From Stagnimonas sp. (GTDB lineage: Bacteria > Pseudomonadota > Gammaproteobacteria > Nevskiales > Nevskiaceae): a DNA stretch of 64,000 nucleotides. The notes beneath the pieces were generated by a model that was not told where the DNA came from, searched no databases, and saw only the letters and a list, made by a program, of their open reading frames with translations. Below, piece after piece: positions 1 to 64,000 of this stretch (the first letter of the stretch is position 1; each line of letters begins with the position of its first letter). The stretch spans positions 62,001-126,000 of the forward strand of contig JAUSQI010000063.1 in assembly GCA_030652575.1 (NCBI GenBank). The letters are read 5' to 3'. A program made the position numbers and the translations under genes.

Positions 1-1872
1 TGGGCGCTGCTGCCCGAGGCCGATCTGCACTTCATGGGCTTTCTCGCCTTCTATGTCATCGGCGTGTCGCTCGGCATCATCCTGCACATCCCCGGCGGCG
101 TCGGCATCTTCGAGGCGATGATCCTGCTCGCCTACGGCGATTCGATTCCGCCCTCGCAGCTGGCCGGCGCGCTGGTGCTGTTCCGCGCCATCTACTATCT
201 CGCCCCGCTGGCACTGGCGGTGACGCTGCTGGTGCTGCGCGAATGGCGCGCCATCGCCCAGAGCCGCGCGCGCCAGAAGGCGGCCGAGCTGTCGCCGATG
301 TTCCTGGCCACGGCGACCATCACCGTTGGCATCATGCTGCTGGTCTCGGGTGTGACGCCCTCCACTGACGAAGCCACCGAGCTGCTGGCGCTGCACATCC
401 CGCTGGTGTTCGTCGAGAGCGCGCACTTCATCGGCAGCATCGCGGGCCTGGGTCTGTTGTTCGTTGCGCGCGGACTGATGCTGCGGCTCGACGCGGCCTG
501 GTGGGCAGCCCTCCTGCTTGCTGGCATCAGCTTCGTGTTCACGCTGCCCAAGGGCGTTGCCATCGGCGAGATGTGTGCGCTGGGTCTGTTGCTGATGCTG
601 CTGGTGGCCGGCCGCAAGGAGTTCGACCGCCGCGCCTCGCTGTTCGCGCAGCCGTTCTCGCCGCAGTGGCTGATGATGATCGGCACGGTGCTGGGTGCCG
701 TGACCTGGCTGATGTTCTTCGTCTATCGCGACGTGCCCTACGCCGACAACCTCTGGTGGCAGTTCGCCTTCGACGCCCATGCCCCGCGCGCCTTGCGCGT
801 GACGGTCGCCGCCGTGCTGCTGACATTCGGCTTCGCGCTCTGGCAGGCCTTTCGCCCCGCCTCGGGCGAGGCCCTGCCGGCCTTGTCGGATGATCTTTCG
901 CGCGCCTACGACATCATCCAGCGGCAGCCGCGCGCCGATGCACTGCTGGCGCTCAGCGGCGACAAGTCGCTGCTGTTCTCGGCCACCGGCAAGAGCTTCC
1001 TGATGTATGGCAAGCGCGGCCGCACCTGGGCTGCCTTGTTCGACCCGATCGGCCCCGAGCACGAATGGCCGGAGCTGATCTGGCGCTTCGTCGAGCACGC
1101 GCACGACCACGGTGGCCGCGCCTGTTTCTACCAGGCCAACAGCCGCACCATCCCGCTGTATCTGGATGTGGGCTTGTCCGCCCACAAACTCGGCGAATAC
1201 GCGATGGTGCCGCTGAAGGATTTCACCGTGCAGGGCAGCAAGCGCGCGCACCTGAGGCAGGCCGTCAACAAGGGCGAGCGCGATGGCCTGAGCTTCGAGG
1301 TGCTGCCGGCCTACGCCGGCGTCGAGCTGTTGCCGGAGCTGGAACGCATCTCCAACGCCTGGCTCGCCGAACACGCCACCCGCGAGAAGGGTTTTTCACT
1401 CGGCACCTTCGACCCCAAATATCTTGCCTGCACGCCGATTGCCGTGGTGCGCCTGCACGGCAAGCCGGTCGCCTTCGCCAACCTGATGACCACGCCGGAA
1501 CTGGCGGAGGCCACCATCGACCTCATGCGTTACACGCCCGATGCGCCGAAGGGCGTCATGGACTATCTCTTCGTCAAGCTCATGCTGCACTGCAAGGACT
1601 CGGGCTACGCGCAGTTCGGCCTCGGCATGGCGCCGATGTCCGGCATGAGCACCCACCACAAGGCACCGCACTGGCAGCGTCTGGGCAGGCTGATCTACCG
1701 CCACGGCGAGAATTTCTACAACTTCCGCGGCCTGCGCGCCTTCAAGCAGAAGTTCGACCCGGTGTGGGAGCCGCGCTATCTCTGCGCCGAGGGCGGCATA
1801 CAGCCGCTGATCGTGTTCACCGACATCGCTGCGCTGGTCAGCGGCGGCATCAAGGGTGTATTGACGAAATGA
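1..1872 (+). CDS. mprF: MprF-type phosphatidylglycerol lysyltransferase (5' end off window)
   Basis: The reading frame is open from base 1, so the gene is truncated by the window edge. The visible 623 residues carry several hydrophobic helices in the first half (to about residue 285) and then a soluble DUF2156-type domain with family signatures such as SLLFSATGKSFLMYGKRG, STHHKAPHW and FYNFRGLRAFKQKFDP near the end. MprF proteins use aminoacyl-tRNA (usually Lys-tRNA) to aminoacylate phosphatidylglycerol and flip the product, reducing surface negative charge and raising resistance to cationic peptides. The stop overlaps the next start (ATGA), coupling it to an AcvB-like gene; this lpiA/mprF-acvB pairing is known from Agrobacterium and relatives. 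The exact amino acid transferred cannot be read from sequence. Confidence 0.9.
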   Translation, partial: WALLPEADLHFMGFLAFYVIGVSLGIILHIPGGVGIFEAMILLAYGDSIPPSQLAGALVLFRAIYYLAPLALAVTLLVLREWRAIAQSRARQKAAELSPMFLATATITVGIMLLVSGVTPSTDEATELLALHIPLVFVESAHFIGSIAGLGLLFVARGLMLRLDAAWWAALLLAGISFVFTLPKGVAIGEMCALGLLLMLLVAGRKEFDRRASLFAQPFSPQWLMMIGTVLGAVTWLMFFVYRDVPYADNLWWQFAFDAHAPRALRVTVAAVLLTFGFALWQAFRPASGEALPALSDDLSRAYDIIQRQPRADALLALSGDKSLLFSATGKSFLMYGKRGRTWAALFDPIGPEHEWPELIWRFVEHAHDHGGRACFYQANSRTIPLYLDVGLSAHKLGEYAMVPLKDFTVQGSKRAHLRQAVNKGERDGLSFEVLPAYAGVELLPELERISNAWLAEHATREKGFSLGTFDPKYLACTPIAVVRLHGKPVAFANLMTTPELAEATIDLMRYTPDAPKGVMDYLFVKLMLHCKDSGYAQFGLGMAPMSGMSTHHKAPHWQRLGRLIYRHGENFYNFRGLRAFKQKFDPVWEPRYLCAEGGIQPLIVFTDIAALVSGGIKGVLTK

Positions 1873-3350
1873 GTCATCCAATTCGCTGCACGGCACTGCT
1901 GCTGGCCGCACTGCTGTCCACTGCCGCCATCGCCAAACCGGCTGCGACCAAGAAAGCACCAGCTCACCCCGCCGCCGTTGCCAATCCGCAGGTGCTGGAT
2001 CACGGCCGTTTCGAGAAGCTGCGGCTCTACCTGCCGGCCGGCACGCCCAGGAATGTGGTGCTGTTTCTCTCTGGCGACAGCGGCTGGCAGCGCCAGGAGC
2101 AGAAGCAGGCGGAGGCACTGATGGCCGAGGGCGCAGTCGTCGTCGGCATCGACAGCGTGCAGTTCATGGCCGCACTCGAAGCCGACGGCGGCGAATGCGT
2201 GTTCCCGGACGGCGATCTCGAAAACCTCTCGCACTTCGTGCAGGCCTACGCCAAGTTGAACAGCTATCGCGCACCGATCATCGGCGGCTATTCGGCCGGC
2301 GCCACGCTCGCCTACGCGACGCTGGCACAGGCACCGACCGGCACGTTTTCAGCAGGGCTAGTCACCGGTTTTTGCCCTGACCTCGACCTGAAAAAACCGA
2401 TCTGCCCCGGCGATGGCCTGGCCTACAAGCCACTGCCGGCCATCAACGGCGTCAGCAAGGGTGTGGACTACCTCGCGCGCCGCAACCTCGCCGTGCCTTT
2501 CGTGGCCCTGCTCGGCGACCGCGACCCGGTCTGCGATGCCGAGAGCACGCAGGCCTTCATCAGCCAGATGCCCGCCGCACGCCAAAAGCTGCTGCGCGGC
2601 GTCGCTCACGACTACGGCGATGACGCGCGCGCGCGCGCCGCACTCGCCGCCGCCTTCAGCTCGCTCAGCGCCGCGCAAAAGGCGACGGTGCCGCCAGCGC
2701 CCGCTGACCTCGGCGACCTGCCGGTGATCGAGGAGCCCGCCGACAAGGGCAGCCCGGCCAACGAACCGTATCTCGCCATTTTCTGGAGCGGCGACGGCGG
2801 CTGGGCCGGCATCGACAAGGAGGTCTCCGACGCGCTCAACGCCAAGGGCATCCCGGTGGTGGGTGTGGATTCGCTGCGCTACTTCTGGACCGCCCGCACG
2901 CCCGAGGGCATTGCGCGCGACATCGAGCAGATCGCCCAACATTACCTGACGGCCTGGAAGAAACAGAAGGTGATTCTGATCGGCTACTCGCAGGGCGCGG
3001 ACATCCTGCCGTTCGCCGTCAACCAGCTGAAGCCTGCGTTGCGCTCACAGCTTGCACTCGTCGCGGCGATGGGTTTATCCGACCACGCCGTGTTCGAGTT
3101 TCAACTCGGCAACTGGGTGGCTGACAACAACGACGGCCCCGAGACACTGCCCGAAGTCGCCAAGATCAAGGACCTGCCGTTTCTCTGTGTTTACGGTGAG
3201 GAAGAGGAAGACAGCATCTGCCCCAAGCTGCCCGCGGGCGGCAGCGCCACCGCCGTGAAGATGGCGGGCGGGCATCATTTCGACGGCGCTTACGAGCAGT
3301 TGGCGAGCGCCATCGTTTCGGCCATACCCACTAAAAAAAGCGGGCCGTGA
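1869..3350 (+). CDS. acvB: AcvB/VirJ-family periplasmic lysyl-phosphatidylglycerol hydrolase
   Basis: Encodes 493 residues beginning with a clear signal peptide (hydrophobic stretch ending AAIAKP), so it acts in the periplasm. Two alpha/beta-hydrolase-like halves are visible: the N-terminal half has GGYSAGA and the C-terminal half has IGYSQGAD, the VirJ nucleophile-elbow motif, with FWSGDGGW marking the start of the second domain. In Agrobacterium AcvB hydrolyses lysyl-phosphatidylglycerol made by the mprF homologue; the ATGA overlap with the upstream mprF gene supports the same synthesis/turnover pair here. The start was chosen for the overlap and because it gives a complete signal peptide. 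The length matches two-domain AcvB rather than the shorter VirJ. Confidence 0.88.
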   Translation: MSHPIRCTALLLAALLSTAAIAKPAATKKAPAHPAAVANPQVLDHGRFEKLRLYLPAGTPRNVVLFLSGDSGWQRQEQKQAEALMAEGAVVVGIDSVQFMAALEADGGECVFPDGDLENLSHFVQAYAKLNSYRAPIIGGYSAGATLAYATLAQAPTGTFSAGLVTGFCPDLDLKKPICPGDGLAYKPLPAINGVSKGVDYLARRNLAVPFVALLGDRDPVCDAESTQAFISQMPAARQKLLRGVAHDYGDDARARAALAAAFSSLSAAQKATVPPAPADLGDLPVIEEPADKGSPANEPYLAIFWSGDGGWAGIDKEVSDALNAKGIPVVGVDSLRYFWTARTPEGIARDIEQIAQHYLTAWKKQKVILIGYSQGADILPFAVNQLKPALRSQLALVAAMGLSDHAVFEFQLGNWVADNNDGPETLPEVAKIKDLPFLCVYGEEEEDSICPKLPAGGSATAVKMAGGHHFDGAYEQLASAIVSAIPTKKSGP

Positions 3351-3793
3351 CGGTGAAGATTGATTGGCTCGGTTTGCGCATCGGGGCTTATGGCGCAGCG
3401 GCTGCCCTTGCGGTGCTGACCTTGTTCTTTGGCGGCCTGATGTTGCTGCTTCAGCTTGATCGCTGCGGCAACAGTTTGATGAGCGAAGTGTTGTCGCCCG
3501 ACGGCAAACAGAAAGTGTCCGTCTTTGCGCGCAACTGCTCACCCACAGTCACGGGCAGCATTCAGGCTTCGATTCTCCGCACCGGTCAGAGCATCGACGA
3601 TCAAGAGGGCACGCTGCTGATTGCCGTGCCCAAAAACACACTGAGCTCCTGGGCCTCTCAAACCGCCGCAGTTGATTTTGTCTGGGTTGATGAGCAATCA
3701 CTGATCGTCAGGCATGCCAGCACCCTCACTTTGAACAAGGCCGTCAGCAAATCACATGGCGTCAAGGTGGAGTATCTGGCGATTGCGCCTTGA
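3347..3793 (+). CDS. Small membrane-anchored hypothetical protein
   Basis: A 148-residue protein starting at a GTG that overlaps the stop of acvB (GTGA); a second in-frame GTG lies two codons later. One transmembrane helix spans about residues 12-37, followed by a roughly 110-residue soluble part beginning EVLSPDGKQKVSVFARNC, which resembles small exported proteins of unknown function whose soluble part opens with a similar SPDG-type stretch. There are two Cys in the soluble part. I do not recognise an assigned function. The overlap makes it the third gene of the mprF-acvB operon, so a role at the membrane alongside lipid aminoacylation is an inference from position only. Confidence 0.7.
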   Translation: MTVKIDWLGLRIGAYGAAAALAVLTLFFGGLMLLLQLDRCGNSLMSEVLSPDGKQKVSVFARNCSPTVTGSIQASILRTGQSIDDQEGTLLIAVPKNTLSSWASQTAAVDFVWVDEQSLIVRHASTLTLNKAVSKSHGVKVEYLAIAP

Positions 3794-3802
3794 GGCAGGC
3801 GC

Positions 3803-5527
3803 TCAGCTCGGAATCTTCAGCTTCATCCCCGCCCGGATCACGCCGGACTTGGAAAGATTGTTGTGCTGCTTGAGCTGCGCGACGCTGACGTTGTACTTGG
3901 CGGCGATGCCGGAGAGCGTCTGGCCCGAAGTCACCTTGTGGGTGCGTGCCGTTGCAACAGCCTTGGCTGATTTGCCGGGCTTGTCGGCTTTGGGCTTCTT
4001 GTTGGCAGGCGTCTCCGAGCGCACGTTGCTCATGTCGGCGGCATCTGCCACCACGGTGTCCGCCGGCTCGTTGTCGCCGTTGTTGGGGATGCGGATCACC
4101 TTACCGGCGGCGAGCTTGCCCTTCTTCAAGCCGTTCATGCTGCGCAGGCCGGATTCGCTGACGCCGTAGCGCTGCGCGATGGTGGCGAGGCTCTCGCCCT
4201 TCTTTACCTTGTAGCTGAAGTGCGTTTGCCGCTGTTTTGAAAACGTTTCGCCGTTGCCCAGACGCGAATACGCCACGTTGAAGGCCGCGGCCTGCCCTGC
4301 GGGCAAACGGATGGTGTCGCCGGCCGGCACGTAGAGCCGCCCGCTCACCACGGTGTCGTGGTACGAGGGGTTCAGCTCGCGGAAGCTCTCGGCATCGATG
4401 CCGGCGGTTTGCACCAGCGTGCGATACGGCGTGTAGCGCTCGACGGTGACCGTCTCGAACCGCACCGGGGCCTTGCGCTGCACCTCGCCGAAGTACTTGC
4501 GGTAATCGCGCTCGACATCGGTGGCGGCCAGGAACTCCGCATAGAAATTGCGCGAGGCAAAGCCAAAGCGTGGGCCGTTGAAGCGCTTGACCATGTCATC
4601 CAGCGAATCGCCGTTGACCTCTTTCAGCGCACGCGCCACGCCGCCGCGGCCGTAGTTGTAGGCGGTGAGTGCGAGCGGCCAGCTGCCCAGGTGGTCGTAG
4701 TCGTCCTTCAGGTGCGCGGCGGCAGCGCGGGTGGAGGTCCAGGGGTCACGACGCTCGTCGGCGATCTGGTTGTGGCGCATGTACATCTTTGCCGACGAGG
4801 GCATGAACTGCCACAGCCCGGCAGCGGCCACCTTGGAGTAGGCGTTGATGTTGAAGCTCGACTCGACGATGGGCAGGCGCGTCAGCAGGCGCGGCAAGCC
4901 GGCGTCGGCAAAGATGCGCTCCATCTCGGGCAGGTACTGGCCGGAGATCTCTATGGCCAGCCGCGTGCGCTCCTGCAGGCCGCGCTGGGTGCGGATGTTG
5001 CTGGCGGCATCGGCCAGCGCGTCCTCATCACCCGAGAACAGGGCGGCGAGGCGACGCTGCTCACTGTTCATCTGCTCCGGCATGTTCACCAGCTCGGCGG
5101 TCTGCCGCAGCAGCACGGCCATGCGCGCCTTGGTGGCGTCTTCCTGCTCGTTTTTCAGTCGCGCCAGCTGCGCCTTGGGCAGCGTGTCCACATCGGCGCG
5201 GAAGTCGAGCACGGTGTAGATGCGGTCGGGCTTGCGGATGTCGTGGATCGCACTCTGGTGCTCGGAGTACTCGCCGAACACGCGGCGCCAGAAACGGATG
5301 TTGCCCTTGAGCACCGCCGGCCGGTCGAACAGCTTGCGCTCCTTCGCGAGTCTGTCGCTGGACTCGGCTTCGGCACCGGCCTCGTCGGCGGCGTCGATGA
5401 CCGCGGCCACCGGCTGGGTGATGGCTTCGAGCGTGGGCGTAGCGGTGGCGGCGGGAGACTGCGCGGCACTGGTGGCAACCCACCCAGCAAGGAAAACCGC
5501 AAGGCACAGCGAGTGGATCTGGGGCAT
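3803..5527 (-). CDS. mltD: Membrane-bound lytic murein transglycosylase D-like, LysM repeats
   Basis: Encodes 574 residues from the ATG at 5527, which places a signal peptide (LCLAVFLAGWVATSAAQ) at the N-terminus; the frame stays open upstream but without signal features. The SLT catalytic domain contains the glutamate in VESSFNINAYS, the AAAGLWQFMPSSA stretch and the ALTAYNYGRGG motif, as in family 1 lytic transglycosylases that cleave peptidoglycan to 1,6-anhydromuropeptides. Two LysM repeats follow at the C-terminus (KVKKGESLATIAQRYGVS and HKVTSGQTLSGIAAKYNVS), separated by a Lys-rich linker. No lipobox Cys is evident near the cleavage site, so this copy may be periplasmic rather than lipid-anchored. 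It is convergent with the upstream acvB operon. Confidence 0.9.
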   Translation of the reverse strand: MPQIHSLCLAVFLAGWVATSAAQSPAATATPTLEAITQPVAAVIDAADEAGAEAESSDRLAKERKLFDRPAVLKGNIRFWRRVFGEYSEHQSAIHDIRKPDRIYTVLDFRADVDTLPKAQLARLKNEQEDATKARMAVLLRQTAELVNMPEQMNSEQRRLAALFSGDEDALADAASNIRTQRGLQERTRLAIEISGQYLPEMERIFADAGLPRLLTRLPIVESSFNINAYSKVAAAGLWQFMPSSAKMYMRHNQIADERRDPWTSTRAAAAHLKDDYDHLGSWPLALTAYNYGRGGVARALKEVNGDSLDDMVKRFNGPRFGFASRNFYAEFLAATDVERDYRKYFGEVQRKAPVRFETVTVERYTPYRTLVQTAGIDAESFRELNPSYHDTVVSGRLYVPAGDTIRLPAGQAAAFNVAYSRLGNGETFSKQRQTHFSYKVKKGESLATIAQRYGVSESGLRSMNGLKKGKLAAGKVIRIPNNGDNEPADTVVADAADMSNVRSETPANKKPKADKPGKSAKAVATARTHKVTSGQTLSGIAAKYNVSVAQLKQHNNLSKSGVIRAGMKLKIPS

Positions 5528-5654
5528 CGGGCGACGACAGGTGAAGGCATGGGGTAGCGCAAGCCAGATGCTAGCCGCCAGCGCCCGGTGCGGCAATCGC
5601 AAAACCCCGGCGTTTGGCGGCACACTGCGCGGCAAAATCCGTTCAGGACGCACC

Positions 5655-6092
5655 ATGACCGCCGACACCCTCTGCCTGCTCGCCGCCGGCCTGTTCTTCA
5701 TGACCGGCCTGCTCACGGGCCTGTGGAAATACCTCTGCATCGCCCGATCACCGGAGGCCGTAGCACCCGTCTACGTCGACATCGCCCACCGCACCAGCCT
5801 GATGTATTCGTTCAGCGCGCTGGTGCTGCGCGCCTTCGTGCCGTATTCGCCGCTGGATGCCACCGGCACGCTCATCGCCACCGCAGCCCCCTTGCTGTTC
5901 TTTGCCTTCGCCATCAGCACCTACGTGCTGCACGGCCTGCTGCGCGACACCGACAACCAGCTGCGCGCGCCGCACCGCCTCGGCAAGGCGACCCTGCCGG
6001 GCGTGCTGCTGCACGGCTTCATGTGGGCGCTCGCCATTGCCGAGATCGGCGGCTTCGGGATTCTGCTGTGGGGCTTCTTGCGCGGGCTGTAG
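5655..6092 (+). CDS. Small integral membrane protein, unknown function
   Basis: Encodes 145 residues with about four hydrophobic helices (near residues 5-25, 48-62, 75-95 and 118-142). The ATG is preceded by AGGA at a six-base spacing, which fixes the start inside a longer open frame. It contains HRTSLMYSFSALVLR between helices one and two, a pattern seen in uncharacterised proteobacterial membrane proteins. It diverges from the mltD-like gene across a 127-base intergenic region and converges with the receptor gene downstream. No catalytic motif is visible and no function is assigned. Confidence 0.75.
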   Translation: MTADTLCLLAAGLFFMTGLLTGLWKYLCIARSPEAVAPVYVDIAHRTSLMYSFSALVLRAFVPYSPLDATGTLIATAAPLLFFAFAISTYVLHGLLRDTDNQLRAPHRLGKATLPGVLLHGFMWALAIAEIGGFGILLWGFLRGL

Positions 6093-6101
6093 CGCACGTC
6101 T

Positions 6102-8243
6102 TTACCAGCGATACACCACGCGCCCCACCACGCTGCGGCGCGGGCCGTAGAAGCAATCGCCGCGCGAGAGGCAGGTCGCGACGTAGGTTTTGTCTTCGAG
6201 ATTGGCGGCGTTGACGCCCAGCGTCCACGCGCCGCGGGTGTAGCCGACGGCGGCGTCGATCAGCGCCAGATCGGGTGTCACCAGTGCGCCGGTCTCGTCG
6301 GTGGTCTGGCCGATGTAGCGCAGGCCACCACCCAGGTTGAAGCCCGGGATTTCCAGCAGCGAGAACTTGTAGCTGCCCCACACCGAGGCCTGGTGCAGCG
6401 GCAGGCCGGCAACCAGACTGCCGTCCGAAACGGTGACGTCGGTGTAGGTATAGCTGCCGGTCACATTGAGGTCGCGTGCGATCTGCGCGCTGGCTTCCAG
6501 TTCCGCTCCGCGACTCTTGGCATCGCCGCGCTGGATGGAATTGAACGGCTCGGTCGGGTCGGGGCTCAAGCGGTTCTGCTCGCGCACATCGAACAGCGTG
6601 GCGGTGATGAGCGACTTGCTGCCGGCGGGCTGCACCTTCACGCCGAACTCCGTCTGCTTGCCGCGCAGCGGCTTGTAGGGGTTGCCGAAGAAATCCGTGT
6701 AGGTGAAGGGCTGGAACGATTCGCTGTAGCTCAGGTACGGATGCACGCCGCTGGCGAAGCGGTACATCACGCCTGCCCGCGCGGTGGTGGCGCTGTCCTT
6801 GATCTTGTCGCTGCCTTCCACCTCGGTCGTCGCGCGGTCGCGGCGCACGCCCAGCGTGCCGACCCAGCGCGGGCCGCCAGAATGATCCAGTTCGAGCTGG
6901 TCTTGCAGATACACGCCCGCCTGCGTCGTCGCCGTGCCGGGCACCGCCATGACTTCAGGCACGGTGAAGTTGCCGTAGACCGGCGCGTAGAGATCGAACG
7001 GTGAGGCCTCGAAGCCATTGCCCCGCGCGCTGTCGTTGTCGCTGCGCGACACATCCACGCCCGCCAGCAGGCGGTGGCTCAGGCCGGCGAAGTGAAAGCG
7101 CGCCTCGGCGCGGCTGTCGCTGACCAGCACCTTGCTCTTGTCCTGCCCGATGTAGCTGTAGCGTGCGACCGTGCGGCGGTCGGCATCGAGAAAGGGATTG
7201 TCGGGATTGCTGAAGACATCCGGGTAGAGCGTGCGGTAGTCGACGTTGCCGGTGCTGTAGCGCAGGTTCTGCGCGACGCTCCAGGTCTTGTCGAAGCGAT
7301 GCTCGAACAGCGACGTCACGCTCTGCTGCTCGCTGATGTAGGCATCGAAGCCCGGCTCGCTGGGGAACAGCGAGGTGGGGATGCGACCGTTGGGATTGGG
7401 CAGCAGCGTGCCCTCGTGCGGCAGGAAGTTGAGGGTGGTGCTGCCGCCATCGCGCTGCGTGCTGCCGATCACCGTCCAGCGGGTGTCGGCACTCGGCTGC
7501 CAGCACAGCGAGGGCTGCAACAGGCGGCGGTCGTTGTTGGAGAAATCGAGCTGCGCATCGGCTTCGCGCGCGAGCCCGACCAGGCGGTAGCTCCACACGC
7601 CGTTCTTGCTGAGCGGCCCGGTGAAATCGAAGGCGAGCTGCTGGCGGGCGTAGTTGCCGAGCTGCAATTCCACCTCGTGCCTGGGCGTGCTCAGCGGACG
7701 CTTGGAGACGAGGCTGATGAGCCCGCCGGTGGTGCCCTGCCCGAACAGCACCGAGGCCGGGCCGCGCACCACTTCCAGGCGCTCCAGCGTGTAGGGATCG
7801 GTGCGGCCGACGCTGAAGAAGCCGAAGTACTGGCGCAGGCCATCGAGATACTGCGTGAAGCTGGTGCCGCGGATGAAGGCATCATCGCTGCGGCTGTCGA
7901 TACCGTAGGCGTCAGAGCGAACCCCGGCGGAATAGCGCAGCGCATCCTGCACGCTGAGCACGCCCTGGGCATCGAGCTGCTCGCGGTTGATGACCGAAAC
8001 CGCCTGCTGGGTATCCATCAGCGGCGTGTCGGTCTTGGTGCCGCTCACGCTGCTGGTTTCGATGTAGCTGGTGTTGCGTTCGCCGGTGACGACGACCGGT
8101 GCCAGCGTGACCGGGCTGGCTGGTTCCGCCGTCCGGGGCGGGGTTTCGGCTTCGGCAGCGATCTGCGCGTGGGCAGGCAGGGTGGCTATCAAGCCGATAG
8201 CGAGCGCCCGGCAGCGGGCACGAATGACAGGTAATGCAGACAC
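6102..8243 (-). CDS. TonB-dependent siderophore receptor
   Basis: Encodes 713 residues with a signal peptide ending LPAHA, a TonB-box-like stretch (LAPVVVTGE), and a plug domain with siderophore-receptor signatures DTQQAVSVI, DALRYSAGVRS, FIRGTSF and RLEVVRGPASVLFGQ. A 22-strand-type barrel ends in a C-terminal aromatic (VVYRW). There is no N-terminal STN signalling domain. It would import ferric siderophore across the outer membrane using TonB energy. The start is GTG with GGAG seven bases upstream, and that GGAG abuts a hairpin (8252-8275). A terminator-like hairpin separates it from the upstream operon, so its expression may be independent or attenuated. It differs from the four receptors further upstream, which share an N-terminal IPVQ motif that this one lacks. 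Confidence 0.92.
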   Translation of the reverse strand: MSALPVIRARCRALAIGLIATLPAHAQIAAEAETPPRTAEPASPVTLAPVVVTGERNTSYIETSSVSGTKTDTPLMDTQQAVSVINREQLDAQGVLSVQDALRYSAGVRSDAYGIDSRSDDAFIRGTSFTQYLDGLRQYFGFFSVGRTDPYTLERLEVVRGPASVLFGQGTTGGLISLVSKRPLSTPRHEVELQLGNYARQQLAFDFTGPLSKNGVWSYRLVGLAREADAQLDFSNNDRRLLQPSLCWQPSADTRWTVIGSTQRDGGSTTLNFLPHEGTLLPNPNGRIPTSLFPSEPGFDAYISEQQSVTSLFEHRFDKTWSVAQNLRYSTGNVDYRTLYPDVFSNPDNPFLDADRRTVARYSYIGQDKSKVLVSDSRAEARFHFAGLSHRLLAGVDVSRSDNDSARGNGFEASPFDLYAPVYGNFTVPEVMAVPGTATTQAGVYLQDQLELDHSGGPRWVGTLGVRRDRATTEVEGSDKIKDSATTARAGVMYRFASGVHPYLSYSESFQPFTYTDFFGNPYKPLRGKQTEFGVKVQPAGSKSLITATLFDVREQNRLSPDPTEPFNSIQRGDAKSRGAELEASAQIARDLNVTGSYTYTDVTVSDGSLVAGLPLHQASVWGSYKFSLLEIPGFNLGGGLRYIGQTTDETGALVTPDLALIDAAVGYTRGAWTLGVNAANLEDKTYVATCLSRGDCFYGPRRSVVGRVVYRW

Positions 8244-8251
8244 GGCAATCT

Positions 8252-8275
8252 CCGAAAGTGGGGGCTAGCTTTCGG
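8252..8275 (-). promoter_or_regulatory. Hairpin abutting the Shine-Dalgarno of the siderophore receptor
   Basis: A perfect seven-base inverted repeat (CCGAAAG and CTTTCGG, ten-base loop) lies just upstream of the GTG start of the receptor gene. The 3' arm includes the first GG of the GGAG ribosome-binding site, so folding could limit translation. This is visible in the sequence; any regulatory role is inference. Confidence 0.4.
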
Positions 8276-8289
8276 CTTGCTGTGGGGTC

Positions 8290-8314
8290 AAAAACCGGCA
8301 CGTCCCTGTGCCGG
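8290..8314 (-). terminator. Rho-independent terminator at the end of the uptake operon
   Basis: Read on the minus strand, a seven-base GC-rich stem (CCGGCAC/GTGCCGG, six-base loop) is followed directly by TTTTT. It lies about 50 bases after the stop of the last small membrane protein gene and about 50 bases before the start of the next receptor gene, so it either ends the operon or acts as an attenuator for that receptor. Confidence 0.7.
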
Positions 8315-8361
8315 ACATCAAACTTTTTCGGGTCCTCCCCGCAGGGTGGCGACCCTTCGAC

Positions 8362-8637
8362 TCAACGGCGCGCGGCCAGGAGCTGCACCAGCAGCCAGCC
8401 CAGCGCTGCCAGGCCACCAAGCCAGATCAGGAAGGCCGGCCAGTAGCCGAGGCCGATCAGAATCGCGCCCGGCAGCAGCACCACGGCGGCGAGAGCCTGG
8501 CGTGTGCGGCTGGCATGCGGCGCGACGGCGCTGGCCGTGATCGAGCGCAGCCGCTTGGGGTCGCGCCGCGCGAGCAGCACCAGCGGCAACAGGCTGGCGA
8601 CGAGCGCCAGCGTCACGGCGATGGCGGTCAGGCTCAT
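8362..8637 (-). CDS. Small two-to-three-helix membrane protein
   Basis: Encodes 91 residues, nearly all hydrophobic, with helices near residues 3-23, 48-66 and 68-88 and a short Arg/Lys-rich loop (RRDPKRLR) between the first two. The ATG overlaps the stop of the PepSY gene (ATGA), so it is translationally coupled to it. Small hydrophobic partners like this are often found after PepSY-domain iron-regulated membrane proteins. No function is assigned; association with iron uptake is inferred from the operon. Confidence 0.7.
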   Translation of the reverse strand: MSLTAIAVTLALVASLLPLVLLARRDPKRLRSITASAVAPHASRTRQALAAVVLLPGAILIGLGYWPAFLIWLGGLAALGWLLVQLLAARR

Positions 8638-10226
8638 GCGTGCGCCTCGTCGCTGAGTGTCGTGTGCGACACCGGCATCACGGCTGGCGCACGGCGCGCC
8701 GCCAGTAGGCACAGCGCACCCGCCAGCAGCACGGCGAGATCGAGCGCGATGACGGTGGCGAGGCCATTTTCGAACGCGGTGATCCAGCCGGGGCCGCCGC
8801 TGATCCAGCGCAGCAAGGGGGCGACCAGCAGTGCGATGCCCGTGCCCGCCAGCAGCACGCGCCGCAGGCTGTCGAGATTCCGCACCCGCAGGGCAATGCC
8901 GCTCGCCAGCACCACGGCGGCGATGAAGGTCCCGTTCTGCAGCGCACGCACGTCGACATCCAGCAGCGGTGCGGCGAAGCGCGCCAGCGGCACGGTGGCC
9001 AGCGCCAGCGGCAGGCCGTAGCCCATCCAGTGCGCAGCGCGGGCGAGCTTGCCCCAGCCGGGTTGCTCCTGCCGCCGCGTGGTCCACAGCAGCATGCCGG
9101 TGAGCGTCACGTAAGCCCCTGCGAAGCCGAGCGCGAACCACACCGCCTTGCTCCACAGGCCGGCGAAGTTGCCGAAGTGCAGCGGCCCCATCAGCACGAA
9201 CAGGTCGTTGCCGATGGAGGGCACCAGCCCCAGCGTCGGCTTTTGCTGCACGAAGGCACCGCTGTCGCCGTCGTAGATGAAAGTGGCGCCCGCGAGCTTG
9301 CCTTCCGGCGGCAGCATCGAGACGGTGACGTGCGCATCGGCGCGGCCGTAGTGCTCGACGGTAACGAAGCCGGGTTCGGCGCCCGAGCGGCTGCGCGCAT
9401 CGGCGAGCATGGCGTCGAGATTGCCGAAGGTGGCGGGCGTCTTGTCCTCCGGCACCGTCACGCCGACCACGGTTTCGATCAGCTTTTCCTGGTCGCCGCC
9501 AAAGGCCACCATCGCCACGGCGGGGATGGTGAACGCACCCGCAAAGCTGAAATAGCTGCCGGTAAAGGCGAGCACGAAGGCGAACGGCAGGTTCCAGGTG
9601 CCGGCGATCACATGCGCATCGCGCTTGACCAGCAGCGGGTCTTTCTTCTTGCGCAGCGTGAACAGCTCGCGGATGAGGTGGCGATGCACCAGAAAACCGG
9701 TGACGGCTGCGACCAGCATGGCGAGACCGAGAATGCCGGTGACCAAGAGGCCCCAGGGATTGGGCAGGTGCAGGCTGACGTGCAGCTCGACGAAGAAATC
9801 CGCCAGCGCGCTCGGCACGTTGTGGTCGCGGATGTCGTCGGCCCAGCCCTCGCGGCGGTCGAGCACCTTCAGCGTGACGGGGTCGATGTCGAACTCCACA
9901 CCGCGCGCCTCCGGCTGGCCGTTGCGGTGGTCATCCTTGTGGAAGAACGCGCGGATGCGGCCGGCGGTGTCGGAGAAGAAGAACAGGTCTTCGTGGAACT
10001 CGGCAGGCACCTCCGCCGAGGCCTTGCGGATCGCCGCGTCGAGACCCTGCGCCGGCAACTCGTGGGTGGCATGCGGCAAGGGTGCCGACCACTCGCCGAT
10101 CTCGTGCGCGAACACCGACACCACGCCGGTGAGAATCACCGCATACAGCAAGAGGCCGAGAAACACGCCGCTCCAGCCGTGGATGGCGAGCAGATCCTTG
10201 GTGCGGGGCTGGCTCAGGGCAATCAT
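8634..10226 (-). CDS. PepSY-associated membrane protein (iron-uptake type)
   Basis: Encodes 530 residues of the PepSY_TM/PiuB-like family. The opening helix after the motif LLAIHGWSGVFLGLLLYAVI is typical, a large periplasmic region follows, then further helices (including ILGLAMLVAAVTGFLVHRH, ALGFAGAYVTLTGMLLW, and three to four more near the C-terminus). The HGW and HRH histidines could bind haem or metal; related proteins have been proposed as inner-membrane ferric-siderophore reductases. It overlaps both neighbours by ATGA, and sits in a block of TonB-dependent receptors, supporting a role in handling imported chelates. Substrate and redox activity cannot be read from the sequence. Confidence 0.85.
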   Translation of the reverse strand: MIALSQPRTKDLLAIHGWSGVFLGLLLYAVILTGVVSVFAHEIGEWSAPLPHATHELPAQGLDAAIRKASAEVPAEFHEDLFFFSDTAGRIRAFFHKDDHRNGQPEARGVEFDIDPVTLKVLDRREGWADDIRDHNVPSALADFFVELHVSLHLPNPWGLLVTGILGLAMLVAAVTGFLVHRHLIRELFTLRKKKDPLLVKRDAHVIAGTWNLPFAFVLAFTGSYFSFAGAFTIPAVAMVAFGGDQEKLIETVVGVTVPEDKTPATFGNLDAMLADARSRSGAEPGFVTVEHYGRADAHVTVSMLPPEGKLAGATFIYDGDSGAFVQQKPTLGLVPSIGNDLFVLMGPLHFGNFAGLWSKAVWFALGFAGAYVTLTGMLLWTTRRQEQPGWGKLARAAHWMGYGLPLALATVPLARFAAPLLDVDVRALQNGTFIAAVVLASGIALRVRNLDSLRRVLLAGTGIALLVAPLLRWISGGPGWITAFENGLATVIALDLAVLLAGALCLLAARRAPAVMPVSHTTLSDEAHA

Positions 10227-10591
10227 TTGGCGACTCCGGCGGCAGGTGTTGCAACGGCGGCGGTTTCAGCCTTCTTGGCCGCCATGCTGGCCATCACGTG
10301 CTGGCCGATCACGCCCGCATGCACCAGCAGCAGCACGATGGCCACCACCCAGGCACGGCCCAGCTTGTTGTCGAGCATCAGGTAGAAGAACAGCGCCGCC
10401 CAGATCGCCGGGAACACCGCGATGGGCACCGCGATGTTGTTGATCTGCGCCGGCCCTTGCGGATACCAGAGCGAGGCGCCGGCCATCACCAGGATGGAAA
10501 CCAGAAAACACACGGGGCCGGCCAGGATGCCGCGCGACCAGGCGCGGCGGCGGTTGCCAGTTTGGGTGGGGAGGGCTGCAACAGTCGTCAT
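10223..10591 (-). CDS. Small membrane protein preceding the PepSY gene
   Basis: Encodes 122 residues from the ATG at 10591, with three hydrophobic helices (about residues 20-40, 48-68 and 76-94) and an Ala-rich tail. The start inside a longer open frame was chosen because it gives a compact protein beginning MTTVAALP, after a poorly coding upstream part. Its stop overlaps the PepSY start (ATGA). Similar three-helix proteins occur beside PepSY iron-regulated proteins in many proteobacteria, but no function is assigned. Confidence 0.72.
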   Translation of the reverse strand: MTTVAALPTQTGNRRRAWSRGILAGPVCFLVSILVMAGASLWYPQGPAQINNIAVPIAVFPAIWAALFFYLMLDNKLGRAWVVAIVLLLVHAGVIGQHVMASMAAKKAETAAVATPAAGVAK

Positions 10592-10646
10592 GGGCGGGAT
10601 TTTAGTTGATAAGGATTCGCAATTGCATGCAGCAAGGTGCGCCCCG

Positions 10647-12989
10647 TCAGAAACGGCCTTCCAGCTGCACGCCCAACGTGCGCGGCACGCTGTAGGCCGC
10701 GTAACCACGTGCGCCGGGCGCACCGATGTATCCGTTCGGGAACTGGTAGGTCTCGGTCACAACGTCCTCGTTGGTGAGGTTCTTGCCGAACAGATACACG
10801 CGCCAGCCGCTGCGCTCGTAGCCGATGCGGCCATCCAGCAACACGCGGGATTCGCTGCGCTCCGACCGGATGTTGGCCGGGCTGGTGAAGCTCATGCCCC
10901 GCTGCGAAAGATTGGCGGAGGCCATCAAACCCCGCACTGCGCGCTGCGGCCGCCACACCGCGCCCAGACTGCTGGTGACACGGGGCGCGAAGATGAACTG
11001 GTTGCCGCTGTAGTCCGCACCAGGCGTCTGGTAGTCGACGAACTGGGTGCGTACCACGCCTGCCGCAAGCTGCACCCGCAGGGTTCTCGCCGGCCGCCAG
11101 CCGATGCTCGTCTCGCCGCCATACAGCTTCGAGCGGGCGGCGTTCTGCGTCACGAAGAACTGCCCGCGCAGCACCGGCACCTGCTGGTCGCGCCAGTCGG
11201 TGTAGAAGACGTTGGCGGCGAGATCGAACACGCCGTAATCACCGCGCGTGCCCACTTCGTAGTTCTGCGTGTACTCGGGCTTGTAGGGCACTGACTCGCC
11301 TGTCTGGGTATCCACATCCACGCCGCCGGCACGATAAGCCTCGGCATAGGTCGCGAACACCGACCACTGCGACGTGACGGCCCAGCGCAGACCCGCCTTG
11401 GGCAGCAGCGCCGAGTAGCGCGTGCGGCCGAGCTGCTCGCCATTGGTGTTTGGCACGAGGTTGGGGGCAAGCAGCAACGCAGGCAGGACGTTGATACCGG
11501 GCTGCAGCGCCAGCACGTCGTCCACCACACCGCCCAGCAGGGGCACCTGCGCCAATCCGGCCGGCGTGGCCACCAGCGCATCGCCGCGCGTGGTCGCGGC
11601 GAGATTGCTGTTGCGCAGCGTCTCGCGGTCGTATCGCAACCCGAGCGTGGCGGTGAGGCGCCAGGGCAACTGGATGTCGAACTCGGTGAAGCCCGCCAGG
11701 TTGCGCGCGTCCTTGTTGGCCTGGCTGACGAAATCGAGTTCCACCCCCACCAGATCGCCTGCAATCGGGATCGGCACGCCGGTCGCCTGCGGCACGGTGA
11801 CGAACACATCGTTGGAATAGAACACGTTGTCGTCGCGAAAGCGCCCGCCATAAACACCGACGACGCCCGTGAACGGCCCGATGTCCTTCAGGTTGAGCCG
11901 CAGCTCCTGCGAGACGTTGAAGCCGTGGCTGTAAATGACGTTGGTGCCGCCGTCTTCCGCCAGGCCATCGAAGTCGCGCCGGTAATCCTGCTGCGTGCGC
12001 ATGTGCGCGGTGAGCGCGGTGAGGGTCGCGTACTCGCCCAGCCGCAGGCGGTTGCGCCAGCTGGCCGAACCGCTGCGGGTGAGATCGCCGGTCTGCTCGT
12101 TGACGGTACTGGTACGCCGCTGCGCCGGGTCGCTGCCGGCCTCGCCCGATTCGATGTTGTAGTCCGGCTGGCCGTTGGCGCGATCGGCTCCTACCGTCAG
12201 CAGACTGTCGAACGCGCTGCCCTCGGGCGCGAACGCCAGCTTGCCGCGCAGCAGCGCCTTCTGCGTGCGGGCGAAGTCGCGATAGCCGTCCGGTTCGTGG
12301 GTGATGAAGCCATCATCGTTCTGGAAACTGCCGACCAGACGGAAGGCCAAGGACTCACTGAGCGGCCCGCCGCCCGCCGCCGAGTGTTCCCGGCCATCAC
12401 GCTGGGCAAGAATCGCCCGCGTGCGCAGCTCCCACTCACGCGTCGGCTCGCGAGTGTTGATGACCACCGCGCCCGCCAGGGCGTTGCGTCCCTGGCTGGT
12501 GGACTGCGCACCGCGCAGGACTTCCACTTGATCGACATCGAACAGCTCGTCCCCCGCCCCCTGCTGTGAGGTGCGGTCGAGCGTCACGCCATCGACCTGC
12601 ACGCTGATGAGCGGCGAACCCGTGCCGCCCGCCGCCCCCGATTGCGATACGCCGCGGATGGAGATGTTGCCTTCCTCGTTGGCGGTCGTGTTCGCCGCGC
12701 GGCGCAGCAGCTCGCCGAGCGAGCCGTCACCCTGGTCGTCGATGTTCTTGCCGTTGAAGACGCTCACCGAAGTGGTGGTTTCACTCAAGGTGCGGCCGAG
12801 TTTTTCGCCCTTCACCACCACCGCTTCGAGCTGCACGGGTGTGGCGTTCGTTTCGGTCGCGGGCACTGCGCTTTCTTCGGGCAGCGTCTGTACGGGGATG
12901 GTTTCGACAGGTGCAGCTTCCTGCGCCTGGCTAGCCAAGGTCATCGCCAGCAGCAGGCCGGCCGTGAGGCAGCACGTGGTGCGCTTCAT
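10647..12989 (-). CDS. TonB-dependent receptor, IPVQ-type N-terminus (copy A)
   Basis: Encodes 780 residues. After a signal peptide (LLLAMTLASQAQ) comes the short motif TIPVQTLPEES shared with the neighbouring receptors, then the TonB-box-like LEAVVVKGE. The plug has SISGVS-like IRGVSQ, VDQVEVLRGAQSTSQGRNA and AGAVVINT; the barrel ends GVQLEGRF with C-terminal Phe. Substrate is unknown, but operon company (PepSY protein, Fur-box-like promoter) suggests an iron chelate. The start at 12989 overlaps the DUF998 stop (ATGA) although the frame continues upstream. The plug reads RGAQ where its neighbours have RGPQ. Confidence 0.9.
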   Translation of the reverse strand: MKRTTCCLTAGLLLAMTLASQAQEAAPVETIPVQTLPEESAVPATETNATPVQLEAVVVKGEKLGRTLSETTTSVSVFNGKNIDDQGDGSLGELLRRAANTTANEEGNISIRGVSQSGAAGGTGSPLISVQVDGVTLDRTSQQGAGDELFDVDQVEVLRGAQSTSQGRNALAGAVVINTREPTREWELRTRAILAQRDGREHSAAGGGPLSESLAFRLVGSFQNDDGFITHEPDGYRDFARTQKALLRGKLAFAPEGSAFDSLLTVGADRANGQPDYNIESGEAGSDPAQRRTSTVNEQTGDLTRSGSASWRNRLRLGEYATLTALTAHMRTQQDYRRDFDGLAEDGGTNVIYSHGFNVSQELRLNLKDIGPFTGVVGVYGGRFRDDNVFYSNDVFVTVPQATGVPIPIAGDLVGVELDFVSQANKDARNLAGFTEFDIQLPWRLTATLGLRYDRETLRNSNLAATTRGDALVATPAGLAQVPLLGGVVDDVLALQPGINVLPALLLAPNLVPNTNGEQLGRTRYSALLPKAGLRWAVTSQWSVFATYAEAYRAGGVDVDTQTGESVPYKPEYTQNYEVGTRGDYGVFDLAANVFYTDWRDQQVPVLRGQFFVTQNAARSKLYGGETSIGWRPARTLRVQLAAGVVRTQFVDYQTPGADYSGNQFIFAPRVTSSLGAVWRPQRAVRGLMASANLSQRGMSFTSPANIRSERSESRVLLDGRIGYERSGWRVYLFGKNLTNEDVVTETYQFPNGYIGAPGARGYAAYSVPRTLGVQLEGRF

Positions 12990-13669
12990 GGCTGGCTCCG
13001 CGCCTGCTGCAACAGATGCCAGGCGAGCGCCGCGAGGTAAGCCCACACCACCGGCAGCAGCAGCCACATCGGCAGAAAGTCGAAGCTCGCCGTCGCACGC
13101 GCCGCACCCTGATGCTGCGACTCCCAGTGCGCGGCATACGCGCCGATGGCGAGAATCGCGAAGCCGACGCCGAGCGAGCTGGTCAGCCACAGCGGCCGCC
13201 GCGTGCCGAAATGCCGCGCCAGCACGAAGCTGGCGATAGCCAGCGCATTGAAGCCGAGAAATCCGAAGAAGCTGTGCAGCTTTGCCGACAGGCTCGCGGT
13301 GTCCATGTCCGGCGCGCCGATGGGTGTTGCCGGCCCCGGCGGATAGCCGAAGGCGGGATCGGTGGCGAACACACCGACCATCACATGCGAGACCGCGAAC
13401 ACGCCGAGCAGCAGCGGTGCCCACAGTCCACCGACCTGCCCGCGCAGCACGCGGCGCGCACCGATGGCGAAGGCCAGCAGCAGCAGGCCCGCGACGACGA
13501 AGTTGATCGACTGCACCCATCCTGAGTCGCCGAGTGCGAGCTGGCTGCTGGCGTTGCGGTGCAGGCTGAAGCCCTCGCGCGTCAGCGCCGCAGTGAAGCC
13601 GACGGTGAGCACGATGGGGCCGGCGCAGAGGCCGGTCGTGAGGAGGCGGCAGGTGAGACGGTCTTTCAT
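12986..13669 (-). CDS. DUF998 family membrane protein
   Basis: Encodes 227 residues with about six transmembrane helices and the DUF998 layout: an initial helix with CAGPIVLTVGF, a loop with HRNASSQLALGDSGWVQ, and the stretch DMDTASLSAKLHSFFGFLGF before the later helices. The family has no established function. It is wedged between two receptor genes, with its stop overlapping the next start (ATGA) and a 12-base gap to the receptor further downstream on the plus coordinates, so it belongs to the uptake operon. A role in membrane transport or lipid handling would be speculation. Confidence 0.85.
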   Translation of the reverse strand: MKDRLTCRLLTTGLCAGPIVLTVGFTAALTREGFSLHRNASSQLALGDSGWVQSINFVVAGLLLLAFAIGARRVLRGQVGGLWAPLLLGVFAVSHVMVGVFATDPAFGYPPGPATPIGAPDMDTASLSAKLHSFFGFLGFNALAIASFVLARHFGTRRPLWLTSSLGVGFAILAIGAYAAHWESQHQGAARATASFDFLPMWLLLPVVWAYLAALAWHLLQQARSQP

Positions 13670-13681
13670 GGGGGATCAGGC

Positions 13682-15955
13682 TTAGTGGAACTGGAACTCG
13701 ACGCCGCCGACGAGACGGCGACCATCGCCGAGGCTCACCACATCGACACCGCTGAAGGCGTAGCCGTTGGCGTCCTTGCGGTAGCGCGCGTCGGCGAGAT
13801 TGCGGCCGGCGAAGAACACGCCGACGCCGCGATACTGCCAGCGCAGCGCGAGATTGATGAGCCGGTACGAAGGCAGCTCGTAGGCGGGCGTGTTTTCGGA
13901 ATCGGCAAAGGCGCGGCCGTGCCACTGGATGTCGGGCCGCAGCAGCAGGCCTTGCAGCGGCATCCATTCCAGCGCCAGCGTGCCGGCGTAGGACGGCGCC
14001 TTGGGCAGGCGGTGGCCGGAAAGATCGACGGCGTCGCTGGTCTGCACGTTATTGCCGAAGCGGCCCCAGGTGACGCCGTAGCCGCCGATCACCCGCAGCG
14101 GTTTCGCGGCGCGCCAGCGCAGCTCGAACTCGCCGCCGCGGATGAAGGCCGGCCCGGCGTTGCCCATGTAGTTGTCGGTGCCCGTGCCCTGCTGGATCTG
14201 CATGTCGTCCCAGCGGGTGTGGAACAGGTTCAGCGCGGCGTCCAGCTTCCAGGGGCGGTAGAGACCCTTGAGCGACAGCTCGCCGGTGCGCGTCTTCTCG
14301 GACTCGAAGCTGAAGTAGCGGCCCGAGACTTGGTTGTAGCCGTCGCCGCCCGGCCGGTAGCCCTCGGCGTACGAGGCGCCCACGTACCAGTCCCGCGCAA
14401 GTTCGTAGCGCGCCGCCAGCTTGGGCAGAAACTCCGAAAAGCGACGCGACACCGGGATGTCGACGTTGTTCGGCAACACGCCACCAGCGTCGAGCAGCAC
14501 GATTGCTGCCGCAGCCGTCGGGCTGTCGCCGGTGTAGGTGCTGGTGATGCGCCGGCGGTTGTGTTCGCGGTCCAGCCGCGCGCCGGCGGTCAAGGTCAGC
14601 CGTGGGGTGAGGGCGAAATCCAGCTCGCCGAAGGCGGCGACGTCTTCCACCCGCGTCGGGCTGCCCGAGGTGAACAGGATGTTGCCGAGCGGTGCGGCAC
14701 AGGCGAGATCGACCACGCAGGCCCCGGAGATTTCGAGCAGCGCGTTGAGGTTGATGAAGCCGTTCTGCTCGTCGCGGGTGCGGTCGCGATAGAAATACGC
14801 GCCGAAGCTGGCCTGCAGGCGCGTGCCGGAATAGATGGCGCGCAGCTCCTGCGAAAAGGCGCTCGCGTTCTCCTGCTGCACGGTCGCGTTCTGCGCCTCG
14901 GCGGTGTAGTCGCCGTCGAAGCGGCTGCGGGTATCGGAGCGCACGTACGAGCTGATTGCCCGCAGCTGCCAGGCCGCGCTCAGCGACAGCCGCTGTTCCA
15001 GCGCATGGAGCCAGGCGCGGTTGCGGTAGTCCTGCGGTGCGTCGCTGCGCGCGGTTCGGCTTTGCTCGTCGGCCATCGGCACGTAGCTGCTGCCCTGCGT
15101 GCGGCGCAGCTGGTAGACCCCGAACAGGGCCTGATACGCACCGTCGCTGCCGCCCGGTTGCCAGCCCAGCCGCAGCCGCGCGCTGCCGCTTTTCTGCCCG
15201 GCCCAGTTGGCGTCATTGCGGGTGGCGTTGAAGTGATCGCCATCGTCCTGACGCTGGTCGTACACCAGCCGCGCCGCCAGCGCCTTGGGCCACAGCGTGG
15301 CCGCCAGCGCCCCGGCGTATTCGCGAGTGCTCGCATCGCCGCCAGCGACGCGGCCGCGCAGCTCAGGCGCGAAGCCGGCGTCCGGCTCCGGCACGGTGGT
15401 GTTGATGATGACGGCACCGGCCATCGCATTGCGGCCCTGGCTGGTGGACTGCGGGCCGCGCAGGATTTCGACCGAGCCGAGATCGAACGCCGAGAGATCG
15501 GCATAACTCAATGCCGAGCGCGGCAAGCCGACGCCGTCGTAGACCACGGCTGACGCCGTGCCATAAGCCGCATAGGCACCCGAGCCGCTCGCGCCGTAGC
15601 TGCCGATGCCGCGGATGGTCATGCCGCCGACGCCGTAGTCGCTGTCGTCCAGGCTCGCGTTGGGCGTGGCGCGGATCACGTCGTAGACATCGCTCGCCGT
15701 GCTGCGCTCGATCTCGGCGCCGGAATAGACCGCCACGCTGCTGGTGGTGCGGCGCGCCTCGCGGCGGATCAGCTCGCCGGTGACAATGACGGCTTCGAGC
15801 TGCGTCGGCGTCTGCCCGGGGGCCACCTTGGCTTCGGCCTCGGGCAGGGTTTGCACCGGGATCGTGCCGACATTGCCTGCATCCACGGGCTGCTCTTGCG
15901 CCGCTGCACGCAATGCGACGGTGAGTGCGAGCAAGAGCCCGGCCATGCGCTTCAA
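13682..15955 (-). CDS. TonB-dependent receptor, IPVQ-type N-terminus (copy B)
   Basis: Encodes 757 residues if the TTG at 15955 is used; this gives the signal peptide MKRMAGLLLALTVALRAAAQ, a GGAAG ribosome-binding site at seven bases, and a TTGA overlap with the upstream stop. The ATG at 15946 is the alternative. The N-terminus has TIPVQTLPEAEAK and the TonB-box-like LEAVIVTGE; the plug has MTIRGIGSYG, VEILRGPQSTSQGRNAMAGAVIINT. The barrel ends GVEFQFH, with His instead of the usual terminal aromatic, although Phe is penultimate. Ligand unknown. It is the most divergent of the four IPVQ-type receptors in the plug. Confidence 0.88.
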   Translation of the reverse strand: MKRMAGLLLALTVALRAAAQEQPVDAGNVGTIPVQTLPEAEAKVAPGQTPTQLEAVIVTGELIRREARRTTSSVAVYSGAEIERSTASDVYDVIRATPNASLDDSDYGVGGMTIRGIGSYGASGSGAYAAYGTASAVVYDGVGLPRSALSYADLSAFDLGSVEILRGPQSTSQGRNAMAGAVIINTTVPEPDAGFAPELRGRVAGGDASTREYAGALAATLWPKALAARLVYDQRQDDGDHFNATRNDANWAGQKSGSARLRLGWQPGGSDGAYQALFGVYQLRRTQGSSYVPMADEQSRTARSDAPQDYRNRAWLHALEQRLSLSAAWQLRAISSYVRSDTRSRFDGDYTAEAQNATVQQENASAFSQELRAIYSGTRLQASFGAYFYRDRTRDEQNGFINLNALLEISGACVVDLACAAPLGNILFTSGSPTRVEDVAAFGELDFALTPRLTLTAGARLDREHNRRRITSTYTGDSPTAAAAIVLLDAGGVLPNNVDIPVSRRFSEFLPKLAARYELARDWYVGASYAEGYRPGGDGYNQVSGRYFSFESEKTRTGELSLKGLYRPWKLDAALNLFHTRWDDMQIQQGTGTDNYMGNAGPAFIRGGEFELRWRAAKPLRVIGGYGVTWGRFGNNVQTSDAVDLSGHRLPKAPSYAGTLALEWMPLQGLLLRPDIQWHGRAFADSENTPAYELPSYRLINLALRWQYRGVGVFFAGRNLADARYRKDANGYAFSGVDVVSLGDGRRLVGGVEFQFH

Positions 15956-18243
15956 AACCGCGCTTCCAGCTGTACGCCCAGCTGCCGCAATTCGCCGTAG
16001 CTCACGCCATAGCCTGCCGTGGGCAAACCCAGCCCCGGCTCGATGCGGTAAGAGAGCGTGCGGTAGTCCTCGCCCAGCAGGTTGCGGCCATAGCCATAGA
16101 GCGCGACGTAACGACCCTGCCAGCCCAGGCGCGCATCGACCAGCCGGCGGCTTTCGCCGCGCTCGCGTTCGTTGTTGGCCGGTGTGACGAAGTAGCCATC
16201 GCTGGCGCTGAAATTGAGCGCGCCGAACAGCCCGCTGCGATGGCTGTAGCTGCCGCCGATGCTGCCGGTGAACGGCGCGTTGAACACGAAGTGCTTGCCG
16301 GAGTAGTCGATACCGCCGCTGACGTAGTCCTTGAACTCGGTGTGGGCGTAGCCGAGGCTGGTGTAGAGGTTCAAGCCGCGCAGCGGTTTCCAGGTGGTCT
16401 CCAACTCCGCGCCGAACAGTTCGGAGCGCGCCGCGTTTTCGGTGCGGGTGCTGAGGATGTCGCCGTCCACCGGCACCCGCACCTGCTGGTCGCGCCACTG
16501 CACGCCGTAGAGATTGAAGTTGACGGCCACCCGCTGCGACGGCGTGGCGCGAAAGCCGGTTTCGAGGTTGCGGGTGTACTCGGGCTTGTACTGGTTGATG
16601 GTGCCGCTGCCACGCAACACCTCGGCACCCCCGGCGCGATAGGCCTCGCTGTAGGTGATGAACACCGTCCATGCCGGGCTGAGCACCTGGCGCAGACCGA
16701 CCTTGGGCAGCAGTGCCGAGTAATTGCCGGTGGCGCGTTGCTCGCCATCAGTGGTGGGCAGCACGCCGACGCCTTTTAGAACGTCCACCAGCGGAATGCC
16801 CGGCGCGGTCTCGTTGCCAAACAGATAGCCATCGGCCCGCGTGATATCGGAGTTGGCGATGATGGTGCTGCGCTCGCGGTCGTAGCGCAGGCCGGTGGTC
16901 AGTGTGGTGGTGGCGGTGAGCTTGAAGTCGAACTCGGTGAAGAAAGCGATGTTGCGGCCCTTGCGGTCGGTGTCTGAAAAGCCATCGACGCGGGCGATGA
17001 TGTTCTCGCTGCCGGGTAACGGCACCACGGCGGAAAGCGGCACCAGCAGATCGCGGAAGTCGAATGCGCTGGCATCCTGAAACCGGCTGGCGTAGACGCC
17101 GAACAGGCCGGTGGCGGTGACACCGCGCCACAGGCTCGCGTCCTTCACGCCGAGGCGCAGCTCCTGCGAGAGGGTGTTGCCGCGCGTGTGGGTCTCATAC
17201 GTGCCGCCGTCTTCGGCGGTGCGGTCGTAGTCGCCGAAGAAATCCGCAAAGGTCCGTACACCGCCGGTGGTGCTGCTGAGCGTGAAGGTGTCGCCCAGCG
17301 CGTAATCGGCCTTGAGACTTGCGAGCTTCGAGCGGTTGGCGGCGATGGTGTCTTCGTTGTCACGTGCGGTGCGGCGTGCCGCCGCGCCGTCGTCATCGGC
17401 TTCGAGGTTGTAGTCGGTGGCGGGCTCGCTCTTCACGGTGGAAAACGACAGCACCGTGCTCAAGCCCGGCAGCGCAGCGGGCTTGAAACCCAGCTTGCCG
17501 CGCAGCAATTCGTCTTCGGTGCGCGCCCACTTGGGGTCGTCGCGGGTGGTGTTGGTGATGCCGCCGTACTGCCCCGCGCGCTGGCCGGTGAGGCGAAAGG
17601 CAAAGCCCGCGCCGAGTGGCCCGCCACCGGCGAGCGCGTACTGGCGGTTGCCATCGTTGGCGAGCCGCACCCTTGCCAGTGCGTCCCAGTCATCGGTCGG
17701 GTTGCGGGTGGTGGTCACCACCGCGCCCGCCAGCGCATTGCGGCCCTGGCTGGTGGACTGCGGCCCGCGCAGGATCTCCACCTGTTCGACATCGAAGGCA
17801 TCGGTGAGGCTGCCGCCGAGTGCGGTGCTGTCGAGTGCGACGCCATCCACGTACGTGCTGATGACCGGCGCGCCGGAATTGCTGTTGTCGGCCCCGAACT
17901 GGCTCACCCCGCGCAGGCTCAAGCCGCCCTCGTTGATCGAGAGCGCGTTGCCGACGCGGCGCGTGAGGTCGTAGATCGACTCGTCGCCGTATTGTTCGAT
18001 CTGCTTGCCGGTGGTGACACTGACGGAACTGGCCGTGTCCTTCAGCGTGCGGCCGAGTTTTTCGCCCTTGACCACCACGGCATCGAGCTGCACTGCGCTG
18101 GCGTCTGTTTCAGTCGCGGGCGCTGCACTTTCTTCGGGCAGCGTTTGCACCGGGATCGTCTCCACCGGCTCCGCCTGAGCCCATGCCGAACCCGCCGCTG
18201 CGCAGAGCAGCAGGCCGGAGGTGACACCTCTTCTTGCTCGCAT
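15952..18243 (-). CDS. TonB-dependent receptor, IPVQ-type N-terminus (copy C)
   Basis: Encodes 763 residues with signal peptide ending SAWAQ, then ETIPVQTLPEESAAPATE and the TonB-box-like LDAVVVKGEKLGRTL, almost identical in this stretch to copy A. The plug contains LSLRGVSQFG and VEILRGPQSTSQGRNALAGAVV; the barrel ends GVQLEARF with terminal Phe. GAGG lies seven bases before the ATG. Its closeness to copy A at the N-terminus suggests a tandem duplication followed by divergence of the barrel. Ligand unknown; iron chelate import is inferred from context. Confidence 0.9.
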   Translation of the reverse strand: MRARRGVTSGLLLCAAAGSAWAQAEPVETIPVQTLPEESAAPATETDASAVQLDAVVVKGEKLGRTLKDTASSVSVTTGKQIEQYGDESIYDLTRRVGNALSINEGGLSLRGVSQFGADNSNSGAPVISTYVDGVALDSTALGGSLTDAFDVEQVEILRGPQSTSQGRNALAGAVVTTTRNPTDDWDALARVRLANDGNRQYALAGGGPLGAGFAFRLTGQRAGQYGGITNTTRDDPKWARTEDELLRGKLGFKPAALPGLSTVLSFSTVKSEPATDYNLEADDDGAAARRTARDNEDTIAANRSKLASLKADYALGDTFTLSSTTGGVRTFADFFGDYDRTAEDGGTYETHTRGNTLSQELRLGVKDASLWRGVTATGLFGVYASRFQDASAFDFRDLLVPLSAVVPLPGSENIIARVDGFSDTDRKGRNIAFFTEFDFKLTATTTLTTGLRYDRERSTIIANSDITRADGYLFGNETAPGIPLVDVLKGVGVLPTTDGEQRATGNYSALLPKVGLRQVLSPAWTVFITYSEAYRAGGAEVLRGSGTINQYKPEYTRNLETGFRATPSQRVAVNFNLYGVQWRDQQVRVPVDGDILSTRTENAARSELFGAELETTWKPLRGLNLYTSLGYAHTEFKDYVSGGIDYSGKHFVFNAPFTGSIGGSYSHRSGLFGALNFSASDGYFVTPANNERERGESRRLVDARLGWQGRYVALYGYGRNLLGEDYRTLSYRIEPGLGLPTAGYGVSYGELRQLGVQLEARF

Positions 18244-18252
18244 CGCCAGGCC

Positions 18253-18762
18253 TCAGAAGTCGATGGCGGCGCTGAGGGCAAACGTGCGGGGCGCGCCGAC
18301 AACCAGATAACCCTGGCCGGGAAAACCACCGGCGGAGGCGTAATAGTTTTCGTCGCTCACGTTGTCGACGCGGCCGCGCAGCGTCACGGTACGCGTGCCC
18401 ACGGGCAGGTCGTAGATCGCGCCGAGGTCGAACCGCGTCCAGTCCGGCACGGCGGTCTGGTTGGCGGCGTCGTAGTAGCTGTCACCGGTGTGCACGACGC
18501 GGGCGTCGAGGGCGAGCGCGCGCAACCACGGCAGGTCGTAGGTCGTACCGAGGATGCCCGCGCGGCCACCGCGCGCGACCTGGCCGCCGGCGTAGGGCTT
18601 CGACAGACCTTGTGCGGAGGCATCGGCACTCGCAGTGACCTTCACGGCTTCGAGCTGCACTGCGGCTTCGGCAGTGGGCGTCTCAACCTCAGATGCAGCG
18701 GCAGCGGTGAGCAGACCGAGGGCCGCGAGCGGCGTGAGGGTGAAGCGGTCTTTGAGGGTCAT
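18253..18762 (-). pseudogene. TonB-dependent siderophore receptor collapsed by in-frame internal deletion
   Basis: The 169-codon frame from ATG 18762 has a signal-peptide-like start, a TonB-box-like LEAVKVTAS, then GLSKPYAGGQVARGGRAGIL, which in siderophore receptors begins the plug. It then jumps directly to barrel-end sequence: TTYDLPWLRALAL, DNVSDENYYA, and LSAAIDF with terminal Phe. Most of the plug and almost the whole barrel are missing, so about 500 residues have been lost without breaking the frame. A receptor of this size cannot form a 22-strand barrel. A GTG at 18804 overlapping the upstream stop (GTGA) is an alternative start. The frame, start and stop are intact, so a product may still be made. 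Confidence 0.75.
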
Positions 18763-18800
18763 GGGTCGAGTCGCGGTGGAAGGTCTTGGATCGCGGTGGG

Positions 18801-21050
18801 TCACAGCTGCACACCCAGCGACACGCCCACCGTGCGGCTCTCGCCATAGCGCCGCACGGCGCGGTCGCGCTGCACGAAACTGTCCTGGATGTTGAGGTTG
18901 TCGGTGAGGTTGCGCGCAAAAATGGCGAACTCCAGCGGCCCTGCGGCATAGGCCAATCTGAGGTTGAGCAGCGTGCGGCCGGGCACCTTGGTGTCGTCGC
19001 TGTTGCTGGGGTTGCCGAAGTAGCTGCTGGTGCGGGTGACATTGAGGCTGGAGTCGAAGCCGCGCGCAAAGCGCCAGTACGCCGTCACGCCGCCCGAGAC
19101 GGTGGGTGCGTAGTTGAAGCGGTTGCCCTTGTAGTCCTCATCGAGATTCTGGAACTGGTCGTACTCGGTGTGCAGATAGCCGAGCGAGGCACCCAGCCGC
19201 AGCGGTCGTGACACGCGCCAGTCGCCTTCCAGCTCCGCGCCATACAGGTGTGATTTGCCGGCGTTGCGAATCACCGTGTAGTAGTCGGTTCTGTTGCCGA
19301 TCTCCACCTGCTGGTCACGCCACTTCGTATAGAACACATTGAGATTGGCGCTGAGCCGCTGTGCAAAAAAGCTGTTGCGGAATGCCAGCTCGAAGTTATT
19401 GGTGAACTCCGGGTCGTAGTCGTTTTTCTCGCCGCCGAAGAAGCTGATGGAGGTGCCGCCGCTGCGATAGCCCTCGCTGTATGTGAAGGCCGCGCTGTGC
19501 TCGGGCAGATAGCGCCAGGTCAGCCCCGCCTTGGGCAACCAGACGCGAAACGCGGTGTCGCCCGACTCGTCGTAATCCGCCGGCAAGGGGATGAAGCCGG
19601 TCGCGCGTAACTGATCGGTGATGAACGCCGGCACCAGCGGCGACGTGCCGACGGTGTTGATCGCCTCCACGGCTTCATCCGGGATGGGGATGCCGCCTTG
19701 CCCCGTCACGTAGCTGACGTCGCTGACGTTGTGGCGCTTGAAACTCTCGTAGTTGCGACGCACCCCCAGCGTCAACGAGAGCGGCTCGACAAAGCGCCAT
19801 TCAACCTCGCTGAAAGCCGCGTAGGTCTTCACCACCTTGTCGTAGTCGACGAAGCCGTCGAGCCGTACCAGCCCGCCACCCACCGATGCATCGTCGCCGG
19901 TGACGCGCGAGAACTGGTCGAGGTCCGCGCCATAAACACCGACGACGAACTTCACCGTCTCGCCGGCAAAACTCATCTTCAGTTCTTGGGTCAGGCTCTT
20001 GTCGTCGAGCGCGAAGGTGCTGGTGCCGCCGGAGGCTTCGGTGCGATCGAAGTCGGCATCGCGATAATCCACGCCACGGGCAAAGCCGGTGGCCGAACTC
20101 AGGCTCCAGTGCTCGCCCAGCGCAAAGCCCTGGGTGAGGCCGACGATGCCGGTGCGATATTTCTCGTCGTAACGGATGTCGGCACTTTGCGTGCGCTCGC
20201 CGTTGCTGGCGTCGTGGATGTTGTCGCCGAACACGTTGCGGCTCGCGATACCCAGCAGTTGCGCGGTGTAGGGCGAGTCACTGTTGGCGTAGCGCAGCTT
20301 CAGACGCGCGAGGCGGGTGTATTCGCGGCCGGCGTCGTCCTCGTTGCGGGTGACATTGGTGATGTCACCATCGCTGTTGCGCTCGTCGAACACCAGGCGA
20401 AACGCAAAGTCGTCGCTGAAGATCGGCCCGCCCACCGCAAAGGCGTATTGCTCGCCATTGAAACTGCCGCGCCCGATCAGCGCTTTCGCGTCCCAGTCCG
20501 GCGTCGCGTCGCGGGTCTTGATGAACACCGCGCCCGCCAGCGCATTGCGCCCCTGCGAGGTGGACTGCGGACCGCGCAGCACCTCGATCTGTTCGATGTC
20601 GAAGGCGCTCAACGGCCCGCCGAAATTGGCGGCCCGCTGCGGCAGGGGGATGCCGTCGAGATAGACCGAGATCGTCTCGCTGTCGCCACCGCCATTGCCG
20701 TTTTGCAGCACGCCGCGGATGGCGATCTGGCGATCACTCTGCGCCCGCATGACGTTGCCGAGGCTGCCGATCACCTCGTGAAACTTCTCGCTCGATCCGC
20801 GCTCGATCTGCTTGCCGCTGACGATGGCGGTGCTGGTGGTGGTCTCGCTCAGGCGGCGGTTGAGTTTGTCGCCACTAACCCGCACGGCGTCGAGTTGCAC
20901 CGCATCCGCGTTTTTCTCGGTAGCCGGCTCGGGCGTGGCCGCAGGCAGCTGCTCGACCGGGATGCTGGCGACGACGGCATCGTGCTGCGCCATTGCCAGC
21001 GGGGCAGCGCAAAGCAACAGCAAGGCAGTGGAGGCGAAACAATCGCGCAT
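18801..21050 (-). CDS. TonB-dependent receptor, first gene of the operon (copy D)
   Basis: Encodes 749 residues with signal peptide ending PLAMAQ, the related motif SIPVEQLPAATPEPATEK and the TonB-box-like LDAVRVSGD. The plug has IAIRGVLQNG and IEVLRGPQSTSQGRNALAGAVFIKT. The barrel ends GVSLGVQL, that is with Leu rather than an aromatic residue. AAGGA lies nine bases before the ATG. Upstream, a TATAAT box abuts a Fur-box-like repeat, marking this as the promoter-proximal gene of the uptake operon. Ligand unknown. Confidence 0.9.
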   Translation of the reverse strand: MRDCFASTALLLLCAAPLAMAQHDAVVASIPVEQLPAATPEPATEKNADAVQLDAVRVSGDKLNRRLSETTTSTAIVSGKQIERGSSEKFHEVIGSLGNVMRAQSDRQIAIRGVLQNGNGGGDSETISVYLDGIPLPQRAANFGGPLSAFDIEQIEVLRGPQSTSQGRNALAGAVFIKTRDATPDWDAKALIGRGSFNGEQYAFAVGGPIFSDDFAFRLVFDERNSDGDITNVTRNEDDAGREYTRLARLKLRYANSDSPYTAQLLGIASRNVFGDNIHDASNGERTQSADIRYDEKYRTGIVGLTQGFALGEHWSLSSATGFARGVDYRDADFDRTEASGGTSTFALDDKSLTQELKMSFAGETVKFVVGVYGADLDQFSRVTGDDASVGGGLVRLDGFVDYDKVVKTYAAFSEVEWRFVEPLSLTLGVRRNYESFKRHNVSDVSYVTGQGGIPIPDEAVEAINTVGTSPLVPAFITDQLRATGFIPLPADYDESGDTAFRVWLPKAGLTWRYLPEHSAAFTYSEGYRSGGTSISFFGGEKNDYDPEFTNNFELAFRNSFFAQRLSANLNVFYTKWRDQQVEIGNRTDYYTVIRNAGKSHLYGAELEGDWRVSRPLRLGASLGYLHTEYDQFQNLDEDYKGNRFNYAPTVSGGVTAYWRFARGFDSSLNVTRTSSYFGNPSNSDDTKVPGRTLLNLRLAYAAGPLEFAIFARNLTDNLNIQDSFVQRDRAVRRYGESRTVGVSLGVQL

Positions 21051-21145
21051 GCAGCAGGCATCCTTTCAGGCTGGCGGCGGCTTGCCCCTGTGTTTGGGTT
21101 GGTCTTCGAGACGCTGCGTTTCTGCTCATCCCTCAGCGTTCAGCA

Positions 21146-21170
21146 ATTATAGATGCGAATGACTTGCATC
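21146..21170 (-). promoter_or_regulatory. Promoter -10 box abutting a Fur-box-like operator
   Basis: On the minus strand TATAAT (21151-21146) lies about 95 bases upstream of the first receptor start. Immediately upstream is GATGCGAATGACTTGCATC (plus-strand reading, 21152-21170), an imperfect 19-base inverted repeat matching its own reverse complement at 14 positions and resembling Fur boxes with a GCGAAT/ATTCGC core. No good -35 hexamer is seen. Repression by Fur-iron is an inference from position, repeat and downstream genes. Confidence 0.55.
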
Positions 21171-21274
21171 CGCGAATCGGGGCGCGTAGCGTGTCCGTGC
21201 CAGCTCTGGGCTTTCAAGCAGCCCGCCAGCGTCGCAATCCACCCATTGCCCTCTACGGGCTACAGGAGCAGACG

Positions 21275-21394
21275 ATGGAAACCACCTCACTCGGCCTCAC
21301 CCTTTTTCTCACCTTTGACGTCATCGCCAGCATCGCGCTGGCCGTGTGGCTGGGCGCGCATGTCGGCGGCGGGCACTCGGACTGGGATCGCTGA
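21275..21394 (+). CDS. 39-residue single-helix membrane peptide
   Basis: A short gene starting METTSLGLTLF, with one hydrophobic helix at about residues 5-30 followed by GGGHSDWDR. It has a strong ribosome-binding site (AGGAG seven bases before the ATG), which is the best evidence that it is translated. It diverges from the receptor operon and is followed 70 bases later by the aminopeptidase gene. No homologue is recognised and no function can be given. Confidence 0.55.
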   Translation: METTSLGLTLFLTFDVIASIALAVWLGAHVGGGHSDWDR

Positions 21395-21464
21395 ACCGGC
21401 GCGGCAGGCGACGTCGCGGCGCATCGCTTGCATCCGCTAAGCTGGCTGCAATCCGACGAAAAGA

Positions 21465-22427
21465 ATGCCGCCAATGACCCTGCGCACCGCCTACCCCGCC
21501 ATCGCCCCCTACGCCACGCATCGCTTGCAGGTGTCGGCGCTGCACAACATCTACGTCGAAGAAAGCGGCAACCCCAAGGGCAAGCCGGTGGTGTTCGTGC
21601 ACGGCGGCCCCGGCGGCGGCACCGAACCCTGGCAGCGGCAGTTCTTCGACCCGGCCCAGTACCGCATCGTGCTGTTCGACCAGCGCGGCTGCGGCAAGAG
21701 CACCCCGTTTGCAGAACTCGCCGAAAACACCACCTGGGATCTGGTGGCGGACATGGAGACCATCCGCGCGCATCTGAAGATCGAGCAGTGGGTGGTGTTC
21801 GGCGGCAGCTGGGGCTCCACGCTGGGTCTGGCGTATGCCGAGACCCATCCGACGCGCGTGCTGGCGCTGGTGCTGCGCGGCATCTTCCTGCTGCGGCAGC
21901 TGGAGATCGACTGGTTCTACCAGGAAGGCACGAGCTACATCTTCCCCGACCAGTGGGAGGCCTATCGCGATGCGATCCCCGAAGATGAGCGCGGCGATTT
22001 CGTCGCCGCTTACTACAAGCGCCTCACCTCATCCGACGCTGGCGTTCGCGCTGCCGCCGCCAAGGCCTGGAGCACCTGGGAGGGTGCGACCAGCAAGCTG
22101 CTCATCAACACCGACATGATCGCCCGCTACGGCAACGACCAGTTCGCCGACGCCTTCGCGCGCATCGAGTGCCACTACTTCACCAACAAGGGCTGGTTCG
22201 AGGCGGAAGACCAGCTGCTGCGCGACGTGCACAAGATCCGCCACATTCCGGCCGTGATCGTGCAGGGCCGCTACGACGTGGTCTGCCCGATGAAGAGCGC
22301 CTGGGATTTGCACCGTGCCTGGCCGGAGGCGCAGTTCGTGGTGGTGCCGGATGCCGGCCATGCCGCCAGCGAAAAAGGCACGCTGTCGGCATTGATCGAA
22401 GCCACCGACAAGTTCGCTTCGCTCTGA
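21465..22427 (+). CDS. pip: Proline iminopeptidase
   Basis: Encodes 320 residues of the alpha/beta-hydrolase fold, peptidase family S33. The oxyanion motif HGGPGGG (residues 46-52), DQRGCGKS (72-79) and the nucleophile elbow GGSWGSTL (Ser115) are present; the acid QGRYDVVCP and the histidine DAGHAAS lie near the C-terminus. The enzyme removes N-terminal proline from peptides in the cytosol; no signal peptide is seen. Length and motifs match the family. A second in-frame ATG lies three codons in. A shared terminator follows. Confidence 0.93.
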   Translation: MPPMTLRTAYPAIAPYATHRLQVSALHNIYVEESGNPKGKPVVFVHGGPGGGTEPWQRQFFDPAQYRIVLFDQRGCGKSTPFAELAENTTWDLVADMETIRAHLKIEQWVVFGGSWGSTLGLAYAETHPTRVLALVLRGIFLLRQLEIDWFYQEGTSYIFPDQWEAYRDAIPEDERGDFVAAYYKRLTSSDAGVRAAAAKAWSTWEGATSKLLINTDMIARYGNDQFADAFARIECHYFTNKGWFEAEDQLLRDVHKIRHIPAVIVQGRYDVVCPMKSAWDLHRAWPEAQFVVVPDAGHAASEKGTLSALIEATDKFASL

Positions 22428-22440
22428 TCAAGAGCCAACA

Positions 22441-22468
22441 AAAAGCCCCGACGCGTCGGGGCTTTTTT
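22441..22468. terminator. Bidirectional rho-independent terminator between pip and speA
   Basis: A perfect 26-base palindrome (13-base arms AAAAGCCCCGACG and its complement) has A and T runs at its ends. It sits 13 bases after the pip stop and about 10 bases after the speA stop read from the other strand, so it can end both convergent transcripts. Confidence 0.9.
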
Positions 22469-22478
22469 GATGTAGCGC

Positions 22479-24362
22479 TCAGCTCAGATAGGTATAGCCG
22501 CTCAGGCCCGCTTCGAGCTCTGCCAACAGCGCATTGCGCACGCCCATCGGCAAACCGCTCGCCGCAAACTTCTTGCGATAACTCTGCGTCAGTTCTTCGG
22601 GTGCCAGATGCACATAGCGCAGCAGCTCGTCGGTGCGATCGCCGTATTCGGCGTCGTCGAGTCGCCAGCCGTTCGGCGCGTTCGCATCGAGCACTACGTT
22701 GACGGCATTGGTATCGCCGAACAGGTTGTGCATGTCGCCGAGAATTTCCTGATACGCGCCGACCATGAAGAAACCCAGCAGATAAGGCTCGTCCTCTTTC
22801 AAATCATGCAGCGCCAATGTGGGCGTGAGGCCTTCTCGATCCACATAGGTTTCGAGCTGGCCATCGCTGTCGCAGGTGAGGTCGCACAGGCGCGCGCGCT
22901 CGGTGGGTTCTTCGTCCAGACGGTGGATCGGCACGATGGGAAACACCTGGCTGATCGCCCAGGCGTCGGGCACCGACTGGAATACCGAGAAGTTGCAGAA
23001 GTACTTCGAGCTCAACCGCTCGCGCAGCATGTCGAGCGCATCGCGATGGGCGCGGATGTCGATATCGAGCATCGGGATCACGCTGCGGGCAATGGCATGC
23101 GTGGCCTGCTCGCACCAGGCGCGCTGGGTGATGGTGAGCTTGCCTTCGGCATAGTGTGCATGCGCTTCGGCGAGCAGGGTGTCGGCCTCGTGCAGGCTCT
23201 CCAGCGGGCCGCGCTCGACCAGTTCGTTGAGGCAGTCGAACAGCTCCAGCACCACGGGCGGCGCATCGGTGGTCGGCTTGCTGATCGTAGGTCGGCCAAT
23301 CACTTCACTGTCGACCACATTGGCGATCAGCACCGCATGGTGGGCGGTGAGCGCGCGGCCGGATTCGCTGATCAGCGCAGGCTCTGGTTCGCCGGATTCG
23401 ATGCAGATTTCTTGCAAGGTGCGCACGATGCTGCGGGCGTATTCGCGCACCGAGTAGTTCATCGAGCAGTGGCTTCGCGAGCGGGTGCCTTCGTAGTCCA
23501 CGCCCAGGCCGCCGCCGACATCGACCACATCGATGGGCGCGCCGAGCCGGCGTAGCTCGACGTAGAAGCGCGCCGCCTCACGCATGCCGCGCGCGACGTC
23601 CTGCACGTTGGCGACCTGGCTGCCCAAATGGAAATGAATCATCCGCACGGCATCGCTCAAGCCGACTTTCTGCATCATGTCGAGCGCGAGCAAGACCTGC
23701 GCGGTAGTCAGCCCGAACTTGCTCTTCTCGCCACCGGTGTTTTGCTGGGTCGACTCGCTCATGTTGGCGAGCCGCACGCGCAGACCGATCAGCGGAGCGA
23801 CATCGAGGTTCTTCGACTCCTCGATCACCAGCGGCAGCTCGCTGAGTTTCTCCACCACGATGTAGACCTTGTGGCCGAGCTTCTGGCCGATGAGCGCGCG
23901 GCGGATGTAGGCGCGGTCTTTGTAGCCATTGCAGACGATCACGCTGCCCGGCAGTGCCACACCCAGCACCGCCGCCAGTTCCGGCTTGCTGCCCGCCTCA
24001 ATGCCGACCCGCGCGCCGCCGTGCTGCACGATGGCCTCGACCACGGCCTTCTGCTGGTTGACCTTGATCGGATACACCGCCGTGTACTGGCCGCGGTATT
24101 CGTATTCGGCAATCACCTGCGCAAAGGCGCCGGTCAGCGCATCCACACGGTCGCGCAGGATGTCGGTGAAGCGCACCAGCACCGGCCATTCCAGGCCTTC
24201 CTTCGGCAGCTGCATGGCCAGCGCGTGCAAGTCCACCGCCACTCCGCTCTTGAAAGGCTGCACGGTGAGGTGGCCTTCGGCATTCACATCCACGTAGCCC
24301 TCGGACCATTGCGGGATGTTGTAGCGGGCACGGGCGGCGGCGGGAGACCAGTTTTTCGTCAC
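22479..24362 (-). CDS. speA: Biosynthetic arginine decarboxylase
   Basis: Encodes 627 residues of the fold-type III PLP decarboxylase family, typical of SpeA length. The PLP lysine is in AVYPIKVNQQ (Lys100); other family stretches are RVGIEAGSKPEL, HFHLGSQ, VDVGGGLGVDYEG and the C-terminal DxTCDSDG (LCDLTCDSDGQ) motif. It converts arginine to agmatine, the first step of the agmatine route to putrescine. The start is a GTG. It diverges from speE across 79 bases, a pairing seen in several gammaproteobacteria, and both would serve spermidine synthesis. Confidence 0.95.
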   Translation of the reverse strand: MTKNWSPAAARARYNIPQWSEGYVDVNAEGHLTVQPFKSGVAVDLHALAMQLPKEGLEWPVLVRFTDILRDRVDALTGAFAQVIAEYEYRGQYTAVYPIKVNQQKAVVEAIVQHGGARVGIEAGSKPELAAVLGVALPGSVIVCNGYKDRAYIRRALIGQKLGHKVYIVVEKLSELPLVIEESKNLDVAPLIGLRVRLANMSESTQQNTGGEKSKFGLTTAQVLLALDMMQKVGLSDAVRMIHFHLGSQVANVQDVARGMREAARFYVELRRLGAPIDVVDVGGGLGVDYEGTRSRSHCSMNYSVREYARSIVRTLQEICIESGEPEPALISESGRALTAHHAVLIANVVDSEVIGRPTISKPTTDAPPVVLELFDCLNELVERGPLESLHEADTLLAEAHAHYAEGKLTITQRAWCEQATHAIARSVIPMLDIDIRAHRDALDMLRERLSSKYFCNFSVFQSVPDAWAISQVFPIVPIHRLDEEPTERARLCDLTCDSDGQLETYVDREGLTPTLALHDLKEDEPYLLGFFMVGAYQEILGDMHNLFGDTNAVNVVLDANAPNGWRLDDAEYGDRTDELLRYVHLAPEELTQSYRKKFAASGLPMGVRNALLAELEAGLSGYTYLS

Positions 24363-24373
24363 AGGAGATTCAC

Positions 24374-24401
24374 TTAAACAGGAAGAGCGAGCCTCTATAC
24401 T
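24374..24401 (+). promoter_or_regulatory. Candidate sigma70 promoter for speE
   Basis: TTAAAC and TATACT are separated by 16 bases in the speA-speE divergent region, about 40 bases upstream of the speE start. The -10 match is fair, the -35 weak. Confidence 0.35.
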
Positions 24402-24441
24402 CGCGCCCTCATTTTACGAACAAACGACTGCAAGGCCCGAT

Positions 24442-25284
24442 ATGTCACTCGATAACACCTGGTTCACCGAAGCCATCGAAGCCACCGGCACCGCCTTTTC
24501 GCTCAAGGGCAAGAAGCTGCACAGCGAACAGACGCCGTACCAGCAGATCGAAATCTGGCAGACCGAGACCTTCGGCAAGCTGATGACCATCGACGGCTGC
24601 ACGATGGTGTCGACCCGAGACAATTTTCTGTACCACGAGATGATGAGCCACCCGGCGCTCAACTCTCATCCCAACCCCGAGACGGTGGTGATCGTCGGCG
24701 GCGGTGACTGCGGCACGCTGCGCGAAGTGCTCAAGCACACCGAGGTCAAGTCGGCAACGCAGGTCGAGATCGATGAGCGCGTCACGCGCCTCTCCGAAAT
24801 CCACTTCCCCGAACTCTGCGACAAGAACAACGATCCGCGCGCCACACTCTTCTTCGGCGACGGCATTGCCTGGATGAAGGAAGTCGCCCCCGGCTCCATC
24901 GACGTCATCATCATCGACTCGACCGACCCGGTCGGCCCGGCCGAAGGCCTGTTCGGCAAGAAGTTCTATCTCGACTGCATCAAGGCGCTCAAGCCCAACG
25001 GCATGCTGGTGCAGCAGTCCGAGTCGCCGCTGCTGCATCTGGAGCTGATCAAGGAAATGCACGCGGCCATGAAGGACGCGGGCTTTGCCGAAACGACCAT
25101 GCTGCACTTCCCGCAGGTGATTTACCCCAGCGGCTGGTGGAGCGGCTCGATCGCCTTCAAGACCGCCGGCACCAAGGTGTCACGCCTTGACAAGGCCGAC
25201 GACCTCGACACCCAGTTCTACAACCGCGACACCCACGCGGGCGCGTTCGCGCTGCCGACCTACGTGAAAAAAGCTATCGCTTAA
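24442..25284 (+). CDS. speE: Spermidine synthase
   Basis: Encodes 280 residues of the spermidine/spermine synthase family, with the nucleotide-binding motif VGGGDCGTLREVLKH, the substrate-binding EIDERV and the catalytic stretch DVIIIDSTDPVGPAEGLF. The enzyme transfers aminopropyl from decarboxylated S-adenosylmethionine to putrescine. AAGG lies seven bases before the ATG. It is divergent from speA, and no speD is in the window. The stop overlaps that of the FecR-domain gene by four bases (convergent). Confidence 0.95.
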   Translation: MSLDNTWFTEAIEATGTAFSLKGKKLHSEQTPYQQIEIWQTETFGKLMTIDGCTMVSTRDNFLYHEMMSHPALNSHPNPETVVIVGGGDCGTLREVLKHTEVKSATQVEIDERVTRLSEIHFPELCDKNNDPRATLFFGDGIAWMKEVAPGSIDVIIIDSTDPVGPAEGLFGKKFYLDCIKALKPNGMLVQQSESPLLHLELIKEMHAAMKDAGFAETTMLHFPQVIYPSGWWSGSIAFKTAGTKVSRLDKADDLDTQFYNRDTHAGAFALPTYVKKAIA

Positions 25285-26024
25285 TAGTCGCGCCTCGGCG
25301 CTGCATACGGGTCATCCGGCACCGCGAACGGCACGGTGCGACCCACCAGTGCTTCGAGCGCCATCAGTTCGAGGTCGGTGTGGTTGTAGAACGGCGCAGG
25401 CTGCGTGTAGCGCCCGTCGACCGCATCCCGGTAGAGAAACATCGGCGCATCGTGATGCTTCGTGGTGAGCAGCTTCTGCTCCTCGGGGCGCGACAGCGGC
25501 GTGAGTGCGGCGGTGCCGTAGCAGAGGCAGACGTAGCTTTTGTCGGCATCGGCCTCGGTGTAGACGCCGGTGCCGCGGATGCCGATGGTGGCGACCGGCG
25601 TGCGGATTTCGTAGAGGTCGTCGCGCTTGCCGAACACGCTGAGCATCGCGCCGTTGACGAGGCGGAAGAAGCTGCGCGCCACGCCCGCCGCACCGCCGAT
25701 CTCGACGCGGCTCTGCGGCCGCACGATGAGCGCATCACTGCCCACCACGCCGACCAGACGGCCGTCGCTGCCGGTTTCGATGACATCACCGGGCAGGATC
25801 AGCGTGTCGCGCCGCGCGCGCTTGCCGTTGATGCGCACGTTGCCGTCGATCTCGAAGATGCTCCTGCCCGCGGGCAGCTTGCGCGGCACGGCGCCGAAGG
25901 TGTCCGCCTGCGCCCAGCCCGTGCCGCCCACCAGCCAGCCGGCGGCAAGTGCCCTCAGCAGCAGGCGACGGCGTGGGTCCGACTCGAAGCCGTCGCCATC
26001 AAAGCCACTTTGTTCATCGTTCAC
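25281..26024 (-). CDS. FecR-domain periplasmic protein with CxC and HH motifs
   Basis: Encodes 247 residues. The N-terminus has a Tat-like signal (DPRRRLLLRALAAGWLVGG, ending WAQA). The central FecR domain runs about residues 55-155 (GDVIETGSDGRLVGVVGSDALIV, ATIGIRGTGVY). After it come YVCLCYG (Cys166, Cys168) and TTKHHDAPM (His190, His191), a tail shared with a group of standalone FecR-domain proteins. No ECF sigma factor or membrane anchor of the classical FecIR type is adjacent, so it is probably a periplasmic protein rather than an anti-sigma factor. The Cys/His set could bind metal; this is inference. Confidence 0.8.
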   Translation of the reverse strand: MNDEQSGFDGDGFESDPRRRLLLRALAAGWLVGGTGWAQADTFGAVPRKLPAGRSIFEIDGNVRINGKRARRDTLILPGDVIETGSDGRLVGVVGSDALIVRPQSRVEIGGAAGVARSFFRLVNGAMLSVFGKRDDLYEIRTPVATIGIRGTGVYTEADADKSYVCLCYGTAALTPLSRPEEQKLLTTKHHDAPMFLYRDAVDGRYTQPAPFYNHTDLELMALEALVGRTVPFAVPDDPYAAPRRDY

Positions 26025-26089
26025 TGTTTTCTCCTCGACACGGACGCTACCCTGTATTGCGCATGGCGCAGTTCAAGAGACTCCCGACA

Positions 26090-26926
26090 ATGATGCAAGG
26101 TTTGCGAACCGCATGGATGCTGGCGCTGCTGCCCGGTTGCGCCTGGGCGGGCAGCGTGGTGACCACGGCGGATTTCGGCCTCGGCAGCGACGACAACATC
26201 CAGGTGGCACGCAACGGCCTGCCCCGCAGCGCCGAGCAGTTCGTGCAGATGGGCCTTGCGGCCGCCTTGAGCGAACCGCTGGATGCCGGCCTGTCGCTGC
26301 GCGTGCAGGCGCGGCTCGATGCCCGGGTGCAGGCGCAATACCAGGGCCTCAACGAACTCGCGGGCGGCCTCGAAGGCCAGCTGCTGCTGCGGCCGGGCCA
26401 GGGCTTCTACACGCCGATACTGGGGCTTTCGATGGGTGTGGGTGCAAGCCAGTTCCAGAGCGATCTGCGCGACGCCCAAGAGGCACGGCTGGGACTGCTG
26501 GCACGTGAAGCGCTCACGACACGCCTGACGGCCCGCAGTCGCCTGTTCGCCGTCTGGCGGGGCAGCGACAGCAGGGCGTTCGATGCCCACATGAAGGGCG
26601 GCGAGCTGGCACTGGACTGGCAGGCGACGCCGCCGCTGACCCTGACGCTGGCGTACCAATATCGCGATGGCACGGTCGTCTCGATCGGCGTGCCGGGCGC
26701 ATCGGCACTGGCCAACACCCGCGCGGTGGAAGCGGACGACGTGTTTGCCGGGCAATCGGCCTTCAGCTTTCCGGCGCAGACCCACATCGGGCTTGCGGGT
26801 GCCAACTACGCGATCACGCCTTCACTCTCGCTGGATGCGCAGCTGCGCTATGTCGAATCCGACACCGATTTCGGCATCCGGTATCACCGCTGGACGACGA
26901 TCACTGGCCTGATTGCACGGTTCTGA
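26090..26926 (+). CDS. Probable outer-membrane beta-barrel protein
   Basis: Encodes 278 residues from the ATG at 26090 (an ATG at 26063 is the alternative). A signal peptide ending PGCAWAG is followed by alternating polar/hydrophobic strands typical of a barrel, such as LSLRVQARLDARVQAQYQ, LTLTLAYQYRDGTV and LSLDAQLRYVES, ending LIARF with terminal Phe. No specific family is recognised. It diverges from the FecR-domain gene with 65 bases between starts, so the two may be co-regulated. The 3' end overlaps the convergent DUF4124 gene by 26 bases. Confidence 0.65.
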   Translation: MMQGLRTAWMLALLPGCAWAGSVVTTADFGLGSDDNIQVARNGLPRSAEQFVQMGLAAALSEPLDAGLSLRVQARLDARVQAQYQGLNELAGGLEGQLLLRPGQGFYTPILGLSMGVGASQFQSDLRDAQEARLGLLAREALTTRLTARSRLFAVWRGSDSRAFDAHMKGGELALDWQATPPLTLTLAYQYRDGTVVSIGVPGASALANTRAVEADDVFAGQSAFSFPAQTHIGLAGANYAITPSLSLDAQLRYVESDTDFGIRYHRWTTITGLIARF

Positions 26927-27386
26927 TCGCCTCTTCGCGGCGCATCTCCTCGCGCGCTTCCTCCAACAGATGCTGCGCGGCGAGAGGGCGGCAATAGCGG
27001 CGGGCTTTCTCGTTGAGGCGTGCGACTTCGAGCGCGACCTGGTTCGGGCTGAAACGATACTGGTTGCCGACCGGATCGCGCCCGTAGACATCGCGCGCCT
27101 CGGCGTAGCTGGCGCTCAGCTCTTTGAAGTCGCTGCACTGGCGGGCGACTTCGGTGACCAGTTCAGAGGGCACGGTGGCGCGGGCGTCCGCAGCGACCGA
27201 GCCGCGCGCGATGGTGGCGCGGGTCATGCGCTCGGCGAGCAGGCTCTGGTCGTCATAGCGGGTGATGCCGTTGCGATCCACCCACTTGAACACGCCGCCC
27301 GCTGCCTGTGCCGCCATCGCCAGCAGCAGGCCGCCGCAGAACAGCGCGCCGCGCAGAGGGACGCCGCGGCGGTCAGCGCTGTTCAT
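26901..27386 (-). CDS. DUF4124 domain exported protein
   Basis: Encodes 161 residues. Signal peptide CGGLLLAMAAQAAG is followed directly by the DUF4124 signature GGVFKWVDRNGITRYDDQ, then a charged, probably helical tail with two Cys. The family is common in gammaproteobacteria, exported, and of unknown function. The start lies 14 bases inside the upstream DUF4124 gene, so the pair is translationally coupled. Its 3' end overlaps the convergent barrel gene by 26 bases. Confidence 0.8.
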   Translation of the reverse strand: MNSADRRGVPLRGALFCGGLLLAMAAQAAGGVFKWVDRNGITRYDDQSLLAERMTRATIARGSVAADARATVPSELVTEVARQCSDFKELSASYAEARDVYGRDPVGNQYRFSPNQVALEVARLNEKARRYCRPLAAQHLLEEAREEMRREEAIRTVQSGQ

Positions 27387-27795
27387 TGGTCGGCAGCGGC
27401 ACATCCGCACCCGGTTGGCTGCACGCCGTCTGCGCCTGCTGCTGCGCGCGGTCGATGAGTTTCTGGCGCTCTTCGTCGGAATAGGTACGGGTATTGCCCA
27501 GGTTGTCGGTTTCGCTGATCTTGCTGGAGCTGTTGTAGACCGACACTTGGTCCTTCTTGCGCTGGCAATCCAGCTGGCGCGCGGCGAGGGTGGCCGGTGA
27601 ATCCTTGGGCGTCTCGGAGACACCGCTGCCAGGCTTCACTTCGACCTGCTGGCCCTTCTCGCTTTTGACATCGCTGTAGTGCACGCGGCCTTTTTCATCC
27701 ACCCAGCGGTAGGTTCGCTCGCCGGCATGCGCGGCCTGCAAGCCCGCGAAAGCCAGGGACGCCGCAAGCGCGAGGTGGCATAAAACGGGACGCAT
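27373..27795 (-). CDS. DUF4124 domain exported protein
   Basis: Encodes 140 residues from the ATG at 27795, which has GGAG eight bases upstream. Signal peptide LALAASLAFAGLQAAHAG is followed by RTYRWVDEKGRVHYSDV, the DUF4124 domain, then a hydrophilic tail with ARQLDCQRKKDQVSVYN and two Cys in the mature part. Function unknown. It is upstream of and overlaps a second DUF4124 gene, suggesting a tandem duplication with a shared transcript. Confidence 0.82.
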   Translation of the reverse strand: MRPVLCHLALAASLAFAGLQAAHAGERTYRWVDEKGRVHYSDVKSEKGQQVEVKPGSGVSETPKDSPATLAARQLDCQRKKDQVSVYNSSSKISETDNLGNTRTYSDEERQKLIDRAQQQAQTACSQPGADVPLPTNEQR

Positions 27796-27881
27796 GGCAG
27801 GTCTCCAGGAACGCATGGGCTTCGAGTCTAGCCGCAGAGCGTGAACGCACTCCAGTGTGGCGGCGCTCATTACAATGACTC

Positions 27882-28703
27882 ATGCGCTTTCGTCTGATCC
27901 TCCCGATGCTGCTCGCGGCTGCCGCCATCACGGCCTGGCAGGCCGAGACGCGCGCCGCGTTGGAGCAGCGGTTGCTGCTGCGCTCGCTCACCGCACAGCT
28001 GACACCGCTGGGCAGCCTGAGCTACGGCGCGACCAGCGCACATTTCTGGGGCAGCGGCCGCGTCGAGAATCTACGATTCGCGCCCGATGCCGACTGGATT
28101 GCGCGGCATGCACTGCCCGCCGACTTCGCCCTGCACATCCCCCAGCTGCACTACAGCGACTGGCAGGCAGACGAAGGCTGGCCCGCTGCCGTGCGCCTGC
28201 AGTTCGATACCGCCACGCTGCCGCTGCCCGCGCCTTGGCCGCGGACAGCCAGCGGCACGCTGGACTGGCAGTACCGCCGCGTCGAAGGCACGTTGCGGGT
28301 GGCGCTCACGCTCGATGCCCCACGCGCGGCTGCCGCCGATGCCACGCTGTCATTGCAGCTGGCCGCGCCTCAGCGTCTGACGGGTGCGACCTTGCTCGGC
28401 GGCACGCTGCAGTACCGCGATCAGGGTCTGGCGCAGGGCGCGCGCGCGGCATTGGCACTGCAACTGGGGGCCGATCCGCAGAATGCCGATTCCGCGCTCG
28501 CCGAAATGCTGGCGCAATGGCTCACAGAGCAGGGCCTGCCGCCCACTGCGGAACTGCGCGAATCGCTCACCGCCTTTGCGCGGGAGCCTCTGGCCCTGAC
28601 GCTGCACCTCGACCCACCCGGCGCGTTGCGGCCCGACACCCTGCTCCTGTTCGCGCCGGCAGATCGCATCGCCGCACTGGGGTTGAGCGTGCAGGCTCAG
28701 TAG
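27882..28703 (+). CDS. Exported hypothetical protein
   Basis: Encodes 273 residues beginning with a signal peptide or anchor (RLILPMLLAAAAITAW). The remainder alternates beta-rich stretches (SYGATSAHFWGSGRVENLRF, GTLDWQYRRVEGTLRVALTL, LGGTLQYRDQGLAQG), somewhat like AsmA- or DUF945-type periplasmic proteins, but I see no decisive motif. It diverges from the DUF4124 pair and its end overlaps the acylphosphatase gene by seven bases. Function not assigned. Confidence 0.68.
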   Translation: MRFRLILPMLLAAAAITAWQAETRAALEQRLLLRSLTAQLTPLGSLSYGATSAHFWGSGRVENLRFAPDADWIARHALPADFALHIPQLHYSDWQADEGWPAAVRLQFDTATLPLPAPWPRTASGTLDWQYRRVEGTLRVALTLDAPRAAAADATLSLQLAAPQRLTGATLLGGTLQYRDQGLAQGARAALALQLGADPQNADSALAEMLAQWLTEQGLPPTAELRESLTAFAREPLALTLHLDPPGALRPDTLLLFAPADRIAALGLSVQAQ

Positions 28704-28984
28704 CGACGCACGACGAAGCCGGGCTCTGGATGTTCATTCGTCGGCAGCCACTCCACACTCGTCACCACCGCTTTTTCGGGCCCGACCGCCAACCAGCGGT
28801 GCAGGGCCGCAAGCGCGTCCGGGGCACCTGCCGCGACGCCTTCCACCGCGCCATCGTCCCGATTGCGCACCCAGCCCTGCAAGCCCAAAGCCTTTGCCTG
28901 CCGCTCGGTGGCGGCTCGATACCCCACGCCCTGCACCCGACCGTGCACGACAAAACGCATCGCGTTAGTGTTGTCTTCAGCCAT
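28697..28984 (-). CDS. acyP: Acylphosphatase
   Basis: Encodes 95 residues of the acylphosphatase family, which hydrolyses carboxyl-phosphate bonds. The phosphate-binding loop VHGRVQGVGYR carries the catalytic Arg, and the catalytic Asn lies in GWVRNRDDGAVEG. Length is typical. The start at 28984 has GGAG ten bases upstream; an internal ATG at 28960 is possible. Its start codon overlaps the divergent next gene's start by two bases (CATG). Confidence 0.92.
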   Translation of the reverse strand: MAEDNTNAMRFVVHGRVQGVGYRAATERQAKALGLQGWVRNRDDGAVEGVAAGAPDALAALHRWLAVGPEKAVVTSVEWLPTNEHPEPGFVVRRY

Positions 28985-29675
28985 GAAACCGTCCGCTCCA
29001 AAAAATAAACGCAGCATAGGCAACAGCGTGCCCGCGCCGGAAGAGCCGCAGCGCCTGCGCTTCGCCGCCGAAATACCCGGCGGCGCGCTCGGCCCGCTGT
29101 GGAAACTGCACGTCGAAGCCCTGAGCGAACCCGCGCCCGGCGGCGGCGAGCGACTGCGGCTGCGCGCCCATGTGCAGACCAATCTGGCCAGTGTCGCCAA
29201 ACCGGCGCTCGCCGCACTGGGCCAGCGCACCCTGGCCCGCCTGCCCGCGCCCGCCGCACAAGCCACCACGGCCCTCGCGCCACTGGCCCAGCAAGCCAGT
29301 CGCTGGCTGGGCGATTGGGCGCAGCAACGCGCCCAGCAGGTCGCCCCGCGTCTGGCGCGCTGGGCCGCACCGTTGCTGCGGCACGACCTCAACACCTGGT
29401 TCGAGCTGCATGCCTCCACCGCGCCCTTGGTGGAAGGTGCCAAAGCCCTGCTGCCCAATGCCACCAAGCTCTCGCAACTCGGCATCACGCCTGATCTCGG
29501 GCCGAACGCACCCGCCGTGCAGGCCTGGCAGGGGCGCATCGGCGATGAGGCGGCACAGGTTTCGCTGCTGCGCATGGACGACCGCCAATTGCCGGAGAAC
29601 CTGCGCGCCAAGCTGGGCGGCATGCCGTTTCAGATTGCGGCAGCGGTGGTGACGGTGGTGGGGCGCAAGCCTTGA
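28983..29675 (+). CDS. Hypothetical protein, Ala/Leu-rich helical centre
   Basis: Encodes 230 residues without a signal peptide or clear transmembrane helix. A basic N-terminus is followed by a beta-like stretch (LRFAAEIPGGALGPLWKLHVEAL), an Ala/Leu/Gln-rich helical middle (residues 65-135) and a C-terminal part ending VVTVVGRKP. I do not recognise a family. The start shares CATG with the acyP start and no ribosome-binding site is visible, so it may be leaderless or start later. Confidence 0.55.
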   Translation: MKPSAPKNKRSIGNSVPAPEEPQRLRFAAEIPGGALGPLWKLHVEALSEPAPGGGERLRLRAHVQTNLASVAKPALAALGQRTLARLPAPAAQATTALAPLAQQASRWLGDWAQQRAQQVAPRLARWAAPLLRHDLNTWFELHASTAPLVEGAKALLPNATKLSQLGITPDLGPNAPAVQAWQGRIGDEAAQVSLLRMDDRQLPENLRAKLGGMPFQIAAAVVTVVGRKP

Positions 29676-29715
29676 GTCGCTGCAAGCCCGCGTCATCGAA
29701 ACCGGATTCTCGAAA

Positions 29716-30804
29716 ATGCTGAACCTCGGTATCGATGCCTCCATGCTGACGGCGCAGCGGAGTGGCATCGGCAATTACGTCTACAACCTGCTGACCGAGT
29801 ATCTGAAGGTGAAGGGCGACACTCGCGTCGTCCTTTTCTCAGATCGCGTGGTTGCCGGGGATGCGCGCCATTTCGGCGAGGTCGTCGAGAATATCGGCCC
29901 GCCGATACGCAAAGGGCCGCTATGGCTGAGCTCCGGCCTGTATCCCCTGCTGAAACAGAACGAGATCGACGTCTTCTGGGGCGGCAATGGCTACGTGCCG
30001 CTGGCGGTGCCGCGCGGCATTAGACGCGTGCTGACCATCCACGACATGGTGGCGCACGAGGCGCCGCAGACGATGCTGACGGTGAGTTTTTTGACGCGTC
30101 GCATCTTCCAGACGCTGGCGATCAAACAGGCGGACCGGATCATCACGGTCTCGCACAGCACCGCCAGCGATCTGGCCCGCCACACCCGGGGCAGAAGCGA
30201 TCTCATCATCCCGCCGCTGATGAATGACCAGTACGGACCCGTCGAGCCAGATCAGGTCGACGCCGTGCGGCAGCGCCATCAGCTGCCTGACCGATACCTG
30301 CTCGCCGTCGGCACCGTCGAGCCGCGCAAGAACCTGCTCAGCACGGTACGCGCGCATGCCGATCTGCGACGCCAAGGCCTTGCACTGCCGCAACTCATCA
30401 TTGCGGGGCACATCGGCTGGAAGGAACAGGACATCGCACGAGAAATCGAAGAAATGGCGCGCGAAGGCCATGCTCGCTACCTCGGCTATGTCGCCAACGA
30501 AGACATGCCGGGACTCTATGCAGGTGCCATCGCCCTGCTGTTTTTACCCGTCTACGAAGGCTACGGCATGCCCGCACGCGAAGCCCTGTTATGTGGCACG
30601 CCGGTGATTGCCTCGGATATCCCCGCCCTGCGTGAGGCAACCGAAGGCAATGCCCTGTTCATCGGCCACACGCAGGCCGAAATCACCAAGGCCTTGCGTC
30701 TTTGGGCAACCGAGGCGCTTCAGGCCCCCGCATCGAAGCTGCACCCAAATCGCTCGGCAGGCAGGGTTGCTGCCCTAGCCTTCAAAGAAGCGCTCGAAGG
30801 CTAA
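29716..30804 (+). CDS. GT4-family glycosyltransferase
   Basis: Encodes 362 residues of GT-B fold. N-terminal GIDASMLTAQRSGIGNYVYNL is the acceptor-side glycine loop; AVGTVEPRKNL marks the start of the donor half, and PVYEGYGMPAREALLCGTPVIASDIPALRE is the EX7E-type nucleotide-sugar motif of GT4 mannosyl/glucosyl-type enzymes. It is soluble and would act at the cytoplasmic membrane face. It is the first gene of the surface polysaccharide region. Donor and linkage cannot be deduced. Confidence 0.9.
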   Translation: MLNLGIDASMLTAQRSGIGNYVYNLLTEYLKVKGDTRVVLFSDRVVAGDARHFGEVVENIGPPIRKGPLWLSSGLYPLLKQNEIDVFWGGNGYVPLAVPRGIRRVLTIHDMVAHEAPQTMLTVSFLTRRIFQTLAIKQADRIITVSHSTASDLARHTRGRSDLIIPPLMNDQYGPVEPDQVDAVRQRHQLPDRYLLAVGTVEPRKNLLSTVRAHADLRRQGLALPQLIIAGHIGWKEQDIAREIEEMAREGHARYLGYVANEDMPGLYAGAIALLFLPVYEGYGMPAREALLCGTPVIASDIPALREATEGNALFIGHTQAEITKALRLWATEALQAPASKLHPNRSAGRVAALAFKEALEG

Positions 30805-30853
30805 TCACTGGGCCGCTTGCCGGGGTTCTTCAATTGAGACATGGATCACGCCC

Positions 30854-30877
30854 AAAAGCTGTACAGCTCGTTTTTTT
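30854..30877 (+). terminator. Weak terminator-like palindrome after the first glycosyltransferase
   Basis: AGCTGTACAGCT, preceded by AAA and followed by CG and seven T, lies 53 bases after the stop. The GC content is low and two bases interrupt the A/T arms, so termination strength is doubtful. Confidence 0.3.
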
Positions 30878-31041
30878 ATACTGGCTGTCAACTTCCGGTA
30901 GTCATTTAAGGGCAGACTCAGCTTGCCTTGGGGATAAGGCGCTCAATTGGGCCATAAATTGCCTGTCATTCGTTGTGCCCTGTTCGATAGCGTATTACCC
31001 TCGCGCCCCATTTTGATGCACAAGCCTAGGAATATCAGGCA

Positions 31042-32178
31042 ATGGTCGTAATTTTCGCGGTTTTTGCGATGGCAGCCAGCGCATTGATTGCCTATCTGAC
31101 TATCGTCGCCGCCCGCAGGCTGGACCTGGGTGCGGACGACACCGTGGGCGTGCACAAGTTTCACAACCACTGGGTTCCGCGCCTGGGCGGCATCGCCATT
31201 TTCGTGGCCCTGACCTCCAGCCTGCTGGCCGTCACCTGGTTGCTGGGTACAGAAGTGCAGCATGCCGTGGCCTTCATCGTCTGCATCCTGCCGGTGTTCT
31301 GTGTCGGCCTGGTGGAAGACGTCACCGCCAAATGCGACATCTCCAGCCGCCTGCTTCTGCCCATGCTCTCGGCAGCACTCTGCTGGTGGCTGCTGGATGG
31401 CCGCCTGCTCCGGGTGGACATCCCCACCGTGGATGCCTGGCTGCAGGCCTCGCCGTTTTTCGCCCTGATGCTCACCATGATTGCCGTCGGCGGCATCACC
31501 CAGGCCGTCAACATCATCGACGGCTACAACGGTCTCTCTCCCTTTTTTGCGCTGGTCGCGCTGGCCGCCATCGGCATCGTCGGGCATCTGGTCGGCGACG
31601 TGCTGGTGGAGCGCATTGCGCTGCTGGCGGCGGCCTCGGTGGCCGGCTTCCTGCTCTGGAACTTCCCGCACGGCCATATCTTCATGGGCGACGCGGGCGC
31701 CTACCTCGTCGGCTTCTGCATTGGCGAGCTCTCGGTTTTGCTGGTCACCCGCAACCCCGAGGTGTCGGCCTGGTTCCCGATGCTGCTGGTGATCTACCCG
31801 GTGTGGGAGACGCTGTTCGCGATCTATCGCAAGGCCATTCTCAAGAACACCTCGCCCAGCCAGCCCGATGGCTTGCACCTGCACATGCTCATCCACAAGC
31901 GCCTGGTCAAATCGCCCTACGGCGGCACTGCACGCCAACGCATGCTCAAGCGCAACTCGTCGACCTCGCCCTATCTTTGGGTGCTGAGCCTGATGACGGC
32001 GATCCCTGCCGTGATTTTCTGGGACGAAGGCGCCTGGCTGCAGGGCTTCTGTGTGGTCGCGGTATTGGCCTGCTTCACGCTGTACTGGCGCATCGTGCGG
32101 TTTCGCGCCCCGAAGTTCATGGTGTTCCGGCCCACCATCGAGGGCGCTCGCCAGACTTCGGTAACGACCGACGCCTGA
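31042..32178 (+). CDS. WecA/WbpL-type undecaprenyl-phosphate sugar-1-phosphate transferase
   Basis: Encodes 378 residues with about ten transmembrane helices, family PNPT (MraY/WecA). Motifs seen are HKFHNHWVPRLGGIAIF, the Asp pair region GLVEDV, NIIDGYNGL, GDAGAYLVGF, and the late loop PDGLHLHMLIHKR with its His residues. Such enzymes prime glycan synthesis by moving a HexNAc-1-phosphate from UDP onto undecaprenyl phosphate. The sugar is not determined by the sequence. It is followed 36 bases later by an epimerase gene, as in many O-antigen loci. Confidence 0.92.
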   Translation: MVVIFAVFAMAASALIAYLTIVAARRLDLGADDTVGVHKFHNHWVPRLGGIAIFVALTSSLLAVTWLLGTEVQHAVAFIVCILPVFCVGLVEDVTAKCDISSRLLLPMLSAALCWWLLDGRLLRVDIPTVDAWLQASPFFALMLTMIAVGGITQAVNIIDGYNGLSPFFALVALAAIGIVGHLVGDVLVERIALLAAASVAGFLLWNFPHGHIFMGDAGAYLVGFCIGELSVLLVTRNPEVSAWFPMLLVIYPVWETLFAIYRKAILKNTSPSQPDGLHLHMLIHKRLVKSPYGGTARQRMLKRNSSTSPYLWVLSLMTAIPAVIFWDEGAWLQGFCVVAVLACFTLYWRIVRFRAPKFMVFRPTIEGARQTSVTTDA

Positions 32179-32214
32179 TATCCGGCAGGCCATAGCGATC
32201 TGCCTTCTGCGCCC

Positions 32215-33162
32215 GTGACCGCTACGCTGCCCCGCCATTACCTGGTGACCGGTGGGGCGGGATTCATCGGCTCGCATCTGGTTGATCACCTGCTCGCCGC
32301 AGGTCATCAGGTCACCGTGGTCGACGATTTTTCGTCCGGCCACCGCAGCAATCTACCGACGCATTCCCAGCTCACCGTAATGGAGTGCTCCGTCGGCGCG
32401 CTCGATGCCAATCAGCTTGCGGGCCAGCAATGGGCCGGCATCGCCCACTTGGCGGCCATACCCTCCGTGGGTTTCAGCTGGCAACAGCCGTTGACCACGC
32501 ACGAAGCCAATCTCAGCCACACCGTGCACATGGCAGCACTCGCACAGCAACTAGGCTGCCGCCGGTTCGTTTATGCGAGCTCCGCTGCCGTGTATGGCGA
32601 TCCACCCAGCCTGCCGCTGGGCGAGGACCTCACGCCCAGCCCTGTTTCACCCTACGGACTACAGAAAAGAACCGGCGAGGATTACCTCGCACTGCTGGCG
32701 CCGCGCTGGCAGCTGGAGGCCATCGCACTGCGCTTTTTCAACGTGTTTGGGCCGCGGCAGAACCCGCACTCCGAGTACTCCGGCGTGGTGTCACGCTTTG
32801 CGGCGGCAGCACTTGCCGGCGAGCCGCTGTGCATTCGCGGCGATGGTGCGCAGACGCGCGATTTTGTCGAAGTGCGCGATGTGGCCCGCACGCTGGCGGC
32901 CGCCCTGCAACAAGCGTTGCCCGCCGCACGGCTGAGCATCTGCAATGTCGGCACCGGTCGGCAGACCTCGGTGATGGCATTGGCAGAAGCGCTGCGCCGC
33001 TGCACCGGCGCACACTCGGAAATACGCCATGAGCCGGTAGCAGCCGGCGACATCCTGCATTCGCAGGCAGACACCCGGCGTTTGCGCACGCTGTTTGGCA
33101 TCGAACTCGAACTCGGCCTGGACGAGAGCCTGGAAGCGCTACTCGATTCCCTGCGGCGCTAA
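32215..33162 (+). CDS. NAD-dependent sugar-nucleotide epimerase (UDP-glucose 4-epimerase-like)
   Basis: Encodes 315 residues of the extended SDR family: NAD-binding VTGGAGFIGSHL, Ser and Tyr of the active site in YASSAAVYGD and SPYGLQK (Tyr-x3-Lys), NVFGPRQNP and a substrate loop near GDGAQTRDFVEV. This matches UDP-Glc/GlcNAc 4-epimerases. The likely role is supply of a UDP-hexose isomer to the polysaccharide. The start is GTG without an obvious ribosome-binding site. It follows the WecA-like gene. Confidence 0.88.
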   Translation: MTATLPRHYLVTGGAGFIGSHLVDHLLAAGHQVTVVDDFSSGHRSNLPTHSQLTVMECSVGALDANQLAGQQWAGIAHLAAIPSVGFSWQQPLTTHEANLSHTVHMAALAQQLGCRRFVYASSAAVYGDPPSLPLGEDLTPSPVSPYGLQKRTGEDYLALLAPRWQLEAIALRFFNVFGPRQNPHSEYSGVVSRFAAAALAGEPLCIRGDGAQTRDFVEVRDVARTLAAALQQALPAARLSICNVGTGRQTSVMALAEALRRCTGAHSEIRHEPVAAGDILHSQADTRRLRTLFGIELELGLDESLEALLDSLRR

Positions 33163-33171
33163 ACTGCGGCG

Positions 33172-34392
33172 ATGCACCAAGCAACGCACTCGCACCTCTA
33201 CCAGTACCGCATCGAGCATTGTTGGGATGCCCGGCTCGACCGCTGGCTGGATCTCGGTGTGGCTGATACCCAGTGCTGGGACCTGAGCCTGGAAGACCGG
33301 ATCGCCGCTGCTTTCAACAGCCCGTTTACCGGATTGGGCGGCGCGCTGGAACAAGCCTTTGCGCGTGGTCTCACTGCATCCCGGGTGGTGCACAGCCGCA
33401 TGCCGCCACCGGCAGCCTTGCCGCCTGAGAGCTTCCGCATGGTGCTGCTGGACGAACCCCGGCGGCGTTTCATCTCGGCAGCCCGTGCCTTGGGCCTGCT
33501 GCCCCTGGAGCCCTTACCTCCAGCGGATACTGCCGTTCTCGCCAAGGGTCTATTGCACTCGGGCCAGCATCAACACCGTCGCTGGCTGGACAACCATCTG
33601 GTACGCGCCTTGGCGGCCTGCCGATTGGGGCCGCTGGCATTCGAGGTCGACCGCGCCGAACCCCTGCTGCCGATCGCCATCGAGGCGCTGAAACAGCAGT
33701 TCGAGTTCGTCGGGTTGCGGCAGCAGGGCTGCACGCTGCTGGGGCGCGCACTGGCGCATGCCCTCGGCAGACCGGACCCTGCGATCGCCGATGACACAGC
33801 GAACCCGCTAGATAACGACGCTTTCCCCATCCCTGAGCCGCTTCTGGCGCAGGATGATCTGCTGTATGCGGAGGCCGCAAAGCTTTTTGAACGCCACACC
33901 ACAGCTGCGGCGCCGTGGTCCCAGCAGCAGGCGAAGGAGCTATCGCGTCACATCGTGCCGCTCAATCGCAATGGTCCGCCCGTGTTCTCGGTACGCGGCC
34001 CGATGATGGTCTGCGGCGTGCACGGCAGGGATGCGGCGGGCAGCGACAACTGCCGCCTCTGGAGCGGCCCCTCACCGCGCATGACGATCTGGATCGCCGT
34101 ACCCAAGAACACGCGCATCACCGCGGAGATTCGTGTGCACGGCTATGCCCATGAACGTCAGCGCGAGACCTTGCGCATCGAGTGCGACGGCCGCGTCCAG
34201 CCCCATCGCTTCGAATCTCTCGAGGGCTATCGCGACCTCATAGCCGTCGACTGCAAGCCGCAACAGTCGATACTGGGCCTAAGCGTGATTCTGGATGAGA
34301 CCCTCTCTGGCCCCGATCTGGGCGACGTCGCCGGGGACACCCGACGCCGCGGCATTTCCTTCGACCGTTACGGCTGGCGGCTGGGACGCTGA
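33172..34392 (+). CDS. Sulfotransferase-like protein with C-terminal beta domain
   Basis: Encodes 406 residues, no signal peptide. Residues about 75-205 follow the order seen in family 2 sulfotransferases: SFRMVLLDEPRRRFISAAR (compare the R-x-P-x-x-R-x-x-S motif binding the 3'-phosphate), QHQHRRWLDNHLVRAL and QQFEFVGLRQQ. A PAPS-binding N-terminal loop is not evident. The C-terminal part (about 270-406) is beta-rich with PRMTIWIAVPKNT, like a carbohydrate-binding sandwich. The match is distant and the assignment is tentative. It lies nine bases after the epimerase, in the same transcription unit. Confidence 0.5.
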   Translation: MHQATHSHLYQYRIEHCWDARLDRWLDLGVADTQCWDLSLEDRIAAAFNSPFTGLGGALEQAFARGLTASRVVHSRMPPPAALPPESFRMVLLDEPRRRFISAARALGLLPLEPLPPADTAVLAKGLLHSGQHQHRRWLDNHLVRALAACRLGPLAFEVDRAEPLLPIAIEALKQQFEFVGLRQQGCTLLGRALAHALGRPDPAIADDTANPLDNDAFPIPEPLLAQDDLLYAEAAKLFERHTTAAAPWSQQQAKELSRHIVPLNRNGPPVFSVRGPMMVCGVHGRDAAGSDNCRLWSGPSPRMTIWIAVPKNTRITAEIRVHGYAHERQRETLRIECDGRVQPHRFESLEGYRDLIAVDCKPQQSILGLSVILDETLSGPDLGDVAGDTRRRGISFDRYGWRLGR

Positions 34393-34452
34393 GCATGCCT
34401 TCAGCACCACGCTAGACTGTGCATTGCACCCAGACCGTGTGGCGCGCACCGC

Positions 34453-37071
34453 ATGTTTAACTTTCGCCAATGGCTGCGGCCAGGACGCCGCTCAAAAGAA
34501 GCGCTAATCCTTGACGCGGCTGCTGCTGAGTTGCAGTCAGCAGAGATCGTTGAACCTGCCGGCAGCGCGTCAGCAGGCATGCACCCGATTTGTACCGCCG
34601 CCCTCGCCGGCGAAACGGATGCGGCGCTGATCAAGCACTTTGGCGGCAGCCCACGCGAGCCGTTGACGCCGACGATGCGGCAACTTGCCACCCAAGCTGC
34701 CATCAGCCTGCTCGATGCCGGTTCGCCATTGGCGGCACTGCGGCTGTTTCGCCTCGGCCATACCGATGAGGGAGTGCGGCGGAGGCTTTGCCAACTTGCC
34801 ATGCAAAGCGCACAGGCGGGTGATGCCGCATTGCTGCGCGACGCCATTGCCAGCTACTGCCTTCTGACGGGGCAGATCAAGCTGCCGCTGTGCAGCGCCA
34901 CCAACGCGCTCGAAGACGAAAACCGCGAGGTGCTACCCACCCTGATCGCACGCGCGTGCTGGGAGGGCATCGAGTCTTGGCTGTGCTGGCAACCGCAAGC
35001 GGCGCAGCAGCTGGATTGGCAAATCGCCTTGCCTGCCGCCGCCGCTGCTTTTCAGGCAGGGCATGCCCTTGCCGCCATCGGTCTGGCTGGCGTGCATCTG
35101 CCTCAATGGCTGGGCGATGCCGAGACCGGCAAAGGCCTGCATGCACGCTTGCAAGAGCAGCTGCGCTCGGCCCTGAACCAAGAGGATGTGCTTGCAGTCT
35201 GCGTGTTGTCACACGAGCTGCGACGCTGGGGTGGCAGCGAGGCGGGACTGGCGGATGAAAGCTGGCGGCTGATCGACCGGCTGGGTTCGGTGGAACAGGC
35301 CCGGCTACTGCTGGGTACGATCGCCATCGACGAAACGCGACTGCCGGTTGCGCGGGCCGCCGCAGAGAAACTGCTGCAGCGTTACATCCGCCGCAGCCGA
35401 TGGCTTGAAGTGGAGCAGTTGCTGGGCGGCGCTGTCTTGTCCGACGTGCAGAGATACAAGCTGCGCAAGCAGTACCTGAGCCGCCTGCTGGAGCTGCGTG
35501 AGATCGACCTGGCAGCCCCGCTGCTGCAAAGCCTGAACACGCATGACCCGGAGCAGCGGTTTTTTGCACTGTGGCTGGTCGCGTTGCGCGGCGAGCTGAG
35601 TGAGGCCGAGGCACTGTTCGCGCAGCTCTCTGCCGATGATCCGGTCTGGTACCGCGCCGCACGCCTGCTCTACGAGTTTCACAATGCCCGTCGGGACTTT
35701 GCGGCGTCCTGTCGCTATGGGCGCATCCTGCTGGATCGGCGCAGTGCGCCTGAGCCCAGCCGCATGCTGCACATTGCCCAGATGGCGAGCTACGTGTGGG
35801 GCGAAGAAGCGCTGATGGCCGAGGCAATCAAAGCCGGGTTCGACGCCGCCGAGGCACTCGAAGCCGCCGGGATCAGTGATGAACCCGGCTGGGATGCACT
35901 GCTGAACTTCCATTTGCGGACGTTCGCCTTCGACAAGGCCTGGACTCTGCTGCTGCAGGTAAAAGCCCTGAAGCGTTTCGACGTCAGCGACGACGAGGCC
36001 TTGCTGATGGACATCCAGCAGACCTTTGCGCCGGTGAAGTGGGCTTTGGATGAAGCCGCTGCCGCCGTGCGCACCCTCGCCACTGGCGATACCTCATTGA
36101 TGCGAGCCGCGCGGCAACCCGAGGAGTGCGCGTTTCACCTGTATTCCGGCATGTTCGCCGCCCGTGTCGAGTTCGAAGAGGTACGCCACTACCAGCGCAA
36201 GACGTTCTCTCTGGTGCTGCAGGCTCTATTGGCCAAGGGCATACGCCCCGTCATCGTGCCGCAGTTCGCGCTCAACGAGCAGGTGGTGTTGCCGGGCACA
36301 CACCTCTCGGTTTCGTACCACACCATCGACTCGCGCCCCAACTGCATCCACATCAAGGAGGCCGACCTGCCCCACCTGATGAACATCGACCCGTACGGCT
36401 ATGCCGGCTGGTCGAGCCTCGCGCTGCGGCCCAAAGAATGGATCGACGCGGAGCTGGAGAAGATTTCGGATGAGGAGGCCAATGCCTTCTTCGAGGCCGA
36501 GCACGCCCGCATCGTGGGCGGCAACCTTTCGAAGTATCGACAGCCCGAGCAGGATGCGAGCTGGCAGCCACCCAAACCCTATGTGTTTCTGGCACTGCAA
36601 ACGCGGTGGGACAAGGTACAGGAGCTGGCCTATGTCGACATGCTGGACATGCTGCGGATTGTGGTCAACCGCTTCGAGGACACAGGAATCAATGTGGTGA
36701 TCAAGCGACATCCGGCTTGTCAGGATCATGGCGTGGCGAACACCTTGCGAGAGCTTGCCATGCGGTCACACGTGCAGATTTCTACCGCATCCGTTCACAC
36801 GCTGATGGCACACGCCGAGGCCGTGATGATTGCCAACTCAGGCGTGGGAGCAGAGGCACTCGCCCACATGAAGCCGGTCTATCTGTTCGGCCGCGCCGAA
36901 TACCAGTACGCATGCCATACCGTGCGTACCGCACAAGAGTTTGCAGAAAAAACTGCGTGCCTTGCCTTGCCTTTGCCAGCGCAGAACCTGCGACGGTTCT
37001 ACTGCTTTTACAAGGCAAAAACACTTCAGGACATCAGCAGACAGTCTGTAGACCTAACGTGCTGCATGTAG
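34453..37071 (+). CDS. Large GT-B glycosyltransferase with helical-repeat N-terminus (capsule synthesis type)
   Basis: Encodes 872 residues. The first about 560 are helical, Ala/Leu-rich and TPR-like. The C-terminal part (about 570-850) is related to capsule polysaccharide synthesis proteins (PF05159 type): ALQTRWDKVQ, VVIKRHPACQD and ANSGVGAEALAHMKPVYLFGRAEYQ are its core motifs, matching the HP and GxGxEAL motifs of KpsC/KpsS-like enzymes. It may transfer Kdo or another sugar; a role equal to KpsS cannot be shown. It is the last plus-strand gene before the convergent kds operon. No terminator is evident between them. Confidence 0.7.
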   Translation: MFNFRQWLRPGRRSKEALILDAAAAELQSAEIVEPAGSASAGMHPICTAALAGETDAALIKHFGGSPREPLTPTMRQLATQAAISLLDAGSPLAALRLFRLGHTDEGVRRRLCQLAMQSAQAGDAALLRDAIASYCLLTGQIKLPLCSATNALEDENREVLPTLIARACWEGIESWLCWQPQAAQQLDWQIALPAAAAAFQAGHALAAIGLAGVHLPQWLGDAETGKGLHARLQEQLRSALNQEDVLAVCVLSHELRRWGGSEAGLADESWRLIDRLGSVEQARLLLGTIAIDETRLPVARAAAEKLLQRYIRRSRWLEVEQLLGGAVLSDVQRYKLRKQYLSRLLELREIDLAAPLLQSLNTHDPEQRFFALWLVALRGELSEAEALFAQLSADDPVWYRAARLLYEFHNARRDFAASCRYGRILLDRRSAPEPSRMLHIAQMASYVWGEEALMAEAIKAGFDAAEALEAAGISDEPGWDALLNFHLRTFAFDKAWTLLLQVKALKRFDVSDDEALLMDIQQTFAPVKWALDEAAAAVRTLATGDTSLMRAARQPEECAFHLYSGMFAARVEFEEVRHYQRKTFSLVLQALLAKGIRPVIVPQFALNEQVVLPGTHLSVSYHTIDSRPNCIHIKEADLPHLMNIDPYGYAGWSSLALRPKEWIDAELEKISDEEANAFFEAEHARIVGGNLSKYRQPEQDASWQPPKPYVFLALQTRWDKVQELAYVDMLDMLRIVVNRFEDTGINVVIKRHPACQDHGVANTLRELAMRSHVQISTASVHTLMAHAEAVMIANSGVGAEALAHMKPVYLFGRAEYQYACHTVRTAQEFAEKTACLALPLPAQNLRRFYCFYKAKTLQDISRQSVDLTCCM

Positions 37072-37096
37072 CAAAACAGCAGCACGCTTGGCAGTC

Positions 37097-38053
37097 CTAC
37101 TTTTTGAAGATGCCGACGATCTCCTCGGCCTGGCTTACCAGCAGTGACGTGATGTTTCTCTGGTCCATCAGCGCAATGGCATCCGAGACGCGTGTACCGG
37201 CGGGCACCACGATGGGGTCCTTGGACATCAGGTAACCCGCCGTCTTCTCGAACACCTGTTTTTCGTACTTATCCAGCGCACGGCGAATGTCACCGTCCGT
37301 GATCAGCCCCAGCCCGGCCTCGCGGCGCACCACCACCAGACCAAGCATGCCGCTGGTCATGATGTCGATGACCTTCGTGAAGCTGTCGGTCTCATGCACA
37401 AACGGTAGATTCTTCTTCGTCATCTCGTCTTCCACCTTGCGCAGCAATCTGCGCCCCAGACTGCCGCCGGGATGAAAACGGGCGAAGTGCTCCGGCTGGA
37501 AGTCGCGCGCCTTCATCAACACCACCGCAAGCGCATCGCCCATTGCCAGCGTAGTGGTGGTGCTGGATGTCGGCGCCAGCTGCAGCGGGCAAGCCTCTTC
37601 ATCGACACCGACGTTGAGGTGGCAATGCGAGGCTTTGGCCAGAGTGGACTTCGGGTTGCCGGTCATGGCGATCACGAAGTTACCGTTGTCGTGCAGGAAG
37701 CTGATCAGCTTGAGCACTTCCTCCGTTTCACCGGAATTGGAGATCGCAATGAAGACATCCGACGGCGTGACCATGCCGAGATCGCCGTGGTAAGCCTCGC
37801 CCGGATGCATGAACAAGCTGGGGGTGCCGGTGCTGGCCAGCGTCGCCGTGATCTTGCGCGCGATGATGCCGGACTTGCCCATGCCGCACAGAATCACGCG
37901 GCCGGTGGATTTCAGGATGCCTTCGATGGCGTCGTAAAAGCTCTTGTCCAGCCTGAGGCCGGCTGCCTGCACGGCACGTGCTTCGATCTCGAAAACCTTT
38001 TGCCCGGCGGCGATGAAATCTGCCTGGCGGGATGCCTCTGCGGTCACGCTCAT
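37097..38053 (-). CDS. kdsD: Arabinose-5-phosphate isomerase
   Basis: Encodes 318 residues: SIS domain (about 35-170) with GMGKSGIIARKITATLASTGTPS, and AISNSGETEE, followed by two CBS domains (about 205-318). It converts ribulose-5-phosphate to arabinose-5-phosphate, the first step to Kdo. The start at 38053 overlaps the kdsB stop (ATGA), although the frame is open further upstream. KpsF is the capsule-locus form of the same enzyme, and its position with kdsB, kdsA and a KpsC-like gene fits that role. Confidence 0.95.
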   Translation of the reverse strand: MSVTAEASRQADFIAAGQKVFEIEARAVQAAGLRLDKSFYDAIEGILKSTGRVILCGMGKSGIIARKITATLASTGTPSLFMHPGEAYHGDLGMVTPSDVFIAISNSGETEEVLKLISFLHDNGNFVIAMTGNPKSTLAKASHCHLNVGVDEEACPLQLAPTSSTTTTLAMGDALAVVLMKARDFQPEHFARFHPGGSLGRRLLRKVEDEMTKKNLPFVHETDSFTKVIDIMTSGMLGLVVVRREAGLGLITDGDIRRALDKYEKQVFEKTAGYLMSKDPIVVPAGTRVSDAIALMDQRNITSLLVSQAEEIVGIFKK

Positions 38054-38814
38054 GCCTGCTGCTCCATTTCTTGAATCAATCGGGTCACGCGCTCGACATC
38101 CGCGGGGGTATCCACCCCATGCGGTGGGCAGGCTGACCATTGCAATACGCCGATGCGGATACCCAGCCACATCGCGCGCAACTGCTCGAGCTTCTCCATC
38201 TGCTCCAGCATGCACAACGGCGTGGCAACCACGCGCTTGAGCGCCCCCACGCGGTAGCCATAGATGCCGATATGGCGCTGGTAGTCCGCCAAGGGCCAAT
38301 CGGACTGCGGCTTGTCACGGCAATACGGGATGGTGGACCGCGAAAACATCAGCGCGATGCCGGCTTGGTCCGTGACGAGCTTGACGACGTTGGCATTAAA
38401 AAGTTGCTCGACATCCTCGACCGGTGCGCTGATGGTGACCATCTGCAACTCGGGCTTGCCTTGGCAGTAGGCCAGGAATGCCTGCAGCAGATCGACCGGC
38501 ACCAGCGGCTCGTCGCCTTGTACATTGATGACCAGATCTCCATCGGCCAACCCGCGCAGGGCGGCCACTTCGGCCACACGATCGGTACCGGATTCGTGCT
38601 TGGGGTCGGTCATGGCGAACGGAATGTCGATCTCGCGCAGATGGCTGGCGATGCGCTCGTCATCCGTTGCCACCACGATATCCGCCGTAGGCAATGCCGA
38701 CTGCACCCGCGCGTAAACGCGCGCGATCATCGACCTCCCAGCGAGATCCACCAACGGTTTGCCCGGTAGCCGGCTGGAGGCATAACGAGCCGGAATCACC
38801 ACACATGTTTTCAA
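38050..38814 (-). CDS. kdsB: 3-deoxy-manno-octulosonate cytidylyltransferase
   Basis: Encodes 254 residues from a TTG start. N-terminal VVIPARYASSRLPGKPLVD is the CTP-binding signature, VVATDDERI and NVQGDEPLV are the other conserved stretches, with HIGIYGYR near the centre. It makes CMP-Kdo, the donor for Kdo transferases. Coupled to kdsD by ATGA overlap; KpsU is the capsule form of this enzyme. Confidence 0.95.
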   Translation of the reverse strand: MKTCVVIPARYASSRLPGKPLVDLAGRSMIARVYARVQSALPTADIVVATDDERIASHLREIDIPFAMTDPKHESGTDRVAEVAALRGLADGDLVINVQGDEPLVPVDLLQAFLAYCQGKPELQMVTISAPVEDVEQLFNANVVKLVTDQAGIALMFSRSTIPYCRDKPQSDWPLADYQRHIGIYGYRVGALKRVVATPLCMLEQMEKLEQLRAMWLGIRIGVLQWSACPPHGVDTPADVERVTRLIQEMEQQA

Positions 38815-38854
38815 GACGTTTCTCGCTTCGTGTCGGGCTAGTCGGCGCGGCGAC

Positions 38855-39733
<879 letters not shown>

Positions 39734-39757
39734 TTATAAATGACAATTTAATAACAC

Positions 39758-41158
39758 TTAATCAAACTTGGCGGGCACAGCTTTAGCCGGCTTCTTTCTT
39801 TCCGCAGATATGACTTTCCGCAAGATGTCAACAAAATGCGCTGCGCCGGGCGACATTAAAAGCGCATCTGTTATCAAGCTTCGGGCTTTCGCCACATTTC
39901 CAAGAACAAGGTTAATCATTGCAGAAACAGCAATTGCGTTTAAATAACCAAGCGCGGCTGCATGATGAACATATTTAAAATCTGATTCCAAGAGATAAGT
40001 CGGCGGGGTTTTTGCAACAAGTATTTTGAACAACTCAGAATTAAATTTTTCCTCAGAACCGCCAATAAGCATTGCCTTCCCAAGCTCCATGTCACCAGCT
40101 TCGTAACTCTTCAGCCCAATTAGGCTTATAGCCTTTTTAAACGGATAAATTGGATTGCCTGAGTCTTGCGCGGCTGCCAACGAGATCCATCCCAAAGCAC
40201 TTTCAAAAGAAACACTTTTTCTGGACAGACTCCATAAAAACCAATACCCATGAGCAACATCAAGTGGAGAATACCTCTTCTCACCTACTTTTTTAAGATC
40301 GTTTTCAACATAATTGGTGATGTCGGCTGCAGAAAAATAATCCGTCGGACTCTTGTTGGGTATTCCACCGATCAAACTCGCCTGCAATGCAAAGCCGCTT
40401 GCTCCTGAAATGACCTCGCTGCACCGTGTCATTAGAATCAAATCGAGCATAGCCTCTTCAATATTTGAAGTATATTTATGCGAATATAGATTCTTTACCT
40501 GAATTATATCATGTTCAGCTGCAAGTTCTTTAATTGCACCTTGATTTTGCCCAAATACCAAAACTGTGGCATTTTTCTTTTTGAAAAATTCAACAAGCAT
40601 TTTGGCCAAAGATATAGGAATCGTTTTCTTTACGAATTTCCCCCATTTCCGATAATCCCCGTAAACCACATCCCCCGCTCGCAGATGAATCGCCACTGGA
40701 TTTGCCGGCAATTCGATAGTCTTGGCAAATTCAATGCACTCGTTTATGCGATCAGAAAATTTAATCTCATTAAATGCATCGAGAAGATTGTATTTATCGT
40801 TGGGCAACAACCCAGTCGCAAGCACATTTCTTAGATGGCTATTTGTTGCTATCCAGCCTTTTACCGAATCATTTGATAAAGGCGTAAGCAGTTTTTTCTT
40901 CGTTAGTCCGCGCCCGCCGGGAATCTTAAACCCAGCTAGATCTTCTTTAGCTATAAGATGATCTTCAATATATTCCTTACTAAAGAATTCGCCCGCGAGC
41001 GATATCGCATGATCCTTATCACCGACGAACCGCTCGCTCCACGTAAAACCGTAGTCCACATTCAGCTTTTTTGCGATATATATTGCATTTATAATAGCGT
41101 AAAGTCTCTGTCCGAGGCCGTCTCCTCTAGCAGCAGCAACCTTAATTTCTTTTTTCAA
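39758..41158 (-). CDS. Fucosyl/colitosyltransferase-like protein with helical C-terminal repeats
   Basis: Encodes 466 residues. Residues 11-40 (RGDGLGQRLYAIINAIYIA) and the motif AIHLRAGDVVYG (158-163 HLRAGD) resemble the glycine loop and HxRxGD motif of GT11/GT23-type fucosyltransferases, which use GDP-fucose. The C-terminal about 160 residues are helical, Sel1/TPR-like. It lies beside genes that make GDP-4-keto-6-deoxy sugars, which suggests the donor is GDP-colitose or GDP-fucose. Sequence is AT-rich like its neighbours. Confidence 0.6.
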   Translation of the reverse strand: MKKEIKVAAARGDGLGQRLYAIINAIYIAKKLNVDYGFTWSERFVGDKDHAISLAGEFFSKEYIEDHLIAKEDLAGFKIPGGRGLTKKKLLTPLSNDSVKGWIATNSHLRNVLATGLLPNDKYNLLDAFNEIKFSDRINECIEFAKTIELPANPVAIHLRAGDVVYGDYRKWGKFVKKTIPISLAKMLVEFFKKKNATVLVFGQNQGAIKELAAEHDIIQVKNLYSHKYTSNIEEAMLDLILMTRCSEVISGASGFALQASLIGGIPNKSPTDYFSAADITNYVENDLKKVGEKRYSPLDVAHGYWFLWSLSRKSVSFESALGWISLAAAQDSGNPIYPFKKAISLIGLKSYEAGDMELGKAMLIGGSEEKFNSELFKILVAKTPPTYLLESDFKYVHHAAALGYLNAIAVSAMINLVLGNVAKARSLITDALLMSPGAAHFVDILRKVISAERKKPAKAVPAKFD

Positions 41159-41237
41159 AAAGTAACTCCAATCACATTTTATTAAACAATATAATTAGCT
41201 TCAATACGCGGCCGTCCCACAACAGGAGCCCGCTTTC

Positions 41238-42407
41238 TCACTTAAGAGAAGCTAAGATATCTATTGCTTCAGAAATAGGATAGTGATGATTGCCAACAAA
41301 TAGGCCGTAGGCATCTATATAATCTGCATTCTTGAGCTGACCAAATATTTCATGCTGCATGTGAGTTAAAACAGGGTTGCGCGCGAAATTACCCCCCACT
41401 ATTGGCCTGCATTCAAATCCGATTGCTTCCAACTTTCCCACTAGTTCCCGGCGCGAAAAGCCTGCATCTGGCTTCAACAACAAACTAAATCCGAACCAGC
41501 TTGACTTGCCAATTTCTTTCTGAATTGTAAGAAATGGATGTTTAGCCATTTTCTCTTGAATAAGATTGCCGTTCTTTCTACGCTCTCGCACGATCATTGG
41601 CAGTTTTTTTATTTGCTCGATGCCAATTGCTCCGGACATTTCTAGCGGTCGCACGTTGTAGCCGGGTAAAACAAACCGGAAGGACTCCTCAAATGCGTCA
41701 TCAGATTTCACCCCCGTGACCTTATTGTATTTCGGCAGATTTCTAGTCCAGCCGTGCGCCCTCAAGGATAGCAATACATGATAAAGCTCTTCATCGTCCG
41801 TTGTTATTACCCCCCCTTCCATAGTAGAAATATGGTGCGAGAAGAATGAACTGAATGTTCCCATTAATCCAAAGGAACCCGCTTTTTTCCCGTTAAACTC
41901 CGCCCCAAGAGATTCGCAATTATCTTCAACAACAATAATATTGCGCCCTGCAATCAATTTATTTATGACAGAAAAATCATTTGGATTTCCCAGCAGATTT
42001 ACAACCATGATCGCCCGAGTTTTCTCCGTTATGGCTTTGCTCAATGATTCCAGGTCATAGTTAAGAGTTTCGGCGTCAATATCTACAAATTTTTGCTTGA
42101 GACCGTATTGGGCCAGTGGGTAGTAAGTAGTTGCCCACGAAACCGCAGGAACTATTACTTCGTCACCAGGCTCGAGCTTGTACTGACTGTTACTAGTAAA
42201 ACGGAGCGCTGCAATCATTAAAAGGTTCGCTGACGATCCTGAATTAACCATCACCGCATACTTGCTACCTTGAAACTGTGCAAAGAGTTTTTCAAACTCT
42301 GCTACTTGCTGTCCCATGGTAAACATTCCGCTACCGACAACCTTGGAGATGGCAGCATATTCGGCTGCGTCCCAAGTAGCGGTTGCAAGAGGGTATTTCG
42401 CACTCAT
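41238..42407 (-). CDS. colD: GDP-4-keto-6-deoxy-D-mannose 3-dehydratase (ColD-like)
   Basis: Encodes 389 residues of the DegT/DnrJ/EryC1/StrS PLP fold. The active-site motif reads SSFFSHHISTMEGG (His191-His192), so a His stands where aminotransferases have the PLP-binding Lys. This is the hallmark of ColD, the coenzyme-B6 dehydratase that removes the C3 hydroxyl in GDP-colitose synthesis; further stretches RAHGWTRNLP and FVLPGYNVRPLEMSGAIGIEQ are also ColD-like. The start overlaps the stop of the epimerase gene by one base (TAATG). Sitting with gmd and an Fcl-like gene completes the colitose route, apart from GDP-mannose supply, for which no gene is in the window. Confidence 0.87.
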   Translation of the reverse strand: MSAKYPLATATWDAAEYAAISKVVGSGMFTMGQQVAEFEKLFAQFQGSKYAVMVNSGSSANLLMIAALRFTSNSQYKLEPGDEVIVPAVSWATTYYPLAQYGLKQKFVDIDAETLNYDLESLSKAITEKTRAIMVVNLLGNPNDFSVINKLIAGRNIIVVEDNCESLGAEFNGKKAGSFGLMGTFSSFFSHHISTMEGGVITTDDEELYHVLLSLRAHGWTRNLPKYNKVTGVKSDDAFEESFRFVLPGYNVRPLEMSGAIGIEQIKKLPMIVRERRKNGNLIQEKMAKHPFLTIQKEIGKSSWFGFSLLLKPDAGFSRRELVGKLEAIGFECRPIVGGNFARNPVLTHMQHEIFGQLKNADYIDAYGLFVGNHHYPISEAIDILASLK

Positions 42408-43339
42408 TAAGCAAGCTCCTGAAGAAAATATTGATATGTTTGACGAATGCCTGACGACAAATTGATGCTAGGTTGCCAGCCCCACGCGGTTTGCAGGCTG
42501 ACATCTAAAAGGCGACGTGATCTGCCAATTGGCTTTGAGCGATCAAAAACGAATGCCCCATTCCACCCTACTTCGCTGGCAATAGCTTGATAATATTCAA
42601 GAACCGAATGGTCACTTCCCCAACCCACATTTATCCGCGCAGGCATGGAATTAAAATTATTAACGGCATGAACTATGGCGTCCGCCAAATCGCCTGCATA
42701 CATAAATTCGCGCCGGGCTTGGCCATCACCCCAAATTGAAACTTCATTCGCCCTGGCCACCGAAGCAGAGTGGATTCTCTTTATGACCGCCGGAATAAGA
42801 TGAGAGCTTTCTTCATTGAAATGGTCATACGGTCCATAAATATTGCAAGGCACCAGTGTCTTGTATGAGAATTCATTACTCCCGCTCTGCTGCATTATAT
42901 ATTCACAGAGCTTAGCCGCCATAATCTTAGATAGTGCATACCCTTCATTTGCCGCATCCAAAGAGCCTGACAGCATAGTCGATTCAGATAATGGGCTGAT
43001 CGCTGCTTCTGGATAGATTGCAGCACTCGCAATATTTAAAAGTTTCGGCACACCAGACTCATAGGCCGCCATTATTACATTGCGTCCTAGATCCAAGTTA
43101 TCTAAGAAGAAAGCCACTGGCCATTTTTTATGGGCGCCGATACCGCCAACTCTTCCTGCCAGATGAATAACAAAATCTGGACGGAACGATTGAATTGCAC
43201 TTTTCACGAGGTCGAAACTTTTCAGATTTAGCTCAGCCCGCGACGGCGAAAGCACATCCCATTGGTCTATTCCTTTGTGGCTGAGAAGGTTTTTCCCAAC
43301 CATGCCTCCAGCGCCTGTAATCAATACGCGCAAAGCCAT
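42407..43339 (-). CDS. GDP-L-fucose/GDP-L-colitose synthase family epimerase-reductase
   Basis: Encodes 310 residues of the Fcl/WcaG SDR subfamily: ITGAGGMVGKNL, NIASAAIYPEAAI, EGYALSKIMAAKLCEY (Tyr-x3-Lys), PCNIYGPYDHF and SSHLIPAVIKR with the conserved His. GDP-fucose synthases have SSC before IYP; here the Cys is Ala, while the Ser remains. Next to a ColD-type gene, the likely substrate is GDP-4-keto-3,6-dideoxymannose, giving GDP-L-colitose by C5 epimerisation and C4 reduction (ColC role). A plain fucose synthase role is the alternative. Spaced ten bases from gmd. Confidence 0.8.
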   Translation of the reverse strand: MALRVLITGAGGMVGKNLLSHKGIDQWDVLSPSRAELNLKSFDLVKSAIQSFRPDFVIHLAGRVGGIGAHKKWPVAFFLDNLDLGRNVIMAAYESGVPKLLNIASAAIYPEAAISPLSESTMLSGSLDAANEGYALSKIMAAKLCEYIMQQSGSNEFSYKTLVPCNIYGPYDHFNEESSHLIPAVIKRIHSASVARANEVSIWGDGQARREFMYAGDLADAIVHAVNNFNSMPARINVGWGSDHSVLEYYQAIASEVGWNGAFVFDRSKPIGRSRRLLDVSLQTAWGWQPSINLSSGIRQTYQYFLQELA

Positions 43340-43349
43340 TCAAAGACCC

Positions 43350-44444
43350 CTAGTTTGGACGCATGGATTGAGCCTGCTGATGGACCTTGGCATCTCTGAG
43401 ATCGGCTTCTGCCATCTCGACCACCAGCTCCTGGAAGCTAGTGCGAGGAACCCAGCCAAGTTTCTCTTTGGCCTTGGTCGGGTCACCTAGCAAAGTTTCG
43501 ACCTCCGTAGGTCGGAAATACTTTGCATCTACTGCAACAATCGCTTGACCAATTCTTGGACGCAGACCTTCGATGGTGGTATTTGCGAGAATGCCTCGCT
43601 CCTCAGCCCCCTCGCCTTGCCAATCGAAAGTCATGCCTAGCACCTCTCCAACTCTTTCGATGAACTCGCGGACGGAGTGCTGCTCGCCAGTAGCGATAAC
43701 ATAATCTTCAGCGGTTTCCTGCTGCATCATTAGCCATTGCATTTCGACATAATCTCGTGCATGACCCCAATCACGCCGAGCGCTCAAGTTGCCAAGATAC
43801 AACATAGACTGAGTGCCTATGGCGATTCGCGCCAGAGCTCGCGTAATTTTACGAGTTACGAACGTTTCGCCGCGCATGGGAGATTCGTGATTAAAGAGAA
43901 TGCCATTGCAGGCGTAAATTCCATATGCCTCACGATAGTTAACCGTGATCCAATAGGCATACATTTTCGCTACGGCATATGGACTTCGCGGATAAAAAGG
44001 CGTGCTTTCGCGCTGCGGAATCTCCTGAACTAGGCCATAAAGTTCGGACGTAGAAGCTTGGTAAAACCGCGTCTTTTTAGATAATCCCAAGATTCGTATG
44101 GCTTCCAAGATACGTAGAACTCCAACTGCATCGGAGTTGGCAGTGTATTCGGGCTCCTCAAAACTTACGCCGACATGACTTTGCGCAGCAAGGTTATATA
44201 TCTCATCAGGTTGAACCTGTTGGATGATGCGGATAAGAGACGATGAGTCGGTCATGTCACCGTGGTGTAAAAAGAACGGCAATGTACCAGCAGAGCTGGC
44301 GTCAATAAGATGGTCAATTCGACCCGTATTGAAAAGTGAAGTGCGGCGCTTCACCCCGTGCACTTCGTAGCCTTTCTCCAGAAGTAATGTTGCCAGATAA
44401 GCTCCATCTTGACCGGTTACACCTGTAATAAGTGCTTTTTTCAT
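43350..44444 (-). CDS. gmd: GDP-mannose 4,6-dehydratase
   Basis: Encodes 364 residues of the SDR family: NAD(P)-binding [15 protein letters not shown], substrate and catalytic stretch [32 protein letters not shown] (Tyr-x3-Lys), [20 protein letters not shown] and [21 protein letters not shown]. It makes GDP-4-keto-6-deoxymannose, the shared precursor of GDP-fucose, colitose, perosamine and rhamnose. AGGA precedes the ATG by about six bases. It is the first gene of the three-gene sugar unit on the minus strand. Confidence 0.96.
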
Positions 44445-44991
44445 GCTTTTCCTTTTTTACCTAATATTAAAAATAATAACTTTTATTACAAAATAGAAAT
44501 GCGCTGCAACTATGAAGTTCATACTCTTAAAAGCCCACATTTAGATTTAACTTGTTTAATTTTTTATGCCAATAAGCGTGCTTATTTTTGAAGCAGAACG
44601 CGCCGTTTACGATATTTTTATTGACCGAAACAGGTAATTTATCTGCAAAAAATAATTTCTTAATTTATTTAAAAATTGACATAAATTATTCTATTCACGA
44701 AGCAGAATAAAGTGCGCAGATGAAAACTTCTTCCCAAAGAGCTTTTTAACGGAATTTCTATATTTACACTGCTCAAGCGCGCCCTCATAAACTTTCATTG
44801 CAAAGATTTTGCGTTCGAGAATGCAAAAAGCTTCGAGCACTACAAATACGACCAAGTTAAAAATCCATACAATCAAAAATGCTCTCTTGTTTTATTTATC
44901 AATATACGAAAAGTCCAAAAAATATAAAACGCCGGCGTGCGCGTAAAAAATGAAGCGATACGGCGGCTCACATTTCACATGCCAAGAATGA
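44445..44991. other. AT-rich intergenic region upstream of gmd
   Basis: This 547-base gap is very AT-rich and holds no convincing gene. A 61-codon frame on the minus strand (44691-44876, TTG start) has no ribosome-binding site and no recognised family, and may be a decayed gene end. It presumably carries the promoter for gmd, but no clear -10/-35 pair or JUMPstart element was found. Confidence 0.5.
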
Positions 44992-45900
44992 TCAGCAGGC
45001 CCCCATTTCCATTTTTCCGTAGGAAATAGCCTCCAAAGAAGTTGCTATTTTTCTATTTATCAAGGAATATTTTATCGAAAAATCTATCCAATCTTCAAAG
45101 ACAAAAGGCGCACAAGCTCTATCGGTTCTGCTTTTTCCAATTTCAATTCTGTCTGTTATTATTTTCTTCAGTATTCTAACCATGCCGCTTTGATTTTCGC
45201 ATAAATGAACTCCGCGCCATCTACCCGGCGGAAACCATCGAGGCGTGGTAATCACGGGCACTCCCGCTGCACAGGCCTCGTAAACACTCAAAGGAACGCC
45301 AGGACTTATAGAAGCGCAAAATAAAGCATCGATGCGGGCATAGTCATTTACACCTGCTGCGCGTTGTTCATAAACACCTAAATGAGCAACATGACTTAGC
45401 CCACGACCAATCATTAAGCATTCAAGAGGCTTACTTTGCCGAACAACCTCTACAACTTTCATAAATTTATTTGAACCCTTCCACTTTTTTCTGTTCTCTC
45501 CGCAGAAAAAGCCAAGAGTCATTGCGGCGGGAATCTCATTACACGAAATAATCCCTTTACGCGCCCCGATTGGCCTAATTGTATAGTGACCCTTAAAGCC
45601 TGCCTTTTGCCATAAGAGCAATTGCATTGGATGAGTAAATATTACACCCTTCGCAGCGTTAAAAAGTGATACATCATGGGGCTCCATACTATGAACTTGG
45701 ACAACCGTTCGCCGTATATTCGGAGAAAGTTGCAGTTCAGACGAGCGTACACATAACCAAAAATCAGCATTTAAAATCGGCACTTCTGTAGTGCATACTC
45801 CCCGCGCGGCAAAACAACTTTGCATGTCTGAAAATAGCCAACCCTTATCTTTGCAATAAGAATTCAATGAAGCCTTGGCATGTGCATTTTCAACGCTCAT
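44992..45900 (-). CDS. GT-B glycosyltransferase (GT4-like)
   Basis: Encodes 302 residues. The C-terminal half has DALFCASISPGVPLSVYEACAAGVPVITTPRW, the EX7E-like donor motif region of GT4 enzymes, preceded by MIGRG. The N-terminal half (VQVHSMEPHD, GVIFTHPMQ) is short for this family, so the acceptor domain may be reduced. No transmembrane segment. Cassette location suggests a serotype-specific linkage. Confidence 0.72.
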   Translation of the reverse strand: MSVENAHAKASLNSYCKDKGWLFSDMQSCFAARGVCTTEVPILNADFWLCVRSSELQLSPNIRRTVVQVHSMEPHDVSLFNAAKGVIFTHPMQLLLWQKAGFKGHYTIRPIGARKGIISCNEIPAAMTLGFFCGENRKKWKGSNKFMKVVEVVRQSKPLECLMIGRGLSHVAHLGVYEQRAAGVNDYARIDALFCASISPGVPLSVYEACAAGVPVITTPRWFPPGRWRGVHLCENQSGMVRILKKIITDRIEIGKSRTDRACAPFVFEDWIDFSIKYSLINRKIATSLEAISYGKMEMGAC

Positions 45901-45959
45901 TTATTGAAACCAAAAAAGAAGGCCGATATATTTATATATAATTTCTAAAAGTAGCAATT

Positions 45960-46652
45960 TTATAGCGCTCGAAATCCATCTGATTTTATAATAAATTTCG
46001 CGGGCGCTAATTTTTTTAAGTAGCCTGCCACCCTCAATGCATCTATTTCTGAAATTGATTTGCTAATTTCTTTTATTTGAAGGTCAGGAAACTCAATTTT
46101 ATCAATTTGGTATTCCCACCATTTCACTCGTAGCAAATCAGCAATAGTCAAATCATCAAATCTAAATCTTATTATTCTCGCTGGTATACCACCTACTATT
46201 GCATATGGCGGCACATCTCTAACCACAACGGATCCGGCCCCAATTACAGCGCCATCTCCGATCACAATACCGCGCCTAATTGTGACGTTACGTCCAATCC
46301 AGCAATCGTTACCAACAATAACGGGGGCATCATTTCCGTCATACTTTTCTTGACGCAGCCACTTATTCAGATCAGGATCACCTTTAAAAGGACCAACGTT
46401 GTTAAAAGAAAATAAATGCGTTGAAATTCTATCCAGCGGGTGATTTGTCGGACCCAAAAAACATCCAGGGGCTATTGAGCAGAATCGTCCAATATCAGCA
46501 TTATAAATCTCACTTCCTCTGCCTATGTATGAAAGGAAGCCGATTGAGCACTTCCCATGAACAGTAGCTGCAATATTACATGGCTCCTCAGCTGTTATTT
46601 CCCCACGAATTAGTTTCTCAAAATATTTAATTCTAATTTTATTGTCTAACAA
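45960..46652 (-). CDS. CatB-related hexapeptide O-acetyltransferase
   Basis: Encodes 230 residues from the TTG at 46652, four bases past the stop of the giant gene, with GGTGAG just upstream; a TTG at 46688 would overlap that gene by 32 bases. Left-handed beta-helix hexapeptide repeats (VIVGNDCWIGRNVTIRRGIVIGDG, AVIGAGSVVVRDVPP) end with YAIVGGIPARIIRFRF, characteristic of CatB/LbH_XAT acyltransferases. It would put an acetyl group from acetyl-CoA on a sugar in the cytoplasm. It is directly downstream of the KpsC-like gene on the same strand. Confidence 0.82.
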   Translation of the reverse strand: MLDNKIRIKYFEKLIRGEITAEEPCNIAATVHGKCSIGFLSYIGRGSEIYNADIGRFCSIAPGCFLGPTNHPLDRISTHLFSFNNVGPFKGDPDLNKWLRQEKYDGNDAPVIVGNDCWIGRNVTIRRGIVIGDGAVIGAGSVVVRDVPPYAIVGGIPARIIRFRFDDLTIADLLRVKWWEYQIDKIEFPDLQIKEISKSISEIDALRVAGYLKKLAPAKFIIKSDGFRAL

Positions 46653-46656
46653 GCGC

Positions 46657-49600
46657 TCACCATTTTCTTTTTTTATCAATGTAATCAACCAATTCTTCTA
46701 CTTCAACGGTTTCATTTTTCTCTGGATGAAAATAACGACTGGACTCAATATATGAGTAATGGAAAACATCTTCAATTTTCCTTTTCCTCGTTCTCCCGTT
46801 CACAGCCACTTTATCTTGGGTGATTCCCCAGCCCGCATAAAAAGGAGCTCCATAGCAATGTACGATCTTGCCGGCCATCAAGGCTTCAAACCCCATGCCT
46901 GAAGTCACCACATAGACCTCATCAACCAATTCAAACAGAGAGTAGGGATTGACATCGAAGTTAATAAGAAAAAGATTGTTGATGTATTTTCCAGCGCCAC
47001 CCATGTAGAGGCGTTCGTTACTGTAGTAGCTGGATTTTCCCCCTTTAATCGCATCAGGATGCTGCTTGATCATAATATCGCAGTCCGCGTGCTCTCTCAA
47101 AACATCGTTCAACATGCGCTCGTAGGTCTTTTCATCTGCAAGGCCTGAAGCCACAGACTGATCGCCGAATCGCTGGTCGACCAATAGCACTTTCTTTCTA
47201 CCCGGCGTGCCGATATTGAGCGGGATATTGGGGGCATGGTTATATTTGGAGACGCGCGTCTCGACTATTTTCTGGATGGCTTTTCTACTGCGTGCCAACT
47301 CAGCCTTGGTTAGAGCGGGGCCATCTTCCAAAAGCCGTTGAAGTCTCGAAGGCTTGGTGGCGTCGTAGTAAGACGTGGTGTCGTCCATGATGATCGACAG
47401 CCCAGGCTCGCCGGATAAACCAATGTCCAGAGAGCGGATGAAGCCGTCCTCAATGATCAGCAAGGGTTTGCCCAATGCACGCTGCACAGCCGCCTGCTTG
47501 ATTTTGCCGACGTTGGGGGTGATGCCCCACTGGATGAACACATCGACAGACGCCAATTCCTTGAGACTTTCGAGCCCCTTGCTGCTGACCACGCGCCTGC
47601 GCGCACGGATCATGGGCAGCAAATACTTCTGGACGTTGTTCCACACGTGTTCGCTCGATGGGATGGCGATGACGTCCAAGGCATCGGTGCGAGAGAAGAT
47701 CCTGTCGATCGCTCTGGGCCTCAGGGTGAGGCTGCTTGGATTTGCGGCGAACTGCTTGAGGTAATCGGCGATTCTGCGACAAGCCTGGCCGTCGAAGGCG
47801 CCCGTCGAGAACATCTGTGCGGCCCAATTGATGCCCTCTACGGACGGCTGCCACTCGCCAGCCAGAAATTGGTCCATCTGCACAGCCAACTCTTCAGCGT
47901 TGCGTACAGCGGGAATGCCGGCAGATTCCCAGATCTGCGTGAAGTCCGTGTATTTCGTCGAGAGCGGAATACGCCCCATCAGCATGCCTTCGAAAAGCAT
48001 CGTGCTGTTCACGGAAGCGACGATGTCGGAATGGAAAAGTGCTTCTTCGGCACTCACGAGGTAGCAAAGCGCGTCATCCACAGCCGCGCGGCTGGACTGC
48101 GCGATGCGCTCCTGTAGTGGCTTGCCGAGAATATTGTCCTTGGAGGGCGGCAATCGAACGATCAATTGCAGGTTCTTGGCATCCGCACAATCCAGAAGGT
48201 CTGCAATGGCCTTGCGCTGCGACTCACGGGCCGTTTTGACATCCAGCTGCGAGTCCAGTGGCTGTGATGCGAATAGGATGATCTTCAGAGCCGGATCTAG
48301 CCCGAACAGCCGGCAGAACTGCTGCCGCGTCAACTCGGGCTGATAGTTGAAGTAGCTATCGAACTTCGGCGCGCCAACCGCGATGAAGCGCTCTGCGGGG
48401 TAGCCTCTTTCGACAAAAATGTCCTTCTGCAGCTGGCCCCAACCGAGGATCACATCCGCAACAGGCACCGAGGCATGCGCGGTGATGTCCCAATAGTATT
48501 TTTCTCTGTCGACGAAGACGGATTCGTGCGGAATGAGAATGCGCGGAATCTCCAGGTCTTCACAGACGCCCGCGATGAGTCGCATGACGGGCGCCCAGTC
48601 GAACGTGAAGACAATGCCTTTGATCTTCCCGCGAAGGGAGACCAGCCGCCGCAGAATCATCTTGCGATAGGTGTGCGGGTTCTCCCTCGCGAACCGCAGC
48701 ACTTCAGAGCGCACCTTGTCCAGGTTTTTCACGAAGTCGAGAGGTGCTAAGACGTAATCTTCTCCGCCACCGATCTTCGCGATCAGCTTGTTGCCATGTT
48801 CGGCAATCCAGGGGATGTACAGCAGAACCGGCTTGTCGCTACTGAGCGCGGCGGTCAGCTCGGCGCCAGGCAAGCCGTTGAACCACTCGGGAATCGGGCC
48901 TTCGGGCAGTGTCTGCGTAGCAGCAACCGCGATCTTCGCAAGAATTGCGTCGTCGTCCTGCTTGGGTGCTGGCATCGACGCCTTGCTTTGCAGCAAGCGC
49001 GGCACCATTGTTTCGATCGTGCTCTGCACCTTGTACAGCGGATCGACATACACGGGGTAGAGAATGTAGGCAGCCGCGAATACCTGCTCCACACTCAGTT
49101 GACGTTGCCGCCTTTCGGGCGGCTGGCGGTCGTCGGAAATTCCCCATCCGGCGTAGAAAGGCGACCCCAAGGTCGTGACCTTGATGTTGCGCAGCAGGGC
49201 TTCGAAACCACCCAGCGAACTGATCGTGTAAACATGATCAACCGTTTCGAGTGCCTGCGAGATCGGCAGGTCCTGCGCCAGCACATCGCAAAGATGGCGG
49301 ACTTTGTCGGGATTGGAAGCAGTAGGCCGGGCCTTACTCATCACTTCAGGGTGTGGCTTGAAGATGATTTGAGCGCCCGGATTCTCCATTGCGGCGATCA
49401 TCACCACATCGTTATTGCTGTAGTGACGCGGATTAGCCAACTTTACTGAAGGCGCATATTCCGATTGGCCCAAAACCAGCACACGGGGACGGTTTTTTAC
49501 GCCATAGACAACTTGAACATCTGAAACGCGGGATGAGTGATTGAATTTGCTGACTCCTTTCTCGACCAGCAACTCGATTGACAGCCGGGCGCGCTGCATC

Positions 49601-52293
49601 AACTCGATGTCGGCATCAAAATCGTATTGCGCGATTATGTTCTCGAGATCGGATGCCGTCGAACTGTCAAAAAATGGCACGGCACCATCGAGAACCAACG
49701 AATAGGGCGGCGTATTTGCTTGGGGCAACTCGACTGAGCGAATGAAGCCCTCACCCAGATAAAAATTTTTTCGCTTGCTCGATCTTATGTATTGCCTTAA
49801 GTGAAGGGGAATAGCGCCTTGGCAAGTGATGAATTCAGAACTCCGATTCTGGTCGATGCCTTTCTTGAATTTCTGGGAAAACTCTTTGGCATTCGTGGTG
49901 AGGGGAATATGTATGAATCTTCTGTTGGGAAACCACGAGCTCATCAGTGATTTGTACGGAATCTCACCAATGAGATAAGTAACCGTCTGTTTCTGAGTCA
50001 ATTTCGACTCAGCTGTCGGTTCAGGCAGTTGCAATTTGGTGGGCTGCATCGAAGTCAGCATCCGCTGCAGCATCAGCGCAGGGTTTTCACTGACTACTTT
50101 GTATAAAGGATCAACATAGATGGGCGCTGCCAAACAACAGCCCACGAACAACTCGTCGATGCTCAATGCGCGGCCGCGTGCTAATGCCTGCCGATCTTCC
50201 GTCAGACCCCATCCTGCGTAAAACGGCGTGCCGAACACTGTGACCGGTTTACCGCGCAGTAGCGCTTCGAAGCCCCCGATGTGGCTGATGGTGTAGACGC
50301 GGTCGCTGCCTTCAATTTGCGCGCTGATTGGCTCTGCGAGCGAGAGGATCGAGCAATAGCTGGCAACTTGGGACGGATCGGACAGCGCCGCTCTTTTCTT
50401 CTTCAGATTGGCAATATCCACCCTGTAGACGATCTCGGCACCTGGATGCTCCATGCGCGCCATCATGACCAGATCGTTGCTGGTAAACCGTTTCGGCCCT
50501 TGTGAATTGACGGCGGGGTGATCTTCGGGCTGGCCAATGACCAGAATCCGCTGAGGTCGGTTTGGGTCCATTTCGGCCGCGTGTGCCGCCGAGTTTCGAT
50601 CCAGAATTTCCAAGACGCCCTTGCGGAGTACATCGGCTTGCGCCATCAGGGCTTCGTCGTGCACGAAATCGCCTTCATCCAGCGTTTCCATGAGATGGGT
50701 TCTGCCATCACTCTCTCGGCCCGTGACGTCTCTCTCCACATTCCAGGCGGCTGGCGTGAAGGCGCCTTTACCGATACCCAGTTGGTGCACCACACCGGGT
50801 GTGACCGTCCGTATTTTGCCGCCTGCCTGCTTGATGAGGTGACTGATCTGCTCAGGCAACCGCCCGCCCCACACGTAAACGTCGACCCCCGGCACACAGA
50901 CCTTGCCTGCCCATGCTTTCTTGAAGACCGCCGATGTCACCGACCTGTCGATGACATGGATGTCGGCGTCTTCAAACAAGGACTGCAGTACGTCGTAAGA
51001 ATAGGGGGCGCCAAAGAAAACGACAGTTTTCACCAAGGGGGCCGTCGCCTCCTCCTCGGCACCGTGATCCTCGACGCTGCTTGGCTCACTCTGACCCAAT
51101 CTTTCAATGACTTCGCGCAGCGTCATTGCAGCACCGGTAGCGGGCTCGAAATAGCTGGCGTATTTCAGATAGGCAGCAGCAAACAGCTGAGTCAGCGTCA
51201 GCACCCGCGAGCGTCGTGCCACAGCTTGGCGGCTGTCTGTAAGCCCCCAGCCCGAGTAGAACGGCGCTCCCAAGGTCGTGACCGGGATGCCACGGATCAA
51301 GGCCTCGAAGCCACCCAAGGAGCTAATGGTGTAGACCCGGTCGACACCCGTCAGCGTGTCATCGAACGACATGGGCTGACGGATGATCAGGGCAAGATCG
51401 GCAACATCGTCGGGCTTGGACAATTCGGCGCGCTTGCCGGCCAGGACGTCTGGATGCACCTTGTAAATGATCTGTGCGTCCGGATTCTCTGCAGCCGCCA
51501 GTCGTACAACATCGTTATTCGTGATGCGCTTATCGCAGCCGTATACAACGGACTGGTCATCCTCGACTTGGCCGATGACGAGTATGCGCGCGCGGTTCTT
51601 GGCGCCGTAGAGCTTCTCGGCCAGCCGGGTGGGAGACTCGTTGTATTTGGTGACCCTACGCGTGCAGATGAGCTGAAGACATTCCTCCGCCTCCCGCATC
51701 AGTTCCGGATCGGAATCGAAATCGTAGGTCGCCAACAAGGTTTCGAGATCGGAGGGCTTTCGGGCATCGAAATAGATGCCCGTCCTGTCGATGCAGATCG
51801 AATACGGGAGAACGTGATTCGCACCGAGACCCTGTGACCGGACGAATCCATCCTCCATCCGCATGATCTCGATGCCATGCTCCTGAGCATAGCTTTCGAG
51901 ATCTTCCGGCTGGAACAGGCCCCATACGATGAAGACGCAGCCTTTCGACTCCTTGATCCGACGGTCGTGGCGAGCAACGGTATCTCGGTAGGCGATGTAT
52001 TTGAACTCGAACTCTGGAAAGCAGCTTTGCAGAAAAGCCCGCTTCCAAGGAGCGATATTGAAGGCCCAGGCCACTCGTATCTGTTCTGCCGTGCTTTCAT
52101 CGCGCTCCGGTGCTACGCCAGATAAGGAAACTGATTCCCACAGCCCGCCTACAACTTCTGGTTCAGTCAATTTCCCTGTCTCCGCTTCAGCACGGGGGAG
52201 CGCGCCGTTCTGCTCCTCTGCACCTGATGGCTCGTCGCCTTGGCCCAAGGTCTGCTTCGTCGACATGGACGCGTTACCGGCAAATTGACTCAT
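46657..52293 (-). CDS. Giant multi-module capsule glycosyltransferase: four KpsC-like modules plus one GT-B domain
   Basis: Encodes 1,878 residues from ATG 52293 (GGGAT upstream; the frame is open further to a GTG at 52368). Four units related to KpsC beta-Kdo transferase modules are visible: M1 75-400 (EDGFVRS 147-153, KVHPDV 278-283, SSLGGFEAL), M2 420-745, M3 770-1100 (GEGFIRS 847-853, KPHPEV 979-984), and M4 1535-1878 (EDGFIRS 1615-1621, KQHPDA 1743-1748). All share PFY(A/S)GWG. M2 has lost both signatures (TPGV and YRVD). Between M3 and M4, about 1150-1515, is a different GT-B-like domain with IPHESVFVD, GAPKFD and NSTMLFEGMLMG. KpsC proper has two modules and about 670 residues. The kds genes close by support CMP-Kdo use. 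Confidence 0.85.
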   Translation of the reverse strand: MSQFAGNASMSTKQTLGQGDEPSGAEEQNGALPRAEAETGKLTEPEVVGGLWESVSLSGVAPERDESTAEQIRVAWAFNIAPWKRAFLQSCFPEFEFKYIAYRDTVARHDRRIKESKGCVFIVWGLFQPEDLESYAQEHGIEIMRMEDGFVRSQGLGANHVLPYSICIDRTGIYFDARKPSDLETLLATYDFDSDPELMREAEECLQLICTRRVTKYNESPTRLAEKLYGAKNRARILVIGQVEDDQSVVYGCDKRITNNDVVRLAAAENPDAQIIYKVHPDVLAGKRAELSKPDDVADLALIIRQPMSFDDTLTGVDRVYTISSLGGFEALIRGIPVTTLGAPFYSGWGLTDSRQAVARRSRVLTLTQLFAAAYLKYASYFEPATGAAMTLREVIERLGQSEPSSVEDHGAEEEATAPLVKTVVFFGAPYSYDVLQSLFEDADIHVIDRSVTSAVFKKAWAGKVCVPGVDVYVWGGRLPEQISHLIKQAGGKIRTVTPGVVHQLGIGKGAFTPAAWNVERDVTGRESDGRTHLMETLDEGDFVHDEALMAQADVLRKGVLEILDRNSAAHAAEMDPNRPQRILVIGQPEDHPAVNSQGPKRFTSNDLVMMARMEHPGAEIVYRVDIANLKKKRAALSDPSQVASYCSILSLAEPISAQIEGSDRVYTISHIGGFEALLRGKPVTVFGTPFYAGWGLTEDRQALARGRALSIDELFVGCCLAAPIYVDPLYKVVSENPALMLQRMLTSMQPTKLQLPEPTAESKLTQKQTVTYLIGEIPYKSLMSSWFPNRRFIHIPLTTNAKEFSQKFKKGIDQNRSSEFITCQGAIPLHLRQYIRSSKRKNFYLGEGFIRSVELPQANTPPYSLVLDGAVPFFDSSTASDLENIIAQYDFDADIELMQRARLSIELLVEKGVSKFNHSSRVSDVQVVYGVKNRPRVLVLGQSEYAPSVKLANPRHYSNNDVVMIAAMENPGAQIIFKPHPEVMSKARPTASNPDKVRHLCDVLAQDLPISQALETVDHVYTISSLGGFEALLRNIKVTTLGSPFYAGWGISDDRQPPERRQRQLSVEQVFAAAYILYPVYVDPLYKVQSTIETMVPRLLQSKASMPAPKQDDDAILAKIAVAATQTLPEGPIPEWFNGLPGAELTAALSSDKPVLLYIPWIAEHGNKLIAKIGGGEDYVLAPLDFVKNLDKVRSEVLRFARENPHTYRKMILRRLVSLRGKIKGIVFTFDWAPVMRLIAGVCEDLEIPRILIPHESVFVDREKYYWDITAHASVPVADVILGWGQLQKDIFVERGYPAERFIAVGAPKFDSYFNYQPELTRQQFCRLFGLDPALKIILFASQPLDSQLDVKTARESQRKAIADLLDCADAKNLQLIVRLPPSKDNILGKPLQERIAQSSRAAVDDALCYLVSAEEALFHSDIVASVNSTMLFEGMLMGRIPLSTKYTDFTQIWESAGIPAVRNAEELAVQMDQFLAGEWQPSVEGINWAAQMFSTGAFDGQACRRIADYLKQFAANPSSLTLRPRAIDRIFSRTDALDVIAIPSSEHVWNNVQKYLLPMIRARRRVVSSKGLESLKELASVDVFIQWGITPNVGKIKQAAVQRALGKPLLIIEDGFIRSLDIGLSGEPGLSIIMDDTTSYYDATKPSRLQRLLEDGPALTKAELARSRKAIQKIVETRVSKYNHAPNIPLNIGTPGRKKVLLVDQRFGDQSVASGLADEKTYERMLNDVLREHADCDIMIKQHPDAIKGGKSSYYSNERLYMGGAGKYINNLFLINFDVNPYSLFELVDEVYVVTSGMGFEALMAGKIVHCYGAPFYAGWGITQDKVAVNGRTRKRKIEDVFHYSYIESSRYFHPEKNETVEVEELVDYIDKKRKW

Positions 52294-52570
52294 GAGATCC
52301 CTAAAACTGACATTTGAAATGTATTTTCCCAACCGAGAGGCCGCTCTTTCGAGAGCCACTCTCAGCACATTTTAGACGCGATGCTTCAAGCATCCGGTCA
52401 TGCATCCCCCGACCAATCCCGGCGGCATGTGCTCCCAGTCGATTCGGGCACAAAATGTTGCACGTTCCAAGCCAAATACATCTGTGCAAAAACCATGAAT
52501 CTGGGCAAATGTGATGCAAGCCCAACCAGATGCTTTAATCGGCTATGCCCGAATTCAAGCTCACTTGGCA

Positions 52571-53821
52571 CTAACCACAGTTGACTTCGCGCTTGATCAG
52601 GTCGGTATATCTTTGCCCGATGACACCCCAAGAATGATGCCGAGACACATACCGCCAGCCATTGGCCGAGTATTTGTGCCGCAGCATCGGCTCCCGGTAG
52701 AGCTGCATGACGTATTGCACCCATTCGGATCGGCTCGTCGCGACCAGCAGGTGGTGCCCGTGCACGGTTCCCATGCCCATGTTGGCCATTTCAGAGGCGA
52801 CCGTGGGCAATCCCAGCGCCATGTATTCCAAAACCTTGTTGGGCAGCCCCGCACCGGATCGTATAGGCGCAACACCGCAAAAAACACCCTCTGCCGCGCT
52901 GGCGATCGACTCCACATAACCCGTGGCGCTAACTCGCGGGTTGCCTCTTGTGAGTCGGCGCAGGGCCCGGTCCGAGGACTTTCCGACAATTTTGAAGGTG
53001 ATCTCTTTCGGCAAGGCGGGAAGGATTTCACGGATGAAGTAGCGGCAGGCTTCAAAGTTGGGTGAGTAGTCCATTTTGCCGATGAACAGTATGGTGCGGC
53101 CACGCGACTCCAGCTTGAGATGGTCGTCGGCCCCCAGTCTCATGAGATCAACGCCGTTCGGCACCACATGCAGATGCTGCGAACGACCCACATGGTTTGC
53201 ATCTGCTGACGAGATCACCACTACCGCGCGGTAACGGCGCACCATCTCGCGCTCGTAGTATTCCAGCCGTCTGCGCTCTTCGTTATAGAGCCAGCGCAAG
53301 GGGTTGAGGCGCAGCTGATTGCGGGATATGCGCAGATAGCTCAGCGCGAAGGAATCTGTCATCTCGAGCAACCAGCGCTCGTCCACTTCGCCAACCAGAG
53401 CGGCACCGCGGATGAGATGGCTGATGCCGTGATCGTATTGACGCCACACCGTTCTCAGAAAACGACTCGCCTCGGCATGGGCGTAGTAGCTCACTTGCAA
53501 GGGTCGTTTGCGAAACAGGCCAGCCACCACCTGTAACAGAGACTTCCACCGCGGCAGATAGAAACGATGCACCTCGGCGAATACAGAGCGGTCGTAGTCG
53601 GCCGTGAGATCCGCCTTGTTGGCACACAGCGAAACCAGCGTGATGTCGAAGCGCTTCGACAACTCTTGGCAGATGTGAAACGGCCGCAGCAGATCGCCAC
53701 CCACCACCGGAAACATGAAACGCGTCGTCACGAACAGCAGCCGCGGGCGTGTGTGCGGCGTCTCGGTCTGCCTGCCAGCGCAGCCGCTGATGTCAGATAC
53801 GAGAGGCATCGCCTGATCCAC
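52571..53821 (-). CDS. GT4-family glycosyltransferase
   Basis: Encodes 416 residues of GT-B type. LLFVTTRFMFPVVGGDLLRPFHI is the N-terminal loop; VVPNGVD and ILFIGKMDYSPN start the donor half; APIRSGAGLPNKVLEYMALGLPTVAS is the donor-binding EX7E-type motif. Soluble, cytoplasmic. It is 15 bases from the export lipoprotein gene upstream and 277 bases from the giant gene downstream. Donor unknown. Confidence 0.88.
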   Translation of the reverse strand: MDQAMPLVSDISGCAGRQTETPHTRPRLLFVTTRFMFPVVGGDLLRPFHICQELSKRFDITLVSLCANKADLTADYDRSVFAEVHRFYLPRWKSLLQVVAGLFRKRPLQVSYYAHAEASRFLRTVWRQYDHGISHLIRGAALVGEVDERWLLEMTDSFALSYLRISRNQLRLNPLRWLYNEERRRLEYYEREMVRRYRAVVVISSADANHVGRSQHLHVVPNGVDLMRLGADDHLKLESRGRTILFIGKMDYSPNFEACRYFIREILPALPKEITFKIVGKSSDRALRRLTRGNPRVSATGYVESIASAAEGVFCGVAPIRSGAGLPNKVLEYMALGLPTVASEMANMGMGTVHGHHLLVATSRSEWVQYVMQLYREPMLRHKYSANGWRYVSRHHSWGVIGQRYTDLIKREVNCG

Positions 53822-53836
53822 GCCGCCCCAGCCTCG

Positions 53837-55021
53837 CTAGTTGCCGAGTGACGACGCGCCACGAAGGTCGAACACCACGCCAGTGAACTGGCGGATCAGC
53901 GAGCCGATCTTCGCCGCGTTAACACTGCGGGTGTTGGACACATACAACATGTCGCCGTCGCGCATTTCCATTCCCTTGGCAATGAAAAAGCCCTGCGGCT
54001 CGCTCAAGTCCACCTGGTAGATGATGGGCACGGTGCCGTTGGGCATGCGCGCTGCGGTGTCGGCAAGCGCCCCGAGCGCATCGGCGTTCTCGAAGCGGAA
54101 TACGAAGACGGCCGACGGGTCGGCCTTGTCGTCTGACAACCCGCCCGCGCGTGCCAAGGTCTGCGCCAGATTGACGCTGGCCTGCTGCAGGGGGATCTCC
54201 GAAGGCCGCAGCGCCGCGCCGAAGACCGTGACCGACCGAGGACGGTAGGTCAGCTGGATCTGATCCCCCGGGAACACATAGGCGTTTTCCTCCATGCTGT
54301 CGATCACACTTTGCAGCTGCACCGTCTTGGTCTGGTCGCCGCGCGTCAGTTGCAGCAGCACATCCTGCGGCTCATGCATGGGCCCGCCGGCCAGATTGAT
54401 GACATCCCGCACGCGCTCGCCGGCCAGGCTCAAGGGCGCGCGTCCCGGCAGCTTGATGTCACCGCCGATCGTGACGGTGTTGAAGACGTTCTGCACGACC
54501 GAGACCACCGCTTGGGGCTGGATCGCCTTGCCTTGCAGATTCTTCTCAATCTCTTTTTGCACCTCGGTCGGCGTCATGCCGACCACTTTCAGGCTGCCGG
54601 CAAACGGCACGGTGATTTCACCATCCCGGTTCAAAACCAGCCTGGGAAACTGCCCCACCGAGCTGCCGCTCGAACCACTGCCGCCACCGGCACCGGCGCC
54701 AAAAAGGCCATTGCTGCCCGGCTCGTAGATCTGGATGGCCAGCACATCGCCGATGCCAATGGTGTCGGACACCGGCTTGTCGGCCCCCAGCGATGAGAGC
54801 GTATCCACCGACACCGCCTTGAGCTTTTCGATGATCTGCCGGTCGGCGCGCACGATGCTGAGCGGAATCGCCGGCTCGGTCTTCTCGGGCGACTCCGGGA
54901 AATCGCCCGGCCCAGGGCCGGCCCTGGGAATGGCACAGCCGCCGATACAAAGAGTGAGACCCATCAGCAGCGCTGTGGGCAGCGCGCCGAATAGCGATGG
55001 TTTCGTGGGTAACGACATCAT
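53837..55021 (-). CDS. Polysaccharide export outer-membrane lipoprotein (Wza/KpsD type)
   Basis: Encodes 394 residues with a lipoprotein signal (LTLCIGGC, lipid Cys at residue 29). The Poly_export domain has SDTIGIGDVLAIQIYEPG and DGEITVPFAGSLKVVGMTPTE, followed by SLBB-like repeats (TVTIGGDIKLPGRAPLS, VTVFGAALRPSEIPL). Such proteins form the outer-membrane channel for capsule or O-antigen export, here pairing with the KpsE-like protein of the ABC system. A Gly/Ser-rich stretch near residue 110 is unusual. It sits between two glycosyltransferase genes. Confidence 0.92.
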   Translation of the reverse strand: MMSLPTKPSLFGALPTALLMGLTLCIGGCAIPRAGPGPGDFPESPEKTEPAIPLSIVRADRQIIEKLKAVSVDTLSSLGADKPVSDTIGIGDVLAIQIYEPGSNGLFGAGAGGGSGSSGSSVGQFPRLVLNRDGEITVPFAGSLKVVGMTPTEVQKEIEKNLQGKAIQPQAVVSVVQNVFNTVTIGGDIKLPGRAPLSLAGERVRDVINLAGGPMHEPQDVLLQLTRGDQTKTVQLQSVIDSMEENAYVFPGDQIQLTYRPRSVTVFGAALRPSEIPLQQASVNLAQTLARAGGLSDDKADPSAVFVFRFENADALGALADTAARMPNGTVPIIYQVDLSEPQGFFIAKGMEMRDGDMLYVSNTRSVNAAKIGSLIRQFTGVVFDLRGASSLGN

Positions 55022-55025
55022 GACT

Positions 55026-56393
55026 TCATCCCTTGTTTATAGCTGGCAGCGCATGCGATACAGCTACTGTATCGGCACCCCTTGGCACCATACTGTGTGC
55101 TTCGACATACATCTGAATATTGCTTTCCGAGCCGTGGCTCATTTCAGCACCAGATGAAGAGCTGGTCGATGGCGACTTTAGCCGCTCTGCCAGATCAACA
55201 TAATTGCCAATATCGAAAAACTCGATCACGCCAGGGTAGTAGCGCGCAAACTGCAAAAAAGCATGCGTACGGGTCGCCACGATGCGGCAGCCCATCTCCA
55301 CCGCCATGCTCATGGGCCCGGACGACGATTGCCCCACTTCCTGGTACGGCAGCACCACGGTGTCGCATATGGCCATGCCGGAGGTGAACTGCTCATCCGG
55401 CAGCGACCCCATGAAGTGGATGCGGCCGGTCAGGTCTTTCAACCGACGCTCGCGCAATTCGCGCGCATGCGAAGCACCGGGCGTGAGCGCGGCCACGCTG
55501 TTCTGCTTGCCCATGGTTTCCTTCAGCACAGCGACATCAATGCAGGCCTCTTCGAGCAGCAACTCGATGTAGGGGTCCAGCGACTGCCGCAGCTTGATCT
55601 CGTTGGGATGCACACCACCGAAAATCAGCAGGTGATAGTCCTGCGGCAGGTAATGCATCGCACGTATCGCGGTATCAAACCCCTTGTAGCTGCCGAAGAA
55701 GCCGAACACGCCGATCAGCTTTGCATCCTCCGGCACATTGGCCAGCAGCACGAAGTCCGATTTCTGCGTGCGGGCACGAATGGCACGCACGTCGCTCTGC
55801 GAGAGAAACGAAAGCGGGTGGTCGTAGACGTGCTGGAACTGGTTGACGTATTTCATCAACCGCATGTCGCGCCGGTTGTGCACGATGATGCTCAAAGGCT
55901 TGATGGACTGGACCTTGCGCAGCAACTTGTAGATGCCGTTGGCCAGCACCTTGTTGCGCGCGTGCTCCACCACCCGGTCGAACGCATATTGCAGCTTGAG
56001 CTTTGCCAGCTCCTTGGCAAACGAGCGGAACTGAAACGATTGCGGCTCCAGCACGGTATGGAAGGTGATCGAGATACGTGGCGCCGCTGAAACCAGCAAC
56101 TTGAAGCGACGGTAAATGTCCTTGATGTCACGACCCAGCGTGCCGTGCTCAAGCTGGATGTTCACCCAGTCGAAGTGCTGCAATTGATCCGCAATTTCGC
56201 GGATGTGCTGGTCGCCCAGCTTGCGTACATGGCCGTGCTTGTTGAGCAGGAGGTACTGATCCAGGTCGAAGACCGTAACCTCAAAAACGCTCTCGAGCTG
56301 CCGGATCAAAAACCGGGTGTACGCGGCAATGCCGCACAACTCGTCAAACGTGGAAACGATGGCTAGCTTTGGCTTTGTAGAACCGGCATTCAT
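55026..56393 (-). CDS. GT4-like glycosyltransferase
   Basis: Encodes 455 residues from ATG 56393 (MNAGSTKPKLAIVSTFDELCG); a TTG at 56426 overlapping the upstream stop (TTGA) is the alternative and has GGGAAG upstream. N-terminal CGIAAYTRFLIRQLE is the acceptor-side loop. VFGFFGSYKGFDTAIRAM begins the donor half, and IHFMGSLPDEQF with SSSGPMSMAVEMGCRIVATRTHAF is the nucleotide-sugar region. No membrane segment. Four bases separate it from the export lipoprotein gene. Donor unknown. Confidence 0.82.
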   Translation of the reverse strand: MNAGSTKPKLAIVSTFDELCGIAAYTRFLIRQLESVFEVTVFDLDQYLLLNKHGHVRKLGDQHIREIADQLQHFDWVNIQLEHGTLGRDIKDIYRRFKLLVSAAPRISITFHTVLEPQSFQFRSFAKELAKLKLQYAFDRVVEHARNKVLANGIYKLLRKVQSIKPLSIIVHNRRDMRLMKYVNQFQHVYDHPLSFLSQSDVRAIRARTQKSDFVLLANVPEDAKLIGVFGFFGSYKGFDTAIRAMHYLPQDYHLLIFGGVHPNEIKLRQSLDPYIELLLEEACIDVAVLKETMGKQNSVAALTPGASHARELRERRLKDLTGRIHFMGSLPDEQFTSGMAICDTVVLPYQEVGQSSSGPMSMAVEMGCRIVATRTHAFLQFARYYPGVIEFFDIGNYVDLAERLKSPSTSSSSGAEMSHGSESNIQMYVEAHSMVPRGADTVAVSHALPAINKG

Positions 56394-56422
56394 GATTTCA
56401 TGGGCGCCGCCTTCACGATCAA

Positions 56423-57997
56423 TCAAGGTGCGTTCTTCCCGGCGGCTTTAAGGGTTTTCTTGGGGATGGCAATGATGTCGACGATATCGCCCACCACGTC
56501 ATTGATGCCCTTGTAATACGGCCGTGCAGGCAGCCCGGATTCGAACTGTGTCCATACATCGTACAAGTCGAGCGGGATGAGACCCACCAGACTCTCGAAC
56601 GTGGCGCCAAACGAACCGATGAACTGCGGATGCACTTCCACCAGCACTACGGGGCGGCATTCACGCAAAAGTTTCTGCGCGCCTTTCAGCACCTCGCCTT
56701 CATAGCCCTCGACATCGATCTTGATGAAGGTGGGGCTGTATTCCAGGTAGGAGTCCAGCGGCACCTGCTTCACTTTGATCACATCGCCCTGTTCGCTCGC
56801 CATCAGGTTCTGCGCGACGTTTGAAACCTCGATCTCGCCGAAATCGGGGCCTACACCCACCCACTCGCAAAAAACGTTCTTCATGCCGTTGACCTTGGCA
56901 TTGGCCTCGATCTGGATGTTGTTTTGCGGAAAGGGGTCGAAGGCGAACACCATCCCCTCCGGCCCCACCAGATGCGCCAGGTGCACGGCAATACGTCCCG
57001 CATGGGCACCGCAATCCATCACCACACCGCCTTTCTTGACGAGCCCGGCCTTCTCGAAAAAGCCGATTTCATGGTCGGTGGCCTCACCGTACCAATGCAC
57101 CGAGTTGGCAGTGCCGATCACAACGGGGTAGGTCCGAGTGCTATCACCTCGGCTGACAATGTAAGGGCGGCAAAAAGCCTGAACACCACCGAATTTATGG
57201 GCCTTGAGATGCTCGATGGCCTCCTCTTCAAACTCTTTCAGCACCAGTTCGGCAGCATGCTCTTGAGCAGACCCGCTAGGAAAGATATAGGGCGGCGCGC
57301 CGATGCCGTCTTTGCTCGGCGAGAAGCGCTCGCCGATGAATAATCTCGAAAACCTTACCGAAAACTGCTCGCCCTGACTGATCGGCTTGAGAAACGAGAA
57401 TCTGAATTCGAGGCTCGGTCGGCCCGTCGCAGCCTGCAAATCATGTGCAACGAGAAAGTCCATCTCAGTGCGCATGTCGTAGGTGGTATTGCCGCCCAGA
57501 TACTCATCCCTGCGGAATACCGCACAGATAAACTCCAGCCGCTCGGGCTGGGAAACCGCGATGCGCGCGCCGCCAATGGTGGCGAAGCCGGTGGGCTCCA
57601 ATGGTGGCGTTTCGAAGAAAAAACGGATGTTTAGGCAGGCGCCCGGCACCGCAGCCAAATCGCCGGAATAGCGGACCAGCAATTCCGGGCCCTCGGCAGT
57701 GCTGCTCCACAACACCTCGGCCTGGCAACTCGACTTATCTCCAGGCCAGTGCTCAACGCCGACGGAATAGCCGATTTTTTCCGGATTGCTGTACAGGGTC
57801 ACTGGCAGGGTTTCCACCGGCGCATAGACCTGCACTTGCCCATCAATGAGCTGGTCTATGCAGCTGATGACTAGCGGATTCGTGGCTTGCTGCTGCACCT
57901 CTTGCGCCGACGTGATTACGCCCGCTGCGGATACGGCAGCTTTCCCGGCTTCGCCAGATATCTTTTCAGCAAACCGTGTCCAAAGCTTTTGCAGCAT
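56423..57997 (-). CDS. FkbM-family methyltransferase with extra N-terminal domain
   Basis: Encodes 524 residues from ATG 57997 (a TTG at 58042 is possible). The C-terminal FkbM domain (about 320-510) has the SAM-binding motif VVMDCGAHAGRIAVHLA, the FAFDPFPQN acid loop, LMASEQG and FIKIDVEGYEGEVLKGA. The first about 300 residues form a beta-rich domain of no recognised family. FkbM enzymes methylate hydroxyls of sugars or polyketides, so it may O-methylate the capsule chain. It diverges from the transporter operon. Confidence 0.85.
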   Translation of the reverse strand: MLQKLWTRFAEKISGEAGKAAVSAAGVITSAQEVQQQATNPLVISCIDQLIDGQVQVYAPVETLPVTLYSNPEKIGYSVGVEHWPGDKSSCQAEVLWSSTAEGPELLVRYSGDLAAVPGACLNIRFFFETPPLEPTGFATIGGARIAVSQPERLEFICAVFRRDEYLGGNTTYDMRTEMDFLVAHDLQAATGRPSLEFRFSFLKPISQGEQFSVRFSRLFIGERFSPSKDGIGAPPYIFPSGSAQEHAAELVLKEFEEEAIEHLKAHKFGGVQAFCRPYIVSRGDSTRTYPVVIGTANSVHWYGEATDHEIGFFEKAGLVKKGGVVMDCGAHAGRIAVHLAHLVGPEGMVFAFDPFPQNNIQIEANAKVNGMKNVFCEWVGVGPDFGEIEVSNVAQNLMASEQGDVIKVKQVPLDSYLEYSPTFIKIDVEGYEGEVLKGAQKLLRECRPVVLVEVHPQFIGSFGATFESLVGLIPLDLYDVWTQFESGLPARPYYKGINDVVGDIVDIIAIPKKTLKAAGKNAP

Positions 57998-58346
57998 GGG
58001 TAATGAGTTCCAATCTAAAATGACATTGTGCGGCAGCGACAATCAGCAAGTCGCCGCTTCCGTTTGTAGGTATGCCCAGTCCCGATTGTAGATGCTGCAC
58101 TCCACGCAGGCCCAGTGGAAAACCAAGTCTCGATATGTCCCAGTGCACAAAAGTCTTTGGCTTGGGTGAAGTTGGCATTTTCAGGTCGGCTTTGCGTTTG
58201 CAGATACCAGTCCACTCCAATCGACATATGCTTGAAACCAAAGCGGGTGCAATGCTTGCAGCACTGAACCCAAGGCTTCAATTTTCACATTACAGTTGCG
58301 GCATTCAGAGCTTCGTCATCGCAACTATCAGTTCAGGCCCGACACG
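57998..58346. other. Divergent intergenic region between FkbM and kpsM-type genes
   Basis: About 350 bases of mixed composition separate two operons read outward. It must hold promoters for both, but no convincing -10/-35 pair was identified. A five-base inverted repeat TTGCG/CGCAA with a long spacer (about 58296-58323) is present. No gene with a ribosome-binding site is seen. Confidence 0.4.
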
Positions 58347-60371
58347 TTGAACCCCACCCATAAAAGGATTCACGAGCTTCGGCGGTTACTGGCCGCAAAC
58401 CCCGATGATCGCGTCGCGTTGGCCGAATTGATTGGTGCGCTGGCCGACATACGCCGCGCGTCTCAGGTGCTCGAACTGCTGCCCCGGCTTGAGCCTTTTA
58501 CCGTGCTGGATGTGGAGTTGCTGCGCCGGGTCGTCAGCATGCTGACCGCAGGCGCGCATCTCGAAAAAGGCCTGGAAATTGCCGAGAGCCTCATTGCACT
58601 GACACCAGACGATACCGATCTTCTGATGCAGCTCGGCTCGGATTTGATGGCCTCGAAAAAGTTTGTAGCGGCCGCGGAGCTGCTCGGCAGGGTCATCGAG
58701 CTTGAACCCAGGAACTCCGTGGCATTGCGATTCAGGAGTTCCGCGCGTTTGCAGGCCGGCGAAGTCGAGCTGGCAATGGCCGATGCGGTGCTTTGTGTCG
58801 ATCTCGCACCGGAGAATTCGGAGTTCAGAATCCATCTCGGCGGCCTGCTGCTGCAAGCCAAACGGTTCAACGAAGCACAGCCGCACCTCGAAAAAGCGAT
58901 TGCCATCGACCCCACCAACGCGCATGCACACAATGTGCTGAGCAGCGTGTTTGTCTCCATGGGCCTTGTTGGCCGCGCCATTGATGAGGCGGCGGCGGCC
59001 GTCAAGCTGGAACCCAGCCTGGTTTCTGCCCAAATACATCTTGGCAATCTGCTCACCATGCACGGGCGCTACCGGCAGGCGATCGATGTGCTGCGACTGT
59101 CGCTGCGAGCAGACCCCGAGAACCTGACGGCACGGCGGGTTCTGAGTGGCGCGCTGGCTGCCGCCGGCAATCTCTCAGAAGCTATCGATGAGGCTTTGGA
59201 GCTTGTAAGACTCGCGCCTGAGACCCCGGAATATCAAATGCATGCCGGCGGCCTCATGGTCAGCGCCGAGCGGATGGCAGAAGGCATTGTGCTGCTGCAA
59301 AAAGCCTGCGCGATGGCCCCTGCCATTGGTCATGGCTGGCGCACGCTCAGTGGGGCAGAGCTGGAACTTGGCCATTTCGACGACGCTGAAGCCCATGCGC
59401 TCAAAGCTCTGGAATGTGAGCCCGACAACGCCGATTACAAATCGCATCTGAAAAATCTGCGTCGCAAGCGGGATACCGATATCACCCAAGCCCTGAGCAT
59501 TGCGATTGCCGATATTCAATCGACAACGCAATACACGCCGCCCTTGAATGTGCCACGCCGCCTCGACGCCGACCGCAAGTCGCACCCGATGCTTGAGGCA
59601 TTCAGGACACAGCGCCGGGTCGTCATGGCACTGGTGCTGCGGGATATCCGGGCGGCTTACGCAGGCTCGCGTTTGGGTTACATCTGGGCGTTGATCGAAC
59701 CCATGACCCATCTCCTGACTTTGGGCATTGTCTTCAAGATACTGAATCACAGCACGCCGCCCATCGGGGACAACCTATACCTTTTCTATTTGACCGGGAT
59801 CCTGCCGTTCTTGATGTTTATTCACACGGTGGGCCACATGATGGATTCCATTCCCGGGAACCATAATTTATTGCAGCTGCCGCTGATCAAGCCGATGGAT
59901 TTATTGGTTTCCCAAAGCCTGATGTCGCTGTGGCGCGAAACAACGGTTGTCATTATTTCGTTCTTCATTTTTTTCTGCATTATCGGCATCAAGGCCATTC
60001 CGACCGAGCCAGTGCGTTGCGTACAAGCGCTTTTCTGTGTCTGGATTGCGGCAACCGGCTTTGGAGTGTTGAGCTCGATGGTCGCATCGGCCTTTCCAAC
60101 ATGGGAAAAAATATGGCCCGTCATCACGCGCCTGATGTATTTCGCATCCGGCATTTTTTATATCCCACAAAATATGCCGGAGTGGGTCCGCGATTATCTG
60201 ATCTGGAATCCAGTCCTGCAGGGCATTGAATGGTTTAGAAATGGCTTCTTTAGAAACTATTCCCCCCATTGGCTGGACACTTATTACGTGCTTGCCTTTG
60301 GCATCAGCTGCTTATTGATCGGCTTGGCACTGGAAAGAATCCAGCATCGCCGCATGACCTACGAATTATGA
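58347..60371 (+). CDS. kpsM: TPR domain fused to KpsM/Wzm-type ABC-2 permease
   Basis: Encodes about 674 residues from the TTG at 58347 (another TTG at 58296 gives 691); no ATG is available near the N-terminus. Residues about 20-390 are TPR repeats (LIALTPDDTDLLMQLGSDLM, AIAIDPTNAHAHNVLSSVF and others). From about 415 comes a normal ABC-2 permease with six helices: LVLRDIRAAYAGSRLGYIWALIEP, a first helix with THLLTLGIVFKIL, later FASGIFYIPQNMPEWVRDY and GIEWFRNGFF. KpsM proteins are usually about 260 residues with no TPR. The stop overlaps the kpsT start (ATGA). With KpsT it would move the finished glycan across the inner membrane. Confidence 0.88.
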   Translation: MNPTHKRIHELRRLLAANPDDRVALAELIGALADIRRASQVLELLPRLEPFTVLDVELLRRVVSMLTAGAHLEKGLEIAESLIALTPDDTDLLMQLGSDLMASKKFVAAAELLGRVIELEPRNSVALRFRSSARLQAGEVELAMADAVLCVDLAPENSEFRIHLGGLLLQAKRFNEAQPHLEKAIAIDPTNAHAHNVLSSVFVSMGLVGRAIDEAAAAVKLEPSLVSAQIHLGNLLTMHGRYRQAIDVLRLSLRADPENLTARRVLSGALAAAGNLSEAIDEALELVRLAPETPEYQMHAGGLMVSAERMAEGIVLLQKACAMAPAIGHGWRTLSGAELELGHFDDAEAHALKALECEPDNADYKSHLKNLRRKRDTDITQALSIAIADIQSTTQYTPPLNVPRRLDADRKSHPMLEAFRTQRRVVMALVLRDIRAAYAGSRLGYIWALIEPMTHLLTLGIVFKILNHSTPPIGDNLYLFYLTGILPFLMFIHTVGHMMDSIPGNHNLLQLPLIKPMDLLVSQSLMSLWRETTVVIISFFIFFCIIGIKAIPTEPVRCVQALFCVWIAATGFGVLSSMVASAFPTWEKIWPVITRLMYFASGIFYIPQNMPEWVRDYLIWNPVLQGIEWFRNGFFRNYSPHWLDTYYVLAFGISCLLIGLALERIQHRRMTYEL

Positions 60372-61018
60372 TCACGCTGCAGAATGTGACTAAATCCTAC
60401 CCCGCTGGGGATGGACGCAAAGTGGTTCTCGATAATGTGTCGGCTGTGTTCCCCGATGGCACAAACATCGGGATTCTGGGCCGCAACGGCACTGGCAAAT
60501 CAACCATGATCCGGCTGCTTTCTGGCGCGGAACTGCCGAATAAAGGACACATCAAGCGTCAAGGACGCGTGTCCTTCCCTATGGGTTTTGGCGGCACCTT
60601 CGCCCACCGCCTTTCGGCGCGCGAAAATATCGTGTTTCTGGCGCGCGTCTACGGCATGCCGATTCATCAAAGCGTGGAGTTCGTGCAGGAGTTTGCCGAA
60701 GTCGGCCATTATTTCGACATGCCGATGCATACCTATTCTTCGGGCATGCGGGCGCGGCTGATGTTTGCCGCGAGCTTGGCGATCGATTTCGATTTTTACC
60801 TGATCGACGAAATCACGGAGGTCGGGGACAGCCGCTTTCGCGAAAAAGCCGTCATGGCCTTTCGCGAACGCATTCGCAAATCGAGCATCATTCTCGTCTC
60901 GCACAACTACCACACGATGCGCGACATCTGCCAGGTCGGTGCCATCCTCGGCAATGGGCGACTCGATTTTTACCGCAGCCTTGAAGAGGCGATCACTGTT
61001 TATGAGACGATGCCGTAA
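60368..61018 (+). CDS. kpsT: Capsule/O-antigen ABC transporter ATP-binding protein
   Basis: Encodes 216 residues: Walker A GRNGTGKST, signature YSSGMRARLMFA (in place of LSGGQ, as in KpsT), Walker B FYLIDEI and the switch His in LVSHNYH. The length fits KpsT without the carbohydrate-binding C-terminal domain seen in some Wzt. It is coupled to the permease by ATGA and to the next gene by TAATG. It energises export of the polysaccharide. Confidence 0.95.
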   Translation: MITLQNVTKSYPAGDGRKVVLDNVSAVFPDGTNIGILGRNGTGKSTMIRLLSGAELPNKGHIKRQGRVSFPMGFGGTFAHRLSARENIVFLARVYGMPIHQSVEFVQEFAEVGHYFDMPMHTYSSGMRARLMFAASLAIDFDFYLIDEITEVGDSRFREKAVMAFRERIRKSSIILVSHNYHTMRDICQVGAILGNGRLDFYRSLEEAITVYETMP

Positions 61019-62295
61019 TGAGCGCCGCCCCCATCAAGACTGAAAAAGTGCCGAAAGAGATTGTTGCGCGTAAAGAGGATAAGAAAGCTGGCCAGGTGCC
61101 TGTCGAAAGTAATTCTGGGGGCCCGATTGCCCGCAGAGTCCAGGTAATCAAGGACTGGACCTGGAAAGCGCTCGCCGATACCGAAGAGCCCGACCGGCTG
61201 CATTGGGGTCGTGTGATGCTCGTGTTGGTCTGTCTGCTGCCGACCTTGGCCGCGGGTATCTATTACGGCTTCTTCGCTGCCGACCAGTACGAAGTGGAGA
61301 TGCGCTTCAACGTGGTGCCGCTGGATAAATCCCTACGCGACGCCAGTTCGATGCTGGATGGCGGTGGCGGCAAGTCGGCGGCTTCGGCCTTTGCGCTGAA
61401 CTCTTTTGTAGTGACGCAGTACATCGCCAGCCGTTCGATGGTCGATCAGATCAATAAGGAGATCGACATCCGCAAGATGTTCTCGACGGAAAAGGCCGAC
61501 GTGATCGAGCGTCTGGACCCGGAAGCCTCCATCGAAAAACTCGTGAAGTACTGGCGCAAGAAGGTCGACGCCTATTTCGAATTGACCAACGGCTCCGTGA
61601 TCGTGACCGTGCAGGCGTTCACGCCGGAGGATGCGCTGCTGCTGTCGCAGACCATCCTGAAACTGTCGGAACAAGCGGTCAACGAGCTGTCGGCGCGCGC
61701 GCGCGCGCAGGTCATGGGGTTCGCCGAGGCGCAGGTGACCAAGGCCGGCAACCACTTGCTCGAAGAACAGAAGGAGCTGCTCGCCTTCCGCCAGAAAGAG
61801 AAGGTGTTCGACCCGGTGCAGGATGCCAGTGCAAACACTTCTTCGGTCGCAAGCCTGCGTCAGGGCTTGGCGCAGATGAAGGGCGAAGCGGCGGCACTAT
61901 CCAAATACATGAGCGAAGCCTCGCCCAACCTCGAACTGTTGCGGGCCAAGATCAAGGCGTCGGAAGACCAGCTGCGCAGCGTTCAGGCCTCATTGCCCGC
62001 CACCGGTGGCAGCAGCGGCGGCTCCGCCGCCACGATGTCTACGTATGAAACCCTGAAAGGTCAGGTGGCCATCGCGCAGACGGCTTACCAGACCGCACTC
62101 GCGTCATTGGTGTCTGCCAGTCGCTCCGCCGATGGCGAAACGATTTATCTCTCGACTTTCATCCCGCCCTCTCTGCCCATCGAGTCCACCAAGCCGAAGC
62201 GCTTGAAGATCGTCTTCCTGGTGTTCATCTCGACGTTCGCTTTTTGGGCGATTGGCACTTTGATTGCGTACTCAATAGGCGACCATCGCACTTAA
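61018..62295 (+). CDS. kpsE: Capsule export inner-membrane protein (KpsE/BexC-like, PCP-3)
   Basis: Encodes 425 residues with a Lys-rich N-terminal tail, TM1 at about 66-87 (GRVMLVLVCLLPTLAAGIYY), a long periplasmic part with coiled-coil stretches (AQVTKAGNHLLEEQKELLAFRQKE, LELLRAKIKASEDQLRSVQ) and TM2 at about 396-418. This is the polysaccharide co-polymerase type 3 layout that links the ABC transporter to the outer-membrane lipoprotein. The start overlaps the kpsT stop (TAATG). Confidence 0.93.
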   Translation: MSAAPIKTEKVPKEIVARKEDKKAGQVPVESNSGGPIARRVQVIKDWTWKALADTEEPDRLHWGRVMLVLVCLLPTLAAGIYYGFFAADQYEVEMRFNVVPLDKSLRDASSMLDGGGGKSAASAFALNSFVVTQYIASRSMVDQINKEIDIRKMFSTEKADVIERLDPEASIEKLVKYWRKKVDAYFELTNGSVIVTVQAFTPEDALLLSQTILKLSEQAVNELSARARAQVMGFAEAQVTKAGNHLLEEQKELLAFRQKEKVFDPVQDASANTSSVASLRQGLAQMKGEAAALSKYMSEASPNLELLRAKIKASEDQLRSVQASLPATGGSSGGSAATMSTYETLKGQVAIAQTAYQTALASLVSASRSADGETIYLSTFIPPSLPIESTKPKRLKIVFLVFISTFAFWAIGTLIAYSIGDHRT

Positions 62296-62370
62296 ACATC
62301 GGTGCGTCACGCCAACGCAAGGCTTTGGACTTGCATATTTATACAGAGGCATCGGCGACGTTTCTTTTCG

Positions 62371-63531
62371 ATGAATTATTCACTATCAGATAGATTTTCC
62401 GGTCTTTACGACGCACGTCGGATATATAAATCGATTGTTGTCGGGCCGACAGAGGCTGTGCTGCAGGCCCCGGCGGGTTCTCTTTTCAGAGGGGGACCTC
62501 GCTGGCCGCAGTTTGGCGATGAAGTGGAATCGCGGCATTGTCGCGGCATCACGCCACGGCCCATTGATGATGAGCCCCTGTCAAACGACCCTGCTGTCAG
62601 CACTATTGCCGAAGGCGTATGGTGCGGCCCGGTCGCACGCCATTACGGTCACATGATTGCCGATTTCGGGATGCGCATTGCTCAATCGGCATTACTTTCA
62701 GGCAATACACCCCTGCTGTTCTCGATACCCCAATTGTTCCGAGGGAAACATCAGCAGTATGTTCCCAGTTTTTTCTGGTCCATTCTCGATGTTTACGACA
62801 TTCCACGCAGTCGCATCGTTCTCATCGATTCACCGGTTACCGTTGACACTCTCACGGTGTATCCCCAGTCAGAAAGATTATGGGGTGGCCCACCTTCATC
62901 AGAGCATTTGAACTTCATAGGTCAGATAGGCTCACCAGAAAAAACGACCCAGGACATCGACGTTCTCTATGTTTCTCGCTCGAAACACTTGGCCGGCGGA
63001 ATTGCGGGTGAAGCCTATGTCGATGATGTGATGATGAATGCCGGGGCGACCGTCACCTGGCCGGAGCTGCTTCCGGTTCGCGAACAATTGAATTTGTATC
63101 GGCGCGCCAAAAAGATTGTCTTCTCCGAAGGCTCGGCGATTCACACGCTGCAGCTTGGCGGGGCCTTGAATGCGGAGGTCGACATTCTTTGCCGAAGATC
63201 GAATTCAGAAATTGCCAGGGCATCCGTGCAGCCGCGGGTCACCGAATTGCGTTACGTGGATTGCGTTAAACAGAATATCTATGGCGTGAGACTTTCCGGA
63301 CACGATAACCCGTCGAAGGGCATCACCTTGCTGGATCAACAGCGATTCAAGGAAGAGTTGGAGAAACTGAGTCCTAGTGCATCGAACGCATGGAGCGGTC
63401 AAACCTATCAACAAGCTGCAGATGCTGACGTCAAAAAATGGTTTGATCTGAGAATGGCCAAACCCAAGAAACACCCAGATGAGATTCGCGTTCTTACCGA
63501 ACGCATGCGGGATGCTGGCATATCGATTTAG
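62371..63531 (+). CDS. GT61-family glycosyltransferase (DUF563)
   Basis: Encodes 386 residues from ATG 62371 (the frame opens earlier at 62302). GVWCGPVARHYGHMIADFGMRIAQ, the VLYVSRSKHL stretch and IVFSEGSAIHTLQL are the hallmarks of the DUF563/GT61 family. No signal peptide. It follows kpsE by 75 bases and may belong to the same operon. Donor and acceptor unknown. Confidence 0.85.
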   Translation: MNYSLSDRFSGLYDARRIYKSIVVGPTEAVLQAPAGSLFRGGPRWPQFGDEVESRHCRGITPRPIDDEPLSNDPAVSTIAEGVWCGPVARHYGHMIADFGMRIAQSALLSGNTPLLFSIPQLFRGKHQQYVPSFFWSILDVYDIPRSRIVLIDSPVTVDTLTVYPQSERLWGGPPSSEHLNFIGQIGSPEKTTQDIDVLYVSRSKHLAGGIAGEAYVDDVMMNAGATVTWPELLPVREQLNLYRRAKKIVFSEGSAIHTLQLGGALNAEVDILCRRSNSEIARASVQPRVTELRYVDCVKQNIYGVRLSGHDNPSKGITLLDQQRFKEELEKLSPSASNAWSGQTYQQAADADVKKWFDLRMAKPKKHPDEIRVLTERMRDAGISI

Positions 63532-63569
63532 GCTTGCCGCCAATCGAGCGCCTCAACTGAGACTCAAAA

Positions 63570-63592
63570 AAAGCCGGGCTTTACCTGGCTTT
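63570..63592. terminator. Bidirectional terminator at the end of the polysaccharide locus
   Basis: A nine-base stem (AAAGCCGGG and CCTGGCTTT, with one G-U pair) and five-base loop lies between the convergent GT61 and peptidoglycan-binding genes. Read on the minus strand it is followed by a run of seven or more T. This suits termination of the minus-strand gene best. Confidence 0.7.
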
Positions 63593-63610
63593 ATTTGCGG
63601 CGGCAGCCAC

Positions 63611-64000
63611 TCAACTCTTGCCGGTTTTCACACCCAGCTTATTGAGCGTATCCATCGTCAAGCCGCCGGTGGCGAGATTGTTGGCCTGCTGAAAGGCGCG
63701 GATCGCCGCTGAAGTCTCCTGCCCGATCACGCCATCGATCTTGCCGGGGTTGAATCCCTTGGCGAGCAGGGCGCGCTGGATGTCTTCGACGATGCCCGGC
63801 GTCGTGTTGGTTTCGCAGAGAATACTTTTCCACTCCGCCTTGCCCTCGCTCACCAGAACCTGGCTGGTCACCGTCTGGTATTCGGCCGGGATGGGAATGC
63901 GCTTTTCTTCAGCAGGGGCGACCATTTTCAGCGTGCGGACGACCTTGTATTCGGCAGGCGTTTCCACCTCGCGCACTTCGGATGGCTTGACCAGTTCCTG
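63611..64000 (-). CDS. Peptidoglycan-binding domain protein (5' end off window)
   Basis: The frame is open to the right edge, so the N-terminus is missing. The visible 129 residues carry repeats of the PAEYKVV/PAEYQTV type (VETPAEYKVVRT, IPIPAEYQTVTSQVL), then a PG_binding_1 domain from about residue 70: EDIQRALLAKGFNPGKIDGVIG, QETSAAIRAFQQANNLATGGL. The domain binds peptidoglycan, so the protein is likely periplasmic or cell-wall associated. A signal peptide cannot be checked. Confidence 0.8.
   Translation of the reverse strand, partial: QELVKPSEVREVETPAEYKVVRTLKMVAPAEEKRIPIPAEYQTVTSQVLVSEGKAEWKSILCETNTTPGIVEDIQRALLAKGFNPGKIDGVIGQETSAAIRAFQQANNLATGGLTMDTLNKLGVKTGKS

Follow-up and report, generated by a model that had tools for sequence, protein, structure and literature searches.

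A single protein of 1,878 aa (P0001), encoded on the minus strand at positions 46657..52293 of the window (the whole 64,000-nucleotide stretch of DNA that was analyzed), is proposed to represent a fused capsule synthase in which two KpsC-like modules, M1 and M4, and a GT-B domain are active, and which most likely makes a Kdo-containing repeat; we place the probability of this reading at approximately 55%. Two further KpsC-like modules, M2 and M3, are retained within the same frame and, judging by the residues at their catalytic positions, look like catalytically dead copies.

The reading frame runs uninterrupted from an ATG at position 52293, which is preceded at Shine-Dalgarno distance by an AGGGA run, to a stop codon at position 46657, while a GTG upstream at position 52368 represents an alternative start which would yield a protein of 1,903 aa. 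A search of the genome itself returned the five-module gene without stops, and the GC pattern by codon position is steady across all modules, whose individual GC contents (0.50 to 0.58) differ in a manner that could reflect a patchwork history. As the assembly is a draft of 177 contigs, an assembly join or a frameshift might be suspected of having created so long a frame, a possibility which had been raised in the first-pass annotation. However, because M1, M2, and M3 share just 31 to 40% pairwise identity, the length of the frame is not attributed to assembly duplication; in addition, the codon-position composition is consistent throughout, and the M3-GT-M4 portion aligns end to end with intact proteins of Pseudomonas. 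An artifactual origin was therefore rejected, its probability being considered negligible, and the long single frame withstood scrutiny.

A Pfam scan of the protein identified five PF05159 stretches (E value of 2.3e-121) and no other family, while NCBIfam placed a BFO_1060-type glycosyltransferase match at residues 1240 to 1515. These outputs, together with a confident GT-B model, bear out the five-module anatomy with a separate GT-B domain that had been described previously, the motifs quoted at that time being found where they had been placed. From the N to the C terminus, the protein thus comprises three C-like modules, an unrelated GT-B domain, and one N-like module, and each of the four KpsC-like (GT107) modules, M1, M2, M3, and M4, is related to KpsC over the whole module, as indicated by PF05159, phmmer, profile, and tree analyses.

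M4 (residues 1530 to 1878; positions 46660..47706, minus strand) is assigned to the KpsC-N type by phmmer, alignment, and tree, its residues 1583 to 1876 matching the E. coli KpsC-N structure 6mgc with an E value of 4e-56. M1 (residues 71 to 411; positions 51061..52083, minus strand) matches the KpsC-C structure 6mgd over residues 78 to 399 in phmmer, and its alignment is that of a KpsC-like module; when queried alone, however, it scores nearly equally against the KpsC-N (6mgb/6mgc) and KpsC-C structures, and its designation as C-type is consequently based on its placement in the tree, in a clade with the Pseudomonas C modules (support of 100/99). Alignment, tree, and profile likewise identify M3 (residues 775 to 1112; positions 48958..49971, minus strand) as KpsC-C-type. 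M2 (residues 412 to 765; positions 49999..51060, minus strand) is classified as a degenerate KpsC-C-type module by alignment and by a score of 163 bits against the C-module profile, to which its N-terminal half alone scores 23 bits (0.8 bits for the best shuffled copy). The AlphaFold model of M2 is weak (pLDDT of 55.9 and pTM of 0.44), and the first PDB match of this low-confidence model is KpsC-C 6mgd (E value of 5.5e-14). The claim regarding its fold accordingly rests on the sequence profile, by which M2 is predicted to be a still recognizable C-type module along its length.

The catalytic machinery of KpsC comprises a general base, Glu66 of the EDGF motif, a nucleophile, Asp160 of the QxxxD motif, and a histidine which protonates the leaving group; the D160A derivative of E. 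coli KpsC-N forms neither adduct nor product (PMC10148158). When these positions were compared in an alignment of 58 modules, the glutamate, aspartate, and histidine were found to be kept together in 54, the four exceptions being M2, M3, a Pseudomonas copy in which the motif reads DEGF, and a degenerate module in a KpsC paralogue from Pseudomonas. Both M1 (E147, D246, and H280) and M4 (E1615, D1711, and H1745) are intact, in agreement with the first-pass annotation, which had described their catalytic motifs as retained and had suggested a noncatalytic, scaffold-like role for M2. The latter view is substantiated by the replacement of all three residues in M2, where T498, H592, and D626 occupy the positions of the base, nucleophile, and histidine. 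M3 had been judged by its EDGF and HPD regions only and had been credited with keeping its motif; in fact, G847 and A947 stand in place of the base and nucleophile, with the histidine (H981) retained, and the number of degenerate modules has to be corrected from one to two. The nucleophile motif of M3 reads QSEYA in place of QxxxD, the segment QSEYAPS aligning without gaps to QVEDDQS of M1, and the change is identical to the D160A substitution that inactivates E. coli KpsC.

The GFEAL and GWG motifs are retained in all four KpsC-like modules, and this, along with the histidine still present in M3, would be consistent with four active Kdo transferases which produce a Kdo oligomer of greater length or variety. 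Such activity is deemed highly improbable given that M2 is devoid of base, nucleophile, and histidine, that M3 is devoid of base and nucleophile, and that the D160A substitution in E. coli KpsC-N abolishes both adduct and product (PMC10148158). With the base and nucleophile lost from M2 and M3, the working set is predicted to consist of M1, the GT-B domain, and M4.

The GT-B domain (residues 1131 to 1525; positions 47719..48903, minus strand) yielded a confident AlphaFold model (pLDDT of 84.9 and pTM of 0.82), in which GT-B fold matches with Z scores of 18 to 22 (Foldseek/VIA) extend along residues 19 to 389 of the 389 residues modeled. In sequence searches, no solved relative of the domain was retrieved, the only matches being short ones to designed proteins. 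Against NF046086, which represents the BFO_1060 glycosyltransferase, the domain scores 85 bits (E value of 4e-24) where the curated cutoff is 200 bits, and it is thus best described as a predicted relative of the BFO_1060 family and not, by that cutoff, as a member of it. The top fold matches are nonhydrolyzing UDP-GlcNAc 2-epimerases, with Z scores of about 22, and the domain might on that account be regarded as an epimerase instead of a glycosyltransferase. The epimerase fold is itself GT-B, however, and TagF, TarL, and other GT-B transferases follow at Z scores of 18 to 20; furthermore, NCBIfam places the domain near the BFO_1060 and TIGR04396 kinds of glycosyltransferases, and the Pfam scan gives PF05159 alone for the protein. 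An epimerase function is, therefore, considered improbable.

When 84,980 species genomes were scanned with six exact peptide patterns, an approach which may have missed more distant fusions, three loci with a C-GT-N fusion were revealed, all of them in Pseudomonas. The encoded proteins (L028, L029, and L030) are 1,144 to 1,180 aa in length, P. cremoricolorata carries a second copy of 1,274 aa (L054), and identity to the M3-GT-M4 portion is 51 to 54%. The catalytic residues are intact in three of these four copies, the C module being intact in L028, L030, and the 1,144-aa copy of L029, while the 1,274-aa copy has DEGF in place of EDGF at the general base; the same active set as that predicted for the 1,878-aa protein is thus encoded in its relatives. 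A search of genomes for the same domain order had been suggested earlier; the C-GT-N order is present in three Pseudomonas genomes, but no second copy of the five-module form was found in the genomes searched. Among 399 Pseudomonas genomes, the GT domain was convincingly detected in three, a fourth giving a weak, partial match. The fusion was not found in 60 close relatives, elsewhere in the order (85 genomes searched, that of the window included), in 321 genomes of the class, or, with the whole protein as the query, in a 398-genome sample of the phylum. The phages searched yielded none, and an IMG/VR search for the GT domain returned 40 pattern matches, none of which was a relative. A second KpsC-like protein of P. 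fluorescens PS691 (L051, positions 5996-8086, minus strand) has a C module which lacks the nucleophile and the HPD region. Three relatives of the same family (G020, G023, and G027; loci L009, L010, and L012) possess stand-alone C-type modules of 370 to 397 aa; a KpsS-like protein is present in these genomes, and an N module was not detected.

Among plasmids, a single record, pShin-11 of Shinella sp. HZN7, matches the GT domain. It encodes an intact C protein (47% identity to M1), a stand-alone GT (39% identity to the GT domain), and RS34270, a protein of 644 aa (L068, positions 37843-39777, minus strand), the intact N module of which shares 53% identity with M4 and is preceded by a C remnant (20 bits; shuffled maximum of 3.5) and half a GT, an arrangement interpreted as an eroded C-GT-N fusion. 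Maximum-likelihood analysis grouped M1, M2, and M3 with the C modules of the Pseudomonas fusions (100/99); within this clade, M2 and M3 pair (100/95), M2 being placed on a very long branch (1.7 to 1.8 changes per column). M4 falls within KpsC-N, in a clade with the N modules of the Pseudomonas fusions (100/100). Both clades persist after addition of the Shinella modules, and the C-GT-N fusion family is thereby defined by C and N clades of its own and a common GT domain. From this anatomy, the fusion looks old, and the C position beside the GT domain looks to have been lost twice, through a dead full-length module in the window protein and through reduction to a remnant in Shinella; in both cases, another intact C module accompanies the lost position.

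The surroundings of the gene agree in part with a group 2 (ABC-exported, Kdo-linked) capsule locus. Genes for the KdsD/KpsF arabinose-5-phosphate isomerase (37097..38299), the CMP-Kdo synthetase KdsB (38050..38814), and the Kdo-8-phosphate synthase KdsA (38855..39709) are located on the minus strand, as is that of a KpsD/VexA-like polysaccharide export protein (53837..55021), while KpsM-like, KpsT-like, and KpsE-like ABC exporter genes occupy positions 58296..62295 of the plus strand. A KpsM, KpsT, KpsE, and KpsD-type exporter is thus present, with family matches which lie below the curated cutoffs. The KpsM-like permease (58296-60371, plus strand) is fused to a long N-terminal TPR region. Because the Kds functions and the exporter are encoded in the cluster and no PF02348 protein, and hence no CMP-sugar synthetase, other than KdsB was found in the genome, M1 and M4 are likely to use CMP-Kdo as their donor; a Pse/Leg donor was considered and is not favored for the latter reason. 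A gene for a hexapeptide (CatB/Vat-like) O-acetyltransferase (45960..46688, minus strand) overlaps the stop codon of the five-module gene. Hexapeptide proteins also adjoin the three-module genes of Pseudomonas, and CatB-like ones are encoded near the Shinella parts.

Canonical KpsC and KpsS were not found in the window genome, which is 95% complete, the only matches being the 1,878-aa protein itself and a weak match to an 872-aa protein (34453..37071, plus strand), the C-terminal part of which is weakly KpsS-like (QTRWD and KRHP) and which represents a candidate initiating transferase. A relative of the 872-aa protein from the same family is encoded by a 1,423-aa frame (34% identity). Several other glycosyltransferases are encoded in the cluster, so that the capsule repeat here probably contains more than Kdo and a single additional sugar, and the 1,878-aa protein need not be the sole polymerase. 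Positions 39758-44444 (minus strand) harbor gmd, an Fcl-like epimerase gene, and a DegT-family gene whose PLP lysine region reads SSFFSHHISTMEGG, with histidine in place of the lysine; this gene content suggests GDP-colitose synthesis as a predicted function. An adjacent 466-aa open reading frame (GDGLGQRL and HLRAGD) resembles a fucosyl- or colitosyltransferase. The GC content of the 40- to 48-kb portion of the window is 44 to 45%, compared with about 65% in the first half.

In the mechanism proposed here, M1 would perform a KpsC-C-type beta-Kdo transferase step, the GT-B domain would add one other sugar, and M4 would perform a KpsC-N-type beta-Kdo transferase step, the three taking turns on a lipid-linked chain at the inner membrane to produce a Kdo-containing unit, which would most likely be the capsule repeat. 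The neighboring hexapeptide enzyme would then O-acetylate this repeat, and the adjacent KpsMTED-type ABC system would export the polymer. M2 and M3, as extra C-type copies without the double-displacement machinery, would act as structural or ligand-binding parts, if anything. The donor of the GT-B domain, the linkages, the alternation of the modules, the formation of a polymer as opposed to a linker, and any role of M2 and M3 are elements of this scheme that we infer.

Because canonical KpsC and KpsS were not found in the window genome, synthesis of the linker might have to fall to M1 and M4. In that case, they would take the place of KpsC in assembling the lipid-proximal Kdo oligomer, to which the GT-B domain, as a fused transition transferase, would add the first non-Kdo sugar; transition transferases are known (PMC11666461). 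The KpsC-C and KpsC-N types of M1 and M4 and the presence of the weakly KpsS-like protein beside KdsD are consistent with such a function. However, the three Pseudomonas genomes possess the fusion on top of KpsS and canonical KpsC, located in the same contig region in two of them, and the C and N clades of the fusion lie apart from the canonical KpsC modules, the N clade being long-branched, which suggests other acceptors or linkages. A linker-building function is thus regarded as possible, if rather unlikely. The earlier proposal, in which one enzyme would complete the lipid-proximal Kdo oligomer and also attach a first repeat sugar, consequently keeps some plausibility, since canonical KpsC and KpsS were not found in the window genome, but is less well supported than repeat synthesis, since the closest homologs, those of Pseudomonas, coexist with both. 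In Pseudomonas S37, the fusion is located, together with GSCFA, hexapeptide, and beta-helix proteins, between kpsSC/kdsDBA (the kds genes being recognized by their sequence starts and not by family search) and the kps exporter, and no glycosyltransferase besides the fusion was found in this serotype-specific region. The simplest reading is that the C-GT-N fusion builds the capsule repeat, and it is this coexistence with KpsS and KpsC, and its position as the sole glycosyltransferase of the S37 region, that lead us to favor repeat synthesis for the 1,878-aa protein.

As regards M2 and M3, the retention of two full-length modules in an open frame hints at some role. We tentatively consider, as an unlikely option, that they represent pseudo-glycosyltransferases which hold the growing Kdo-containing chain or CMP-Kdo, or which set the spacing and chain length between the C- and N-type active sites. 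Alternatively, they may be neutral, decaying duplicates without a role, of which Shinella, with its C part reduced to a remnant, would represent a later stage, an explanation compatible with M1, the GT-B domain, and M4 making either repeat or linker. The very long branch of M2 and the C remnant and half GT of RS34270 accord with decay; set against it are the absence of stops or frame breaks in either full-length module and the 43 to 54% identity which their C-terminal halves still share with active Pseudomonas C modules. Decay is a real possibility, though on balance it is not expected.

GT107 modules, GT-B domains, and multimodule Kdo-containing polymerases are already known. M1 and M4 share family, fold, and catalytic residues with KpsC (GT107) of E. 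coli and Thermosulfurimonas dismutans, and the CMP-Kdo pathway and ABC exporter of KpsC systems are likewise present in the window cluster; KpsC, however, comprises two modules in about 690 aa, N (beta-2,4) followed by C (beta-2,7), an order which does not apply to the C, C, C, GT-B, N arrangement with two dead modules described here. The Pseudomonas fusions share the C, GT, N order with M3-GT-M4 and have three modules in place of five. KrkA of E. coli K13, which possesses Kdo and ribose transferase activities and is solely responsible for the K13 repeat, is likewise one protein for Kdo and a second sugar in a group 2 capsule repeat (PMC12887879), but its Kdo transferase belongs to a different family, GT140, of negligible sequence similarity, and a ribofuranosyltransferase takes the place of the BFO_1060-type GT-B domain. 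WbbB of Raoultella is also a large multimodule transferase with a beta-Kdo module (GT99 plus two further GT modules), although its GT99 module caps an O antigen and it lacks KpsC-type modules. GT107/GT99-like domains are present in E. coli serotype regions, one example being the GT29-GT107 protein of E. coli K6, a serotype-specific transferase of two domains (PMC13171606); it pairs a single GT107 module with GT29, and its putative product is poly-Kdo. A literature search, the coverage of which excluded many subscription journals, retrieved no paper on the C-GT-N fusion or on a five-module form with two dead modules.

The means by which Kdo is incorporated into capsule repeats are just beginning to be understood, and the known enzymes are few; the rare C-GT-N fusion family suggests a route by which one protein makes Kdo-containing polymers. 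The retention in frame, beside active modules, of a module that has lost its nucleophile (M3) and of a fully degenerate one (M2) constitutes a natural experiment, which bears on whether dead transferase modules hold or measure the chain in capsule synthases. If the tentative role considered above for M2 and M3 were true, the family would show retaining Kdo transferases turned into noncatalytic glycan-handling modules.

Follow-up and report, generated by a model that had tools for sequence, protein, structure and literature searches.

A TPR domain fused to a KpsM-type capsule permease is conserved across genomes and genomically linked to a GT4 glycosyltransferase

In the window, the 64,000-nucleotide stretch of a Stagnimonas sp. 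contig analyzed here, a single open reading frame on the + strand (58347-60371) encodes a TPR domain of ~375 residues joined by a short linker to a complete KpsM-type ABC-2 permease. This TPR-KpsM fusion occurs in 14 further genomes (15 with the window), which belong to two families of another class of the same phylum; it is inherited and under selection, and it is linked in the genome to a GT4 glycosyltransferase. We propose that the TPR arm keeps this dedicated GT4 at the exporter's cytosolic mouth and that the two travel as a module with KpsT and KpsE, a reading to which we give roughly an even chance of being correct.

The fused product is 674 residues long, compared with ~260 for a KpsM without an extra domain, and is thus a variant of the KpsM type. 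Its frame stops at 60371 and has two TTG starts, at 58296 and 58347; since neither is preceded by a clear ribosome site, the exact start codon is unsure, and a search for a promoter-like site upstream found none. The N-terminal part (58347-59588) comprises the TPR domain (residues ~1-375) and a linker to residue 414, close to the roughly 400 TPR residues given by the first-pass annotation. Pfam assigns it to TPR families (TPR_19, E=3.3e-24), tandem TPR repeats score above the cut-off, and eight 34-residue repeats run in register from residue 90. AlphaFold models this part as some 10 helix pairs followed by a long capping helix (362-395), and its pLDDT, taken in blocks of ten residues, stays at 81-95 as far as residue 370. 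The best structural match is the TPR region of O-GlcNAc transferase (1w3b; Z 30.9 over 376 residues, rmsd 7.3), a generic TPR superhelix similarity from which we draw no functional conclusion. No TM-like stretch is present in the N-terminal part of any of the 15 fusions, and the arm is therefore most likely cytoplasmic, as had been predicted.

The permease part (59589-60371), which includes the N-terminal interface-helix region, matches ABC2_membrane at residues 443-652 of the longer (58296) frame (E=1.7e-16; 60.8 bits against a gathering score of 26.9). Residues 5-255 of its 260 align with residues 20-269 of the solved KpsM chain 8tsh_C (E=5.6e-23). It scores 108.7 bits with the NCBIfam KpsM model, against a cut-off of 300, and 89.5 with the VexB model, against 297; judged by these profiles, the window permease is KpsM-type and lies outside the NCBIfam KpsM equivalog. 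A crude hydropathy count gave 4 TM helices in the window permease and 2-6 across the 15 fusions, where six are expected of KpsM, and the AlphaFold model of the permease part, built on a three-sequence alignment, has a pLDDT under 50 and is not usable. TPR-KpsM would presumably be a working transporter.

The fusion surfaced at several taxonomic levels. Within the window's order, 20 of 85 genomes (its own included) carry a related permease at E<=1e-10, and the TPR arm is found on the window permease only, with none in the 84 other sampled genomes. In a sample of the phylum (398 genomes), the two best matches outside the window's own genome, in G497 and G452, are both fused. The family of G497 has the fusion in 5 of 199 genomes; a sample of its class added fusions in G1264 and G1335, and 9 of 75 genomes in the family of G1264 are carriers. 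A scan of named genomes with a single protein as query found no carrier, and the same scan with an alignment found two, a Hyphomicrobiales MAG and a Proteobacteria MAG. Among plasmids, none of 369 matching records covered 80 percent of the query, and no fusion was seen. Long open frames also lie ahead of several unfused permeases (L109, L053, L101, L088, L059, L098, L110, L034, L031, and L111, and likewise those of G882 and G729); we set these aside by eye, as they look out-of-frame or non-coding. A full-text search, with subscription journals mostly outside its coverage, returned no paper recognizable as dealing with a TPR-KpsM fusion.

All 15 fusions match three TPR families together with ABC2_membrane, and all 15 overlap kpsT by 4 nt (ATGA in 14, GTGA in 1). 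Across five close pairs, dN/dS is 0.06-0.13 for the TPR domain, 0.05-0.09 for the permease, and 0.05-0.43 for the linker. The possibility that an internal start yields the TPR domain and the permease separately, leaving a fusion without meaning, begins from an in-frame ATG at 59589 that would open a permease of normal length, but we consider it highly improbable: no Shine-Dalgarno-like motif accompanies any start codon from -45 to +20 residues around the permease start in the window, just 1 of 15 fusions has a candidate internal start with such a motif, and the fused frame is kept in every carrier. Because of the shared domains and kpsT overlap, the low dN/dS, and the rarity of internal-start motifs, either an assembly artifact or a separate permease is very unlikely. 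The first-pass annotation had described a TPR domain ahead of an ABC-2 capsule permease, and Pfam and the 15 genomes establish this as a real fusion in one frame; the two outcomes it had named as fatal, absence of the fusion from all relatives and an internal start yielding a separate permease, were answered by 14 fused relatives and by the lack of a credible internal start in the window.

When 92 permease parts are placed on a tree, a single branch (99/95) separates the 15 fusions from the rest, and one fusion event therefore fits the data and would be their simplest reading. The window fusion is placed beside those of G1335, G1370, and G1423, which belong to another class (99/88). Apart from duplicates, this tree omits as many as 14 named rows, comprising long branches together with their group. 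An 84-row tree from which duplicates alone were dropped likewise united the 6 fusions known at that stage, and an 81-row tree, lacking duplicates and as many as 11 rows of this kind, agrees for the members known by then. Since the 84 other sampled genomes of the window's order do not have the fusion, horizontal gain by the window's lineage is suggested and would again be the simplest reading; we infer the direction of transfer from the number of carriers. A further, distinct set of KpsM-type permeases, extended at the N-terminus by ~150-490 residues in frame, was observed in the window's own family (L006, L010, L014, and L040, from G029, G023, G012, and G020). These extensions apparently share, by eye, a GW-containing stretch; the proteins have no Pfam match outside the permease and grouped together on the permease trees. 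In three fusion genomes, G1264, G1335, and G1429, an unfused KpsM-type permease is also present elsewhere (L133, L178, and L177, respectively), and the fused permease therefore need not be the sole such exporter in them.

The fused gene stands in an operon with a KpsT-type ATPase (60368-61018, +) and a KpsE-type (BexC/CtrB/KpsE) inner-membrane export protein (61018-62295, +; TIGR01010, E=1e-62), and homologs of both adjoin the fusion in 14 of 14 relatives. The ATGA overlap at 60368, where kpsT begins, agrees with the normal stop/start coupling read from the sequence earlier. On the - strand lie genes for an FkbM-family methyltransferase (56423-58042), of which 2 of 14 relatives have a homolog close to the fusion, the GT4 glycosyltransferase (55026-56426), a KpsD/OPX-type outer-membrane export protein with Poly_export and SLBB matches (53837-55021), and a giant KpsC-like protein of 1903 aa with five PF05159 stretches (46657-52368). 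Further away (37097-39709, -) are genes for SIS-CBS, CTP_transf_3 cytidylyltransferase, and DAHP_synth_1 proteins, which we take, following established knowledge, to have Kdo-pathway roles; the window capsule thus seems to have a Kdo-type supply. The cluster also contains a second Capsule_synth-like protein (872 aa, 34453-37071, +), of which residues 729-820, close to the C-terminus, partially match PF05159.

The GT4 glycosyltransferase tracks the fusion across genomes. With a threshold of E<=1e-40, fixed ahead of the result, this GT4 turns up in 5 of the 199 genomes in the family of G497; these coincide with the 5 fusion carriers, and none of the 194 others, 43 of which have a related permease, has it. 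Repeated in the family of G1264, the test found GT4 in 10 of 75 genomes, namely all 9 with the fusion and 1 of the 66 others (G1406), whose contig starts inside a permease followed by KpsT, KpsE, and GT4, so that the N-terminal part of that permease lies beyond the contig end. The hypergeometric values for this co-occurrence, 4e-10 and 8e-11, overstate independence, as the fusion genomes are related. Within fetched neighborhoods, which are of unequal length and in some cases cut by contig ends, GT4 accompanies the fusion in 12 of 14 relatives, whereas none of 21 unfused KpsM loci has it (E<=1e-6); in G452 and G981 it is on another contig. Among the window cluster proteins tested against these neighborhoods, GT4 is the only synthesis protein beside most fusions. 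The GT4 copies are roughly 28-50 percent identical to the one in the window, a figure that does not track permease identity in every genome. A PDB search with the window GT4 gave no relative at E<=0.001. The most compact arrangement is found in G1429 (L193:7822-12746), where GT4, TPR-KpsM, KpsT, and KpsE form a four-gene module alone among housekeeping genes, flanked by trpE-like/SurA-like genes and by enoyl-CoA hydratase/GSP-synthase genes; its permease is the one most similar to the window's (46 percent). Near the fusion in several relatives we also observed either RTX-repeat proteins or an ABC/HlyD pair resembling type 1 secretion (L113:6636-8474, L114:11853-14087, L155:2439-6034, and L194:3636-6866), including an RTX serralysin-like gene directly upstream of the fusion in G981 and G828.

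The permease resembles KpsM of the KpsMT-KpsE exporter (PDB 8tsh), to which it aligns nearly end to end and whose KpsT-, KpsE-, and KpsD-type partners have counterparts in the cluster, but it differs from that 274-residue protein in carrying ~400 extra TPR and linker residues ahead of the interface helix. In PMC11041684, this amphipathic N-terminal helix of KpsM is described at the cytosolic face, where it moves and constricts the entrance of the canyon as the exporter cycles. We propose that the cytosolic TPR arm was grafted directly ahead of this helix, which lies at the canyon entrance in solved KpsMT. Each KpsM2T2 exporter would then have two arms, and these might hold the dedicated GT4 at the entrance, thereby placing a chain-starting or chain-finishing enzyme where the glycolipid is loaded. 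The fusion would have arisen once, GT4, TPR-KpsM, KpsT, and KpsE would travel as a module, and in the window this module would have been placed inside a Kdo/KpsC-type capsule cluster. Against such docking, joint transfer of a cluster producing a single type of glycan could also account for the co-occurrence, and within the TPR domain the concave positions are no better conserved than the convex ones, with mean entropies of 2.28 and 2.09, respectively, in 10 representatives of the 15 fusions.

TPR domains have been described in other ABC-transporter-dependent capsule systems. In VexE of the Vi capsule, the N-terminus forms a TPR superhelix comparable in size (11 repeats, residues 1-385), and the same system uses the TPR region of TviD to recruit TviE (PMC9597891). 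There, however, the superhelix belongs to a soluble acyltransferase and has a basic inner face, whereas here it belongs to a permease and its inner face is not basic; the VexE-type LPLAT acyltransferase domain is absent from the C-terminus of TPR-KpsM, which has ABC2_membrane instead. In the Cps3D/Cps7D polymerases of Actinobacillus pleuropneumoniae, the TPR domains are needed for linker elongation and, unlike the exporter-borne arm described here, are fused to glycosyltransferases (PMC11666461).

Alternatively, the arm could dock another protein (KpsT, KpsE, or another cluster enzyme) or self-associate to cluster exporters, with GT4 linked to the fusion merely through a one-glycan cluster. 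This reading, which we judge rather unlikely, draws on the constant company of KpsT and KpsE homologs and, for self-association, on the dimerization of Cps3D TPR domains described in PMC11666461. Unfused KpsM works with KpsT and KpsE as well, though, so that docking of either would leave the arm unexplained, and docking of another enzyme is opposed by the position of GT4 as the sole synthesis protein, among those tested, beside most fusions. Less probable again is a role for the TPR superhelix in binding nascent glycolipid or polysaccharide and feeding it into the canyon. The predicted placement of the arm at the canyon entrance would suit this role, and a product channel has been proposed for the VexE TPR domain in PMC9597891. 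Yet the strongly basic inner face described there for VexE contrasts with an N-terminal part that is net acidic in 13 of 15 fusions, the two exceptions having frames that seem to include upstream non-coding sequence. Of 48 concave positions in the window's domain, 3 are basic and 4 acidic, and the groove has no special conservation that would support a ligand site. With an acidic domain whose concave side shows neither basic character nor special conservation, TPR-KpsM suits the channel idea less well.

The first-pass annotation had suggested that the arm docks synthesis enzymes such as the giant KpsC-like protein, joining synthesis to export. Joining synthesis to export is still fair as a general idea; the giant KpsC as the docked partner is not supported, and we consider it very unlikely. 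The giant KpsC, the Kdo-supply-like genes, and the fusion do share one cluster in the window, and the KpsC/KpsS domain PF05159 is present in 4 of 14 fusion relatives (G497, G452, G981, and G1429). It is, however, missing genome-wide from the other 10, which comprise G939 (98 percent complete), G828 (79 percent complete), and 8 of the 9 fusion genomes of the second family. Compared with 14 of 26 genomes picked for having an unfused KpsM, 4 of 14 shows no enrichment and is not significant either way (Fisher p 0.19). No homolog of the giant KpsC was found in the 14 fetched fusion neighborhoods, while a KpsC homolog adjoins the unfused KpsM in the control G954 (L135). In G1429, PF05159 is on the contig of the second, unfused KpsM; in G981 it lies with GT4 near the start of another contig and the fusion lies near a contig end, so they are possibly close. 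Since PF05159 is absent from most relatives and the homolog is instead beside an unfused KpsM, KpsC docking is unlikely as the general purpose of the arm, although it may still apply to the window by itself.

Returning to the proposed docking of GT4, a broader and more tentative possibility is that GT4, TPR-KpsM, KpsT, and KpsE constitute a self-contained synthesis-export machine whose exporter recruits its own glycosyltransferase, free of KpsC/KpsS in most carriers and plugged into a Kdo/KpsC pathway in the window. The four-gene module of G1429 offers a small system in which coupling of synthesis to export could be tested by removing the arm. A TPR arm covalently attached to an exporter, and linked across genomes to one glycosyltransferase, bears on how the finished glycolipid is handed over in ABC-transporter-dependent capsule systems.
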